A stretch of 64,000 nucleotides of DNA, taken from positions 34,961,712-35,025,711 of the forward strand of contig JAFMSR010000008.1 of NCBI GenBank assembly GCA_022818135.1. Direction: 5' to 3'. A model generated the notes under the pieces. It did no database searches, was not told the origin of the DNA, and saw only the letters and a list, made by a program, of their open reading frames with translations. The stretch is from Saxidomus purpurata. Lineage: Eukaryota; Mollusca; Bivalvia; Venerida; Veneridae. How positions within the stretch are numbered: the first letter of the stretch is position 1; each line of letters begins with the position of its first letter. Both the position numbers and the translations under genes were made by a program. Positions 1 through 64,000 of this stretch are shown here, piece after piece.

Positions 1-204
1 TGGAAAATATTTGGAGAACTGCCAAGACCATTAAAAAGTAATTAGAGTTTGGCTGTATGAAAGTCATCCTTTGTATTTTGTGACACTATGCATCCTTGCT
101 TTATGATTGCGAACTTTGCTGTTTGCTTTACATGCCTCAATTTGGAGGCTTCTAGTAATTGCACTTTCTGTTTTTATACATCCAAAACGGTGGTCTGTTG
201 CATT
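1..204. other. unassigned sequence
   Basis: No open frame, tandem repeat or recognised element is visible. It may be intron of the gene whose last exons lie at 2878-4336. Confidence 0.3.
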
Positions 205-912
205 TTCCATGTCCGGAGCATAACTTGAAAACTACTAGTTGGAATTCAATACAACTTCATACAATGGTCAAGCACATTGAGAGGAAGTGCAGTGCACCAG
301 AACCATAACTCCATCTTGAGTAATTACAGAATAATTGCCCTTTGTTACTTTTCCTTGTTCGGCGCATAACTTGAAAACTACTGGTTGGAATTCAATACAA
401 CTTCATACAATGGTCAAACACATTGTGAGAAAGTGCAGTGCACAAGAACCATAACTCCATCTTGACTAATTACAGAGTAATTGACCTTTGTTACTCTTCC
501 TTGTCCGGAGCATAATTTGAAAACTACTGGTTGGAATTCAATACGACTTCATACAATGGTCAAGCACATTGAGAGGAAGTGCAGTGCACAAGAACCATAA
601 CTCCATCTTGACTAATTACAGAGTTATTGCCATTTGTTACTTTTCCTTGCCCGGAGCATAATTGAAAACTACTGGTTGGAATTCAATACATCTTCATACA
701 ATGGTCAAGCATTTTGAGAGGAAGTGCAGTGCACAAGAACCATAACTCCATCTTGACTAATCACGGAGTTATTGCCCTTTGTTAGTTTTCCTTGTTCGGC
801 GCTTAACTTGAAAACTACTGGTTGGAATTCAATATAATTTCATACAATGGTCAAGCACAATCAGAGGAAGTGTACTGTACAAGAACCATAACTTTATCTT
901 GACTAATTATTG
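205..912 (+). repeat. tandem repeat, ~146-bp unit, about 5 copies
   Basis: The phrase GCATAACTTGAAAACTACTG recurs with small changes near 215, 362, 508, 654 and 799, a spacing of 145-147 bases. Each unit continues through TGGAATTCAATAC and CATAACTCCATCTTGACTAA. The units are diverged but clearly head to tail. No coding frame crosses them. The array abuts the dispersed element that begins near 930. Confidence 0.9.
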
Positions 913-929
913 CCAAGAACAATATCTCT

Positions 930-2415
930 TTTTAGCTCACCTGGCTACGCCAGGGTGAGCTTTTCTGATCGATGATTGTCTGTCGTCCGTCAACATTTTG
1001 ATTTAAATGACATCTCCTCTGAAACCTCTAGGCCAATGTTGATAAAACTATGCAGGAAGTTCCTTGCATGAAGCTCTACCAAAATTGTTCAAAAAAGAAT
1101 TCCATTCCATGCAGAACTCTGGTTGCTATGGCAACAAAATAGAAAAAAACTTTAAAAATCTTTTTCTCTGAAACCACAAGGCCTAGAGCTAAGATATTTG
1201 GCGTGTAGCATTGTCTAGTGGACCTCTACCAAGATTGTTCAAATTATGACCCCTGGTCAAAAATTGACCTCGGGGGGGTGAGCACTTAGTTTTGCATAGG
1301 CATATATAGTAAAAACTTTAAAAATCTTCTTCTCTGAAACCACAAGGCCTAGAGCTAAGATATTTGGCATGTAGCATTGTCTAGTGGACCTCTACCAAGA
1401 TTGTTCAAATTATGACCCCCGGGTCAAAATTGACCCCGCGGGGTGGTCACTTAGTTTTGCATAGGAATATATAGGAAAAACTTTAAAAAATCTTCTTCTC
1501 TGAAACCTCAATGCCTAGAGCTTAGATATTTGGCATGTAGCATTGGCTAGTGGACCTCTACCAAGATTGTTCAAATTATGACCCACGGGTCAAAATTGAC
1601 CCCGCGGGGATGGTCACTTAGTTTTGCATAGGAATATATAGGAAAAACTTTAAAAATCTTCTTCTCTAAAACCACAAGGCCTAGAGCTTAGATATTTGGC
1701 ATGTAGCATTGGCTAGTGGACCTCTACCAAGATTGTTCAAATTATTACCCCCGGATCAAAATTGACCCCGCACGGGGGATCACTTAGTTTTACATAGGCT
1801 TATGTAGGAAAAACTTTAAAAATCTTCTTTTCTGAAACCACAAGGCTTAGAGCTTAGATATTTGGCAGGTAGCATTGGCTAGTGGACTTCTACCAATATT
1901 GTTCAAATTATGACCCTTGGATCAAAATTGACCCCGCACGGGGGTCACTTAGTTTTACATAGGCTTATATAGCAAAAACCTTAAAAATCTTCTTCTTTGA
2001 AACCACAAGGCCTAGAGCTTAGATATTTGGCATGTAGCATTGGCTAGTGGACCTCTACCAAGATTGTTCAAATTATGACCCCCGGGTCAAAATTGACCTC
2101 GCACCGGGGTCACTTAGTTTTACATAAGGCTTATATAGCAAAAAATTTTAAAAATCTTTTTCTCTGAAACCACAAGGCCTAGAGCTTAGATATTTGGCAT
2201 GTAGCATTTCCAAGTAGACCTCTTTAGTTTGTTCAAATTATGCCCCTAGGGTCAAAATTGACCTTGCCCGGGGGGGGGGGAGGGGATCATTTGTTTTACA
2301 AAGGCGTATATAGGAAAACTTATTTGGTATATAACATTATCTAGTGATCTTCCACCAGGCAAGTGGACTTGTACCAAGGTGAGCGATATAGGGCCATCTT
2401 GGCCCTCTTGTTTAG
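930..2415 (+). mobile_element. bivalve dispersed element with ~170-bp core tandem repeats (pearl/Helentron-like)
   Basis: The left end is a hairpin (AGCTCACCTGGC...GCCAGGGTGAGCT, 935-961) followed by TTCTGATCGATGATTGTCTG. The right end is GTGAGCGATATAGGG followed by the hairpin GGGCCATCTTGGCCC and TCTTGTTT. Between them are about seven head-to-tail units of roughly 165-175 bases from about 1150 to 2330. Each contains TCTGAAACCACAAGGCC, GATATTTGGCATGTAGC and GACCTCTACCAAGATTGTTC. This plan (hairpin ends, core tandem array, no coding capacity) matches non-autonomous pearl-type elements of bivalves. The assignment to Helentrons is inference. It probably lies in an intron of the gene ending at 4336. 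Confidence 0.7.
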
Positions 2416-2877
2416 TTTGTTTGCAAGGTATTCTGTTACTACGAACTTCCTCAGTTTATTAAGCAGTCTTTCGGGGGTATTTATCACATTTAGTGATAGC
2501 TCTAGTTTTCATTGGTCCACTGAGATGATGTCTCAGTCATAACTTTTGAGTATGTATTTGGTTTCAGATGACCTTCATAATTTCTAGAACATCATTGCAA
2601 GTTGCAAGTTGTGTTGCACACAACACTTGGGTGCTCATCTCAAAGGTCAAGGTTACCCCTTCAGGGTCGAAGGAGTCATAAATTGCTTATATTGACAACT
2701 CTTGTACATAGTACGAGTTTGTAGTCGCAAGCAAATTGAACTGTGTATGATAACTTTAGCAGAGAACATATTAGTTCGTCATATGAATTTTAACTTTATT
2801 GAAAGTTCAACAATAGGTGACAGATGTAACCTTGCAGCAACTCTTTGTAAAGTTGCTTGGTCAAATGTATATTACAG

Positions 2878-4336
2878 ACTCTAGCTGTGGTGCTGTTGTC
2901 ATCAAGTTGACAGATACAGGATGTATGGAAGACGAATCTGATGATATAAAGGATTATTACAGGGATCTGTGAGTATGCTATAGCAACTAACTGTTCAATG
3001 AGTGTAGTAAAAATTAAACTTGGGGAGGGGAGGCGGGAGGGTCACATCTGATTAGCATTGCTGGTGATTTTAGCCATGCCAGAAAAATCACTTTCCCAAA
3101 CACAGCATCTAGTATCATTTGTTTTATATGATAATGTATAATTTCGATAAGTTTGCATTTAGAAATCTACTTGAAAGTGCAAGACGGTATGGAAGGAAAG
3201 GCTTCTATCAGGTGACATTTGGTTCAGATGGAAATATCTATCACCTCAGGGTACCTGTTTTGCGGGAACTCATTTCCGCCAAAACAGTTACCCTTGGTGA
3301 TGGATATTTCATTCTGAACTACGTGCTCATGATAGAAGCTATTATTCTAAGGTTTGTAATTAACATTTTTGAAGATAATTGAACAAAGTAGAAAACACGA
3401 CCAACACGGGTTAAGTTAAAATAAATTTTTAGCGAAAAAACAATTGTGAATGAAGCTTTTGCCAGATTAGATTCTACTGTAAAAGTTCAGTTAGTTGCTC
3501 ACACAACTTTTGTGACATTCTAGAAATTAAAGTATGCAGTGTACTAATGTAATGGTTGTTTATAATCTCCATGAGCTCCTGTACCATACCAAATATTGCT
3601 ATAATAGTTACCAAAACAGGAAAAGTGTACATTCTGATAGTCAAAACTTAAACAAAAATATTTATAGGTTAAACAGCAGAACTGTGTTAAAAACCCAGGA
3701 CCAGGAACTGGCAGAAATTTCTAACAAACATGCAAGATTATGCATTTACCGGATGTTATTGGCTTCTTTTGTTAATGTGACTTGTACATGAATGTGAGAG
3801 TTTGCCAGATTCTGTTTGATCAAAGTCATAGTTAGTGGTACATCACAGGGTGTTCAGGCATGTAAAGAAACTAAGTGTGCAAGACGTAGCAAGCTTTGTA
3901 ATAGATGTATATTTTACTGGTGAAATACATTTTCAAGTGATGTATGGTATAAGTCTGGTTTTTTCACAAGGGTTTTATTTTCTGGAATGAAGCACTCATC
4001 AAACGCACTAAAATAGCAAACAAACACTGATTGTAGATAAAATAGTGCTTGCTCACGAATTCAGAAACTCACAAATAATTAGAAAATTCGAAAATTACGT
4101 AAATAAAGAACTTGCAAATATAGAACATTTCCAATATGTGTTTTCAATAGAGATATATTTCTTTAGATGAAATATCAATTTTCAGGTTTGAATCATATGA
4201 ATTAGCAAATATGGATGCTGAAGAGCAGGAAATGATGCATCGTTCTCGGATGATGATGGAAAATTTCGACCCTGGCGATTATCTGCTTGACGATGAGGAC
4301 AGCCCTGACGACTGGGATGCATTGTCACAGTGTTAG
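2878..4336 (+). CDS. last two exons of an unrecognised gene; acidic C-terminus
   Basis: Two exons can be joined. Exon A is 2878-2968, with acceptor ATTACAG before it and donor GTGAGT after it. Exon B is 4186-4336, with acceptor TTTTCAG before it and stop TAG at 4334-4336. Exon A ends with two bases of a codon and exon B supplies the third (Leu), so the phases agree. The 80 residues run from SSCGAVVIKLTDTGCMED, through a DYYRDLFESYELANMD stretch and a methionine-rich patch, to an acidic tail (DYLLDDEDSPDDWDAL) ending SQC. Asp/Glu are about a third of exon B. I do not recognise the family and propose no function. Earlier exons must lie upstream of 2878, possibly outside the window. The intron holds a MITE-like repeat. 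A 37-bp tandem repeat begins 20 bases after the stop, so the 3'UTR probably carries it. Confidence 0.65.
3060..3350 (+). mobile_element. palindromic MITE-like repeat, intron copy
   Basis: Related to sequences at 17956-18428 and 27600-27843. Shared words include GCATTTAGAAATCTA, AAGTGCAAGACGGTATG and CCGCCAAAACAGTTACCC. The inner part is an inverted repeat: GGAAATATC...GTTTTGCGGGAAC (3229-3270) pairs with CCGCCAAAACAGTTACCC...GATATTTC (3279-3311). The 87-codon open frame here is repeat sequence, not an exon of the host gene. Confidence 0.7.
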
Positions 4337-4356
4337 ATATACAGCGTCTTTCTTTT

Positions 4357-4688
4357 AATTGAAAACCGAAGTTTCAGAGATGTCATTTCTTGTAATTGAA
4401 AACCGAAGTTTCAGAGATGTCATTTCTTGTAATTGAAAACCGAAGTTTCAGAGATGTCATTTCTTGTAATTGAAAACCATAGTTTCAGAGATGTCATTTC
4501 TTGTAATTGAAAACCATAGTTTCAGAGATGTCATTTTTTGTAATTGAAAACCATAGTTTCAGAGATGTCATTTTTTGTAATTGGAAACCATTTTTTCAGA
4601 GATGTCATTTCTTGTAATTGAAAACCAAAGTTTCAGAGATGTCATTTCTTGTAATTGAAAACCAATGTTTTAGAGATGTTAGGTAAAC
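4357..4688 (+). repeat. 37-bp tandem repeat, 9 copies, in the likely 3'UTR
   Basis: AATTGAAAACC starts at 4357, 4394, 4431, 4468, 4505, 4542, 4579, 4616 and 4653, an exact 37-base spacing, followed each time by TTTCAGAGATGTCATTTCTTGT. Divergence is low. It begins 20 bases downstream of the stop codon at 4336. Confidence 0.95.
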
Positions 4689-4955
4689 ATTTTTGTTGGG
4701 ACAGTATACAAAATGTACAATATGTAAGGTAAGATGGGATGTTATATCACATGTATAGGGAGGTGGTCTTTTATGTCAGGATGACATACAATACACTACA
4801 TCAGGATGACGTTACATAGAATTATTGTTTAAAGTTGTTTATTCGACTAGCCAATGCTGTGTTTATGATTAGTTTGAAATCAGGGTTTTCTGTTTTTGCC
4901 TAGGTCCATGATTTTATGTTAATTTACCACCTGGGAGTTCAGTTTTAGCGACTTT

Positions 4956-5047
4956 ATCACAACATTGTTCACTGGTGCATCACAACATTGTTCACTGGTG
5001 CATCACAACATTGTTCACTGGTGCATCACAACATTGTTCACTGGTGC
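4956..5047 (+). repeat. 23-bp tandem repeat, 4 perfect copies
   Basis: Four consecutive copies of a 23-base unit beginning ATCACAACATTGTTCACTGG, without a visible mismatch. Confidence 0.95.
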
Positions 5048-5454
5048 TGATTTCCTAGGTTATTAATGATGATATGATAATTGTCAAAGCATATCTCACT
5101 TTTTGCTGAAGCTGTCAGAAAAGTGTAGCTCAATGTATCATACTCGTGTCTGTTTTATGGATTTATCTAATTCATACTTCTTCCTTTTAGAATTTTTGTT
5201 TTGTTTTTGTTTTTTCTCGAACATGCTATGTTGCTACTGAAATCAAACCTTTGTTATTAGGCAAGTAATAATTATAGAACTATAAGGTGTTTCTCTTCAT
5301 CAATATATTTATTTATATAGAGGGAAATTCTGATGATAATTTGTTACTGTGACAGGAAGTAATTGGTTTTAGGTTTTAAACCAGTTTTGCTTTGCTGAAT
5401 GACAAGGGAAGTTTGAACACTATGAATCATTGGCTATTTTGTTGCTTAAAGGGA

Positions 5455-5640
5455 CATTTTAGGAAAAGTAAATTAAGCTTTCATTTTTCTCACTAAAGTG
5501 AAATTAAAACATAACCTGCTGGCATCAGATGTCTGCCTTTGCAGCCACTGTAGATCATGATCAGTGTATATGTCTTCACAGTCTGATCATCATCTACACT
5601 GTTTTCTATTTAATTATTAAATTTAGCATGCCAATTTACA
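5455..5640. repeat. degenerate dispersed repeat with GATCATGATC core
   Basis: CTGTAGATCATGATCAGTG (about 5548) is partly inverted as CTGATCATCATCTACACTG (about 5583). It follows AAAGGGACATTTTAGG. This resembles an old bivalve interspersed repeat with a TGATCATGATC core. The boundaries are approximate. Confidence 0.3.
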
Positions 5641-8600
5641 ATTAATGGTACTGTCAAGATTGAAAGATGGATAAATCAGTCACTGTCGGCCATGTGATGT
5701 CACAGTCAAGAAAACCAATATAGTGCATTATGTGGAGGTTTGGTCATTACCCAAACTGTGCTCAAACCTATTACCTCTACAATAGGTAACAGTATTCTTT
5801 TCAAAAGTAAGAAAGTAGAAGTTTTGTTGTAAAATGCAGAATGTAAAACACTCCCATTATGAAAACACTGTGAAGCACTACTTAATTTTAGTTGTTACAT
5901 TTGGTTTGAAACCTACAAGTAAGATTGAATAGTGCTGTATGGTACATACTTAAATATTTGATGGCTAAATGGTCAAACAGGATGTTAAGAGATAATATCA
6001 TTAATATACTGGTAAATTTGTTTGGTAATTTGTTCCTTTTCGTGAATTTTGATTTGTTTCTATATTTGCTGTAGAGAGTTTGATGACAAATTGAGAAAGT
6101 ATAGTGGAGATGTTAGAGGCTGTTACATCTTCAGGAATTTATATATTGTGTATATTTATACACATGTACTCATTTTATATTCAAGCTACTTCCATTGAAG
6201 TTCACATTGATATTAACAATTCCGCTGAAATAGTTGTTACATAATAACTGTGATAATTATATTTATTTTCGAGCCATTTTAAAAATATTGTTTTAAGAGT
6301 CACACTAGGTTGAAAATTCACATAACATTGCATTGAATTAGTTGTTTTGTCAGTTAGTGCCCACATATATGGTCTCTGAGACTTTGCTATTGCAAACCTT
6401 TGGTGAAGATGGGTAGGGGGGTTTGACTTTAAAAGCATTTTCTAGTTTGTCTCTTAGACACTACTTAGTATAGACATAACCTTTTTCATTAAAACTAATG
6501 TGTAATTTGTAAATTGAAAACAGAATGGTGGTATGATTTAACATAATAGAAATTCTGAATGTGGTGATTTTGTTTATCAGCCAAATGTAAATTGTTTTAT
6601 CATTTTCTTGAAGGCCTTGAACTTAGATATTTGGCATGTAGCATTGCCTAGTGGACCTCTACCAAGTTTGTTCAAATTATATCCCAAGGGTCAAAATTGA
6701 CCTTTCAATGTTTTCAATACAATTCAGTGTTTTGTGAAATTTTACAACTTAATATGTGACTGCAGTTTTGTACCCTTTTAGCTGTTGTATACATTCAATG
6801 TATCAGACCAAAGCTGTGCCTCTCCCATACTGTGTTCAACCCTGCAGTCCTGAAATATAGCATTCCCGTTCCTTACAGTATTCCTGATATCATACAAATA
6901 TATCACAATACGAGTGGCCTGACACAAATTTCATTCTATTTTTATAACAGCAGCAACATACTGTTTATAACAGAACTGTAAAGTGCTGTAGCTAATCATA
7001 TCTGCAAGTTACCATCTTGAGAATGTAAGCTATTATGTTTTAGTGTATATTGTGAAATTGAGAGGAAAAAAGGTCACAGAATCCTTAGTGAATTGTAAGG
7101 AGTATGGATTGACGCAAAATGCAAGTTACAGAGTACTGTAAATCATGAAATAGTCCCAAGAACTTTATTTTCGCATTTTTTTCTCCGCAAGAGCACTCCA
7201 CCGAGAATTCATCATTTTGCTAATTCAAAGTTCTCCGGAAATTATTCGGTATCTCTTGTTTGCAAATTTATAGTCTTGTGAATGTACCCAGAGATAAAAA
7301 TTTGCGAACCTTTTGTCTTGCGAATTCAAAGTGATTTACAGTTTTAGTCATCAATGGCGAGAGACTATTTATGATATGTGTCACCTTTGATATATTATTC
7401 ATATCATGATTTGATGAAGATGTTTTACCCCAAATTGTGAACAAATCCTATGCTATCACACAGCCTAAAGAAGTCAATAAATTAGCTTTTATGCAGATAC
7501 ATGTATATTTATGAAAACTAGATCTGAAACTTTTAATGATGCATGTGACTGATCTCAATTAAGACTGCTGTGACCAGTGAACTGCTCTGTATGCAAACCC
7601 TGTTCAATCACATTCTACAGATCAGTCCAATACTGTTCTCTGATTTCATTCTAGTAGCATGAATGTCAGTATGGTGACAGTTTATTGTTACGTCAAAATG
7701 TTTTTTGGGCAGGGCAGCTGAGATTATGCAAAGTTGGTTCAGAGATTCAAAGTCCCCTCAGGGTTAGTGATACTGTGTTTTACTCTTGCCAACTCCTAAT
7801 AAAACTCTGTAACGTTGGTTCAAAAGTTCATTTAACTCTTATCTCATTCCTGTTTACTCTTGCCAACTGAAAATAAATCATAAGGGAAGGGAGACAAATG
7901 TGTGATACCTTAAATATTGTGCAGAAGTAGATTACTGTAACGGTTCAACTTTTTTAAGTTCTGTGATCATTTTGCCTCGGATTGCTTCAAATGATGTGCA
8001 ATACATTTTATCAATGTCGATTTCCAGTTCTGAACTTCAGATTTTACTAATAATTTTTTACTCAGTCTTTCTAACACTGCTCAAGCTAGAATGTCAGTTG
8101 AATGTATTTTCCTCTACTAATTGTGAAATTTCTGCATCTCCTCTGAGTCCTCTTTAATTGTAGATTCTCACTGTGTCGAAACAAATCATCAAAAGTAGCT
8201 GCCCAGGTATAAATTCTTATAGCTTATGTTGAGAAGTATATAAACTCAAAATGAGCTCTTTTGGCCGCTCAGCAGTAGCCAATTCATGTTTTCTTAACAC
8301 AACCTTTGCTGTAAATACGTACTATGGATTCTGAAGTTGATCAATCTTGGCATGAATTCAACTTGGATATACATGTACCTCTACCAAAGTTGTGTAAAAG
8401 ATTCCATTCCTTACAGAACTCTTGAATCCATGGCAACAGAAAGGGAAAAAAATCCTGCAGGCAGTATTTCAGCATTAATGTTCTTTGGGTTACCTTCTGC
8501 CAAGATTAACGAGAGATGTTGAATTGCCACCAGAAGGTGTGGCGTGCCTTCCTGTATGTCTTACTAAAAAAACTCAAAATATCTTCTCTTCAGTCATCGT

Positions 8601-10131
8601 TCCAATTTTTACATAATTTCATAGAAATTATTGATTCATATGTATTGCTCTACCAAGGTTGTTAAAAATGTACTGATTTGACAAGACATTGCCATCAGCG
8701 GGTAAGGCTAGCAGTCCTACATGTCTGTGTAACAAACATTAAAATATGTCTCTAGCCTTTGATTATATTTCAAAATTATTGCATGTTTCACCTGTGACCC
8801 TCTACTAAGTTTGTTCTAGATCTTTCATATCATTGGAGAGATTTTTGAAGTATGTCAAAGGAGTAGACCTTATGTGATCTTGTTCCGGAGGAGAAGTTTG
8901 CTTTGGAAAACAATCACCACAGCCGGTTGTGGATTTAGCAATTTTCATTATTAGAGAAAACTTTTTAAAAAATGTCAGAAACCATTGGTTACATATCTTC
9001 AAATAACTACACTATGTATTAAAATGAAAATATGGTCGCTGTAACAAAATAATTATATTGAAAGTTGGGTTGGAGGTAAAAATTTGGTGGGCAATATATA
9101 TTGTTGTTGTTACTATTACCTTTGTTAGTATTTAATTGCTGTGTTTTTAATAACACAAGTTCTACCACTGTTACAATTTACTTGGAAATTTTGCCATGCT
9201 CTAATTTTCCTTTATTACCATGTGAAAAATCAAAGAAAACTCTAAAATTTCTGAGTTCACAGTTCAGTGACACAAAATCTTGACTCATTTCTTGTATGTT
9301 ATTTCATAATCTATGTGTTTATTGAGGAAGTTTGGATGACTGTATTTTAGCAATATTTCTATACAAGTGTACTTTTTTTTGATTCAGTATATATCTCTGC
9401 TAATTTTGTGTGCGTGAGTTTTAATGAGTGGTTAAGATGCAATAGTCTCAAATTATGTATGTAAATCAGCACATTTTGTATGGTTATATTTGTCAAAATA
9501 ATTGTGAGTAAATTGTTGTATAAGCTAAATGACTTTTGTTGTCACTGAATATTGTTTTTGTATACATGTGGGTTATAATAGGTGTATTTTTCAGGCATTT
9601 TATGTAAATGAGTATACACCATTGTTGTGTAATACAAGCAAAATTTAGTTTGTTGAAAGTATATGTGTAATGAAGTATGAGTGTGTAACAGGCATATATG
9701 TGTTTATGGATTGTTGATTTTTTTCCAGTATTTAAATTATAACAAATGAGAATTTGCACAATAAAGGCTATATGAAAAGCAATTGTTTATATTATTTGCT
9801 TTACTCCCAGTAATAAAGACTGCTTTGATATTTCCTGTGCTGCCATGTGTGTACAAATCTACCTTTAAGAGGGGGTGGAACAACTTGAAAATAGTGATTT
9901 TTGACTCTTACTCTAGCTAGGCTTGTAACCAACATATTATTGTTCCCATTCCTTCTGCACTTCAAAACATGTATTGGCCTTAAATCATTTGATATTTTTT
10001 AACCATAACATTACTAGATTCTATGGTAGATATTTCCATCTTTCACTTAGGACAGTGACAACTATAAAAGAAGGGCTCACTGAGAAAAATACCGATTGAA
10101 TAGCAAACTATACACTGATCAGAATGTGCTA
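5641..10131. other. gene-poor stretch; possible long 3'UTR or intergenic
   Basis: No convincing exon is seen on either strand. Short open frames here have no periodic codon bias or splice context. A lone fragment at 6612-6702 matches one core unit of the element at 930-2415 (GATATTTGGCATGTAGC, GACCTCTACCAAG, GGGTCAAAATTGACC). An AATAAA at 9760-9765 could be a poly(A) signal for the gene ending at 4336, which would imply a 5-kb 3'UTR, but nothing proves this. Confidence 0.4.
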
Positions 10132-11949
10132 GCTGATCGTGTGCACTGTAGGAAATGCTGATCGTGTGTACTGTTGGCAATGCTGATCCTGTGCACTGTA
10201 GGAAATGCTGATCGTGTGCACTGTAGGAAATGCTGATTGTGTGTTACTGTGCAATGCTGATCATGTGCACTGTAGGAAATGCTGATCGTGTGTATTGTTG
10301 ACAATGCTGATCGTGTGAACTGTTGGCAATGCTGATCGTGTGCACTGTAGGAAATGCTAATCCTGTATACTGTTGGCAATGCTGATCGTGTGTACTGTTG
10401 GCAATGCTGATCGTGTATACTGTTGGCAATGTTGATCCTGTGAACTGTAGGAAATGCTGATCATGTGTACGGTTGGCAATGCTGATCGTGTGTACTGTTG
10501 GCAATGTTGATCGTGTATACTGTTGGCAATGCTGATCGTGTGTACTGTTGGCAATGCTGATCGTGTGTACTGTTGGCAATGCTGATCGTGTGAACTGTAG
10601 GGAATGCTGATCGTGTGTACTGTTGGCAATGCTGATCGTGTGTACTGTTGGCAATCTGATCGTGTGTACTGTTGGCAATGCTGATCGTGTATACTATTGG
10701 CAATGTTGATCCTGTGCACTGTTGGCAATGTTGATCGTGCGTACTGTTGGCAATGCTGATCGTGTGCACTGTAGGACATGCTGATCGTGTGCACTGTAGG
10801 AAATGCTTATTGTGTGCACTGTTGGCAATGCTGATTGTGTGTACTGTTGGAAATGTTGATCGAGTGCACTGTTGGCAATGCTGATCGTGTGTACTGTTGG
10901 CAATCTGATCGTGTGTACTGTTGGCAATGCTGATCGTGTGTACTGTTGGCAATGCTGATCGTGTGTACTGTTGGCAATCTGATCGTGTGTACTGTTGGCA
11001 ATGCTGATCGTGTATACTATTGGCAATGTTGATCCTGTGCACTGTTGGCAATGTTGATCGTGCGTACTGTTGGCAATGCTGATCGTGTGCACTGTAGGAA
11101 ATGCTGATCGTGTGCACTGTAGGAAATGCTTATTGTGTGCACTGTTGGCAATGCTGATTGTGTGTACTGTTGGAAATGTTGATCGAGTGCACTGTTGGCA
11201 ATGCTGATCGTGTGTACTGTTGGCAATGTTGATCGTGTGTACTGTTGGCAATGTTGATCGTGTGTACTGTTGGCAATGCTGATCGTGTGTACTGTTGGCA
11301 ATGTTGATCATGTGTACTGTTGGCAATGTTGATTGTGTGTACTGTTGGCAATGTTGATCGTGTGTACTGTTGGCAATGCTGATCGTGTGTACTGTTGGCA
11401 ATGTTGATCGTGTGTACTGTTGGCAATGTTGATTGTGTGTACTGTTGGCAATGCTGATCGTGTGTACTGTTGGCAATGCTGATCGTGTGTACTGTTGGCA
11501 ATGTTGATCGTGTGTACTGTTGGCAATGTTGATTGTGTGTACTGTTGGCAAAGCTGATCGTGTGTACTGTTGCCAATGTTATCGTGTGTAATATTGGCAA
11601 TGCTGATCGTGTACACTGTAGGAAATGCTGATTGTGTGCACTGTTGGCAATGCTGATTGTGCGCACTGTTGGCAATGCTGATCGTGTGTACTGTTGGCAA
11701 TGCTGATCGTGTGCACTGTAGGAAATGCTGATTGTGTGTACTGTTGGCAATGCTGATTGTGTGTACTGTTGGCAATGCTGATTGTGTGCACTGTTGGCAA
11801 TGCTGATCGTGTGTACTGTTGGCAATGTTGATCGTGTGTACTGTTGGCAATGCTGATCGTGGGCACTGTAGGAAATGGTGATCGCGTGCACTGTTGGCAA
11901 TGTTGATCGCGTGTACTGTTGGCAATCTGATCGTATGCACTGTACAGTT
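10132..11949 (-). repeat. 25-bp minisatellite array 1, about 73 copies
   Basis: The unit is GCTGATCGTGTGTACTGTTGGCAAT, with a second class reading GTGCACTGTAGGAAAT in its middle. Occasional units are 24 bp (CAATCTGATCG, one G lost). A block starting at 10688 (TGTATACTATTGG) repeats at 11011, a 323-bp higher-order step equal to 13 units minus two single-base losses. Because 25 is not a multiple of 3 and the minus strand of the unit has no stop in any frame, all three minus frames stay open with a 25-residue period. These frames are not genes. Confidence 0.97.
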
Positions 11950-13865
11950 ACACGTTTAAGCACAGAAAATCCCCTGAAAACCAAGGATACGGCCGATTTG
12001 CATTATCAGCAATATCACTGCAGGTGATGAACTCTAATTGCCTGTTTGATTGACTGCAGTAATTACATGTGGTCAGCCAGCAGTGAGTTCCTTTTTCCTC
12101 AAAACACATGTGTGACTTTATTGTTGATAAGCCCTGGTCTGACCTAACAGGAATGCCGTTTATATTTGGGTCAATTTACTTTTTTACAATTGTAATGATA
12201 TGAAACTTTATTCTTGATATTCTTAGTGATGTTCACTGGTCAATTCATATTTAAAATTTGGAATAAAAACCTGACTGATTTGGAAAGTAAACATTTTATT
12301 TACATTTTTTGTGTAATTAAAATTTTTATCCTCTTTTGAAGCTAGGGGAATAGAGAGAATGCATAACCTGCATATCATTTATCTATCTGGGACTACATGT
12401 AAATCTAAAGTAATAAGCTTAGAACATGAATTACTGTGTATAACTGATGTTTGATATTTCTATATAAATCTGCATCTACTAAGTTTCTTCATAGCAATAA
12501 TGATAGTGAATAAATAAAAAAGAAAGATTTTATTTGATTGATGCATTAAAGGTGGGTGCATACTCAAGAAAAGTAATACAATTTATGATACTGTTATTTG
12601 GCCACATACAATGTATATTTCTGTTTCTTGGAGTATTCATTTACTTATATGAATTCTTTATAATTATTACAGGGAAAATGCCTCAAGAAAATGAAATTTA
12701 TGAATATGTTTCAAATATTAAAGGATCAAGAAGTTAACTATATTCTTTTTTACGGACTTTATTAAATACCTTACACAGTAAGACACTTCTCAGTTATAAG
12801 AGCGGGCTTTCAATACTGAACGGATTAACTGTGGTTTCTGTATCATCTGTGTAAAAGTACTATTTCAAAAGGCATGACTCCTCTAAAGTTTGTCGACACA
12901 TTACAAAGACTGTAGAAAATGATCTAATTACTACGAGAGAACCGAGAGAACCGCATTCTAAGTGTTTCACCTTCAGAAAATTCTTTACACTAAAACTAAT
13001 ACAGGACTGCAGCATTAATCATACATGTACATAGTGTTTAAATCTTTTATGATAAGCAATGCCAGCACAAGGCTCCTTCGTGTTCCTGAAAACTGTGCAT
13101 TTATATTGTCTAAGTAAACATTAAATGAATTTGCTTTGAGTAAAGATAATTCAGCATATTTTTATCATTTTGAATATGTTCTCCTGTTCATGAAGTTATA
13201 AAGTCAAAGCAGATAGCAACATGCACCTATACAGATAATTAAATTGGCATTAATACAAATACATTATAATGAAAATTGCATTCTAATATGTTTACATGTA
13301 TTTTAAAAATGCATTACATGTATGTAACAATTCTAAAAAATGTTCAAGTGATTTACTATATTGTTTATCATTCCATCTCACATAGATATGCAAAATACAT
13401 ATGTAGAAATAAATCAAAATTATTATGTACAGTGCATATTAAATTTCTTTTGAATTTCTCAATGCCTATTTTATTGTGTTTCATAGTTCACATGTAGATG
13501 TAAATAAAAATGAAATGTTTAACTCAAAAAAAAAAAAAATGTCTTGCGCACAACCATATCTGGCACAAAAACTAAATGAACTTGTAAAAAAATCCTGGTT
13601 TCAGTTTGTTTCAGATGTTTTGAAGGTGATATGAAACCTGAACACAAAATTTTCAAAAATATGTGCCTCTTGAAAATTGCTAGATCTACTGCCACACTCA
13701 GATAGTCACAAGTGGTCAAGCAGCTAGAAACCACAAGAAGACATTTGCTATTCCACAGTCAATAAAACAGTAATTATCTTGATAACTGCATGCTGTGTAT
13801 AGTGGTCAGCTATAATCAGGCTTATCACAGGTAATCTCTAGGATGAACAGGCTTGTACCTGCAAC
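11950..13865. other. unique spacer between the two minisatellite arrays
   Basis: AT-rich sequence with no clear gene. A short plus-strand frame near 12534-12737 is preceded by a pyrimidine-poor region. Its last part follows an ATTACAG-like acceptor at about 12664-12672, but nothing identifies it as an exon. A 13-base A run lies near 13527. Confidence 0.35.
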
Positions 13866-14504
13866 TGTGTAGGAAATGCTGATCGTGTGCACTGTTGGCA
13901 ATGCAGATCGTGTGTACTGTTGGCAATGTTGATTGTGTGTACTGTTGGCAATGTTGATTGTGTGTACTGTTGGCAATGCTGATTGTGTGTACTGTTGGCA
14001 ATGTTGATCGTGTGTACTGTTGGCAATGCTGATTGTGTGTACTGTTGGCAATGTTGATCGTGTGTACTGTTGGCAATGTTGATTGTGTGTACTGTTGGCA
14101 ATGCTGATTGTGTGCACTGTTGGCAATGCTTATTGTGTGCATTGTTGGCAATGCTGATCATGTGTACTGTTAGCAATGTTGATCGTGTGTACTGTTGGCA
14201 ATGCTGATCGTGGGCACTGTAGGAAATGCTGATCGCGTGCACTGTTGGCAATGTTGATCATGTGTACTGTTGGCAATCTGATCGTGTGTACTGTTGGCAA
14301 TGTTGATCGTGTGTACTGTTGGCAATGCTGATCGTGGGCACTGTAGGAAATGCTGATCGCGTGCACTGTTGGCAATGTTGATCATGTGTACTGTTGGCAA
14401 TCTGATCGTGTGCACTGTAGGAAATGCTGATCGTGTGCACTGTTGGCAATGCAGATCGTATGTACTGTTGGCAATGCTGATCGTGTGCACTGTTGGCAAT
14501 GCTG
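13866..14504 (-). repeat. 25-bp minisatellite array 2, about 25 copies
   Basis: Same unit and same orientation as the array at 10132-11949. A five-unit block with the marker GATCGTGGGCACTGTAGG appears at about 14208 and again at about 14332, a 124-bp step (5 x 25 minus 1). The same block type ends array 1 (about 11859). The shared variant order suggests that one array was seeded from the other. Confidence 0.95.
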
Positions 14505-15183
14505 AAAGTCCTGTTTAACTTTTGTTTATAATCACTTATAAAGGGTGTAAAGCTATATTCCCACGCTGCTATTGCACAAAATCATCTATTGATTCGTTGG
14601 AAACAGAAGTCTGGCGTCTGTTAATTGTTTTACCACTAGCTGTCCACAATCCTATCTAAGGTACCGGTACTGTTTGTTTAAAGCTGATTGACCATAGATT
14701 CTTCTGAAAAAATAAGAGTTTCTTCACAAACGTCTTCAATGTCCTGAAATTAGGAGAGACGACGGAAACATCGTTTGATGATGATTTAGCTCATCTGAGC
14801 GTTTGTATGCTTAGGGTGAGCTATATCGACCATTAACCATCTGGCGTTCCTCAACCATTTCTTTAAAGTCCCAGAATCACTTTAAGTACTTGCATCTAGA
14901 AAAATGAATTTACGGATAGAATAATGATATAACTGCTCTATTCATCATAAACAGTATTGATCCACTGAAACACTTAAAACAGTGGAGGCACAATGGTAAT
15001 CAGTCTCAAGAGCGATTTATCTTAGTTGCAAGAACTTATTTCGCAGTCGAGAAGAAATTAATTATTATAGATATACTAATTTCTTTCATACTTTTTGTAG
15101 CCTCTTCAGGCAACCGCATTGTCAGAAAGCGGTTTCTTTTGCTATGTCATTAAAATACTGTGCTATAATATTATACAGTATAG
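14505..15183. other. intergenic, with a remnant of the GGTGAGCT dispersed repeat
   Basis: TTTAGCTCATCTGAGCGTTTGTATGCTTAGGGTGAGCT near 14787-14822 is a decayed hairpin end of the bivalve element described at 930-2415. No gene was seen. Confidence 0.4.
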
Positions 15184-16602
15184 CATGTATATGGAACGCC
15201 AAATCTACATATACTCAAATATTTGAAGAGGTTTTTAAATATTTGGAGAGCTCTTCAAATAATTTTAGAGGTCTCAATTTCAATTAGAGATATCTCCAAA
15301 TAATTATAGCGCACAAAAATTGTACTAGAGAGGTCTTTAAATATTTGGAGAGCTCTCTAAGTCAATTTTTGATATCAAAAATTGATTTAAAGCGTGCAAT
15401 GAATTAATTTTAGACATCTCTAATTCAATTGAAGGTATCAAAAATTAAGGTGTAATTCAGCTGTTTTTAAGAGATCTGCAATAGGATTGAAGAGGTCTCG
15501 AATTGATTTGAAGACATGTCTTATTGTTTTATAGCTCACTATAAATTAATTTATAGAGGTTTTTGAATTCCATTAGAGACCTCTCTAAATCAATTTGAGC
15601 GCGGTGAAATTCAATTTTAGATATCTTGAATTTGATGTTAATAAATGCCAAATCTACATAAACTAAAGTATTTGAAGAGGTCTTTAAATATTTTGAGAGC
15701 TCTGTAAAATATTTGGAGAGGTCTACAAATCAATTAAAGATATCAAAAATTCGCTTGTAGTGCGGTTCAAATCCATTGGTTAAGAGACATCTATAATTCA
15801 ATTAAAGAGGTCTCCAATTGAATTAGAGACCTCTGTAATTAACAGCACGGAAGAAACGAGATAATGATATCAAAAATTGATTTAGAGATGTCTCTAATTG
15901 TACCGCGCTTCACAATCCATTGACAACTTTGAAATAGAGAGCTCTCAAATGAAACAATTGAAGCGTGGTACAATTCAATTACAGACCTCTCAAAAACATT
16001 TTTTGATATCATTAATTTATTTCTTGCGTGCTGTAAAACAATAATAGAGGTATCCAATTCAAATGGAGACCTCTTCAATTGAATTATAGATGTCTCCTAA
16101 TTAATGGATTTATTCGCACTACAAACGAATTTTTGATATCTTTAATTGATTTGTAGACCTCTCCAAATATTTTACAGAGCTCTCCAAATATTTAAAGACC
16201 TCTTCAAATAATTGAGCATATGTAGATTTGGCATGAATTCAAGATATCTAAAATTGAATTTCACCGCGTTCAAATTGATTTAGAGAGGTCTCTATTTGAA
16301 TTCCAGACCTCTCTCATTTAATTTGTAGCGAGCTTTAAAACAATTAGAGAGGTCTTTAAAACAATTAGAGAGGTCTTCAAATCAATTAGATATCTCTTCA
16401 ATTCAATTACAGAGCTCTTAAAAACGGCTGAAATACACCTTAATTTTTGATATCTCTTATTAAATTGTAGAGGTCTACAATTCATTTATTGCGCGCTTTA
16501 AATCAAATTTTGATATCATTAATTGAATTAGAGAGCTCTCCAAATATTTAAAGACCTCTTCAAATATTTGAGTATATGTAGATTTGGCGTTCCATACATG
16601 TA
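15184..16602. mobile_element. foldback transposon FB1 (15190-16596) with 6-bp target duplication
   Basis: The left end TATGGAACGCC at 15190 and right end GGCGTTCCATA ending at 16596 are inverted. The outer 43 bases are identical and about 60 match with one difference. The direct repeat CATGTA flanks both ends (15184-15189, 16597-16602). The 1,407-bp element is one large imperfect hairpin: the left arm runs to about 15915 and the right arm from about 15955. The arms are degenerate 21-bp tandem units of the form AGGTCTCGAATTGATTTGAAG, rich in GAGCTC, GGTCTC and GATATC cores. The terminus itself recurs inside (GCCAAATCTACATA at 15646, inverse near 16222). No transposase is encoded. Confidence 0.9.
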
Positions 16603-17955
16603 TTCTTGATTATAAAAGCAGACGGTATTGTTCTACGTTCAAAAAACGGACAATTTCGCCGATAAGATATCTTTCATGGTAATATGAGCTAGAAGTATAA
16701 GCATCAATACTGACTGAAAACTGTATGCTGTAAGAAAAATATGTTATTTATGATAGCTGTGTTTGTTAAGAAAATATCTATAGCAAATAGAGTTATCAAC
16801 CAAAGTCTGACAGATATCTGTTATAATATATCCATGCGGCTATTTCTGTTGCGAAGAAAGATATCTCTAGAAACAGAGATATATCAGCTATATAGGAAGT
16901 TCTTTTTAAACACAATTTACAGCTAACTAAAGTGGTTTCTTATAATTACGGAGATTTCACTATGAAATAACAATTTGAGTAAACAATGAAACCTACAACG
17001 TAAACATGTTAATTATAATCTGCGTCCTACTAACACAGCGAAGGTTATTTGCTAAATCCTATAGAGGGTATTATTTGCGCACCTCGTGTTATTCCCAATA
17101 CCAAACAAAGAACTATTGAAAATCATACCAATGTACAAAAGTTAATCATCATAAATGCACCCTACTAGCACATCAAAGGTTATTTGAAAAATCCTACAGA
17201 GAACATTCTATGCCATCATCGCTTACATTTTATTGAAAACATACAGAGAATCAGCTATTCAAAATCATTTTCATGGCAGCGCTTTAATCTCTTCGCTCTC
17301 AGATTTTGGTGAGAAAAGTAGTTCTTCGAGCTCGCTGAAAATAACATACTTTAAAACGAATCATCAAATAAAAAGGTTCCAGTATAAATTTTTGTAAAGT
17401 ACATGTACTTATGATTATACGCCAGCTTCCAAAATATAAAGTGGTACATCCATTATAAACATATTTGGGTAGCGGTTCCGTTAAACCAAACCCTCAAACA
17501 TTTTCAATGGATTTTTTGCAAATGTTAACTTTCATTTATGTTGCTGATTCTAGCATTTAGTTCTAGAGTCTACATGTTATGTTTCGTTTTAACACTTTGA
17601 TTTTTTTTCCTATGTACGCAAAGGAGGATTTGAGCGTGATATACCTTCCAACGTATATCACTATTTTTGGCTGCTGAATTCCCACCCGCATAATTTTCAC
17701 ACCACATTTACAAGTACGCTTGGATTGGCATTGTTTTGAATGAAGTCCCGTGATTGAAACCAATCGTAGTAAAATTTATCGCCTGTTATATTCGCAAAAA
17801 CAAAATAATACAAATAGTGTTTTAACGGAGCAGCAAAAAAGAACAGTCAAAATTTTACGGAATGCACTGAATGCAGTACGAGCTCAAAGTAGAAAGTTCA
17901 TGTTAGCGCAGTAAATAGTCTACCCTTTCAAACTTTTTTTGTTAAAATTAAAGTT
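16603..17955. other. intergenic, nothing recognised
   Basis: Several short frames occur (for example 16741-16926 plus, 17563-17763 minus), but none has recognisable domains, splice context or paralogues in the window. Confidence 0.35.
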
Positions 17956-18428
17956 TTAGAATGGAATTATATTTTACTTTTGAGTGATATAACAGATATA
18001 TTCGGCCCTCGTGATTAGATTCCGACGCATCTAAACTCCACAAAGTCTTTCTTGCATATCGGATAGGCATTTCCGGTGATTTTGCCCATGCCGGAAAAAC
18101 CGGTCTGGCACCCCTCCTATGCCAGACGACTCTCGTGAATAACTTAAGACGTAACGTTAGAAACATTGTGACGTCAATTTCCCAAACACAACGGCGGAAA
18201 ATCGTTCGATTTTCTTGATAATTCATCATTTTGATAAGTTTGCATTTAGAAATCTAATTTAAAGTGCAAGACGGTATGCAAGAAAAAGTTTCCATCATGA
18301 GCCTCGTTACCGCCAAAACAGTCACCCTCGGTGACGGATATTTCGATCTGAACCTCATGCTCATGACGGAAACTATTAATACTAAACCAGTTTATCACTC
18401 AAAAGTAAAATTTATTTCCTAATTCTAA
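17956..18428. mobile_element. palindromic MITE-like element, most complete copy
   Basis: The ends are inverted: TTAGAATGG...ATTTTACTTTTGAGTGATA at 17956-17990 against its complement TATCACTCAAAAGTAAAAT...ATTCTAA at 18393-18428. The body shares long stretches with 3060-3350 and 27600-27843 (TTTCCGGTGATTTTGCCCATGCC, AAGTGCAAGACGGTATGCAAG, GGTGACGGATATTTCGATCTG, each quoted in part). It is about 473 bp and non-coding. No clear target duplication was found. Confidence 0.7.
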
Positions 18429-18599
18429 CATGACTCACGATTTTGTCTCTATATACAAAGAGTAGAAAAATTATGTTATATTAAACCATAAACAACGCGG
18501 GAACCGATATGCTGTAAACATGACTGCATATTGCGCCTCATGACGTTAAATGAGCGTTCGCGTAGAAAACAACGCTTTGCATTTATTCACCTTTTGTAA

Positions 18600-18850
18600 T
18601 ATCTGGTCATGTTAGAATCGAAATAACATCCTTTTCAGCGTTGTTATCGTCTAATAAACAATAATTTGTCGTACTGATGCGCAGTTATAAACCACTTAGG
18701 CCTTCGGCCTTCGTGGCTAATTACTGCATATCAGTACTCCAAATCATTACTGTCAAGTATGTTACGCCTCTGTAGATAAAACGGCCCCCTGTACTCCAAA
18801 TCATTGTTTATTAACGACTAACATCGCTGGAACGGGTTTTATTTCCTAAC
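18600..18850. mobile_element. palindromic MITE-like element, copy A
   Basis: GTTAGAATCGAAATAACATCC and GTCTAATAAACAATAATTTG on the left answer CAAATCATTGTTTATTAACG...CGCTGGAACGGG on the right in inverted form. The copy at 61555-61745 is the same element in opposite orientation. An inner GGCCTTCGGCC hairpin sits near 18708. A later insertion or duplication lengthens the right arm (ACTCCAAATCATT occurs twice). Confidence 0.65.
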
Positions 18851-19244
18851 TATACCATTCTGGAGAAATTAAAAAAAATCACAAACGAGCAGCTAAGGGT
18901 CATGCTTAAGTACTTCAGACTTCCAACTTCAGTAAATAGATGTGAGGAAGTAAGAAGTTAGTAAGCTCTGATGTTAGTGTGATTTTATACACATTCATGC
19001 AATAACAAACGTTACTGAACAAACGTTGCAAAAAAATAGAACAACATTGTTGCGAGTGTAAAATACTTTATCGTTTTTAATTTTTACGCGATTTTAGAAG
19101 ACATTGGAATCGCAAAAAGTGTATAACGAAAGAAAATACTTTGAATACTTTAACACTCGATTAATTACAAGGGTCGTTGACTGCGCAATACTCTGGAGTT
19201 AGTGCTCTCAAATTACCTGAATTTCACCAAAATTAGCAATACTA

Positions 19245-19665
19245 TACATTGTACTTTATTTTATGTTTTTCGCTGGTTTATCGAAATATAACGGTAGATT
19301 ATATCCTGATAAACTCACTGTTCACTCAGTGAAATTATCAAAATCTTCTACCCGGATTAACATCAAAAAGTAAACCGAGCGTAAAGAATGTTGGAAACCA
19401 TACGTCGATGACGTCTTTAAAATGACGTCACAAATGTTTTGCTTTCTGATGACGTTTTCCGCGATTTTCAACATTTTATTGAAAAAACCTCAACAAAAAT
19501 AGAGTTTTAAACATAAAATAAACAGAAAAATTGTTCATATAGATAAAATATCACGATAATTTCACTCGTGAGCACCAAAAGTAGTTATTTTCACTTATAT
19601 CACTTTTGCTGTCCCCTCGGTGAAATTATAACGTGATATTACACCGAAACCAAGAATTATCCTCC
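19245..19665 (-). mobile_element. dispersed element with CACGAGTGAAAAT motif, inverted copy
   Basis: Matches, in reverse complement, the sequences at 23345-23775 and 42015-42350. Shared blocks include GATGACGTCTTTAAAATGACGTCA, AACAGAAAAATTGTTC and the CACTCGTGAGCACCAAAAGTAG block. It is non-coding and contains many TGACGTCA palindromes. Confidence 0.7.
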
Positions 19666-20321
19666 ATATCTTATTCTAGTTTTTATCGGATAATCACCAA
19701 ACCTTGTTATAATATCTATGGGCATAATATCATCCCAGGGTCGGGCGGGACTATAAACGATCTAACTGAAGAAAGAAAAGGGCATAATTTCTCACAAGCG
19801 TCTAAGACAGTTTAGAGTGTTACCATTGAGTAGCCGATATATTGGTAATACCAAACTCGGAATTTGCAAAGACCAAATATGATGGCGAAACGAGCAGTTA
19901 CAATTACAATACGCAAGAATGCGAAGTTACGTAGGCGATGCGCGAAGTTCAGGTGACGATACGCGCTATCATGAAGTTACATTCGATTCCAGAGAATTGA
20001 CTTCGCGCAACGGCACTTTGCCTATTGTCCTAATGTAACTTCGCGCAGACTGAATACGATGACACTGACGGAACACCATACTTACGTAACTTTAAACTTG
20101 ATCTACTTTTACGTTGCACTTTACCTGAAGGATTTATAAATAGTCGGCTACCTTGAATATGTGTCCTTTTTAAATCACACAGTTGTAATTATATTCCGAA
20201 CGGAGTCTATAAAAAGTGCAATCACCTACAACACTAAAGTATCTGGATACTGAAAAGTCATTAAATAAGGTATAAAGAACAAACTTTCATCAGTGAAAAC
20301 CCAGAGAGCGAATTTAGAATA

Positions 20322-20409
20322 ATGGCAAAACTATATATCGCTACTGACTCGAGCACTCATGATTCGAAGAGCTTCAGTCGAACATCAGAAACAGACACAA
20401 AGCGCTTAT
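20322..20409 (+). pseudogene. B-box gene copy 1, 5' fragment
   Basis: ATG at 20322 opens 29 codons (MAKLYIATDSSTHD...TKRL) that match the start of the intact paralogue at 46727 (MAELCIAMDS...TNRL). The next codon is cut after its first base by the 18.6-kb insertion at 20410. The missing remainder resumes at 39013-39016 with the same four bases (TTAT), so the two halves are one gene. Upstream, AGAGAGCGAATTTAGAATA resembles the leader of copy 4 near 62694. The cut falls immediately before the first zinc-binding Cys of B-box 1. Confidence 0.9.
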
Positions 20410-20762
20410 AACACGCTATTTTATTTTATGAGAAAAATCTTGTAATTAAGAAAAATAGACGAAACCCGTGGGCAAAATTTTTGTTTTGCAGTTTTATGCA
20501 CCTTATCTTTGGAACAATGTTTAAACAAAGTGAAAGCAGACCTTACATAACTTCCTTTTAAGTAAGATTCAATAGTTGTTGTATGGTGATTGTATTAAGT
20601 CAGTATTCATTGACTGCAGGTATGGAAGAGGTGTGCTCTATATTTTTGTTATGCTGCAGCTTGCAACACAAGTGCAAAATGTCTTGTTTTAGTAAACAAG
20701 AGCTGCGAGTGTCTTCACATTGTCTACCCGTTTAACATGTCACACATACTTTGCTGCAGGCA

Positions 20763-21047
20763 TGCAGACTATGCATGGTATAGTCTGCAGCCCTACATAC
20801 TATGCATGGTATAGTCTGCAGACCTACATACTATGCATGGTATAGTCTGCAGCCCTACATACTATGCATGGTATAGTCTGCAGCCCTACATACTATGCAT
20901 GGTATAGTCTGCAGCCCTACATACTATGCATGGTATAGTCTGCAGACCTACATACTATGCATGGTATAGTCTGCAGCCCTACATACTATGCATGGTATAG
21001 TCTGCAGCCCTACATACTATGCATGGTATAGTCTGCAGACATGCAAT
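20763..21047 (+). repeat. left subterminal 31-bp array, 9 copies
   Basis: ACTATGCATGGTATAGTCTGCAG begins at 20768 and recurs every 31 bases to 21016, separated by CCCTACAT or ACCTACAT. A degraded copy follows near 21088. The core CTATGCATGGTATAG is an imperfect palindrome. The right end of the giant element has the same core inverted at 38600-38690, so this is a candidate transposase-binding array. Confidence 0.92.
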
Positions 21048-21940
21048 TACAGAATACCTGTTCTTTATGGTTGTACATATTTTGCTTCAGGCATGCAGAG
21101 TATGCATGGTACAAACTGCAGACAGACAATGACTTTAAGAAGTAAATGCAGTTACTTATTTCTTGTGTAAGGGATCTGGTTCATCAACTGCAAAATTGTA
21201 TACTACATAAAGTAGTTGGACTATTGATGCAGTGTATTATCTGCTCAATGTGACCAACGGATGTGCTGTTCTAAAATTGTCTGTACACTCCATGTGGCTG
21301 TCAATGAATTTGGAAATACGAATGTCTGACATAAGACCCACAGCGCACCCAAGGCACCGTGTCACAAATATAATGTGACGACAGGCACTAAGGATTGTAG
21401 AGCACTCACATTCTCAAATTGCCATTGCCTGAAAAGACGAGGCTTTTCCCTTTATGCTGTCAATTATGGCACTTCTAATATATATTGAGAGTTACAGACA
21501 GACTAAACCTCTTCATATACCTTGCCCACTAGACACCAGTTGATAATATTAGTTTGAAACATTTAAGTAAAACACACCTAGTCAAGCAAACTCAAAATTT
21601 AGATACATTCAACAAACAACAATTGCCCAACAAAGTTGTCATTTTTAATGTTTTTTATTCTATACTATAACACACACTACATTTCGTTCACTTACATTTT
21701 GCCCTCATGTATAATCCAATCAAATGCTTTACAATTTATAAAAAATTTAATACCACTAATTAGTTAAATTTGTTTTTGTAGGTAGGGCAAGTCTAAAAGG
21801 GACAAGCCTAACCCTCTATTTCTTCAATAAAAATACTGGGGTCGGCCGTAGACGCTCTTTCATGTTCGTTTCAACCCAGTTAAGCAAGATATATTATGGT
21901 ATGTAGGTGTAGGCTAGATGGATGTTCAGTAGAACACTTG

Positions 21941-22394
21941 TGTCGCCCTCTTACACTTTGTCAGAATAACCAGTAATTCTTTGACAAAATCTAAGTACAA
22001 AAAGGGGCATAACTCTGTCAAATATGGCCTTGACCAACAAAATTTTGCGGCATCACAACCCTTTGACATAAGCAATACAATTTGAAAGTTTGATGAAGAA
22101 ATCTTAAGAAATGGCAAAGTTATAGCCAACATTAAGTTTTTGTGACAAAATCTAAGTACTAAAAGGGGCATTACTCTGTTAAATATGACCTTGACCTACA
22201 AAATTGGCGGCATCACAACCCTTTTGACATAAGCAATCAATTTTGAAAGTTTGATAAAGACATCTTAAGATTTGGCAAAGTTATAGCAAAAATCTAAGTA
22301 TAAAATATAGGAATAACTGTTTCGTAATTTCTATATTTCCGACTGTATATACGGTTTTTAATGGTCGCAAATATTCCTAAAGGGCGACACAAAA
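21941..22394. mobile_element. inverted-repeat element with two 161-bp core units
   Basis: TGTCGCCCTCTTA at 21941 is answered by AAAGGGCGACA at about 22380-22391. Two head-to-tail units start GACAAAATCTAAGTAC at 21983 and 22144 and share GGCATCACAACCC and GGCAAAGTTATAGC. It is non-autonomous and lies inside the giant element. Confidence 0.6.
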
Positions 22395-22590
22395 ACTGTT
22401 AGTGAGTTATAGGTTAATATTACAGGAATTAAATTTTGTAAACAGACTTATTGTACTGTAGTATTGGCATTTCAAAGATTAAAGTTCATACAAAGCATAC
22501 CTAACTAGATACTTAATTAAAACATATCATTCTTGCATCTGCCTCTTAATTCTGAAATGTATTTTTTCACACTTTTGTTATATACTATAC

Positions 22591-22803
22591 TAATTTATTT
22601 ATTCTCGATTGCGAAACAAGTTATTACAACTTAGATTAATCGCTCTCGAGACTCATTCCAGATGGAATCAACCTCAGGGAGAGAGGGGGGAGGCAATGTG
22701 GAATTATTGTGTCTTGCCTAAGGACACTACCGACATGGCTATGGTAGGGATCGAACCCGGGGCCCTTCGATCCTGAGGCGAACGCGCTACCACTGCGCCA
22801 CTG
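22591..22803 (-). mobile_element. tRNA-derived SINE
   Basis: Read on the minus strand it starts near 22803 with GTGGCGCAGTGGTAGCGCG (A-box and D-loop). GGGTTCGATCCC (B-box) follows at about 22748-22759, then a non-tRNA body with TCCTTAGGCAAGACAC and an AAATAAATTA-type tail. The anticodon stem has a mismatch and the 3' acceptor half does not pair, so it is a SINE head, not a tRNA gene. Confidence 0.75.
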
Positions 22804-22872
22804 AAAATTTGAAACACACTTTTGTTGTACGTTAAATTATTGACAATCTTAAAGTTTCAGTTCATTTTGCTG

Positions 22873-22948
22873 CTAACTTCTAAAACACGACTGTCTTTCT
22901 AAACAATATTTAGGAACTTTCTTCACTCCCACGATATGACAATGGCTC
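22873..22948 (-). CDS. candidate terminal exon inside the giant element
   Basis: On the minus strand a pyrimidine tract and TTTCAG (22949-22954) precede an open stretch that encodes SHCHIVGVKKVPKYC and ends at a TAG after CFRS. It begins with one base that would complete a codon left by the candidate exon at 28198-28304, giving Trp. No family is recognised. Phase agreement by chance is one in three, so this is weak evidence. Confidence 0.25.
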
Positions 22949-23344
22949 CTGAAATGAAAAAAAAAAAATGTGGTAATAAGAGAATGTATGTAGAAAGAAA
23001 GTTGAACAATACATGCTATGATAACATGAGACTCAGTTGGCAATATGTTGCTCATCAGAGCATGCTTTATCTTATTTGATCAACATTCAATTCTATGAAG
23101 TACTGTTTTACTTTAGAACCAGTTACTGTTACTGTTTTGAGAGAAAAATGTTCAACCTATTAATGATTTGACTAAAGAAGCACCAAATCAGATGACAGAA
23201 GAAGTGATAATAGCGACCATTATGACCCATATTCAAAATTGGCATTGATATCATGAAGATAAATATTTTTAAATTTTTCCTGATGATTGCTGGTCAAATG
23301 TGACCCATGTGCTTATATTATAGTAAGTGAAGTTATAGAGTATA

Positions 23345-23775
23345 ATTGATGGTTTCGGTGTAAGATCACGTTATAATTTCACCAGTGGGCACCGAAAGTG
23401 ATATTTTCACGAGTGGCGCAGCCACGAGTGAAAATAACTACTTTTGGTGTTCACGAGTGAAATTAACGTGATATTACACTGATACCAACAATTTTTCTGT
23501 TTATTTTATGGTTAAAACTCTACTTTTATTGAGTTTGTTTCTATAAAACATTGAAAATCGCGGGAAACGCCATCAAAAAAACATAGCACAAATGACGTCA
23601 TTTTAACGACGTCATCGTCGTATGGTCTCCAGCGTTAATAACGCTCGGTATACCGTTTGGCGTAAATCCGGGCTAAAGATTGTAAAAACAGTGAAAAATA
23701 AAAATGGTAATCCACTGTTTCAAAACTGTGGATTATCACTTTTATTTCACTGAGAAACTCTATAATTCACTGGAA
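23345..23775 (+). mobile_element. dispersed element with CACGAGTGAAAAT motif, copy inside the giant element
   Basis: Same family as 19245-19665 (inverted) and 42015-42350 (same strand). It begins with GGTTTCGGTGTAAGATCACG, contains GGCGCAGCCACGAGTGAAAA and GACGTCATTTTAACGACGTC, and ends in ATTTCACTGAG...TTCACTGGAAAACATAAAATA. Confidence 0.7.
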
Positions 23776-23902
23776 AACATAAAATAAAGACTCATCTTCT
23801 GCAGACACTATATGAGCTATTTCAGCTAGAATAAAAATGGAAGCAAAATCTTTACATGAAATATTTAACGGAAGAGACAATTTAACTAAGAGAGATAATT
23901 AA

Positions 23903-26205
23903 CAAGAGGGCCATGCCAGACAGTGAACGATCCTAATAGCTCACTCTGGAGTTTTGCGCCATGTGAGCTAATAAGTGAAGGAATATGTGTAGTTGTTCAA
24001 GGCTGGACTTGTTTCTTTCCTCTTTTCTATTTCTATGAAACAAGGGGGCCTGAAGATCGCTCACGTGGGTCTGCGACTTATGACAATATGTGACCAAACT
24101 TCCAACTCTAAACTTTATATCATAACACAAACATTCTGTTTGACCTTGACAAGGCATAACTTTTGATCGATTTACATGATGATTTGGTTGCAAATGTCAC
24201 CTGTATGGCATACACAAGGTTTTCAACCGGATGACCTAGTTATTGAATTCAGAGTACCCATATTCATACTCCACCTACATTTCATCAAGACAATCATACT
24301 AACAAAGTTCCATGAAGATACAATGAACAAGAGGGCCATGATGGCCCCTTATCGCTCACCAGAGTACAACTGCTTTTAACAAAGTTGCTAGAAATCATCA
24401 AAACAACCTTTCTGACAAATTTCCAGGATATTTGGGCTGAAAATTGTTACCTCTACTGTGTTAAGGGGGGTCACTGGTGAGGTTTTGGATTTGTGCACTT
24501 CCGGAAATTTACATTTGTTGTATTTCAAAAATGATGATATAATTGGAAAAATCAATTAGGTAGTACTAAACTTGGGCACAATAGGAATATTTTAGGGTAA
24601 AAAAATTGAACATTTTTGGGAAAAACTATTTTGACCTCACATTTGGTGACTAAATTGACAAATTTTGTCATAATGCCAAACATGGGGGTAGGGGTACAAA
24701 AATAGTCATTTCTCAAAACCATTTAAGATATTTACATAATTCAAACTGTATTATTTATAAGAAGAATTGTTAGGGTATAAAAAATCATTAATAACTAGTT
24801 TATTTTGCAGTTCTTTGGAACAGACATATGCCGTTATATCTCAAAGCTCGCCGAAATCTAAAAAACACATTTTTTGTCAGTTTTTATTGAATTTCTTTCT
24901 TATATGCACATTGACCCCCATTTTTTATTTTTACATTCTAAAACAAAGGTTTTAATCAAACTGCAGACAAAATATCTGAAAAAGCTTGTTACTCCTTTAT
25001 CATGAAATATTCATTTATCAAAAATTGAAAAAATGAATTTTAGTAAAGTGGGTGGGGTAATAATAAGGAGTGTAATATTTATTCAGATGATGATAGAAAT
25101 ACCACAATCTCTAATTTTTCATCCTAAAGTATAATATACTACATAAGAAAAGATTAGAAAGTGATATCCATTCTGAAACATACACCACATACATAAACGT
25201 TTATAATACCAAAATTCTAGCTAATTCTGCATTAAGCACCTTGACCTGATAGTGTATCAGTCACTAAATATTAATATTGTGAAAAAGTTAAGTCATTGAC
25301 CCATCATTATTTTTCCAGAAATTAACTAGCAAAATGTTAGTCTCCATAAAAAACAGGGTCAATAAAATTTCTTGTTATTTTGAATTTCAGCAGTGACCCC
25401 CGTTAACAAGGTTTTTCCACATTTGGGCTGTGTGACCTAGTTTTTGACCCCAGGTGACCCATATTCGAACTTGAGCTAGAAATCATCTTAACAGCCTTTC
25501 CAACAAATTTCCAGGATATTAGGGCTGAAAATGTTACCTCTAGGGTGTTAACAAGGTTTTTCCATATTTGGGCTTGTGACCTAGTTTTTGACCCCAGGTG
25601 ACCCATATTCGAACTTGAGCTAGAAATCATCTTAACAGCCTTTCCAACAAATTTCCAGGATATTAGGGCTGAAAATGTTACCTCTAGGGTGTTAACAAGG
25701 TTTTTCCATATTTGGGCTTGTGACCTAGTTTTTGACCCCAGATGACCCATATTGAAACTTGAGCTAGAAATCATCTTAACAACTTTCTGACATATTTCCA
25801 TGATATTTGGGCTGAAAATGTTACCTCTAGAGTGTTAACAAGGTTTTTCCATATTTGGGCTGTGTGACCTAGTTTTTGACCCCAGGTGACCCATATTAAA
25901 ACTTGAGCTAGAAATCAACCAAACAACCTTTCTGACAAATTGCCAGGATATTTGGACTGAAACAGTAGCCTCTAGAGCCTTAACAAGATTTTTCTATTTT
26001 TAGGTCATGTGACCCAGTTTTTCATCAGAGATGACCCATATTTGAACTCGTCTGAGTAATTACTGGGACAAACATCCTGACCAAGTTTCATGACAATTGA
26101 GGCAAAAATGTGACCAATAGAGTGTTAACGAACTAAGTGGGGACGGACAACGGACATTCATTGATGCTAATAGCTCACCCTGAGCCAGCTCAGGTGAGCT
26201 AAAGA
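23903..26205. mobile_element. nested bivalve dispersed elements with ~147-bp core array
   Basis: AACAAGAGGGCCATG hairpin ends occur at 23903 and 24325 (GAGGGCCATGATGGCCCC, then ATCGCTCACC). The far end has GACGGACAACGGAC and AGCTCACCCTGAGCCAGCTCAGGTGAGCT at about 26170-26200. From 25398 to about 26130, five units of roughly 145 bases repeat AAGGTTTTTCCATATTTGGG, GTGACCTAGTTTTTGACCCC and GAGCTAGAAATCATC. The 132-codon minus-strand frame at 25403-25801 is this array. The element is inverted relative to the one at 930-2415. Confidence 0.7.
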
Positions 26206-27599
26206 TGCAACCTCTATTGCATACACAAGGTTTTTCTATGATTTGACTGTGTAACCTAGTTTTTCACCCCAGATGACCGATATTTGATCTCGACCTAAAT
26301 TTCATCAAGGGGATCATACTGACAAAGTTTCATGAAAATCAAATGAAAAATGAAAACTCAAATGCATACACAAGGTTTTTATATGATTTGTCCTTGTGAC
26401 CTAGTTTCTGACCCAAGATGTCCCACATTCGAACATGGTGTTGTGCATGACACAGGGTATGAGTAGCAATTTTTTCAAGCTTTTTCAAAATACTGACCAT
26501 GACCTTGACCAACTCGCCCAAAAAAAGAAAGGGATCATCTACATGTTGCAGGCAATATTCTGAGCAAGTCTGATGAAAGCTGAATGAAAATTGTTACATG
26601 CAAAGTGCTATCAAGGAAAAGCTAACAGAGGTCATTGTGACCTTGACTTTTGACCCGCTGACCTCCTACATATTGAAGGCAACCTTCTGAGAAAGTTTCA
26701 TGATAGTCAAATTTGAAAATTTTGACCTGTACAGTGTTACAAAGGAAAAATTTACGAACAGATGTATGGACAAGTCAACAGACAAACCACCATGGCATAA
26801 GTTCTGCCGAACGTTACCTCTAAAAATCACTACTTTTATTTGTTGTGAGTAAAATTCTCACGTATAGGTCATAATTTTTTTTTATAAAACAACATGATTA
26901 GGTACCTGGAAAGACACACCAATTGTTTTTTTTTTTCTGAAATTAGCTGCAAACAGAAGCCCTCCATGTCTGCTACATTGTCAAACAATTCACTTGTAAT
27001 TTACTGAAAATAAAAAGAAAAAAATTTCAGCATTGCAACTTACACATTATATATATCACTTTCAATGAACTTTCAAGTTTACATCACCTTCACTGGACTT
27101 TATGTTTACATAGAAAAAAATTACGTGGACATTCCAGGAAAACAAGATTTTTCTATCAAATAATGTTATAGAAAAGTTCCTCAGAGTATTCATGTTTATA
27201 AGCAACACCGTAAGAAAATACTATACAACTTTTAAAATAATAATAGTAAGGAATTTGCTAGCTTACAGATTTAGGAACAAAGAAAGTACTTATGTCTGTA
27301 TTTGAATTTAAAAGTGGATATTACACTAAAAATAATATTCAACTGACCATCAATTGACCAGTATATACAACAATAGAGGGAACAGACAAAACAGCCAAAA
27401 TTGACTTACATTTACCTCCAAAGGGTAGATTTAATTGTACATTACCCTTATTTCATCAATTATAAATTTTACCACATTGGAGAATTAAGTCATTTTTTGC
27501 ATCAAAACATACAAAAAAATATCGCAAAATATTCAATTGACCAGTATTGACCACAATGGGAGAAAATTTTCAATTAACCACATAGAGAGTGGCTAGATG
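26206..27599. other. further decayed core repeats, then AT-rich sequence
   Basis: From 26206 to about 26830 the text resembles the preceding core units (CACAAGGTTTTT, GTGACCTAGTTT, CATGAAAATCAAATG). After that I see no gene. A possible exon near 26905-26990 can be read on either strand but the readings conflict, so it is not called. Confidence 0.4.
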
Positions 27600-27843
27600 A
27601 AACATTCTTGCATATCGGATCGGCATTTCCGGTGATTTTGCCCATGCCTACTTTAAAGTGCAAGACGGTATGCAAGAAAAAGTTTCCACCATGAGACACT
27701 TGGCTCAAATGGAAATATCCGTCACCTCGGGTAACTGTTTTACGGGAACTCGGCAGAGCCTCGTTCCCGCCAAAACAGTTACCCTCGGTGACGGATATTT
27801 CGATCTGAACCTTGTGCTCATGACAGAAACTATTAACCAATAC
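27600..27843 (+). mobile_element. palindromic MITE-like repeat, copy inside the giant element
   Basis: Shares CTTGCATATCGGAT.GGCATTTCC, AAGTGCAAGACGGTATGCAAG and GGTGACGGATATTTCGATCTG with 17956-18428. The centre is a strong hairpin: GAAATATCCGTCACCTCGGG (27710 on) pairs with CCCTCGGTGACGGATATTTC (27781-27800). Confidence 0.75.
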
Positions 27844-28197
27844 TGATGTATATAATATTGACCACTCTGGAGGTATTGACCAGGAGATCTAGCTGAACTT
27901 TACTTTTTATTCTTAATGCTATCAATTTGAATTGTTAATTCATTATTCATATTAAGACAACCAAAAGTGATCACAAAATATTCATTTTACCAGCAATCGG
28001 CCATATATTGACCACTTTGGGATTATTGACTGGGGTGGCTTTGACCACACAACATTGCAAATAAGACCATGTATATTTATGTTTGTTCTGAAAATCACCA
28101 TCAAACTTGCTACACATGTAACATAATGCATTATATCAATTCCGAAATGAAAGAGAAACAAGTCTTCAATTGTTTTTAAGCAAGTTAACTCACATAC

Positions 28198-28304
28198 CAA
28201 TGTGTTTTCCATGCAGCTTCAGAATAGTTGGCTTCAGAGCAGCAGTTGTCAGGCAGAGCAGGATGTGAAAATGGTTGAGATGACACTACAAAATGCATGC
28301 TTTC
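28198..28304 (-). CDS. candidate internal exon inside the giant element
   Basis: Read on the minus strand, acceptor AATTTTCAG (28305 on) precedes a 107-bp open block encoding ESMHFVVSSQPFSHPALPDN and ending ...AAWKTH plus two bases, with donor GTATGTGAG at 28197-28189. Both splice signals are good. No family is recognised. It may join the candidate terminal exon at 22873-22948 in phase. Whether it is cargo, part of a transposase gene or chance is open. Confidence 0.3.
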
Positions 28305-28370
28305 CTGAAAATTTAGTACAAAACTTAAAATAACATAGTTACAGAAACAAGGTCTGAGTATACACAGCAA

Positions 28371-31084
28371 TTTTCTCTTGTTTACATATATCTTTCTTAT
28401 TTACATTTTTCTCCCCTGAAATTGGTACACAACATCTTCTTGGTGGGTCATCTAAGAATATTTCTTTTTCATGTTACAGAGCAGTGTTTAATGTTGGGAT
28501 GGTCAATCAGAATTCAGGCTTTGAGTATACAAATTTACAGTATAAATGATTGAATGTTAAACTGCCAATTCTAACACAATCTGCATATAGGTGTATAGTG
28601 AAAAAAAGTTTAATCTTTTGTTTCAATATACAAATGTATAAGTATCTATGGGAGCTGCCAGGTCCCTGTGGCTAGCATCAAATGTGACAGCAAATATTTA
28701 TATAGAAATAATAGAACACCAACAACATAATATAATAAAATATGCAAAATTAATAATAATTAGTGAAACAATTTATTAATTACATCTATATCATAAAATT
28801 CTTCAAAACATTCTAAAAAGCTTGAAAATTCGCATCAAAGTCTTTTAACATTAACTGAATAATTTCTAAACGTTCTGTTTTGAAGTGCATGCAACATGTT
28901 CTGTCATCATGGTGACTGGTCATGGAGGTGAAATCATTTACAATTTTGGGAGGTTAAATGACTGGGGTATGCACTGGCAGATACAGAGAAGGCATGTCTG
29001 GGGGGCTGACTCGGGGTGGGTTAGGGAGGGGTGTTCCCTCCAGACAGGAAAAAAATTGAGCTGTGTCTATGAAATGGTACAATTTCCAGCATCATATTTC
29101 ACCATCTCTCCAAACTTGCAACTGCAAAGTGTTCAGGTGGCAACAAAAACAATGTCAAATACACAATCTTTAATATAAGACATAGATAGATGTAAATACT
29201 AAATGTTCACTTATGTGATAAGAGAATATACTGTCACTGTGTCTATTATTAACGAGGACAAAAGTACCAGCTCGAGCAAAAATGTATCTGCAGACTTGGC
29301 TGGGGAGGAGGGTCAACTGCAGCCCTAAAGCCCAGCAGGCACGACACATCCGCCAGTCTTTATTCATTTGGCGTTTCAGTGTGACCCCTTTCACAGATCT
29401 GACTGTCACACCTGTAGAACTGTAGCTAGTCTAACTATTTCGACTTCGAAGGCAAACCGAATTTATAGGCTGATATTTTATAGGTGCGACAGTTATAAAA
29501 TATCAGATCTGTGAAAGGGGTCACACTGAAACGCCAAATTAATTAGGCTAAACTGTAGCACAGATGCAAGACACACCATCTTTTTCTTTGCATATATATT
29601 ACTCTAAATAATTGTACTCAGCTGGTGAATATCGTTATATTTTTTACTAGGGGCTATCCAGCCTCCGAGCGAAGATAACTATAAAATGTCCGTATGTAAA
29701 ATGGGTCTGCGTTTGTAGTCTTACTATTGAGACTAACTACAATGTAGGACTCTAGCCAGTAAAATGTCAACCTGTAAAATCGGTCTACCTTCAAAGTGTA
29801 AATAGTAAGACTAAACTTGCAACTATCATAATCATGATGAAAATCCTAGTTACACACCTATTTGGGTCGTAATAGCATTTATTGTTACCAGGTACGTGAA
29901 AACCCTAAATGTTTACAAATGGCGCCAGCAATTCAAAAGGGAGGTAACCACCAGATGGCAGAATAGTAGATATGCCCTCGTACATAAGACAGTTCGTACT
30001 CTGTCGTCTTTACAGACATAAAGGGGACCACAGACACCGTCAGCCATCTTCACAAAAACTATTGAGAATGTAGATCTGGTTCCGACTTCTCAAAAATTAA
30101 ATGCCGCTAAAGTGATTACATCTATTTTTACTTTGATAAGGCGGTCGGAAAATGATGATGGGGCAGTGGCCGACAAGCCTTCTACGGTAATGGCGTGTAC
30201 TGTACTGTAGATCTAATTAATGACAATAACGGACACCAAGTTGTAGATCTAAACGAAAATAGATGTTTTATCTTGTGAATATTTAGCATCGACCAAGAAA
30301 CGTTGACTCACCTTTATAATTTGTCTTATCCGAAGAAAACAACAATTTACAACCACTTGGAGAATTCTATGCTGATTGTTCTTCTGTTGATCCCCAGTGA
30401 TCCTAGAGTCTATTATTTCTCCCTGCAAACTTGTTTCTCGATGCCATGTCCAACCTCAACAGCGTTTAGAATAAGTGTAGATGACAATGACGTCATAGCG
30501 TTTTCGTCATAGGGCTTTGACGTCATAAAATAGAACGTGCTACCTTTCCTATAGCTTTGATGTCACTGATCCAGAGTAAACAAATGTTGAGTGATTTGAT
30601 ATTTTGGCAGTTTCAAAAAAATCAGCAGTGAAACTAGATCTCCGGAAATTTCAGGTAATAATCTAAAGTTTACAATACTTTTGTGTACTTCGCCATACTT
30701 GATAAAAACGAACCTGGTAGATCTAAAGAATGCTAAGTTGCTAACCAGCAACAACAGTGTCAATCATCAATGTTGCCATAGCATGATCATGATGATAGAT
30801 CAACAACTTAACACTGTCTTGGCCAACAATGAAACAACAAGAAAATAGATCTCTATATTAAATATGAAAAAGCCCTAGCGCAGATTAGTTGGGCTAATGA
30901 TCTACCTATAGTGAAAAAATGACCAGTCTAAGAAATAGTGACTAACTTTCAGATCTGAAAGGTAGCAAATGTCTTCATATTTTATGAGATTATCTCAGAT
31001 ATGGTAAACAGCTTCTTGTTCCATAATACAACTAAATATCATTACGATTTGAAAGTAGATCCAGGGGTCACTGAAATGGGTTCG
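28371..31084. other. gene-poor interior of the giant element, with a small inverted-repeat element
   Basis: No convincing gene. A small palindrome occupies 29366-29539: ATTTGGCGTTTCAGTGTGAC...CACAGATCTGA on the left is answered by TCAGATCTGTG...GTCACACTGAAACGCCAAAT on the right, about 37 bp per arm. A CTCACC at 30308-30313 would be a donor on the minus strand, but no open exon accompanies it. Confidence 0.45.
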
Positions 31085-31565
31085 GCTGGTATCAAGTGGT
31101 TTCACCCCCTAGTCGTTTCACCCCTACTTTAGTCATTTCACCTCCTAGTCATTTCACCCCCTATTGTAATTACTATACTGATTAAGAATGTGTGAAATGT
31201 TCTATTGTTATATTGATTGATATAATTTCCAAAGGTGTTTTTCAATCACAGAGTACTTTAATCAAAATAACTATAGAATATTTAGCACATAATGTAATCA
31301 GTACATCACTATGAAGAAATAAGATAGGAAATAAATGTTTCGATTTTTCTAAAAAAGTTAAATGATTTTGAAAACATATGTTGAAAATTTGCTGTCTGTG
31401 TTTTTGAAAGACCTTGTTTAAATATTGAACAGGATTCATTTTTAAATAAAACAATAAAAAAATTCATATTTCATAATAATTTTGGGGGGTGAATCATCTA
31501 GGGTTTTGGGAGGTGAAATGACTAGGGGTGAAACGACTAGGGGATGAAACCACTGGTATTCGTTC
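31085..31565. mobile_element. inverted-repeat element with repeated TAGTCATTTCACCCC motif
   Basis: The left arm has four spaced copies of a GTTTCACCCCCTAGTC / ATTTCACCTCCTAGTC motif (31100-31162). The right arm has the complements (GGTGAAATGACTAGGGGTG, AAACGACTAGGGG) at 31485-31550. Outer matches are AAGTGGTTTCA and TGAAACCACT. The loop is AT-rich and non-coding. Confidence 0.65.
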
Positions 31566-33921
31566 AGCTGAGTATCTGTTACTTTAATTATGCAAAACAG
31601 GGGTGCCTGTGATAAACAGAACAATAAAATTTTGTTGGAATAGTTTCCACTTTATTGTACATCACACAAATAGAGGACAGATATAACAGTAGTAATTCTT
31701 AAAGAGAATAGATTTAAAATATGTTATACATTCTACTCGTCATTTCATTGCCGGTTGAACAGTTCTAAACTTCCGGTCAAAAGCTAGCTTATACAGCTGC
31801 GCTGAAACACATCTATACATGTAGGTTTATCTACATGTACATACATTTGTTTTTGTATACGCAGTGATTGTTGTATAAAGGACATGTTTGACAAAACAGT
31901 TGGCTGCGATAAGGCCAAAAAAAATATCTGTGTTTCGGGTAACCCGACCCTACCTGGCGAAACCCCCGACCCTAGAGTTTTTTTTTTCAAAGTAAAAAAA
32001 TGTGAAGTGTCCCTTCCCTATGTTATGCATGTAGACTAACTAGCATTTTTGGACCGTTACCCTAAACACAGATTGTTCTTTTCCAACCTATAGAATGTTT
32101 TCACTTTTCACTTTAAAAAAAGAAGCTTTGTCCCTACCCTATCTAACATTTTTGGGACTGTTGCCCTAAACACACATTTTTTTTTTTGCGTTATGAGTTT
32201 CTTTTATCAAAGGGGCTATACACATTTGATTTTTTATTTATACATACATTATACTACATTTTTTTTGTATGTTTTAAAAAATGCAAGCATGCCTTGCCCC
32301 TTTGTCTTTTGTGGCAGTGACTGCCAGTGAGCATCATATATGTACATTGACATATCTAATTAGTGATTGTATATTCTTCCACAGAATTGGTTGACCATTG
32401 ATGTCAGAGCTGCTGTGAAAGAGGATAGCCAAACAAGGAAACTAAAGGACATTTAGCTGATATTTAGACTGTAGCGGGGTAATAGCAGTTTCGTAAAATG
32501 TAAAGATTACATTCAAATAATTAAAGGTAACTTAGTACTATAATAGTGTTTCTATTCAGAAATCGGGTTTTTAAAAGTTTTTCAAGCAAAGAAGGGTCAC
32601 TTCAGCTGGTAAGACAGCAGCTGCTGTCTTGGTAACATAAGAACTTCATATAATTTTACATCCAGGTTGCTAAGGCGTAAAAAACACATGTTTGTTTCAG
32701 GTTTCCCGACCTACCCTATTTTTTTTGCCCCGACCCTAGACTATTTTTTGCGTATTAATATTTTTTTAGCATAAATTCATTAAGATCTATGTTGAATTTG
32801 GTTTGTTTGAGAATAAACAAATTCCCCCCCCAAATCCTTACCTACCTACCCTATTTTTTTGGGGGGGGCATGAAACCTAAAACAAACATTTTTTTTTGCG
32901 TAATGGGACTTTAACCAATACTATAATACTTACAAGATAAATTTATTGATTTTGCTATAAAATTTCTGTATTTCAGTGTTGCATCTTTAACAGTTTCTTA
33001 TGTGGCTTTTTTTTATTCATTTCAGGTAAAAACAACAAGACCGTGAATGAAGTGTTTTTTTGAGTACTTAAAGGCTTTTTTTTAACTTAAAGCTAAATAA
33101 CAATGTTTTGTGAAGAATGAACTGGTTTCGAGAAACATCAATGCACAACTGACCAAATATTCTTGTTGAAAAAACTGGTGGATATGTATTTAACAGGCAA
33201 CAAAAAACTGTTTTGCGCCTTTGTAGATAACAGCAAAGCAAAGCAACTATTAAGTTGTATTTTATCGATGGTGAATGTTTTTAGCTAACCGTTAAAGGTG
33301 GTCAATCATATTTAAGCAACATTTGATGACAATTTTTAATTTTTGTATATTCTGTTAGAGATTTATCTAAGGAACAAGAAGACCCATTACAAAGAGTTAG
33401 ATCCCTATTCGAAATTTACATTTTATTTACTTTTATAAAATTTTGTTATTACTCCACTTTATTAATTTGAAAGTAATTAAAAAGTTGATTATTTCTTTTT
33501 TATTTCAGTATAATTTCTACTTTTACATTTGCATCGGATAGATATACAAATATTTTAACATTCTGAACCAAAAGGCAAGTTTTAAAACTATGTGTAGCTT
33601 CTGAATTCATTTATTTCCAATCTATTTTGGGTGCGCAACCAAGATAGGTAAAGGGAGGTAATAATATTTTTTCAAACTTGCATTTCTAATGAATTCCATC
33701 TAAATAATTATATAATTTTTAATGCAAACATTTTACAACTATAATACAATAGGTTTTATATTTATATCTTTCCTTAGGCAAAGTATGTGTATCAAATTTG
33801 TACTTATGATAAAATAACTCTTTTTTTCTCATTCTAGAGAAAATCAAATTTTAAAAATACCTGCAGTGAAAATCTTACTTGATTTAAGCGCTAAGTGAAC
33901 ATAAATGAGTGTAATTGATCA
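31566..33921. other. AT-rich interior with two CCCGACCCTA-type repeat fragments
   Basis: AACCCGACCCTACCTGG near 31940 and CCCGACCTACCCTATTTTTTTTGCCCCGACCCTAG near 32705-32744 belong to one dispersed repeat, with poly-T and C/G homopolymers. A possible last exon at 32376-32449 (acceptor TTCCACAG, then NWLTIDVRAAVKEDS and a stop) is too short to call. Confidence 0.4.
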
Positions 33922-36304
33922 GTGGCCGAGTGCATTATTAAAAGCGGTCGTAGGCCTACGTCCGGCTTATCTAGAGCGTAGATAACGGTCGCAAAATTTA
34001 ATCGGAGTGCATAAACGAGACGTAGCGTAAGTCAGGTAGTAAATCTAGCACGAAAGTCACGACTGCTATGGAGTAGGCGTAACTACAGCGTAGTTGAATT
34101 TTTATATACATTATCATATCAAATATCAGTAAAGGCAATGTTTTGGGTGTAACTGTCTGTTGGAGACATCTGGTTTTGTCATGGTTGTCCATCTATAGAT
34201 GTCTGAACATCGTTTGTCTGTAATATAAGCGTTTCCAGTGATATCTCTTGACCTAATTGGAGGTTTTTGAACAAAATTTCAAGATATCAAGTCGATATAC
34301 GGAACTCATGTTTAATCCAGCTCGGTTCGAGGGCAAGGCAACAAACGTTTCCGTTCTGTCTTTCATGAAATCCTTAAAGAGAAATGAAAAAACTTCACCT
34401 GATCGAGACGATATTCAGACATCTATATATCAGTTCAGGGTAATGGACGATGGTTCAACGGCTAATTCTAGAGACATGTAAATCAATCTATCAAAGGAAA
34501 GACCTTGAACAACTACAATTCAACGGTCGCAAAAATTTAATCCGAGTGCATAAACGAGACGAAGGGTAAGTCAAGTAGTAAATCTAGCACGAAAGTCACG
34601 ACTGCTATGGAGTAGGCGTAACTATATAAAGCGTACTTGAATTTTTATATACTTTTATCATGTCAAATATCAGTAAAGGCAATATTTTTGGTGTAATAGT
34701 CTGTTGGAGACATATGGTTTTGTCTTGGGGTGTCCATCTGTTTGCTCGTCTGTCTGTAATATAGCGTTTCAAGTGATATCTCTTGAACTACTCGGTTTTA
34801 GAACAAAATTTAAAGATATCAAGTCGATATAAAGAACTCCTGTTTCATCCGGCTCGGTTCGAGGGTAAGGCAACATTTGGCTTTAAATCTGTCTTCTGTC
34901 TTCCATGAAAGCCTTAAAGTAATTAAAAAACTTCACCTGATCGAGGCGATGCCAAGACATCTATAGATCAGTTCAGGGTTATGGACACGGTCACACCGGG
35001 TACAACGGTTAAATTCGAGAGACATATAAATCAATCTATGAAAGGAAAGCGTATACTCAGACTTTTAACATTTCGGTATTTAAAAGTAGGTGAAAAGGTT
35101 AAAATATCATACATATATTCTATTTTATAATTTAAGTAACATATCTTTCGGCACACTTTCTTCTATCCTTAAGACCACTTGATTAAAAAAAATTAACTAA
35201 CATAATGATAAGTCAAATAAAAGAAGGACAACAATTTATTAAAAAGGGGATTTTACATTACAAAACTCAAATGCATACTTCCTGTTATCATAATTAAAAA
35301 AAATGTTAGGCTTCCACGATCCAGACATTCAAACTAGGTCAAACACACTCACAGATCAAATTGGTCACCGCGATTTGGCCTACTTTTTGGCAATCAATCA
35401 AATTCAATCTTTGGCTAAAACTGACTGGAAATTGCAATCAGGTAAATCTCTCCTCTTTTCGGCTTCAAAATTTTACTTTCTAGGCATGAAGGGAGACACG
35501 CCGGGGTCTCATCCAAAACATGAGCTGAAAATTTAGCTTTTGGACGGACCTTGATAAAATCACTTTCAAATCAAATCAAATCAAATCAACTCAGACTTTT
35601 AACAACTACAGTTTGTACTGATTATATGTACTTACATGTAATTGGTTTGATCTAAAGAAAACGTTTGAAGAAGTTCGAGTCTCAAGTACAGTTTACATAG
35701 TTGTGAAACAAACAGACAGACCGACTGCCAAGCCAAACAACTGCCGAAACTGATTTCTAAATACCCTTTCCCATATACCCTCTTAAAATAAAATTACAGC
35801 GAAATCCGTATAGGGGCCTTCTTTTGTCAACTTCGCTTATGAAATCCTTGTTAACTAGACGCAATATATGTTATAGTTCAACTATAAAACGTTGTAACAT
35901 TCAGCATAATCTTTCTTTATACGACTATTAAAATAGATATTTCATTTGAATAGTGAAGAGCTAGATCTAATACTTTTAGTTACATGTTGCAACTATTTCA
36001 GAGTTCATTTTAAATCTAAGAAATTGTTAAGTACCTAGACATGTTGATATTCTCGTATTCATACAAAACAGGCAATTTTAAATTTTAGAAATACTTTTTG
36101 TAAAAAAAGTGTTATATTTCTAGATATGTTCCCATTATTTAAAACAGATTATCTTAACATATGCATATAAAATCTCATGCATTGAAACAAGAAATACAAT
36201 GATTTTGCACTCGCCTTAAAACCCCGTTGTACGACAGGATTAGTTACGCCAGCGCTGACCGTTTACGACAGCACAATCTACGCCTTCTTTATGCACTCGG
36301 CCAC
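33922..36304. mobile_element. putative composite element with GTGGCCGAGTGCAT ends and a 540-bp internal duplication
   Basis: GTGGCCGAGTGCAT at 33923 is answered by ATGCACTCGGCCAC at about 36290-36303. Inside, two direct units about 539 bp apart begin near 33986 and 34525. They share GTGCATAAACGAGACG, CGAAAGTCACGACTGC, GTCTGTTGGAGACAT and GCTCGGTTCGAGGG. The 74-codon frame at 34257-34481 lies in the first unit and is broken in the second. A CAAAT microsatellite sits near 35565-35588. No target duplication was found. Confidence 0.45.
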
Positions 36305-36465
36305 AGATGTTTAAGTTTCAAACAAATCTGTAACATGGCCAAAATCTGTTTGACCACCTTTAGTTTAATATATATGATCAGGTTTGTCATGTGTTCAAAT
36401 TGATTGAAAGTGTTTGATTTTTTCTAGTCTAACAGGGTGGAAATCTATCTCCTGTTTTAATTTAA

Positions 36466-36895
36466 TTACTAGTTCACCTGGCACTTTGTGCCAGGTTGAG
36501 CTTAACGGATGAATAATTGTCCGTCGTCCGTCGACATCTCCTCTGAATACCAATGTTGATGAAACTTGGCAGGGATGTTCCTTGCCTGAAGCTCTACCAA
36601 AGTTGCTCAAAGAATTCCATTCCATGCAGAACTCTGGTTGCTATGGCAACAATTAATGTTCCCCTATTTAGTTTGTTCAAATCAAGCCCCTTGGATCAAA
36701 ATTGACCACGCCTGTGTGTGTGAGGGGGTCCCTTTATTTTATATAGAGTTATAGGAAAATCCAAGCTTCCAATGAGTTCCTATAGCAACCACTAACTTCT
36801 CAAGCAACCATTGACTCTCTTAGCAGCAAGTGCATTATAACTCAGATGAGCGATATAGTGCCATCATGGCCCTCTTGTTCTTAAATTACCCAAAT
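36466..36895 (+). mobile_element. short bivalve dispersed element, near complete
   Basis: Left hairpin TTCACCTGGCACTTTGTGCCAGGTTGAGCTT (36471-36501), then GTCCGTCGTCCGTCGACATC. Right end GATGAGCGATATAGTGCCATCATGGCCCTCTTGTT (36845-36880). It is the same family as 930-2415 but without an expanded core array. Confidence 0.7.
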
Positions 36896-37009
36896 GAGTT
36901 TATTTTACAAGAGCACGATAGTCCATAATTTCTGTCAAAGAAGGTCAATTAAGTAGTAAGTGATTATGATGTAGAAGTCTTCTTTAGATATTGATGTTGA
37001 CATAGTTTT

Positions 37010-38115
37010 TTCAGCTAAAATGCTCATGGTTTATTGTGATCGCTTGATGTCAGTCTTCCGTCTGTCTGTCTACATCTGACCTTGTGTATGCAATAAAATC
37101 TGCTTATTTTCATTGGATCTAGGTGAAACTTGGTCAGAATGACAGCCTTGATAAAATCTTTTTTGAGTTCGAATAGGATCATCTGGGGTCAAAAACTGGG
37201 TCACGGTGTCAAATCAAAGAAAAACCTTGTCACTCACATGTGTATGCAATAGAGGTTGCATTTATCTTTTTTTCGTTCGAATTTTCGAATTCAAGTATGG
37301 GTCATTTGGGGTCGAAAACTTTGTCATGGGGTAAAATCATTGAAAAACATTGTGTATGCAATAGAGATTGCATTTTTAATTGGATCTTCATGAAACTTGG
37401 TCAGAATGACTGCCTTAATAACTCGAGGCCACATTGTTATATGGATCATCTGGGCTAAAGAACTAAGTCATGGGGTCAAATCATAGAAAACCCCTGTGAA
37501 TGCAATATAGGTTGCATATGTTTTTGGATTTTTATGAAACTTGGTCAGAATGGCTATCTTGGTGTATTCTAGATAGAGTTTGCATATTGGTCATCTGGGT
37601 TCAAAACTTAGGTCACAGGGTCAAATCATAGCAACCACTTGTGAATGCATTGAATCTTCATGAAACTTGGACATAATGGTTATCTTAATACAATCAAGAT
37701 CAAGGTTGAATGTGGTTCATCTGGGGTCAGAAACTAGGTCACAGATTAAAAACCATGTGTATGTCATACATATGACATTTACAACCCATCCTCATGTAAA
37801 TTTGTCAGCAGTACGGGTCAAACAGAATGTTTGTGTTAATGATATTTAGTTTAGGGCTGAACTTTAGTCAAATATTGTCATAAGTATGTCCCTGGTGAGC
37901 GATTAAGGGCCATCATGGCCTATGTTTCATAAGATCTTTATGAAACTTGGTCAGAATGACTGTCTTAAAGAAATTTAGGTTGAGTTTGAATATGGGTCAT
38001 TTTGGGTTTAAATGTCACAAGGTATAATCAAAGAAAAACCATATTTATCATGCAATAGAAGTAGCATTTTTCATTGGATCTTCATAAACTTTGAGTCGGA
38101 TGTTTTCCTTGATAA
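37010..38115 (+). mobile_element. bivalve dispersed element with ~130-140-bp core repeats
   Basis: Repeated phrases TGAAACTTGGTCAGAATG, GGGTCATCTGGGGTC and AAAACCTTGTGTATGCAATAG recur from about 37080 to 38110. GTGAGCGATTAAGGGCCATCATGGCC at about 37894-37920 is its usual terminal hairpin, with more core-like text after it. GTCTGTCTGTCTAC near 37061 is typical of the left part. Confidence 0.65.
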
Positions 38116-38599
38116 AATCATACTGTAGAATCGAACAGAAGGTGCATGTATAATTGTGTACTTTAAATAATTGAACGCACACCACTATCGCCAAATATAT
38201 GTGTTAAGGTCTGTCGGGGCTTGCACAAAAATTAAGGTTGGTTTACAGCTTTTTATCTCTTAGATACTTGAAAATTGGTATTTTTGGTCTTATTTTGTTC
38301 ATACACTAGAAGAAATTATTGAATAAGAGGCCTACGGGGTATTCGTTATTTGCACTATTTGTATAACCTACACTGTTAACTTCTGGAAATAAAGAAATTA
38401 TTACTGTAACAGCAGTTGTTATTATTATCTTTACAGAAAAAGCAATGTACACTGTAGAAGGAGTAACAACACCTTTGCATTGAATTAACACAGCTGTGCA
38501 GACCCTATATACCAAGCATGCAATTAAAGACTGTATACAATTTACACAAACTACAGAACTGTCAAATATACTGCAGAAAATACAATGTATACTGTGCAG

Positions 38600-38690
38600 A
38601 CTATACCATGCATTCTCTGCAGGTCTGCAGACTATACCATGCATACTCTGCATGTGTGCAGACTATACCATGCATAGTCTGCAGGTCTGC
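38600..38690 (-). repeat. right subterminal array of the giant element, 3 copies
   Basis: GCAGACTATACCATGCAT occurs three times (about 38598, 38627, 38658), the reverse complement of the core in the left array at 20763-21047. Spacing is about 29-31 bases. Confidence 0.88.
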
Positions 38691-39012
38691 TTGCATCTGC
38701 TTTCATCTGTTTCAAGGCAGAGGTGCATTTGTTCATCTTTACCTTGCTTATAATCAGAATGCGTGCAAATCTGTTGAGGTGCTCTTTTAATGGACTGCGT
38801 CTTGCCAGACCTTGATTCATTGATTATTTGATATGCAACACTTCAGATTACATACAAACTCAGGGTTGGCGTGAGTTATACAGGCAGAAAGGCTGTCCTA
38901 CTAATTAATATCCTCATGACCGCTGTCAAACTGCTACTATGCGACTAGTTCAAGCAATCTGGAAATTTTTTCTTAATTTCAAGATTTTTCTCATAAAAAA
39001 AAATAGCGTGTT

Positions 39013-40590
39013 TTATGTGAACCTTGTTTATTTGACAATACAGAGCAGGAGGTATCTGCTTTCTGTACTGTTTGTACAGAATTCCTATGCAAGGATTGTA
39101 CTAGAGATCACAAAAAGAACAAGGTCACGCGAATTCATTGTATCCTGGAAGGAAAAGATGTTCCGAGTGACTCCAAAGCTTTCAAAATGATGAAGAAAAT
39201 GACATCCTGTTCGAAACACCCAGACGTCGTTGTAACGTACAAATGTGAAGACCACAATAATTTCATATGCATTACGTGCTTAGCAGTGGAACACAGAAAG
39301 TGTGACCATGTATCGGAAATATGCGCAATAGGCAATGGAGAGGTAAAAAATGATGACGTTTCAGAACTTAAACAAAAGCGGAGAGAACTGCGTCAATGGA
39401 CTATTTCTATTGGATCAGTAGAAGAGGAGACAATCAAATGTCTTTATTCGGAACAGAACAGGCTAAAAACTGAACGAACGCAATTCGTTAATTCTATCAT
39501 TGAAGAACTGCATGAGATGGACGAAAGATGCAAGATAGAAACGGAGCAGTTGGTTTCGAAAGAAATTGCTGTTTTACAACAGAGTGTAACTAAATTGAAT
39601 AAAGCCAAAGTTGAACAAGAAGTTGAAGATAATCTCCTAGACACAACCCTTCGATTCGGAAATAAAACAGAAACGTCTGTCATATTATCCTTACTGTTGA
39701 AGAAAACAGAGACGTTGGAAACTGAATACAACGAGCACAGTGACGTGAAGCATGTTCAACTAAACTTTGAACAGAATGAGTTTTTGGCTCAAATCAAGAG
39801 CCTAGGAAAGGTTAATGTTGTCAGTGTTGATGCGCATAGAGATGTTCTGCGAAGAAAAGAGGCGCAACTTGAAAAGACAAGCGACGAAGAGATTGAGTCC
39901 TCCGGTGAAAGCAATTTGAAATGTACCGACAACCCCAAGCCAAGAGACAAAATAAGGAACGATCTTGAAGAAACTTCAACCACGCACTTGCCATTGATAC
40001 GACGTCGGGTAAAGCAGTGCCATTCTACATCCAGTTAGAAATAAAACAGATCAGCGGACATGTTCGGTTTTGGGATCGGTGTTACTCTCAAATGACCAAA
40101 TAGTTATTATTGACAGCAATAACAGAAAAATAAAGGTATTTAATTCAAACTCTTCTTTTGTCAGTGAGTTAAGACTCGACGAAACCCCAAAAGACATCTG
40201 CTACCTCGAACAAAGGAGAGTTGCAGTCCTGTTTGATAATGAGAAGAGTGTAAAGGTATACTTAATTGATACGGACAAAGTAGTGTACTGATGAATCGCT
40301 TTGGAATGAGCATTTCACACTACAAAGATTGGGAGACACTTATCCTTTGTTCAGATATACCGTACTTTTCTACTGAACAGTTTCTTGAAATTCAGGTACG
40401 AAATTTATTGGACGGGAGAAAGATAACTATTTCTGTTGACCACCTCCTGAAAAAGAGTTTTTGTAACACTTACCATGTCCACTGTGCGAATGGAAACGAG
40501 TTGTATATATCGCATAATCAAAAGTTTACCTGTTTCAAAATACTTTCGAAGTTAACCGGTCTGAAATTGATAGAGCAATGGTTTTATAAA

Positions 40591-40646
<56 letters not shown>

Positions 40647-40895
40647 AATTTAAGCCACGGACACGTATTGGAGAATGCAACCGGCATAACATCTGACTCT
40701 GAAGGAAATATCTATGTCTGTGGGAAAAGTTCCGGAAATATCCATCAAGTATGCGGAACGAATTTGTGGAAAAACAGACTGGTCGTGTCAAAAATAACGG
40801 CTCCTATGACAGTAATTGCCAATGGCAGAAAAGGAGAAATCATTGTCGGCTGTGAGAACGACGACAATATGCGTGTGTACAAATTCAAAGGCTGA
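39013..40895 (+). pseudogene. B-box/coiled-coil/propeller gene copy 1, 3' part; disabled
   Basis: Continues the fragment at 20322-20409 after the giant insertion. B-box 1 and B-box 2 (CSKHPDVVVTYKC..H) and the coiled coil are open to about 40000. Three further lesions follow, judged against the intact copy at 46727-48649: a +1 frameshift near 40005, a 19-base loss near 40270 that creates a stop, and a run of 55 G plus AAATTT at 40591-40651 where the paralogue reads straight through. The C-terminal propeller text is otherwise well preserved to the stop after YKFKG. It could once have encoded a cytoplasmic TRIM-like protein. It cannot encode a full-length protein now unless the G run and indels are sequencing errors, and the insertion would still separate it from its start. 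Confidence 0.9.
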
Positions 40896-42014
40896 TGTAA
40901 AAGCAGGACCACATACGGCATTGATTCTGTGATATCGGCCGCATTAACATTAAACTATGGGAAATAGATAAAAGAAAAGTTCTGTTGTAGCTAGAATTAA
41001 AATCACATTTTCTTCTGTACATCAAGTTGAATTACGTGTAGTATGTTATCACAAACAAATCAAATCCAGCAACGCTGAAGACCGCCTGTTATGCATTCAC
41101 TGTAACTGATAACATTTCTAAAGGTTACTGGCGTAAATAAAATATTCTATCAAACGACAAACACAGGTATTCATGCGACACAAGTTCAACCTGTTTAGGA
41201 AAATTTGATTTCTTTTGTGTGTTAAAATTATTGTAGCTAATAATGTCGTGTGGCCCGTCGTGCATATGTGATTTGCTTCAAACCATCTCTCCCCTGAAAC
41301 TGAAGGACGGTGATTAAATTTGGAAAGATTGTTCTACGAAGTTTTTATTAATTTCTTTCATTTTTAAACATATGTTCTTTCTAACAAGCTATCTACTTGA
41401 AGAAATGGTCTGACCTCATGTTGCAGTATTACATGTTGCAGATATTTAAGAGGAAAGTTACATAGATCTTTTGCGTCAATAAAACAAGGTCACCAGGTCA
41501 ATAACTCTTGATGAAATTTGGCAAAACTATGCCATTGTTTGGACTCATGAAATACTGGGGGTTTTTTTGCGTGCAAGTTGCTATAGACATACCATTACAG
41601 ACACTAGGCTGATAATTCACATAAATTTTTGACAAGACGAAACATTCTGAAAGGAGCAAGTATGACTTGCAACGTTCATGTATTTGTTAAACTTTTCCCC
41701 CGTTTCTGGATAAAGTTATCATCTTAACAACTACAGATACTAGGATGAAACTTTACACAAGCATTTGAGGCGGATAAAAATTCAACAGGCAAAGGTACCG
41801 CATTTCTCTAACTTGAGCTTTAACAACAATATGTCTTGTTGATAGATTGGGTTGCTTACATTTCAATATTAAAGCATTATGATAGGCGACCACGCTATGT
41901 TGCCGGCAGCTCTTGTTTGTAGTCGAGTAATCTGTTTTTCTGACAAGCAGCATATAACAGGTATGTTAGACTGAACAGGTTTTAAAAATCCCTGCATGAC
42001 TGTATCTCTAATGA
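40896..42014 (+). repeat. 3' flank of copy 1, duplicated after copies 2 and 3
   Basis: Matches 48650-49558 plus 50860-51070 and 59767-60900. Shared text includes GGACCACATACGGCATTGATT, GCATTCACTG..ACTGATAACATT, CCTGACCTCATGTTG-like and ACACAAGCATTTGAGGCGG. It contains the gene's likely poly(A) region. No independent gene. Confidence 0.85.
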
Positions 42015-42350
42015 CATGGCGCAGCCACGAGTGAAAATAAATACCTTTGGTGCTCACGAGTGAAATTATCGTGATATTACTTCGATACGAACAATTTTTC
42101 TGTTTATTTTATGTCTTTAACTCTACTTTTGTTGAGTTTGTTTCAATAAAATGTCTAAAATCGCGGGAAACGTCATCAGAAAGCATAATAAACATGGCGT
42201 CATTTTAACGACTTCATCGTCGTATGGTTTCCTGCGTTCGTTACGCTCGGTATATGTTTCGACGTTAATTTTCACTGAGTAGAAAGTGAGTTTATCGGGA
42301 CATAATTCACCGTTATATTTCGATAAACCACCGAAAACATTAAATAAAAA
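42015..42350 (+). mobile_element. dispersed element with CACGAGTGAAAAT motif, third copy
   Basis: Starts ATGGCGCAGCCACGAGTGAAAAT and runs through GGCGTCATTTTAACGACTTC to AAACCACCGAAAACATTAAATA. It is homologous to 23345-23775 and, inverted, to 19245-19665. It replaces the rest of the duplicated 3' flank in copy 1. Confidence 0.7.
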
Positions 42351-43779
42351 TTTATTATTTAATTGAGTACTTTTCTTAAAATATTTCTACCCCAAATTGC
42401 TTGTATGTCGTTTCAAGAACCTGATTCACACTAATACAATATGGTTATCAGTAACGTGATCCAGCATGCCGGATTTGCTCGAATCGTGCTCGATTTGCTC
42501 GACCTCGACGAGAGCCAATCCGGCTTATGGATCACGTTACTATACTAATGACCATTTGATGACTCTCGTTATCTCGACTACGGTTATCTCGATTTTTCGA
42601 TATCTCGACTGGATTTTCTCGGTCCCAATTTTTTCCCTTCTTATTCTATATAAATCAACTACGGATATCTCGATTTGTTTATCTCGATTTTTTCGTTATC
42701 TCGACTAAATTTTTGATCCCCAACTATGAAATTTCCTCTATTTTGATTGTTTATACATTTTGAAACTTGTTTGCGCGAATACACTAAATTAAATTGACAT
42801 TTTATGCATAATACTGAAGAGAAACTCTTTTTAGCGCGAAATATACATAGTGTGCGACGTCATTTTATTGACGTCATCGTATAAACAAGTAGTAAAGACC
42901 CAGTCAAAAGCGACGTTATTTACGTCATGTGTATTTTAGGGCCAATTGAATGCACTCTTACAAATAATGCCGCAATGTCCGTATTGCACGTACATACAAT
43001 ACGGATTTTTTTCTGTCGGGGCGTATTTGATTGTTGAATAATGGCTGTATTTTTTGACAGAATATTTATAGGTATATAATAAAAGTATTTATTATATACC
43101 TACTAATTTTTATCTGAAATTTCTTTAGTTTTTGCGCAGTAAAATACAACATCCCGTATCACATTTTCCGTATCAGATGGATTTAGCCGTATCTTATCTG
43201 TCCACCGTGTAAGTTGTACACAAATGCATATTCATATCATATTCTTACGCTTAAAGTTGAAAAATAGATCCATATTGATGCAGTAAAATAAGTGTAGTTT
43301 CATTGTCGTCACATGTTTTTTAATGTCAAATTTGAAGACAAACGAATACAACATCTTTTTCGCATTAAATAAACCAGAAAGATGATTTACATTTTGCATT
43401 TACTTTTTATTAATGTTGTTTGTTTATACACGGAAGAAGGAAGTGACGTCATCGACGTCATATAAAACGTGACACGAAATAATATTTGATTAATGACACA
43501 AATTAACGTTTATATAAAAGTTAACATATGATATTCGGTAAAAGGTATATAATAAAAGGTATATTATAACAGTCGGTTGATCTGCGTGTGTATCTTTCTC
43601 GTTGGCTGCATAGATCAGGATCACACTCGAGGCTCCGCCTCTCGTGTGATCCGGAACTACACAGCCAACTCAAAAGATACGACACCGCAGATCAACCGTC
43701 TTTTATAATATTCCGTATATATTTATCTACTGCCGAAGTAAATGATCAATAAATATCCGAAATTGTTTTACTAATGATA
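42351..43779. repeat. cluster of small palindromic and tandem elements
   Basis: 42449-42542 is a palindrome with ends AGTAACGTGATCCA / TGGATCACGTTACT. 42566-42716 holds repeated TATCTCGACTACGG and TATCTCGATTTTTCG units. 43565-43715 is another hairpin: GTCGGTTGATCTGCG...GGATCACACTCGAGG pairs with CCTCTCGTGTGATCC...CGCAGATCAACCG. TGACGTCA-type palindromes occur near 42857 and 43443. No gene. Confidence 0.6.
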
Positions 43780-44095
43780 GCAACATTCCCGATCAGTCCC
43801 TTGCCGGATCCGTTATATTGTGAACCAACATGTACAAAATAATCAATTATATGTACATAATATTTTCCATTTGTCATTTGAAAATAAAGTTGAAGCAAAC
43901 TGATTTGCTCTAATTTTTGACATTTTGCAATTTTCTTGTACAACAGAAATTTCAAGTGTAACAAAAAGTGCATTTTTATATTGCGCACCCATTGTTAGTT
44001 TGCTGTATTGTATTGATTTTATGTAAACTATTTGATCCATAAAAAGAGAGAATAAAATTGCTGCATGTATTGCTTCTTGTCATATCATGTAAAGT
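43780..44095 (+). repeat. segmental-duplication block (copy 1 side)
   Basis: GTTATATTGTGAACCAACATG, CATTTTGCAATTTTCTTGTA and GTATTGTATTGATTTTATGTAAA recur at 51900-52190 and, in part, at 62095-62312. The block marks the distal end of each duplicated B-box unit. Confidence 0.8.
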
Positions 44096-44449
44096 CATTA
44101 TGACAAAAGTCACTTAAGCATAAAATAATTTGTTAGCTGGTAATACTTGAAGGGTTTTCTTTGATTAACCGGCTGACCTATTTTTTGACTTCAGGTGACC
44201 CAAATTCAAATCTGACATAGAAATCATTATGACATACATTCTGACCAATTTTCATGCAGATTGGGTATTAAATGAGACCCCTATAGTGTTCAAAAACCTT
44301 TCATTTGATTAAACCTAGACCTCCAGTGACCAAAATTCGAAATTGACCTAGAAATCATTGATACAACATTCAGAGCTATTTTTGTATAGAATGATTACAG
44401 GTTTTATGTGACCTTGCCATATAATTATCCATCCCACCTTGCTAATTCA

Positions 44450-44487
<38 letters not shown>

Positions 44488-44734
44488 AGGGTTCCTTTCT
44501 ACAATTTGATCTGGTGACCTTGTTTTCACCCTATGTGACCTTGTTTCAAACTTGACCTCGATTAATATAGATATACATGTAGATCAAGTTTCATGTAGAT
44601 CAGGTAGAAAATGTGGCCTCTAGAGTGCTTAGAAGGTTTTTCAACAATTTGACCTGGTCACCTTTGCCGTATAAGATATGGTTAGTTGTCAGGTAGATGG
44701 TTCCGTTTACCTAGACTTTTGGTGTCAAAAAAAA

Positions 44735-44804
<70 letters not shown>

Positions 44805-44900
44805 AAGGGGGGGGGGGGTTGGGGAACTTTTTGTTTTGGGGGGGGGGGAAGACCCTGGGTGCCAATTCGGGCATTATTTCAATCACGGGCGAACACCTGG
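44096..44900. repeat. decayed bivalve core repeats broken by poly-G runs
   Basis: GACCTTG.., CAGGTGACCCAAATTC and TTTCATGTAGATCAGG phrases match the core units seen at 25398-26130. They are interrupted by 37 G (44450-44486) and 66 G (44735-44800), the latter followed by CCCCAAGGGG and more G runs to about 44850. The short frames made of glycine or proline here are meaningless. Confidence 0.6.
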
Positions 44901-46363
44901 GTAGAACCTAGATAGCTTCCAGACATAAAAGAATCCGATCAAAGTAGGGCACGAACCTACAGCGGCGAGGGGCAAGTGATCATCAGTCTGTGACATTATG
45001 CACTCGGCCATTAAGGCCATTGTATGATGCCAAGCAAGTGTCTGAAGTTTCAAGGCTTTAATGGTTACCGAGAAAGTTAATTTTAGGAAAGCTGATTTAA
45101 AACGACACTGCCGACTGACGTCAAGAAGGTTATGAAATGGCTCTTCTGTTTTTTTTTTCATAGAAGAGCTAAAAATGGATAAATCATTCTTTTGCTAATT
45201 TGTTATTTGTTATTAATTTTGTTATTGATTTAATATATACCGATTGTAGAACAAGTAATTGCAGCTTATATTCACTACCCCGATGAGTGCTTCCTGGTGC
45301 TCTGACAAATACTCGCTCCGAATTAACGGATTTTGAAGGTCTCAGTAAAAAATGGACCAGGATGAACTAAAGAAATAAAACAGCATGTATTCTTTAATTT
45401 GCTGACTCAAAATTAATTTACATTCCGGTTTCAACTGCTTCTAAAATCTGAATACTGTGATGTCAATGTGACGAAAGAATGAAAAAGATAAACGAGCTTG
45501 CAGTAAGAAGCAAACAATCGGACCGCCTTCCCAGTACTTGCCTGGTTGAAATAAATTCCTATCCTAAATTGTTGGCAAAAACTGAACAGTGAGCAAGATC
45601 AAAGAAGACACAGAATAAATGAATAACTGAACAACAAAGTATCACAGCGGGCCCACAAACAAAACTGACATGTAAAAACGCATGTAAAAAAGAGAAATTG
45701 TTGAGGCATGGCCCCAAAAGAACTCAAGGAAACCAATTCTGGTTGAACAAGCAAGACCTGACACGACTTCTAACTGACCTGTTGTATAGAAAATTACTGT
45801 TATCGAATATTAAGTATACAGTATGTCTTAATTTTTCATTGCCATTATCCTTATTAGTTTGACATGAATGAAGAGTTTTATGATTATTTGCCATAAAACA
45901 TTATGGTTTAAAAGCTGAAAATGATAAGTAAACAAGAAGAAAAAAGTAAACAAAATATATAATTTTGGCTGGGTTTCGAATTCACGTCCGTTGAAATCCG
46001 TCAGAACAGCTTAAAATGCAGACGCCTTTACCAGTTACATTACAGACCATGTACATTATAAGGGGGAAAACAAGTTTATCACTATTTTTCTGTCCAAGTT
46101 GTTCGTTCGCGCACTAATAGTGTTAACGATTAATTACAAATTCAAAGAACAACAACAAATGAAATTATGCCATTCTGAAATGTTTTGAAGATCTATTTCT
46201 ATATAATTTTGAAAACAGAAGACAGTTTAATGCGTCACAACTGAAAATATGGAACTACTTGTTTGTATATTGTCCGTTCCGCCGTAAGGATTCTATACAC
46301 TGTTAACATTGGATCGATTGAAAACAATCGATCCAAAAAGCAAGACACATAAGCCTATGACTA

Positions 46364-46394
<31 letters not shown>

Positions 46395-46400
46395 CCATAA
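44901..46400. other. intergenic; tRNA-like fragment and (TAA) microsatellite
   Basis: No gene seen. On the minus strand 45967-46047 resembles a decayed tRNA or SINE head (GTAACTGGTAAAGGCGTCTG, then GAATTCGAAACCCAGC). A TAA/AAT trinucleotide run lies at about 46364-46394, just before the duplicated 5' flank of copy 2. Confidence 0.4.
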
Positions 46401-46726
46401 TACAGATCCGGCTAGCTAGACCAAAAGTCTAGGTAGCCGCACCCGGCTACCTAGCCACTGCGTGAAATAGTTATGTTCATAACCTGTAACGTTTCAATTT
46501 TGATCAGTTCGCTTTATATGCATTATTTGCAAACAGTCTGTTGTCCCTTGAATAAATATCAATATCATATTGTATGCGCTTTACAAAATACAAATGTTCT
46601 GCTTAAATTTTCTTTTTATTCGTGTACAAAATGTAGTAATGATTTTTCTATCGGAATACTAAAAATACAGAATGTGTGATATAAGGAATAAACAGTTAGT
46701 TACAACACTTTAGCGTTATAAGACAA
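46401..46726 (+). promoter_or_regulatory. duplicated 5' flank of copy 2 with hairpin block
   Basis: GGCTAGCTAGAC (46410-46421) pairs with GTCTAGGTAGCC (46427-46438) and is followed by CGGCTACCTAGCC. The same block stands before copy 4 at 62314-62362, and the text matches onward through CCTGTAACGTTTCAAT and GCGCTTTACAA to TGTGATATAAGGAAT. TATAAG at 46680-46685 is a candidate TATA box 41 bases before the ATG. Whether the hairpin is regulatory or a transposon remnant is unknown. Confidence 0.45.
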
Positions 46727-48649
46727 ATGGCAGAACTATGTATCGCCATGGATTCATGCATAGAAAATTCGAAGAGCTTCAGTCGAACATCAGAAACAGA
46801 CACAAACCGTTTATGTGAGCCTTGTTTATTTGACAATACAGAGCAGGAGGTATCTGCTTTCTGTACTGTTTGTACAGAATTCCTATGCAAAGATTGTACT
46901 AGAGATCACAAAAAGAACAAGGTCACGCGAATTCATTGTATCCTGGAAGGAAAAGATGTTCCGAGTGACTCCAAAACCTTCAAAATGATGAAGAAAATGA
47001 CATCCTGTTCGAAACATCCAGACGTCGTTGTAACGTACAAATGTGAAGACCACAATAATTTCATATGCATTACGTGCTTAGCAGTGGAGCACAGAAAGTG
47101 TGAAAATGTATCGGAAATATGCGCATTAGGCAATGGAGAGGTAAAAAATGATGACGTTTCAGAACTTAAACAAAAGAGGAGAGAACTGCGTCAATGGACT
47201 ACTGCTATTGGATCAGTAAAAGAAGAGACAATCAAATGTCTTTATTCAGAACAGAACAGGATAAAAACTGAACGAACGCAATTCGTTAAGTCTATCATTG
47301 AGCAACTGCATGAGATGGATGAAAGATGCAAAATAGAAACGGAGCAGTTGGTTTCGAAAGAAGTTGCTGTTTTACAAGATAGTGTAACCAAATTAAATAT
47401 AGCCAAAGTTGAACAAGAAGTTGAAGATAATCTCCTAGACACAACCCTTCGATTCGGAAATAAAACAGAAACGTCTGTCATATTATCCTTACTGTTGAAG
47501 AAATCAGAGACGTTAGAAACTGAATACAACGAGCACAGTGACGTGAAGCATGTTCAACTAAACTTTGAACAGAATGAGTCCTTGACACAAATTAAAAGCC
47601 TAGGGAAGGTTAATGTTGTCAGTGTTGATGCGCATAAAGATGTTCTGCGAAGAAAAGAGGCGCAACTTGAAAAGGCAAGTGACGAAGTGATTGAGTCCTC
47701 CAGTGAAAGCAATTTAAAATGTACTGACGACGCAAAGCCGTGCGACAAAAAAGGCAACAACCTTGTTGAATCTTCAACCACGCAAGTGCCATTGATAAAT
47801 CGTCCGGTTAGCAGTGCCATTCTACATCCAGTTAGAAATGAAACCGATCTGCGGACATGTTCGGTTTTAGGATCGGTGTTACTCTCAAATGACCAAATAG
47901 TTATTATTGACAGTAATAACAGAAAAATAAAGGCATTTAATTCAAACTTCTCTTTTTCTAGTGAGTTAAGACTCGACGGAACTCCAATAGACATATGTTA
48001 CTTTAAACAAAGAAGAGTTGCACTGCTGTTTGATTATGAGAAGATCGTGAAGGTATACTCAATTGATACGGACAAAGTATTGTACGAAAGATCAAGATCA
48101 CAGATGATCAATCTTTATGGAATGAGCATTTCACACTACAAGGATTGGGATGCAATTATCCTTTGTTCAGATATACCGCACTTGTCCACTGAACAACTTC
48201 TTGAAATTCAAATACGAAGTTTATGGGACGGGAGAAAGATAACTATTTCTATCGACCACCTCCTGGAAAAGAGTTTTTGTAACACTTACCATGTGCACTG
48301 TGCAAACGGAAACGATTTGTATATATCGCATAATCAAAAGTTCACTTGTTTCAAAATACTTTCGACGCTTTCCGGTATGAAATTGATAGAGCAATGGTTT
48401 TATAAAAGCCACGGACACGTATTAGGGAATGCAACCGGCATAACATCTGACTCTGAAGGAAATATCTATGTCTTTGGGAAAAGTTCCGTAAATGTTCATC
48501 AAGTGTGCGGAACGAATTTGTGGAAAAACAGACTTGTCGTGTCAAAAATACCGGCTCCTATGACAGTGATTGCCAATGGCAGAAAAGGGGAAATCATTGT
48601 CGGTTGTGAGAACGACGACAATATGCGTGTGTACAAATTCAAGGGCTAA
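46727..48649 (+). CDS. RING-less B-box / coiled-coil / propeller protein (TRIM-like), copy 2, intact
   Basis: One uninterrupted exon of 640 codons. B-box 1-like zinc ligands are C30, C33, C46, C49, C54, C57, H61 and H70. B-box 2 has C94, H97, C106, H109, C114, C117, H122 and C125. Residues about 135-300 are charged heptad-like sequence (coiled coil). Residues about 305-370 are a Ser/Asp/Glu-rich hinge. Residues about 375-640 hold repeated blade-like segments (DQIVIIDSNNRKIKAF, GNIYVFGKSS, GEIIVGCENDDNMRVYKF) that suggest an NHL/WD-type beta-propeller. There is no RING, so a ubiquitin-ligase role is not supported by sequence. TRIM-like proteins of this layout are numerous in bivalves and often linked to innate immunity. 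The start is supported by conservation of the first residues in all four copies. It is the only intact member here. It may be intronless because of retroposition or ancestral structure. Confidence 0.93.
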   Translation: MAELCIAMDSCIENSKSFSRTSETDTNRLCEPCLFDNTEQEVSAFCTVCTEFLCKDCTRDHKKNKVTRIHCILEGKDVPSDSKTFKMMKKMTSCSKHPDVVVTYKCEDHNNFICITCLAVEHRKCENVSEICALGNGEVKNDDVSELKQKRRELRQWTTAIGSVKEETIKCLYSEQNRIKTERTQFVKSIIEQLHEMDERCKIETEQLVSKEVAVLQDSVTKLNIAKVEQEVEDNLLDTTLRFGNKTETSVILSLLLKKSETLETEYNEHSDVKHVQLNFEQNESLTQIKSLGKVNVVSVDAHKDVLRRKEAQLEKASDEVIESSSESNLKCTDDAKPCDKKGNNLVESSTTQVPLINRPVSSAILHPVRNETDLRTCSVLGSVLLSNDQIVIIDSNNRKIKAFNSNFSFSSELRLDGTPIDICYFKQRRVALLFDYEKIVKVYSIDTDKVLYERSRSQMINLYGMSISHYKDWDAIILCSDIPHLSTEQLLEIQIRSLWDGRKITISIDHLLEKSFCNTYHVHCANGNDLYISHNQKFTCFKILSTLSGMKLIEQWFYKSHGHVLGNATGITSDSEGNIYVFGKSSVNVHQVCGTNLWKNRLVVSKIPAPMTVIANGRKGEIIVGCENDDNMRVYKFKG

Positions 48650-49558
48650 TGTAAAAGCAGGACCACATACGGCATTGATTCTGTGATATCGGCCGCATTA
48701 ACATTAAACTATGGGAAATAAATAAAAGAAAAGTTCTGATGTAGCTAGAATTAAAATCGCTTTTTCATTCTGTGCATTAATTTGAATTACGTGTAGTATG
48801 TTAACACAAACAAATCAAATTTAGCAACGCTGAAGACCGCCTGTTATGCATTCACTGATAACATTTCTAAAGGTTACCGATGTAAATAAAATATTCTTTC
48901 AAACGACAAACACAAGTATCCATGCGACACAAGTTCAACCTGTTCAGGAAAATTTGATATCTTTTGTATGTTAAAATTATTGTAGCTAATAATGTTGTGT
49001 GGCCCGTCGTGCATATGTGATTTGCTTTAAACGAAATCTCCCCTGAAACTGCAGAACGGTGATTAAATTTGGAAAGACTGTTCTATGACGTTTTTATTCG
49101 TTTCTTTCTGCTAATAAGAGAATAGTTAAACAAAAGTTCTTTCTTACAAGCTATCTACTTGAGGAAACGGTCTGACCTCATGTTGTAGACTTAGCAGTAC
49201 ATGTAGGAGATATTTGAGAGGAAAGTTACATAGATCTTTTGGATTAGTTAAAAAAGGTCACCTGGTCCCATAACACTTGATGAATTCTGGCAAAATTACG
49301 CCATTGTTTGGACTAATTAAATGCTGGTTTAAGTTTTGCGGGCATGTTGCTATCGACGTACCATTACATTATACTAGGTTGATTCTTAAGAGTTTTGACG
49401 TGAAGAAACAGTCTGAAAGGAACATACTTGCAACGTTCATGTTTTTGTTAAACTTTTTCCCCGTTTCTTGATAAAGTTATCATCTTAACAGATACTGGAA
49501 TGAAAGTTTACACAAGCATTTGAGGTGGATAAAAAGTTCAACGGGCCAAAAAAACACA
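48650..49558 (+). repeat. 3' flank of copy 2 up to the foldback insertion
   Basis: Homologous to 40896-41780 and 59767-60665. The homology stops at AACGGGCCAAAA near 49540-49550 and resumes after 50860, which brackets the foldback element FB2. Confidence 0.85.
48717..48726 (+). terminator. overlapping AATAAA poly(A) signals of copy 2
   Basis: Two overlapping AATAAA hexamers start 68 bases after the stop codon. The same AAATAAATAAAAG text follows copy 3 (about 59824). Confidence 0.55.
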
Positions 49559-50859
49559 CCATACTATGGAACGCCACAGCTGTCTTATGTTGTCATATTT
49601 CTTTTTGTCTTGTCCACCCCGTGTCTTATTATGTCAAATTGTTGCGTGATTATGTCAGGAAGACGTTTCATCATGTCAATTAATTATGTGATCTTGTCTA
49701 TTCATTGTGTGATTACGTCAAATAGCCGTGTTGATTTGTCAATGTGTGGTGTTGACTTGTCAACTATGCGTCTTATTATGTCAAACAAACGTGTCATTAT
49801 GTTAAAAGGGCGTGTTATCATGTCCACTCGTCATGTGATCTTGTCTATACAGCGTGTTATTATGTCAAATGGCCGTGATGATTTGTCAATATGTCGTGTT
49901 GACTTGTCCACTATGCGACTTATTATGTCAAACAAATGTGTTATGTTAGAAGGGCGGGTTATCATGTCCACTAATCATACGATCTTGTCTATACAGCGTG
50001 TGATTATGTCAAAGTGTCGTGTTGATTTGTCAATGTGTGGTGTTGACAGGTCGACTTACGGTCTTATTATGTCAAACAAATTTGTCATTATGTTAAAAGA
50101 GTGTGTTATCATGTCCACTTATCATGTGATCTTGTCTATACAGTGTGTGATTATGTCAAATGGTCGTGTTGATTTGTCAATGCGTGATGTTGACTTGTCC
50201 ACTTTACGTCTTATTATGTCATACAAACATGTCATTATGTTAAAACGGCGTGTTATCATGTCCACTGATCATGTGATATTGTCTATACAGATGATAAGTG
50301 GACATGATAACACGCTCTTTTAAAATAGTGACACGTTTGTTTGACATGATAAGACGCATAGTGGACAAGTTAACACCACACATTGACAAATCAACTCGGC
50401 CATTTGACAAAATCACACGCTGTAAAGACAAGATCACATGATTAGTGGACATGATAACATGCTTTTTTAACATAATGACATGTTTGTTTGACATAATAAG
50501 ACGCATAGTGGACAAGTCAACACCACACATTGACAAATCAACACGGCCATTTGACAAAACCACACGCTGTTAAGACAAGATCACATGATTAGTGGACATG
50601 ATAACATACCCCTTTAACATAATGACACGTTTGTTTGACATAATAAGACGCATAGTGGACATGTCAACACCATACATTAACAAATCAACACGCCATTTGA
50701 CATAATCACACATTGTATAGACAAGTTCACATGATTCATTGACATGATAACACGCCTTCCTGACACAATCACACAACAATTCTACATAATAAGACACGGG
50801 GTGGACAAGACAAAAAGAAATGTGACAACATCAGACAGTTGTGGCGTTCCATACCATAC
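49559..50859. mobile_element. foldback transposon FB2 (49565-50853) with 6-bp target duplication
   Basis: Left end TATGGAACGCCACAGCTGTC, right end GACAGTTGTGGCGTTCCATA, flanked by CCATAC at 49559-49564 and 50854-50859. The 1,289-bp element folds at about 50290. The arms are tandem 21-bp units such as GTGTTGACTTGTCCACTATGC and GTCTTATTATGTCAAACAAAC, in runs of about seven that repeat as a larger block. Because 21 is a multiple of 3, one plus-strand frame stays open for 267 codons with a 7-residue rhythm (RVIMSNG-like). It is an arm, not a gene. The outer arms agree at roughly 90 percent by eye. Confidence 0.92.
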
Positions 50860-51899
50860 AGGTTGTATTTCTAACTTGTGTTTCATCAATAATATGTCTT
50901 GTTGATAGATCGAGGTGCTTACATTTTAATATTAGAGCATTTAGGTAGTCGAGCATGCAGTGTTGCTTACAGCTCTTGTTTGTAGTCAAGTAATCTTTTT
51001 TTTTTTCCTGACAGACAACATAACATTTTTTTTAGACTGAACAGGTTAAAACCCCTTCATGATTGTGTCTCTAATGGCATAGGATTCACACATTTTGAGT
51101 GACTGCGCATATACATTTTACATGCTATCATTGTAGGGTTAGTTATTTTGTAACTTTGATATTTGCGACTATATCATTAATGGTCGCAAGCATTTTTAAC
51201 GGCTATCGCCGTCGCCGTCAAAACTGTGACCATTTAAACGTATGTACTGTCGCGAATGTCACAGTCAATAAACGGTTAAACAATGCTCTGAAATGCGATC
51301 ATTACTGGTCGCTTGAGTTTAGAAACTACATGTATATATTAATTAGAACTCTTTTTGTAATTTTGATATTTGCCGCTGTATATTCGGTTTTTAATGGTTG
51401 TAAATAATTTTAATGGTAAGCTGTATATATGGTCTTAAATATCGAACTCATTAAACAATTAACCCTATTATAACACACCATGCTTTAAATACGATAAGAA
51501 ATGACATTACAACGTTAGTGCGTTAGAGACATGTCAGCAACTTGTTTATATTGCATTGCCAAATTCATATCTTTAGTAATAATTATGTTAACAAGTATTT
51601 ACTTAATAAAACAGTACTAATGATATTGCCTGTACTAATAATAGCAATGTGATATAGATAATGAATTGATTTCTAATGCGATATTGCAACTATATTTTCT
51701 TGTAGGATTGTTGATTGTGTGACATGTGTACTGAATAAGTTAATTATTTCAATTGTGTACGTGTCTTATAATATTTACCCCAGATTGCTTGTATGTTGTT
51801 TCAAGAGCCTGAATCCTAATGACACAAATGTATATACATTTACTGCTAAAAGATCTGGATTTCATTATCAACCATAATTTTTGCTAACGATAGCAGATG
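50860..51899 (+). repeat. rest of copy 2 3' flank with two inverted-repeat blocks
   Basis: Resumes the homology with copies 1 and 3 (AATATGTCTTGTTGATAGATCG). It continues with a part shared only with copy 3 (60900-61400): GGGTTAGTTATTTTGTAAC...AATGGTCGCAAGC and its inverse GTGACCATTTAAACG, a small palindromic element, then a second relative near 51350-51470. The 102-codon frame at 51099-51407 is this repeat. Confidence 0.7.
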
Positions 51900-52190
51900 T
51901 TTCTCAATCAGTCCCTTGATGGACCCGTTATATTGTGAACCAACATATACATAATCATTGATTATAAACATGTACGTACTCTTTTCCATTTGACATTTGA
52001 AAAAAAAGTTGAAGCAAAATTACTTGCTTTTATATTAAAATTTTGTAATTTTCTTGTACAACATAATTCAGAAATATCAAGTATAACATAAAGTGCACTT
52101 TTATATTGCACACTGTATTTTCTTGTATTGTATTGATTTTATGTAAAATATTTAATCCATAAAAAGAGAGAATAAACGTACTGCATATAG
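51900..52190 (+). repeat. segmental-duplication block (copy 2 side)
   Basis: Matches 43780-44095 through CCCGTTATATTGTGAACCAAC, TTCTTGTACAACA and GATTTTATGTAAAATATTT up to CATAAAAAGAGAGAATAAA. Confidence 0.8.
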
Positions 52191-52958
52191 CCTCTTTAAT
52201 TCAGTATCGAACTCGACTGAAATTTTAGCAATGTGAATATTTTCACAAAGTTTCATTAAGATTGGACTAAAATTGTGGTCTCTAGAGTGCTTACGATAAG
52301 CTGTTGACAGACCGGACAATCGTTGATCGCAATAGCTCACCCTTGAGCATTTTGTGTTCAGGTGAGCTAAAAGTACATAATAATTATGCAATACTTTAAC
52401 ATTACGGTTATGCTCTGAAGCACTGTATTTTATGATAACAGTTTATTGTTGTAGCACTATGTAGTAATATTTTAAAGAGGTCAATACAAGCAAGTCTGGT
52501 AACATGGTTAAAGATTGTTCTATTTGTAGTAACAGTAGTCAACGGAATCATTTCCAACTTTTTGAAAAAGGTCAATGCAAGGATGAGACAGAGTAAGTTT
52601 GGTGCCTTTCCAACCATTTGTTAATGAGAGACTTTATTTTTGAAAGGTGATTATTATCACTAATCGCCTTCCAAAATCAGCGACATTCTGCATAGACACA
52701 AAAGTCAATCATTAAAATGCAATTTAATATAGAACGATGATATTCAATTCTAACACGATCCACAACTTTTTGTATATAGATATAGAGGGAAAGAAGCTAC
52801 ATATTATTTTATGATAAAATAAATCACGTTTTCCACGGGCAAAACGTGGGGTAAATGTCGCACGCGTCCAATCGCATTCCGTGCTTGTAAGTTACTATGG
52901 AATGTTGCTACGTGTAGAACATAGTTCGTTGCATTTTCAAAGACAATTTCGTGTTAGA
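52191..52958. other. dispersed-repeat end, then unassigned DNA
   Basis: TTTCATTAAGATTGGAC...GACCGGACAATCGTTGATCGC and AGCTCACCCTTGAGCATTTTGTGTTCAGGTGAGCT (about 52339-52373) are the end of a bivalve dispersed element. The rest has no recognised gene. Confidence 0.5.
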
Positions 52959-53300
52959 ATCGAAATAATAAATGTATCTCTGTATTTTATCGTTGGATAA
53001 AATACAGGCAGTCGCTCGGATGCGATACCAGTTGCTCAAATATATTTCATGTTATCAATTCTAGAGGACACACTGCTAGGGCAATAGTTACCAAACTGAG
53101 AGTAATATGTATAGCCAAATGATCTCACACAGGCTCGACGGATGTTAGACAGTCCAAAAATCGTGATTCCAGGTAGTATCAGTTTAATCGAATAATACTC
53201 AGTTTGGCTACGCACTCGTGATTTAATTACTACGCATCCGAGTTCCTGACTGTATTTTATTAAAAGATAAAATACAGGGACACATTTATTATTTCTTAAA
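52959..53300. mobile_element. palindromic element with TAAAATACAG arms
   Basis: AATAAATGTATCTCTGTATTTTATC...GATAAAATACAGGCAG (52966-53012) is answered by CTGACTGTATTTTATT...GATAAAATACAGGGACACATTTATT (53246-53291). Each arm itself contains a small hairpin. No coding. Confidence 0.6.
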
Positions 53301-53689
53301 TAATTCTGACAAAGGCAGATCAATTAAACTCTCGAGTTTTAGGTATATCTGCAAAACTGTTTTTTAAATACAAATGTACGTCAAAATTTGATGATTTGAA
53401 ACTAACATCTTTAAACAGCAATTTCATTATTAATGCGAAGTACTAAACGTACCACCTATTATTATGTTAGTGGAAGTAACGTTGCTGTTAGGAGCTCAAC
53501 ATACTATCTCAGCAGTTATTTCCCCGTATATAGTCAATCTTACCATAAAAGCTCGGTTCAAAGTGCTAATAAATTCGTAATTTTGAAAATGTGTAGTTCT
53601 ACTATGAAAAGACGTTACTGTCTCATATGGTCATTTTATATATCATGAAGCCGTACCAGCAATAACGATAATATAGATTGTAATTCCAA

Positions 53690-54030
53690 ACATTTCGATA
53701 TCATATAAAGATAAAAATGCCTTCTTAAGAGACAGATTTGGAATTATTATCTATACGGTTGACTTCATATAAACAACATAACGGTTCCATTATATTGTAT
53801 TTCGATATCATATAAAGACAAACTGCCTCCATATAAGACAAATTTGGAATTATAATTTATACGGTTGACTTCATATAAAGACATAATCGTTTCATATATT
53901 GGATTTCGAATCATAATTATAAAGACAAAATGCCTATATATCAGAGTGCTTCCACAACATGTAAAACAAATTAGGAATTACAACGTTTACGGTTGACTTC
54001 ATATAAAGACATAACCGTTCTATATATTGT
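53690..54030 (+). repeat. ~105-130-bp tandem repeat, about 3 copies
   Basis: ACGGTTGACTTCATATAAA occurs at about 53756, 53861 and 53989, with TTTGGAATTA and ATATTGTATTTCG-like text between. The units are diverged. Confidence 0.65.
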
Positions 54031-54429
54031 ATTTGGGCTGCATATGAAGAGAACCTGCACCAATATCATGGTATGTTCGTACTATATAAAGGATAGACAA
54101 AATTATAAAGTAAAAGATCAACTTCTTATAAAATATAACAGTTCCATATATCAAAGTGCCATTTCATGCATTGTAAGTTTACCGATATATATTGCTAGTA
54201 CGGGCATTTAATCCAAAATATGGATTAAACGATAGATTACATCAATATTATACCTCCGAATACCTCTGTCAAATATGTACACAATGATATTATTATTATG
54301 TAGATTATGTGTCGGTTGAACATCCGCTTTGTGGAGTTTTTGTCATTTTATTAGGCATCCGTTAGATACTCTCTGAAAAAGATTTTAGCCGAAATTACTA
54401 ATTTATGAGTCAGCTAAGGTTTCGTAGAT

Positions 54430-55215
54430 AGAAAAGGCAAATTGTCTCTTGAAAATGCAGCGTAATCAGATCGGCCGAAGACAGCAATGGTAGAAAACAT
54501 CGTGTCAAAAATAGGAGAAAGTCTTGAAAATGATGCTACATATACAGTGCTGATATTGCACGCATTGTTTGTGTTTCACTATCAAGAGTTCATTTAATTC
54601 TAAGAAAATCTTGAATGGTGCCCCACCGAATGACTGACGACCTAAAAAGGATGTGCGTGTTTTGAAACCACCAAAAAATTGCTGTACATGTTTCCAAAAT
54701 ATGACAGAAAGCAATTTGCAAATGATGTCACTGGGGAATAAACCTGGTTACATTATTTGAGCCCATACGAAAGGTTGGAAACAAAATATGGGGGCCACCA
54801 AACATGATAAAACGCCAATCATTTCCAACGCACTTAAAATGCAAAGAAGGTTTAGTATTCCATATTCTTCCAATTCTAGGTATAACTATACTGGTAGCAG
54901 TAAAATGGGACAAAAGTGTGACTGGAAGGTCATACCGTGATGTGGTATTGAAAAAAATGAAAAATTACTACTAGCAACGTCGCCCAGTCACAGACTTCAG
55001 ACATGTTCGACTGTTGCATGGCATATATTACTCTAGCGCACACCTCTGGCATAATAACATTTTTGAATTTGGCGGAAGTTGCTGTGTAACCACATCCTCC
55101 TTATTCCCCAGACCTAGCACCATGTGACTTCTATATCTTTCCAAAATTGAAAAGCTTCCTGTCTGGTCGTATATATTGGTCGCGGCAGAATCTCGGTTCT
55201 CACGTTCGTCAGTAC
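54430..55215 (+). pseudogene. decayed mariner-type transposase
   Basis: The reading ...GPPNMIKRQSFPTHLKCKEGL and the later PPYSPDLAPCDFYIFPKLK (55089-55145) match the mariner transposase C-terminal half. The last D of the D,D34D triad is visible in APCD. Stops and frameshifts occur throughout (for example near 54593, 54730 and 55088). No terminal inverted repeats were identified. It is an old, inactive copy. Confidence 0.8.
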
Positions 55216-55307
55216 CTTGTAGTATACCTAAATTGGCCTATCTTGTCGCTTTACGGAAACGGATCCACAGACTAAACTTGTGCATTTCTAGCCACAGGGA
55301 GTGCTTT

Positions 55308-55455
55308 GAGGGCATGAAATGAAGAAATGTGCTTTTCAATCAGCGTAGAATTTAACATTTGTACACGCTAACAGGTTTTGAGGACATGAAATGAAGAAAT
55401 GGGCGTTTCAATCAGCGTAGAATTAAACATTTGTACACGCTAACAGGTTTTGTTC
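55308..55455 (+). repeat. 72-bp direct duplication, 2 copies
   Basis: CATGAAATGAAGAAATG starts at 55313 and 55385. Both copies run to TTTGTACACGCTAACAGGTTTTG with few differences. It lies just past the mariner remnant. Confidence 0.85.
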
Positions 55456-55760
55456 CGATAAGATCAACAAAGGAAAAACTGCATCTTTGTTAAAAAAAGC
55501 CTTGTGACCATATGTCAATAGGAAGGTTCGAGTAAATTATGTCAATGTTTACACGCCGGTCCAGTTTCAGGCTCAATTACTTCATCTAGAATGACACATA
55601 TTCATTAAGACCTATTGCATATAAAGCCTAAGTGTTTAAATTTTCCGTAAAAGTTTATTTAAAGATCCAAATGCAAACCGTTTCCATATTTATTTTTATT
55701 TTTTGCTAACTCGAATAAATCTCACACATTTCTAACCAAGAATCTTTCCTCTACAGATGT

Positions 55761-57000
55761 GTTAAGCCGGTGGGTCATGCTTATTGCTAAATGCTTTTTG
55801 TTAATTGCTTTGTGCTAAATGATTTTTGGCATGCTACTTGGTAACGACCTTTTGCTTATTGCCTTTTGCCAAATGCTTGTTGGCCGGTGGATCATGTAAA
55901 CTGCTAACTGCTTTTTGCTTATTTTGTTTTTGCTAACTGCTTTTTGGCTGGTAATTGCTAATTAATTTTTGCTTTTTGCTTATTCCTTTTTGCTAATTGC
56001 TTTTTGCAAAATGCTTTATTGCTTATTGCTTTTTGCAAACTGCTTTTTGCTGATTCGTTTAATTGCTTTGTGCCAAATGACTTTTGGCATGCCACTTGGT
56101 AACGACTTTTTGCTAATTGCCTTTTGCTAAATGCTTGTTGGCCGGTGGATCATGTAACTTGCTAACTGCTTTTGCTTATTCCTTTTTGCTAAGTGCTTTT
56201 TGGCCGGTAATTGCTTATTCCTTTTTGCTATCTGCTTTTTGGCCGGTAATTGCTAATTGCTTTTTGCAAATTGCTTTTTGTAAATTGCTTTTTGCAAAAT
56301 GCTTTATTGCTAATTGCTTTTTGCAAACTGCTTTTTGCTGATTCGTTTTTGATAACTGCGTTTTACTTAACGCTTTTTGGTAACTGCTTTTTGCTTATTG
56401 CTTTTTGATCGTTGGATCTTGATAATTGCTAATTGGTTTTCGCTAAATGCTTTTTTACCGATAATTGCTAATTGCTTTTTGCTATATGCTTTTTTCTGAT
56501 GGATCATGTAAATTGATAACTGCTTTTTGTTAAATGTTGGTTGCTGAATGCTAATTGCTATTTGCCAAATGCTTTTTTGCACAATAAACATATTGAATTG
56601 TCATGGTTTTCTTTAGGTCAAAAAGCAATTTACAAAAAGCATTTTGCATAAAAAAATCAGCTTAAGGCAATTAGCAATTAGCCAAAACAAGTAGCAAATA
56701 GTAAAAAGCAAATATGGATTAGCAAAAAGCAATAAGCAAAAAGCAATTAGCAAAAAGCAATGTTGCAAGAAGCAAATAGCATTTAACAAAAAGCAACTAG
56801 CAAAAAGAATTTAGCAAAAAAGCATTTAGCAAAAAGCAATCAGCAAAAGGCAATTAGCAATTAACATGATCCACGAACCAAAAAACATTTAGCAAAAAGC
56901 AATTAGCAAAAGCATTTAGCAATTAGCATGACCCACCGGCCTTCCAATTAGCAGAAAGCATTTAGCAATTAGCATGACCCACCGGCCTTCCATAGTTAAG
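55761..57000. mobile_element. foldback transposon FB3 (55767-56994), left tip missing, 6-bp target duplication
   Basis: The right end reads ...CCACCGGCCTTCCATA and is followed by GTTAAG (56995-57000). The left end starts directly at CCGGTGGGTCATGC after GTTAAG (55761-55766), so TATGGAAGG is absent there. The arms are runs of 7-bp units (TTTTGCT, AATTGCT, AAATGCT) on the plus strand to about 56580, and their complements (AGCAAAA, AGCAATT) after about 56620. CCGGTGGGTCATG / CATGACCCACCGG marks repeat inside. Frames across it (for example 56117-56341) have a 7-residue rhythm and are not genes. Confidence 0.82.
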
Positions 57001-57874
57001 ACAGGATTTATTAATTTTCTTAAATATGTTTTCGAAACATTAATATTAGTGCGGCAAGGCTTAGCTAAAAATAACAAGATTCGGTGACCGAATCCTGAAA
57101 ATTTTGAAAACGAATGTGTGCATGTTTTCGGTTTGGTCTCGGTTCGGTCTCGGTTCGGACTCGGTTTCGATGTATATGTGAAAGGCACAACTGTTGCATT
57201 GAATTCCGTTTTTTTTCGGTTCGGATTCGGCTCGGTTTCGCTGTATATGTGAACTGGCCCATAATGGAAATACTTATCAAATCATATTTACGAACGGCTA
57301 TTGTGTAATATTCAGCTGACATTGTTTGGCCCTAGTGTAAGGATTTACGTTCAGAAATAGGGATGGCCGAGGAAAAGTGGTAAACAAAACTTTGAGGCAC
57401 GGTTTGTATTTGGGCCTTGAAGCACACTTTTACGGAAAATATATACATTTAGGTTTTATAATTATATACAATTAGTTTTAAATATGCGTCATTCTAGAGT
57501 GAAGGTGTGTGTATGTGTAAGCGTTGCTATTAACTTTTTATTGATATATAGTCACAATGCTATTTGTAACCAAGTAGCAGCTGCACTACACTGCAGCTGA
57601 TGAAAACAAGTTTATGAAACTGATATTACACCATGCAATTTGGTACATTGTATTCAAGTGATCGTATCTGTAATTTTATCTCGTAATGAAATGGATTAGA
57701 TACTTGAGGACAAATATCGTTAAAAGAGGTATCCTTACAAATATAGACAGTTCATTGTGGTATCATAACACGCAGGTGTAGAAATTAAGAGACAATAATA
57801 ATTTCAACACCCGATATGTATAACAATGATTAAGTAATCACATATAATTTCTTTAGTGAAAAACAAACGGTAGA
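57001..57874. other. 5' region of copy 3, not shared with copies 2 and 4
   Basis: A CGGTTCGG-rich stretch (57124-57245) contains a partial direct repeat ending CGGTTTCG.TGTATATGTGAA. The hairpin block found before copies 2 and 4 is missing. No gene seen. Confidence 0.4.
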
Positions 57875-59766
57875 ATGATGGCAGAAATGAATTTGCATAC
57901 CGATTTGGAGAGCACCAACCGAAAAACAGAAAAAGATACAAAGCGCTTATGTGAACCTTGTTTGTTCGACAGAACAGAGCAGGAGGTATCTGCTTTCTGT
58001 ACTGTTTGTACAGAATTCCTCTGCAAGGATTGCACTAGAGACCATAAAAAGAATAAAGCCACACGAAGTCATTGTGTTCTAGACGGAAAAGATGTTCCTG
58101 ATGATTCCAAAGCTTTTAAGACTATGAAGAAAATGACGTCATGTTCGAAACACCCAGACGCCGTTGTGACATACAAATGTGACGACCACGATACTTTCAT
58201 ATGTATTACGTGTTTAGCAGTAGATCATAGAAGGTGTGAAAATGTGTCGGAAATTTGCACTATAGTCAATCGAGAAATCAAAAATAATAACGTTTCAGAA
58301 CTTAAACAAAAACGAAGACAACTTCGCCAGTGTACTACTGCTATTAAATCTTTAAAAGAGAAAACACTCAAATGTCTGTATACAGAACAGAACAGAATAC
58401 AAAAGGAACGGACGAAATTTGTTAATTCCATCATTGAGCAACTGCATGAGTTGGATGAAAGATGCAAGTTAGACACGGAGCAGATGGTTTCGAAAGAGGT
58501 TGCTGTTTTACAACAAACTTTAATCAAATTGAATGAGGCCGAAGTGGAGCAAGAAGTTAAAGATAATCTCCTAGACACAACACTACGATACGGAAATAAC
58601 ACAGAAACATCTGTCATATGTTCGTTATTGTTGAAGAAAACAGAGACGTTAGAGACTGAATACAACGAGCACAGTGACGTGAAGCATGTTCAACTTCAAT
58701 TTGAACAGAACAAGTCTTTGAAACTAATCACAAGCCTAGGGAGGGTTAATGTTGTCAGTGTTGATGAGCATGAAGGTGGACTGCGAAGAAAAGAGGCGCA
58801 CCTTGAAAAAGCAAGTGACGAAGAGATTGAGTCTTCCGGTGAAAGCAATCTAAAATATACTGACGTCCCCAAGCCGAGCGAGAAAAATGGAGAAAAAACC
58901 TAGTGAAACTTCAACGGCACAACTGTCACTGATGCAATGTCCGGTTAGCAGTGCCATTCAATATCCAGTTAGAAATAAAATAGATCGACGGATCTGTTCG
59001 GTTTAGGGATCGGTGTTACTCCGAAATGGTCAAATAGTTATTATTGACAGAAATAACAGTAAAATAAAGGTTTTCAATTCAAACTACACTTTTGCCAGTG
59101 AGTTAAGACTTGATGAAACTCCAAAAGACCTTTGTTACCTTCAGCAAAGCAGAGTTGCCATCCTGTTTGACAGTAAAAACTGTGTAAAGGTATACTTAAT
59201 CGGTACGGACAAAGTATTGTTCGAAAGATCACAAATGATCAATCTTTATGGAATGAGCATTTCACACTACAAAGGTTGGGAGGCACTTATTCTTTGTATA
59301 GATAAATCGCTCGTTTCCACTACACGGTGTGAAATTCAAGTACGAAATTTATGGGACGGGAGAGGAAAGAGAGCGATTTCTGTCGACGAATTCCTGGAAG
59401 CTCGTCCGTTTGACACTTACCGTGTACACTATGTGAATGGAAACGAGTTGTATATATCGCGTAATCGAAAGTTCACTTATTTCAAAATACTTTCTACGCT
59501 TTCCGGTCTGAAATTGATAGAGCAATGGTTTTATAAAAGCCACAGACACGTACTAGAGAATGCAACAGACATAACTTCTGACTCTGAGGGAAATATCTAT
59601 GTCTGTGGGAAAAGTTCCGGATATGTTCATCAAGTGTGCGGAACAAATTTGTGGAAAAACAGACTGGTCGTCTCCTATGACATTTATTGTCAATGGCAGA
59701 AAAGGGGAAATCATTGTCGGCTGTGAGAACGACGACAATATGCACGTGTACAAATTCAAGGGCTAG
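57875..59766 (+). pseudogene. B-box/coiled-coil/propeller gene copy 3; disabled
   Basis: The first 342 codons are open and hold both B-boxes (C..C and CSKHPDAVVTYKC..H forms) and the coiled coil. A +1 frameshift near 58885-58895 in an A-rich run ends the frame at the hinge. An in-frame TAG (paralogue Leu) follows near 59008 in CGGTTTAGGG. The propeller part is open again from 59013, then loses 14 bases near 59672, shifting the last 35 or so codons. The final stop position at 59764-59766 is conserved with copy 2. A truncated B-box/coiled-coil protein of 342 residues remains possible and could still oligomerise. That is inference. Confidence 0.88.
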
Positions 59767-61400
59767 TGTAAAATAAGACCACATACGTACTGCATTGATT
59801 TCCCGTGATATCGGTCGCAAACAAATTATGGGAAATAAATAAAAGAAAGGTTCTGAACTAGCTAGAATTAAACTCACATTTTCATTCCGTACATCAAATT
59901 GAATTTTCACAAACAAATCAAATCTAGTAACGTTGAACATATCCTAATATGCATTCACTGCAACTGATAACATTTCTTAAGGATAATGGTGTAAACAATA
60001 TATTCTTTCAAACGACAAACATAAGTATCCATGCTACACAAGTTCAACCTGTTAAAAGAAATTTGATTTCTTTTGTATGTTAAAATTATTGTAGCTTATA
60101 ATGCTGTGCGGTCCGTCGTGTAAATGATTTGCTTCAAACGATGTCTCCCCTGAAACTGCAGAACGGTGATAAAATTTGGAAAGGGTGTTCAACGACATTT
60201 TTTTATCCTTTCCTTTTCGCTATCAAGAGAATATTTCAACCTATGTTCTTTCTAACAAGCTATCTACTTTAGGAAACGGCCTAACCTCATGTTGTAGTAT
60301 TACATGTTGCAGATATTTGAGAGGAAAGTTACATAGACCTTTTGCGTCAATAAAACAAGGTCCATAACTCTTGATGAAATTTGGCAAAAGTATGCCATTG
60401 TTTGGACTAATGAAATGCTGGTTAAAATTTTGCGTGCAAGTTGCTATAGACAAATAATTGCAGACACTACGTTGATATTTCAGACACAATTTTGACATGA
60501 CGAAACATTATGAAAGAAGCAAATCCCGTAAGTATGACTTGCAACGTTCATGTATTTGTTAAACTTTTCCCCCGTTTCTGGATAAAGTTATTATCTGAAC
60601 AACTGCAGATACCGGAATGAAACTTTACACAAGCATTTGAGGCGGATAAAAAGTTCAACGGGCAAAAGTACCGCATTTCTCTAACTTGAGGTTTAACAAC
60701 AATATGTCTTGTTCATAGATCGGATTGCTTACATTTCAATATTAAAGCATTATGATAAGCGACAACGCTGTGTTTCCGACAGCTCTTGTTTGTAGTCAAG
60801 TAATCTATTTTTCTGACAAGCAGCATAACAGGTTTGTTAGACTGAACAGGTTTTAAAAATCCGTGCATGACTGTATCTCTAATGACATTAGATTAACAAA
60901 TTTTCAGTGATTTTACATGCTATCATTACAGGGTTAGTTGTTTTGTAATTTTGACATTTGCGGCTATATATACGGTTTTAATGGTCGCAAGCATTTTTTA
61001 AAGGATAACGCCGTCGAAACTGTTTGTGACCATTAAAACGTATATACTGTTGCAAATGTCAAAATCACTAAACGGGTATTAAGCATTCTCTAACGCAAAC
61101 TGCTCTAAAATGAGTATTGCAACTGCATGTATATATTTTAGGGTTATCTGTTTTGTAATTTTGATATTTGCCACTGTATATACGATATTTAATGGTCGTA
61201 AATCTTTTTAATGGTTAGTCGTCGCGGTTAAAACTGTTTGCGACCATTAAATTCCTTAATTACGGTCTTAAATATCATACTCACTAAAACATTAACCCTT
61301 TCTAACGCTTTATGTGTTTAAATGCGATAAGAATTGACATTACAACGTCAGTGCGTTAGACTATTTACTAGCATGTCAGCAACTTGTTCATATGACATTG
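59767..61400 (+). repeat. 3' flank of copy 3, uninterrupted
   Basis: Homologous to the flanks of copies 1 and 2. At 60655-60690 it carries the intact sequence at which FB2 inserted in copy 2 (AACGGGCAAAAGTACCGCATTTCTC). At 60935-61090 and 61141-61300 lie two related palindromic blocks beginning GGGTTA.TTGTTTTGTAATTTTGA and containing AATGGTCGCAA / TTGCGACCATT-type arms. Confidence 0.82.
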
Positions 61401-61554
61401 TCAAATTCATATCTTTAGTAATAATTAAGTGTACAAGTACTTACACAGTAATGTGCATATAAATAACAGTACTAATTGCATAATAGTGATAATACCTGTG
61501 ATGATAATATCAATGTCATATAGATTATGAATTAATTTTAATGTGATATTTATG

Positions 61555-61745
61555 ATATAACATCCGTTCCAGCGGTGTTCATCGTTTAATAAACAATGAT
61601 TTGGAGTACAGATACGCAATAATAAACCACGAAGGCCGGATGCCGGAGTGGTTAAAAACTGCACATCGGTACGACAAATTATTGTTTATTAGACGATAAC
61701 AACGCTGAAAAGGATGTTATTTCGATTGTAGCATGACCATCATAC
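61555..61745. mobile_element. palindromic MITE-like element, copy B
   Basis: AACATCCGTTCCAGCGGTG...AATAAACAATGATTTGG on the left is answered by CAAATTATTGTTTATT...CAACGCTGAAAAGGATGTT on the right. The central hairpin is GGCCGGATGCCGG. Same family as 18600-18850, opposite orientation. Confidence 0.68.
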
Positions 61746-62054
61746 CATGGTAACCTTCAATTTTCGGTTCTTGAAAAACTTAGCAAAGCCGAATAACAGG
61801 AACGTATTATACGAGAAAGCATATGGATCAAACGGCTACAAGCAGCGAGACCACACGAATGCAACGTCAAAGACAGTTGGATTCCATCGCAATTGCTTGC
61901 AAATGACGTTAATAGTTATAGCAGACTCAAGTAATTTTGGCGCGTAACGTCACGTTCACTTATGACGTTACGTCCGGTTTCATTATTTACTTCCGGTAAC
62001 GTCAATAACGTTATAATTATGTGAAAATGTAAAACAATTTGTGTATTTCATCTA

Positions 62055-62078
62055 CTGAAGAAGGCCAATAGGCCGAAA
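62055..62078 (+). ncRNA. hammerhead-ribozyme-like core
   Basis: CTGAAGA (62055-62061, fits CUGANGA), then a GGCC/GGCC stem with an AATA loop (62063-62074), then GAAA (62075-62078). Such cores occur in Penelope-like and retrozyme elements. The cleavage-site side and stem III are not evident, so it may be a remnant or chance. Confidence 0.3.
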
Positions 62079-62094
62079 TATTTAGTAAAGAGTG

Positions 62095-62712
62095 AACTTT
62101 TGTATTGTAATCAATTGTATGTACGTAACCTTTTCCATTTGGCATTTGAAAATATAGTTGAAGCAAACTGATTTGCTTTGATTTTTAACATTTTGCAATT
62201 TTCTTGTAGATCTACAACAGAATTACTAAATTTCAAGTATAACATAAATTGCATTTTTATATTGCGCACTCATTGTTAATTTGCTGTATTGTATTGATTG
62301 TATGTAACAGATCCGGCTATCTAGACAAAAAGTCTAAGGTAGCCGGGTCCGGCTACCTAGCCACTGCGTTAAATAATTATGTTCCTAACCTGTAACGTTT
62401 CAATATTGACCCGTTCACTTTATCTGCATTATTTGCTAACAGCCTATGTCAATGTAATTGTTGTACTTTGAATAGATATCAATATAATATTATATGCGCT
62501 TTACAACATACAAATGTTCTGCTTAAAATTTCTTTTTAATCGTGTACAAAATGTAGTAATGATTTTTTATATCGGAACCCTTAAAATACAGAATGTGTGA
62601 TATAAGGAATTAGCAATCAGTTACAACACTTTAGTACGTAGATACTGTAAGTCATCAAAAAAGTATATAGAAATACTTTCCTAATACAAATCCAGAAAGC
62701 GATATAAGAAAA
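62095..62712 (+). promoter_or_regulatory. duplication block and 5' flank of copy 4 with hairpin
   Basis: 62095-62312 matches 43780-44095 and 51900-52190. From 62307 it matches the 5' flank of copy 2: GGCTATCTAGAC...GTCTAAGGTAGCC, GGCTACCTAGCC, then CCTGTAACGTTTCAAT and TGTGATATAAGGAATTAGC. About 60 extra bases separate this block from the ATG compared with copy 2. Confidence 0.5.
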
Positions 62713-63960
62713 ATGGCAGAACTATGTATCGCCACGGATTCAAGCATAGATGATTCGAAGAGCTTCAGTCGAAAATCAAAAACAGACACAAAGCGCTTAT
62801 GTGAGCCTTGTTTATTCGACAAGACAGAGCAGGAGGTAGCTGCTTTCTGTACTGTTTGTACAGAATTCCTATGCCAGGATTGTACTAGATATCACAAAAA
62901 GAACAAGGTCACGCGTATTCATTGTATCCTGGAGGGAAAAGATGTTCTGAGTCACTCCAAAGCTTTCAAAATGATGAAGAAAATGACATCCTGTTCGAAA
63001 CACCCAGACGTCGTTGTAACGTACAAATGTGAAGACCACAATAATTTCATATGCATTACATGCTTAGCAGTGGAGCACAGAAAGTGTGAAAATGTATCGG
63101 AAATATACGCATTAGGCAATGGAGAGGTCAAAAATGATAGCGTTTCAAAGCTTCAACAAAAGCGGAGAGAACTGCGTCAATGGACTACTGCTAAACGATC
63201 AGTAAAAGAGGAGACAATCAAATGTCTTTATTCAGAAAAGAACAGAATACAAACTGAACGAACGCAATTCGTTAATTCTATCATTGAGCAACTGCATGAG
63301 ATGGATGAAAGATGCAAGATAGAAACGGAGCAGTTGGTTTCGAAAGTAGTTGATGTTTTACAACAGAGTATAAGCAAATTAAATACAGCCGAAGTGGAAC
63401 AAGAAGCTGAAGATAATCTCCTAGAAACAACCCTACGATTCGGAAATAAAACAGAAACGTCTGTCATATTATCCTTATTGTTGAAGAAAACACAAGAGTT
63501 AGAAACTGAATACAACGAGCACAGTGACGTGAAAAATGTTCAACTAAAATTTGAACAGAATGAGTCTTTGACACAAATCAAGAGCCTAGGGAAGGTTAAT
63601 GTTGTCAGTGTTGATGCGCATAAAGATGTTCTGCGAAGAAAAGAGGCGCAACTTGAAAAGGCAAGCGACGAAGTGATTGAGTCCTCCAGTGAAAGCAATT
63701 TAAAATGTACGGATAAAGTAGTGTACGAAAGATTACAAAAGATGGTTTTATAAAAGCCACGTACACGCATTAGAAAATGCAACCGGCATAACCTCTGACT
63801 CCGAAGGAAATATCAATGTCTGTGGGAAAAGTTCCGGAAATATCCATCAAGTATGCGGACCGAATTTGAAAAACAGACTGGTCGTGTCAGAAATAACGGC
63901 TCCTATGACAGTGATTGCCAATGGCAGAAAAGGGGAAATCATTGTCGGTTGTGATATCGG
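62713..63960 (+). pseudogene. B-box/coiled-coil gene copy 4; propeller removed by three deletions
   Basis: The first 332 or so codons are open, with intact B-box 1 (CEPC...CTVC...CQDC) and B-box 2 ligands and the coiled coil. Against copy 2 it then lacks 345 bases at 63710 (junction TAC shared), 290 bases at about 63743 (junction ATG shared) and 77 bases at about 63954 (junction TGTGA shared, removing the normal stop). The frame ends after ...KVVYERLQKMVL at 63753. A 346-residue B-box/coiled-coil product without propeller is formally encoded. Whether it is made is unknown. The sequence runs to the window edge in 3' flank text. Confidence 0.88.
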
Positions 63961-64000
63961 CCGCATTAACATTAAACTATGGGAAATAGATAAAAGAAAA

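Follow-up and report, generated by a model that had tools for sequence, protein, structure and literature searches.

An 18.6-kb insertion in a B-box gene of the bivalve Saxidomus purpurata, without a recognisable protein gene of its own, belongs to a young multi-copy family of giant DNA transposons, probably moved in trans

Non-autonomous DNA transposons are generally thought to be short, because transposition efficiency drops with length. Deletion and cargo derivatives and MITEs are of this kind, and the family described here is like them in its terminal inverted repeats (TIRs), its target-site duplication (TSD) of fixed length, its many copies, its lack of a recognised transposase and its deletion derivatives, but unlike them in its size of 15-30 kb (47.7 kb in one pair of ends) and in the interior that its copies have in common. 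Elements longer than 10 kb have traditionally been termed giant, and material trapped between two LTRs seldom exceeds that length, according to passages of PMC6431247. Passages of the same source describe large retrotransposon derivatives (LARDs) as carrying long cargo, not necessarily coding, which is moved in trans (PMC6431247). The insert shares the long cargo, but it is without LTRs and its ends are inverted, not direct. By title and abstract, the limited literature searched contained no giant non-autonomous DNA transposon like this one.

Among described DNA transposons, subterminal repeats are a feature of En/Spm elements, the XPG_I domain belongs to Academ elements, Ginger elements have TGT-type termini, and Sola elements have a TSD of 4 bp. 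Chapaev elements have invariable CAC termini, as stated in a passage of PMC4079192. Sections of PMC10045372 give TSD lengths of 3-4 bp for AcademX, 4 bp for Ginger1, 4-5 bp for Ginger2, 4-10 bp for MuDR/IS256 and 0-4 bp for PHIS, together with CC..GG termini for piggyBac.

In a 64-kb window (the whole stretch of DNA analysed) from Saxidomus purpurata, a single insertion of 18,603 bp interrupts a B-box gene (Table 1). The original prediction of one insertion event with 46-bp, near-perfect inverted ends and a TTAT duplication was borne out: 44 of the 46 bases agree, the duplication is present, and the insertion site is empty in three paralogues. The uninterrupted paralogue predicted at 46727 was confirmed, and the further unoccupied sites lie at about 57902 and 62657. 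Without the insert, the window site would read ...CGCTTATGTG.... The insertion truncated the open frame of a single gene in an array of B-box genes. The B-box in the 343-aa frame scores above the Pfam cut-off, and an additional array member is located just outside the window (6 candidates, 6 scored). An allele without the insert was not found at the window site in the host assembly, the same search giving paralogues only.

Table 1. Positions of the insertion, its repeats and segments, and the interrupted gene within the 64-kb window.
Feature	Position	Strand	Remark
Whole giant non-coding element	20410..39012	+	Ends and much of interior common to other copies
Left target-site duplication TTAT	20406..20409	.	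Three paralogues run through the empty site
Right target-site duplication TTAT	39013..39016	.	Paired with left copy at 20406..20409
5' part of broken B-box gene	20322..20411	+	29 codons, then junction-made stop
3' part of broken B-box gene	39017..40038	+	Within 343-aa open frame starting at 39007
Left terminal inverted repeat	20410..20455	+	Outer end AACACGC; 44/46 identical to right end
Right terminal inverted repeat	38967..39012	-	44/46 match to left end
Left subterminal array	20754..21038	+	9.2 units of 31 bp
Right subterminal array	38595..38690	-	3.1 units, left array's 31-bp repeat inverted
Nested insertion, 12-bp duplication CACACTTTTGTT	22580..22814	+	Absent in 18/18 scorable of 20 copies
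Segment common to L009 (C4, 10.2 Mb) and L011 (C15, 30.9 Mb)	23336..23787	+	
Segment common to L009 and L011, by alignment L021 too	24465..25401	+	
Array of 4.5 tandem 144-bp units	25402..26048	+	Contains the insert's longest open frame (143 aa)
Segment common to L009 and L011	27605..27834	+	Related sequence in the window around 3167 and 18254

Inverted pairs of 46-mers with at least 44 matches form 11 pair groups across the window, which is rich in repeats, so that a pair of this kind is nothing unique by itself. The pair at 20410/39012 marks an element because it coincides with the TSD and the empty site and recurs elsewhere. The outermost 30 nt of the left end have 103 matches in the 1.13-Gb assembly (up to 3 mismatches), as against 0 for a reversed control, and no exact match in viral or prokaryotic contig collections. 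The inverted subterminal 31-bp arrays are a feature absent from the original prediction; in other copies the motif is counted 0 to 80 times, the zero coming from a copy broken by an assembly gap.

The insert belongs to a family whose many copies have an interior in common. With the left-end and right-end probes, the best 40 of 185 and the best 40 of 187 candidates were scored and all were at least 96% identical, while the best 40 of 1841 candidates for an interior probe were all 99-100% identical; 16 of these 40 fall within 24 giant pairs of ends (by manual comparison of positions). Among the matches listed, 121 distinct ends form at least 25 open-close pairs shorter than 60 kb, one of 2.4 kb and 24 of about 15.3-47.7 kb (lengths that may be a few bases too long where the duplications are counted in), and 12 of the 24 giant pairs sit on chromosome-sized contigs. 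The proposed giant TIR element thus recurs with the same paired ends elsewhere in the assembly, where the search might have returned no other copy. The longest pair (47.7 kb on C17), known from its ends and flanks alone, has matching TTAC flanks. Shared flanks make C12/C2698, C342/C814, C1117/C1559 and C59/C223 probable allelic duplicates, and independent insertions are therefore fewer than the raw counts.

A perfect 4-bp TSD borders 24 of the 26 elements with both flanks read, with no extension to a fifth base in any. The two failing flank pairs are those of C1300 (TTTA vs ATTA) and C365 (none), and mismatched pairings of flanks agree by chance in 29 of 650 cases. The target is palindromic, like CAC-TTAA-GTG, with A at position -2 in 20/24 and T at the mirror position in 21/24.

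Reading covered the first 10 kb of each of 20 copies, several of them interrupted by assembly gaps, and went further in four, completely in the C3 copy and nearly so in the C9 copy, with 5,962 N in the C4 copy L009 and 500 N in the C11 copy. Most of the interior of the insert is matched in the same order by the complete C3 copy, and the C11 copy is without a match past element base 12273. Copies also differ in whole segments, the choice between insertion and deletion being settled for 22580-22814 alone. The segment at 23336 is missing from all 16 further copies that could be scored (2 could not), that at 24465 is absent or replaced in 12 copies, and that at 27605 is absent in 11 copies scored and, by alignment, in L010. 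The window copy, L009 and L011, at three unrelated sites, thus have segments in common that other copies lack. Mean pairwise substitution is 1.28% (13 copies, 2,158 alignment columns), with a minimum of 0.09% between L017 (C19) and L019 (C4, 59.0 Mb), which lie on different chromosomes. The family is young, in agreement with the recent movement proposed for the insert. The low interior divergence, along with segments common to some copies only, indicates that the giant unit itself moves.

Internal-deletion derivatives of 2,105 bp (C8, TSD TAAA) and 2.4 kb (C35, TSD TTGA), each with its own duplication, show that most of the interior is dispensable in cis. A sister subfamily has ends (...CTGAG) that differ by roughly 5-9%. 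Its pairs measure 14.7-20.8 kb by position, and pairs of 768 bp, 14.7, 16.1 and 16.3 kb were obtained by arithmetic from two match listings, positions only. The sister ends were considered as those of an autonomous element and rejected: the C8 copy is the 2.1-kb deletion derivative, and four others keep the giant interior through their first 2.3 kb, the length read in each.

The absence of a recognised transposase from the insert held under Pfam, as neither 20 of its longer open frames nor 123 open frames of at least 45 aa gave a convincing match, and none matched integrase or polymerase B. The 123 were drawn from 129 stop-to-stop frames of that size, the six omitted lying in the 31-bp and 144-bp arrays; the few weak exons described before are short frames of this kind. 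The portions of other copies read contain no frame of at least 150 aa, and Pfam found nothing convincing in ten frames taken from them. The additional segments of L012/L022 and of L017/L019/L028 were considered as coding regions and rejected within the stretches read. No coding constraint was detected in the copy portions read: of 325 distinct short indels, 40 have a length divisible by 3, and the variable positions follow no consistent codon phase. The window gave no Rfam match and, with ARAGORN, no tRNA. XPG_I has 3 matches in the genome (8 candidates, 8 scored), none inside a listed pair.

Several superfamilies resemble the insert in part. Chapaev/CMC elements have a compatible TSD of 3-4 bp, CAC/GTG near the ends and subterminal repeats. 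The insert, however, ends in AACAC...GTGTT, with AA...TT outside CAC...GTG, and since AA/TT are missing from the empty site these bases belong to the insert, which therefore lacks Chapaev/CMC termini. With AcademX the TSD length agrees, but the nuclease/transposase was not found in the insert, and the XPG_I matches lie outside the listed pairs. Ginger1 and Ginger2 likewise agree in TSD, but TGT-type ends and an integrase match are absent from the insert. The 4-bp duplications are like those of piggyBac/Kolobok, but only 3 of 24 TSDs are TTAA, so that the target is not strictly TTAA, and the piggyBac CC..GG termini are absent, the insert ending in AACACGC. The TSD ranges of MuDR/IS256, PHIS and Sola, compared by TSD alone, take in 4 bp, and these groups stay candidates.

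Very probably, the insert represents a young family of giant cut-and-paste DNA transposons that are non-autonomous and moved in trans. The enzyme is probably made elsewhere; as no helper transposase was identified in the genome portions examined, mobilisation in trans is what we infer. An assembly chimera of unrelated halves, which assembly gaps or non-matching joins in some other copies might suggest, is extremely improbable given the TSD and empty site at the window locus and the recurrence of this architecture at other loci. It is also very improbable that a short TIR element inserted first and was then filled by unrelated nested insertions. Nested repeats are present, for example at 22580-22814, found in the window copy alone among those scored, but most of the interior and several variable segments recur at other loci in the same order, and the in-order alignment of the complete C3 copy contradicts such filling.

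The size of the insert is typical of autonomous giants, and a Maverick/Polinton, Academ or similar element whose coding region has eroded past recognition would explain why helper genes were not found; one frame of the 123 matched a FokI cleavage domain with E=0.0016. This origin is improbable. The FokI match corresponds to about 0.2 after 123 tests and was rejected for that number of tests, a mean divergence of 1.28% is too small for genes to have eroded after amplification, and no long frame appeared in the portions of the copies read. The TSD is 4 bp, as against 6 bp in Polintons in the part of PMC10045372 concerned, and the frames of the insert gave no Pfam match to the polymerase B and integrase of Mavericks/Polintons. 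Rather unlikely, but compatible with the preferred reading, is that members of the family encode a transposase beyond the portions read, the window copy being an internal replacement derivative. Most copies were read in their left 10 kb alone, copies of 23-47 kb contain DNA beyond those portions, and the sister subfamily exists with its diverged ends and giant pairs; against this, the parts read hold no long frame, the four sister copies begin with the same interior, and none of the XPG_I matches falls within a listed pair.

For the family moved in trans, a transposase encoded elsewhere would bind the terminal repeats and the inverted subterminal 31-bp repeats, cleave at AACACGC...GCGTGTT and join the ends to target sites like CAC-TTAA-GTG that are cut with a 4-bp stagger. 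The interior would be cargo, enlarged by nested insertion to its present size without movement being stopped. A unit of 15-30 kb in which no gene was found occupies about two dozen paired places, some perhaps allelic, with very low divergence, which makes the family a natural experiment on the control of cut-and-paste movement by length, subterminal repeats and target palindrome. As the window copy shows, close to 20 kb of repeats can enter a gene in one hop. Nested insertions may then be amplified along with their carrier, which would be a route to gain of DNA by the genome.

It is possible, but doubtful, that AACACGC termini, a 4-bp TSD and the ten-base palindromic target CAC-TTAA-GTG define an undescribed cut-and-paste superfamily or deep lineage in which giant non-coding members of 15-48 kb are the most successful. 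If so, length would limit the cargo of DNA transposons far less than commonly supposed, and the helper would be out-multiplied by non-coding giants.

A tandem array of B-box genes within the window (G000:C8:34961712-35025711 of the 1.13 Gb host assembly) has one member split between positions 20409 and 39013 by the giant insert. When the flanks were joined without this DNA they were gapless at the site against three uninterrupted paralogues, the only surplus being the insert and a second TTAT. The split gene consists of its ATG and 29 codons, followed by a stop created at the insert junction. The proteins nearest to the intact paralogue at 46700 are two uncharacterised proteins from Mercenaria mercenaria (35 and 33% identity; 4 matches), which makes a heterodont bivalve the probable host. 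Five related B-box genes, including the split one, lie in tandem (window 20322-63753 and G000:C8:35033883); frames are shortened too at 57860 and 62671, and several copies of the array may therefore be decaying.

The terminal inverted repeats (TIRs) of the insert are 46 bp long, with two mismatches between the ends. Inside them, a 31-bp repeat forms two subterminal arrays of opposite orientation. The number of left-array units, estimated by motif count, ranges from 0 to 80 across copies, the zero coming from a copy broken by an assembly gap. Copy L021 (C15:44226124, minus strand) has about 80 such units by motif count vs. 9 in the window copy.

The insert is one member of a family. A 195-bp left-end probe gave 185 first-look candidates and a right-end probe 187; in each case identity was 96% or higher in all of the best 40 that were scored, and many left-end matches begin exactly at base 1 of the terminal repeat. 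The outermost 30 bases matched the assembly 103 times at up to 3 mismatches (positions known for 100), and the backwards pattern gave no match. From at least 121 distinct ends among the matches listed in the left-end, right-end and end-motif searches, together with 16 added ends, at least 25 open-close pairs under 60 kb were obtained. One spans 2.4 kb; the other 24 range from about 15.3 kb up to 47.7 kb, with 23 below 30 kb, and half of the giant pairs (12/24) sit on chromosome-sized contigs. An interior probe (33409-33709) produced 1841 first-look candidates, and among the best 40 scored, all 99-100% identical, 16 fall within giant end pairs. Independent insertions are fewer than these raw match counts because some contigs have flanks in common and are probably alternative haplotypes. 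The sister-subfamily pairs on C1117 and C1559 are likewise probably allelic. Copies L011 and L026, located 5 Mb apart on one chromosome (C15 at 30.9 and 36.0 Mb), have an identical left flank, explained either by segmental duplication or by misassembly.

Flanks were examined for the 25 pairs and the short C8 derivative (n = 26). A perfect 4-bp target-site duplication (TSD) was found in 24 of these elements, with the fifth base matching in none; as a chance control, 29 of 650 mismatched flank pairings agreed. The two failures are on C1300 (TTTA vs. ATTA) and on C365, whose flanks are without any match and whose ends possibly come from two different elements. The 24 target sites have in common a palindromic context with a TTAA-like core, being exactly TTAA in only three. 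An A occurs two bases ahead of the duplication in 20/24, a T at the mirror position in 21/24, and a G directly after it in 16/24, a context that we condense as CAC-TTAA-GTG.

Features of the giant insert, its relatives and other repeats in the window (C, contigs of the host assembly; L, individual element copies fetched from it; sister pairs by position only)
Feature	Position	Size	Composition or occurrence
Giant insert	20410-39012	18,603 bp	TSD TTAT
Left subterminal array	20754-21038	9.2 units of 31 bp	Begins 344 bp in from left end
Right subterminal array	38595-38690	3.1 units, same 31-bp repeat	Begins 322 bp in from right end
Differing segment	22580-22814	235 bp	Absent in all scorable copies (18/20)
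Differing segment	23336-23787		Window, L009 (C4, 10.2 Mb), L011 (C15, 30.9 Mb); absent in other 16 scored
Differing segment	24465-25401		L009, L011, by alignment also L021; absent or replaced in 12
Differing segment	27605-27834		Window, L009, L011; absent in 11 scored and in L010
Segment with inverted ends	31094-31561 (element 10685-11152)		Absent in 4/4 other copies covering site
Deletion derivative	C8	2,105 bp	Giant's left 0.9 kb and right 1.2 kb; TSD TAAA
Deletion derivative	C35	2.4 kb	Giant's left 2.2 kb joined to about 0.1 kb that holds the right terminal repeat; TSD TTGA
Sister-subfamily pair	C342	14.7 kb
Sister-subfamily pair	C27	16.1 kb
Sister-subfamily pairs	C1117 and C1559	16.3 kb
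Sister-subfamily pair	C4	768 bp
Minus-strand open frames, long	10461-12002		Short tandem repeat (THDQHCQQY-like); strong GC skew
Inverted repeat pairs	15187-16600	1.4 kb	Three groups, 45-46/46
Repetitive open frame	49475-50840		RVIMST..HVILSIQ; inverted, near-perfect match to the DNA immediately downstream

The interior was compared in 20 copies over the first 10 kb of each, four being extended further; several are interrupted by assembly gaps, and the right halves of most lie outside the parts read. The C3 copy is complete (about 15.3 kb, TSD ATAT) and aligns colinearly with most of the window interior, and the C9 copy is colinear, with gaps, to element base 18271. Mean difference among 13 copies was 1.28% (alignment of 2,158 columns). 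The divergence between L017 (C19, 23.7 kb) and L019 (C4 at 59.0 Mb, 29.5 kb) is 0.09%, and the two have one further insertion in common. Copies at unrelated flanks thus have segments in common, as would be expected if the enlarged giant moved whole. Segment 22580-22814 is bordered by a 12-bp duplication, which settles gain vs. loss for this one alone among the differing segments. The segment at 31094-31561 has similar inverted ends, TGGTTTCA.CCCCTAG, and resembles a short TIR element nested in the giant.

The C8 and C35 derivatives have TSDs of their own, and most of the giant interior is therefore unneeded in cis. Judging from its structure, the C35 derivative seems able to do without the right subterminal array.

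The longest open frame of the insert (143 aa) lies within a 144-bp tandem array, and the longest in the parts read of other copies (147 aa, L023) lies past an assembly gap, outside the element-matching part. Pfam searches of open frames from the insert and from other copies gave nothing convincing. Variable sites among copies showed no consistent phase of three, and 40 of 325 distinct short indels are divisible by three in length, which argues against any conserved gene within the sequence read. A helper elsewhere, or genes in the right halves of most copies, would be compatible with these results.

Chapaev elements have 3-4-bp duplications and invariable CAC termini, as stated in a passage of PMC4079192; the duplication length fits, but CAC is preceded by AA within the insert itself. 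AcademX, with 3-4-bp duplications in a passage of PMC10045372, also fits in length; a profile search of the genome for XPG_I, a domain of Academ elements, gave three matches, all outside the listed end pairs. Polinton, with a 6-bp duplication vs. 4 bp here, does not fit, nor do piggyBac and Ginger, which differ in duplication length or in termini. The ranges given in the same passage for MuDR/IS256 (4-10 bp) and PHIS (0-4 bp) include 4 bp, a comparison by range only, and these two, with Sola, are among the candidate superfamilies. As a class, non-autonomous TIR elements are already known; among the titles and abstracts covered by literature searches for giant or non-autonomous DNA transposons, none described a family so young and so large in which the parts read hold no recognised gene.

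The family, which inserts at preferred targets with a 4-bp duplication and has common ends, a common interior and deletion derivatives, would be mobilised by a transposase supplied in trans, most likely of DDE type. The En/Spm transposase binds subterminal repeats, and the enzyme may do likewise here; the large difference in array length between L021 and the window falls in this proposed binding region. Cargo would have been enlarged by nested insertion, the enlarged unit then being amplified. In other cut-and-paste elements, interrupted gap repair after excision leaves internal-deletion derivatives, and the C8 and C35 types would be the products expected from it.

Among the other repeats of the window, the inverted repeats at 15187-16600 resemble a foldback or palindromic element. 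Two further inverted repeats, at 18604 and 61694, match perfectly over 46 bases; they lie 43 kb apart, with the giant insert between them.
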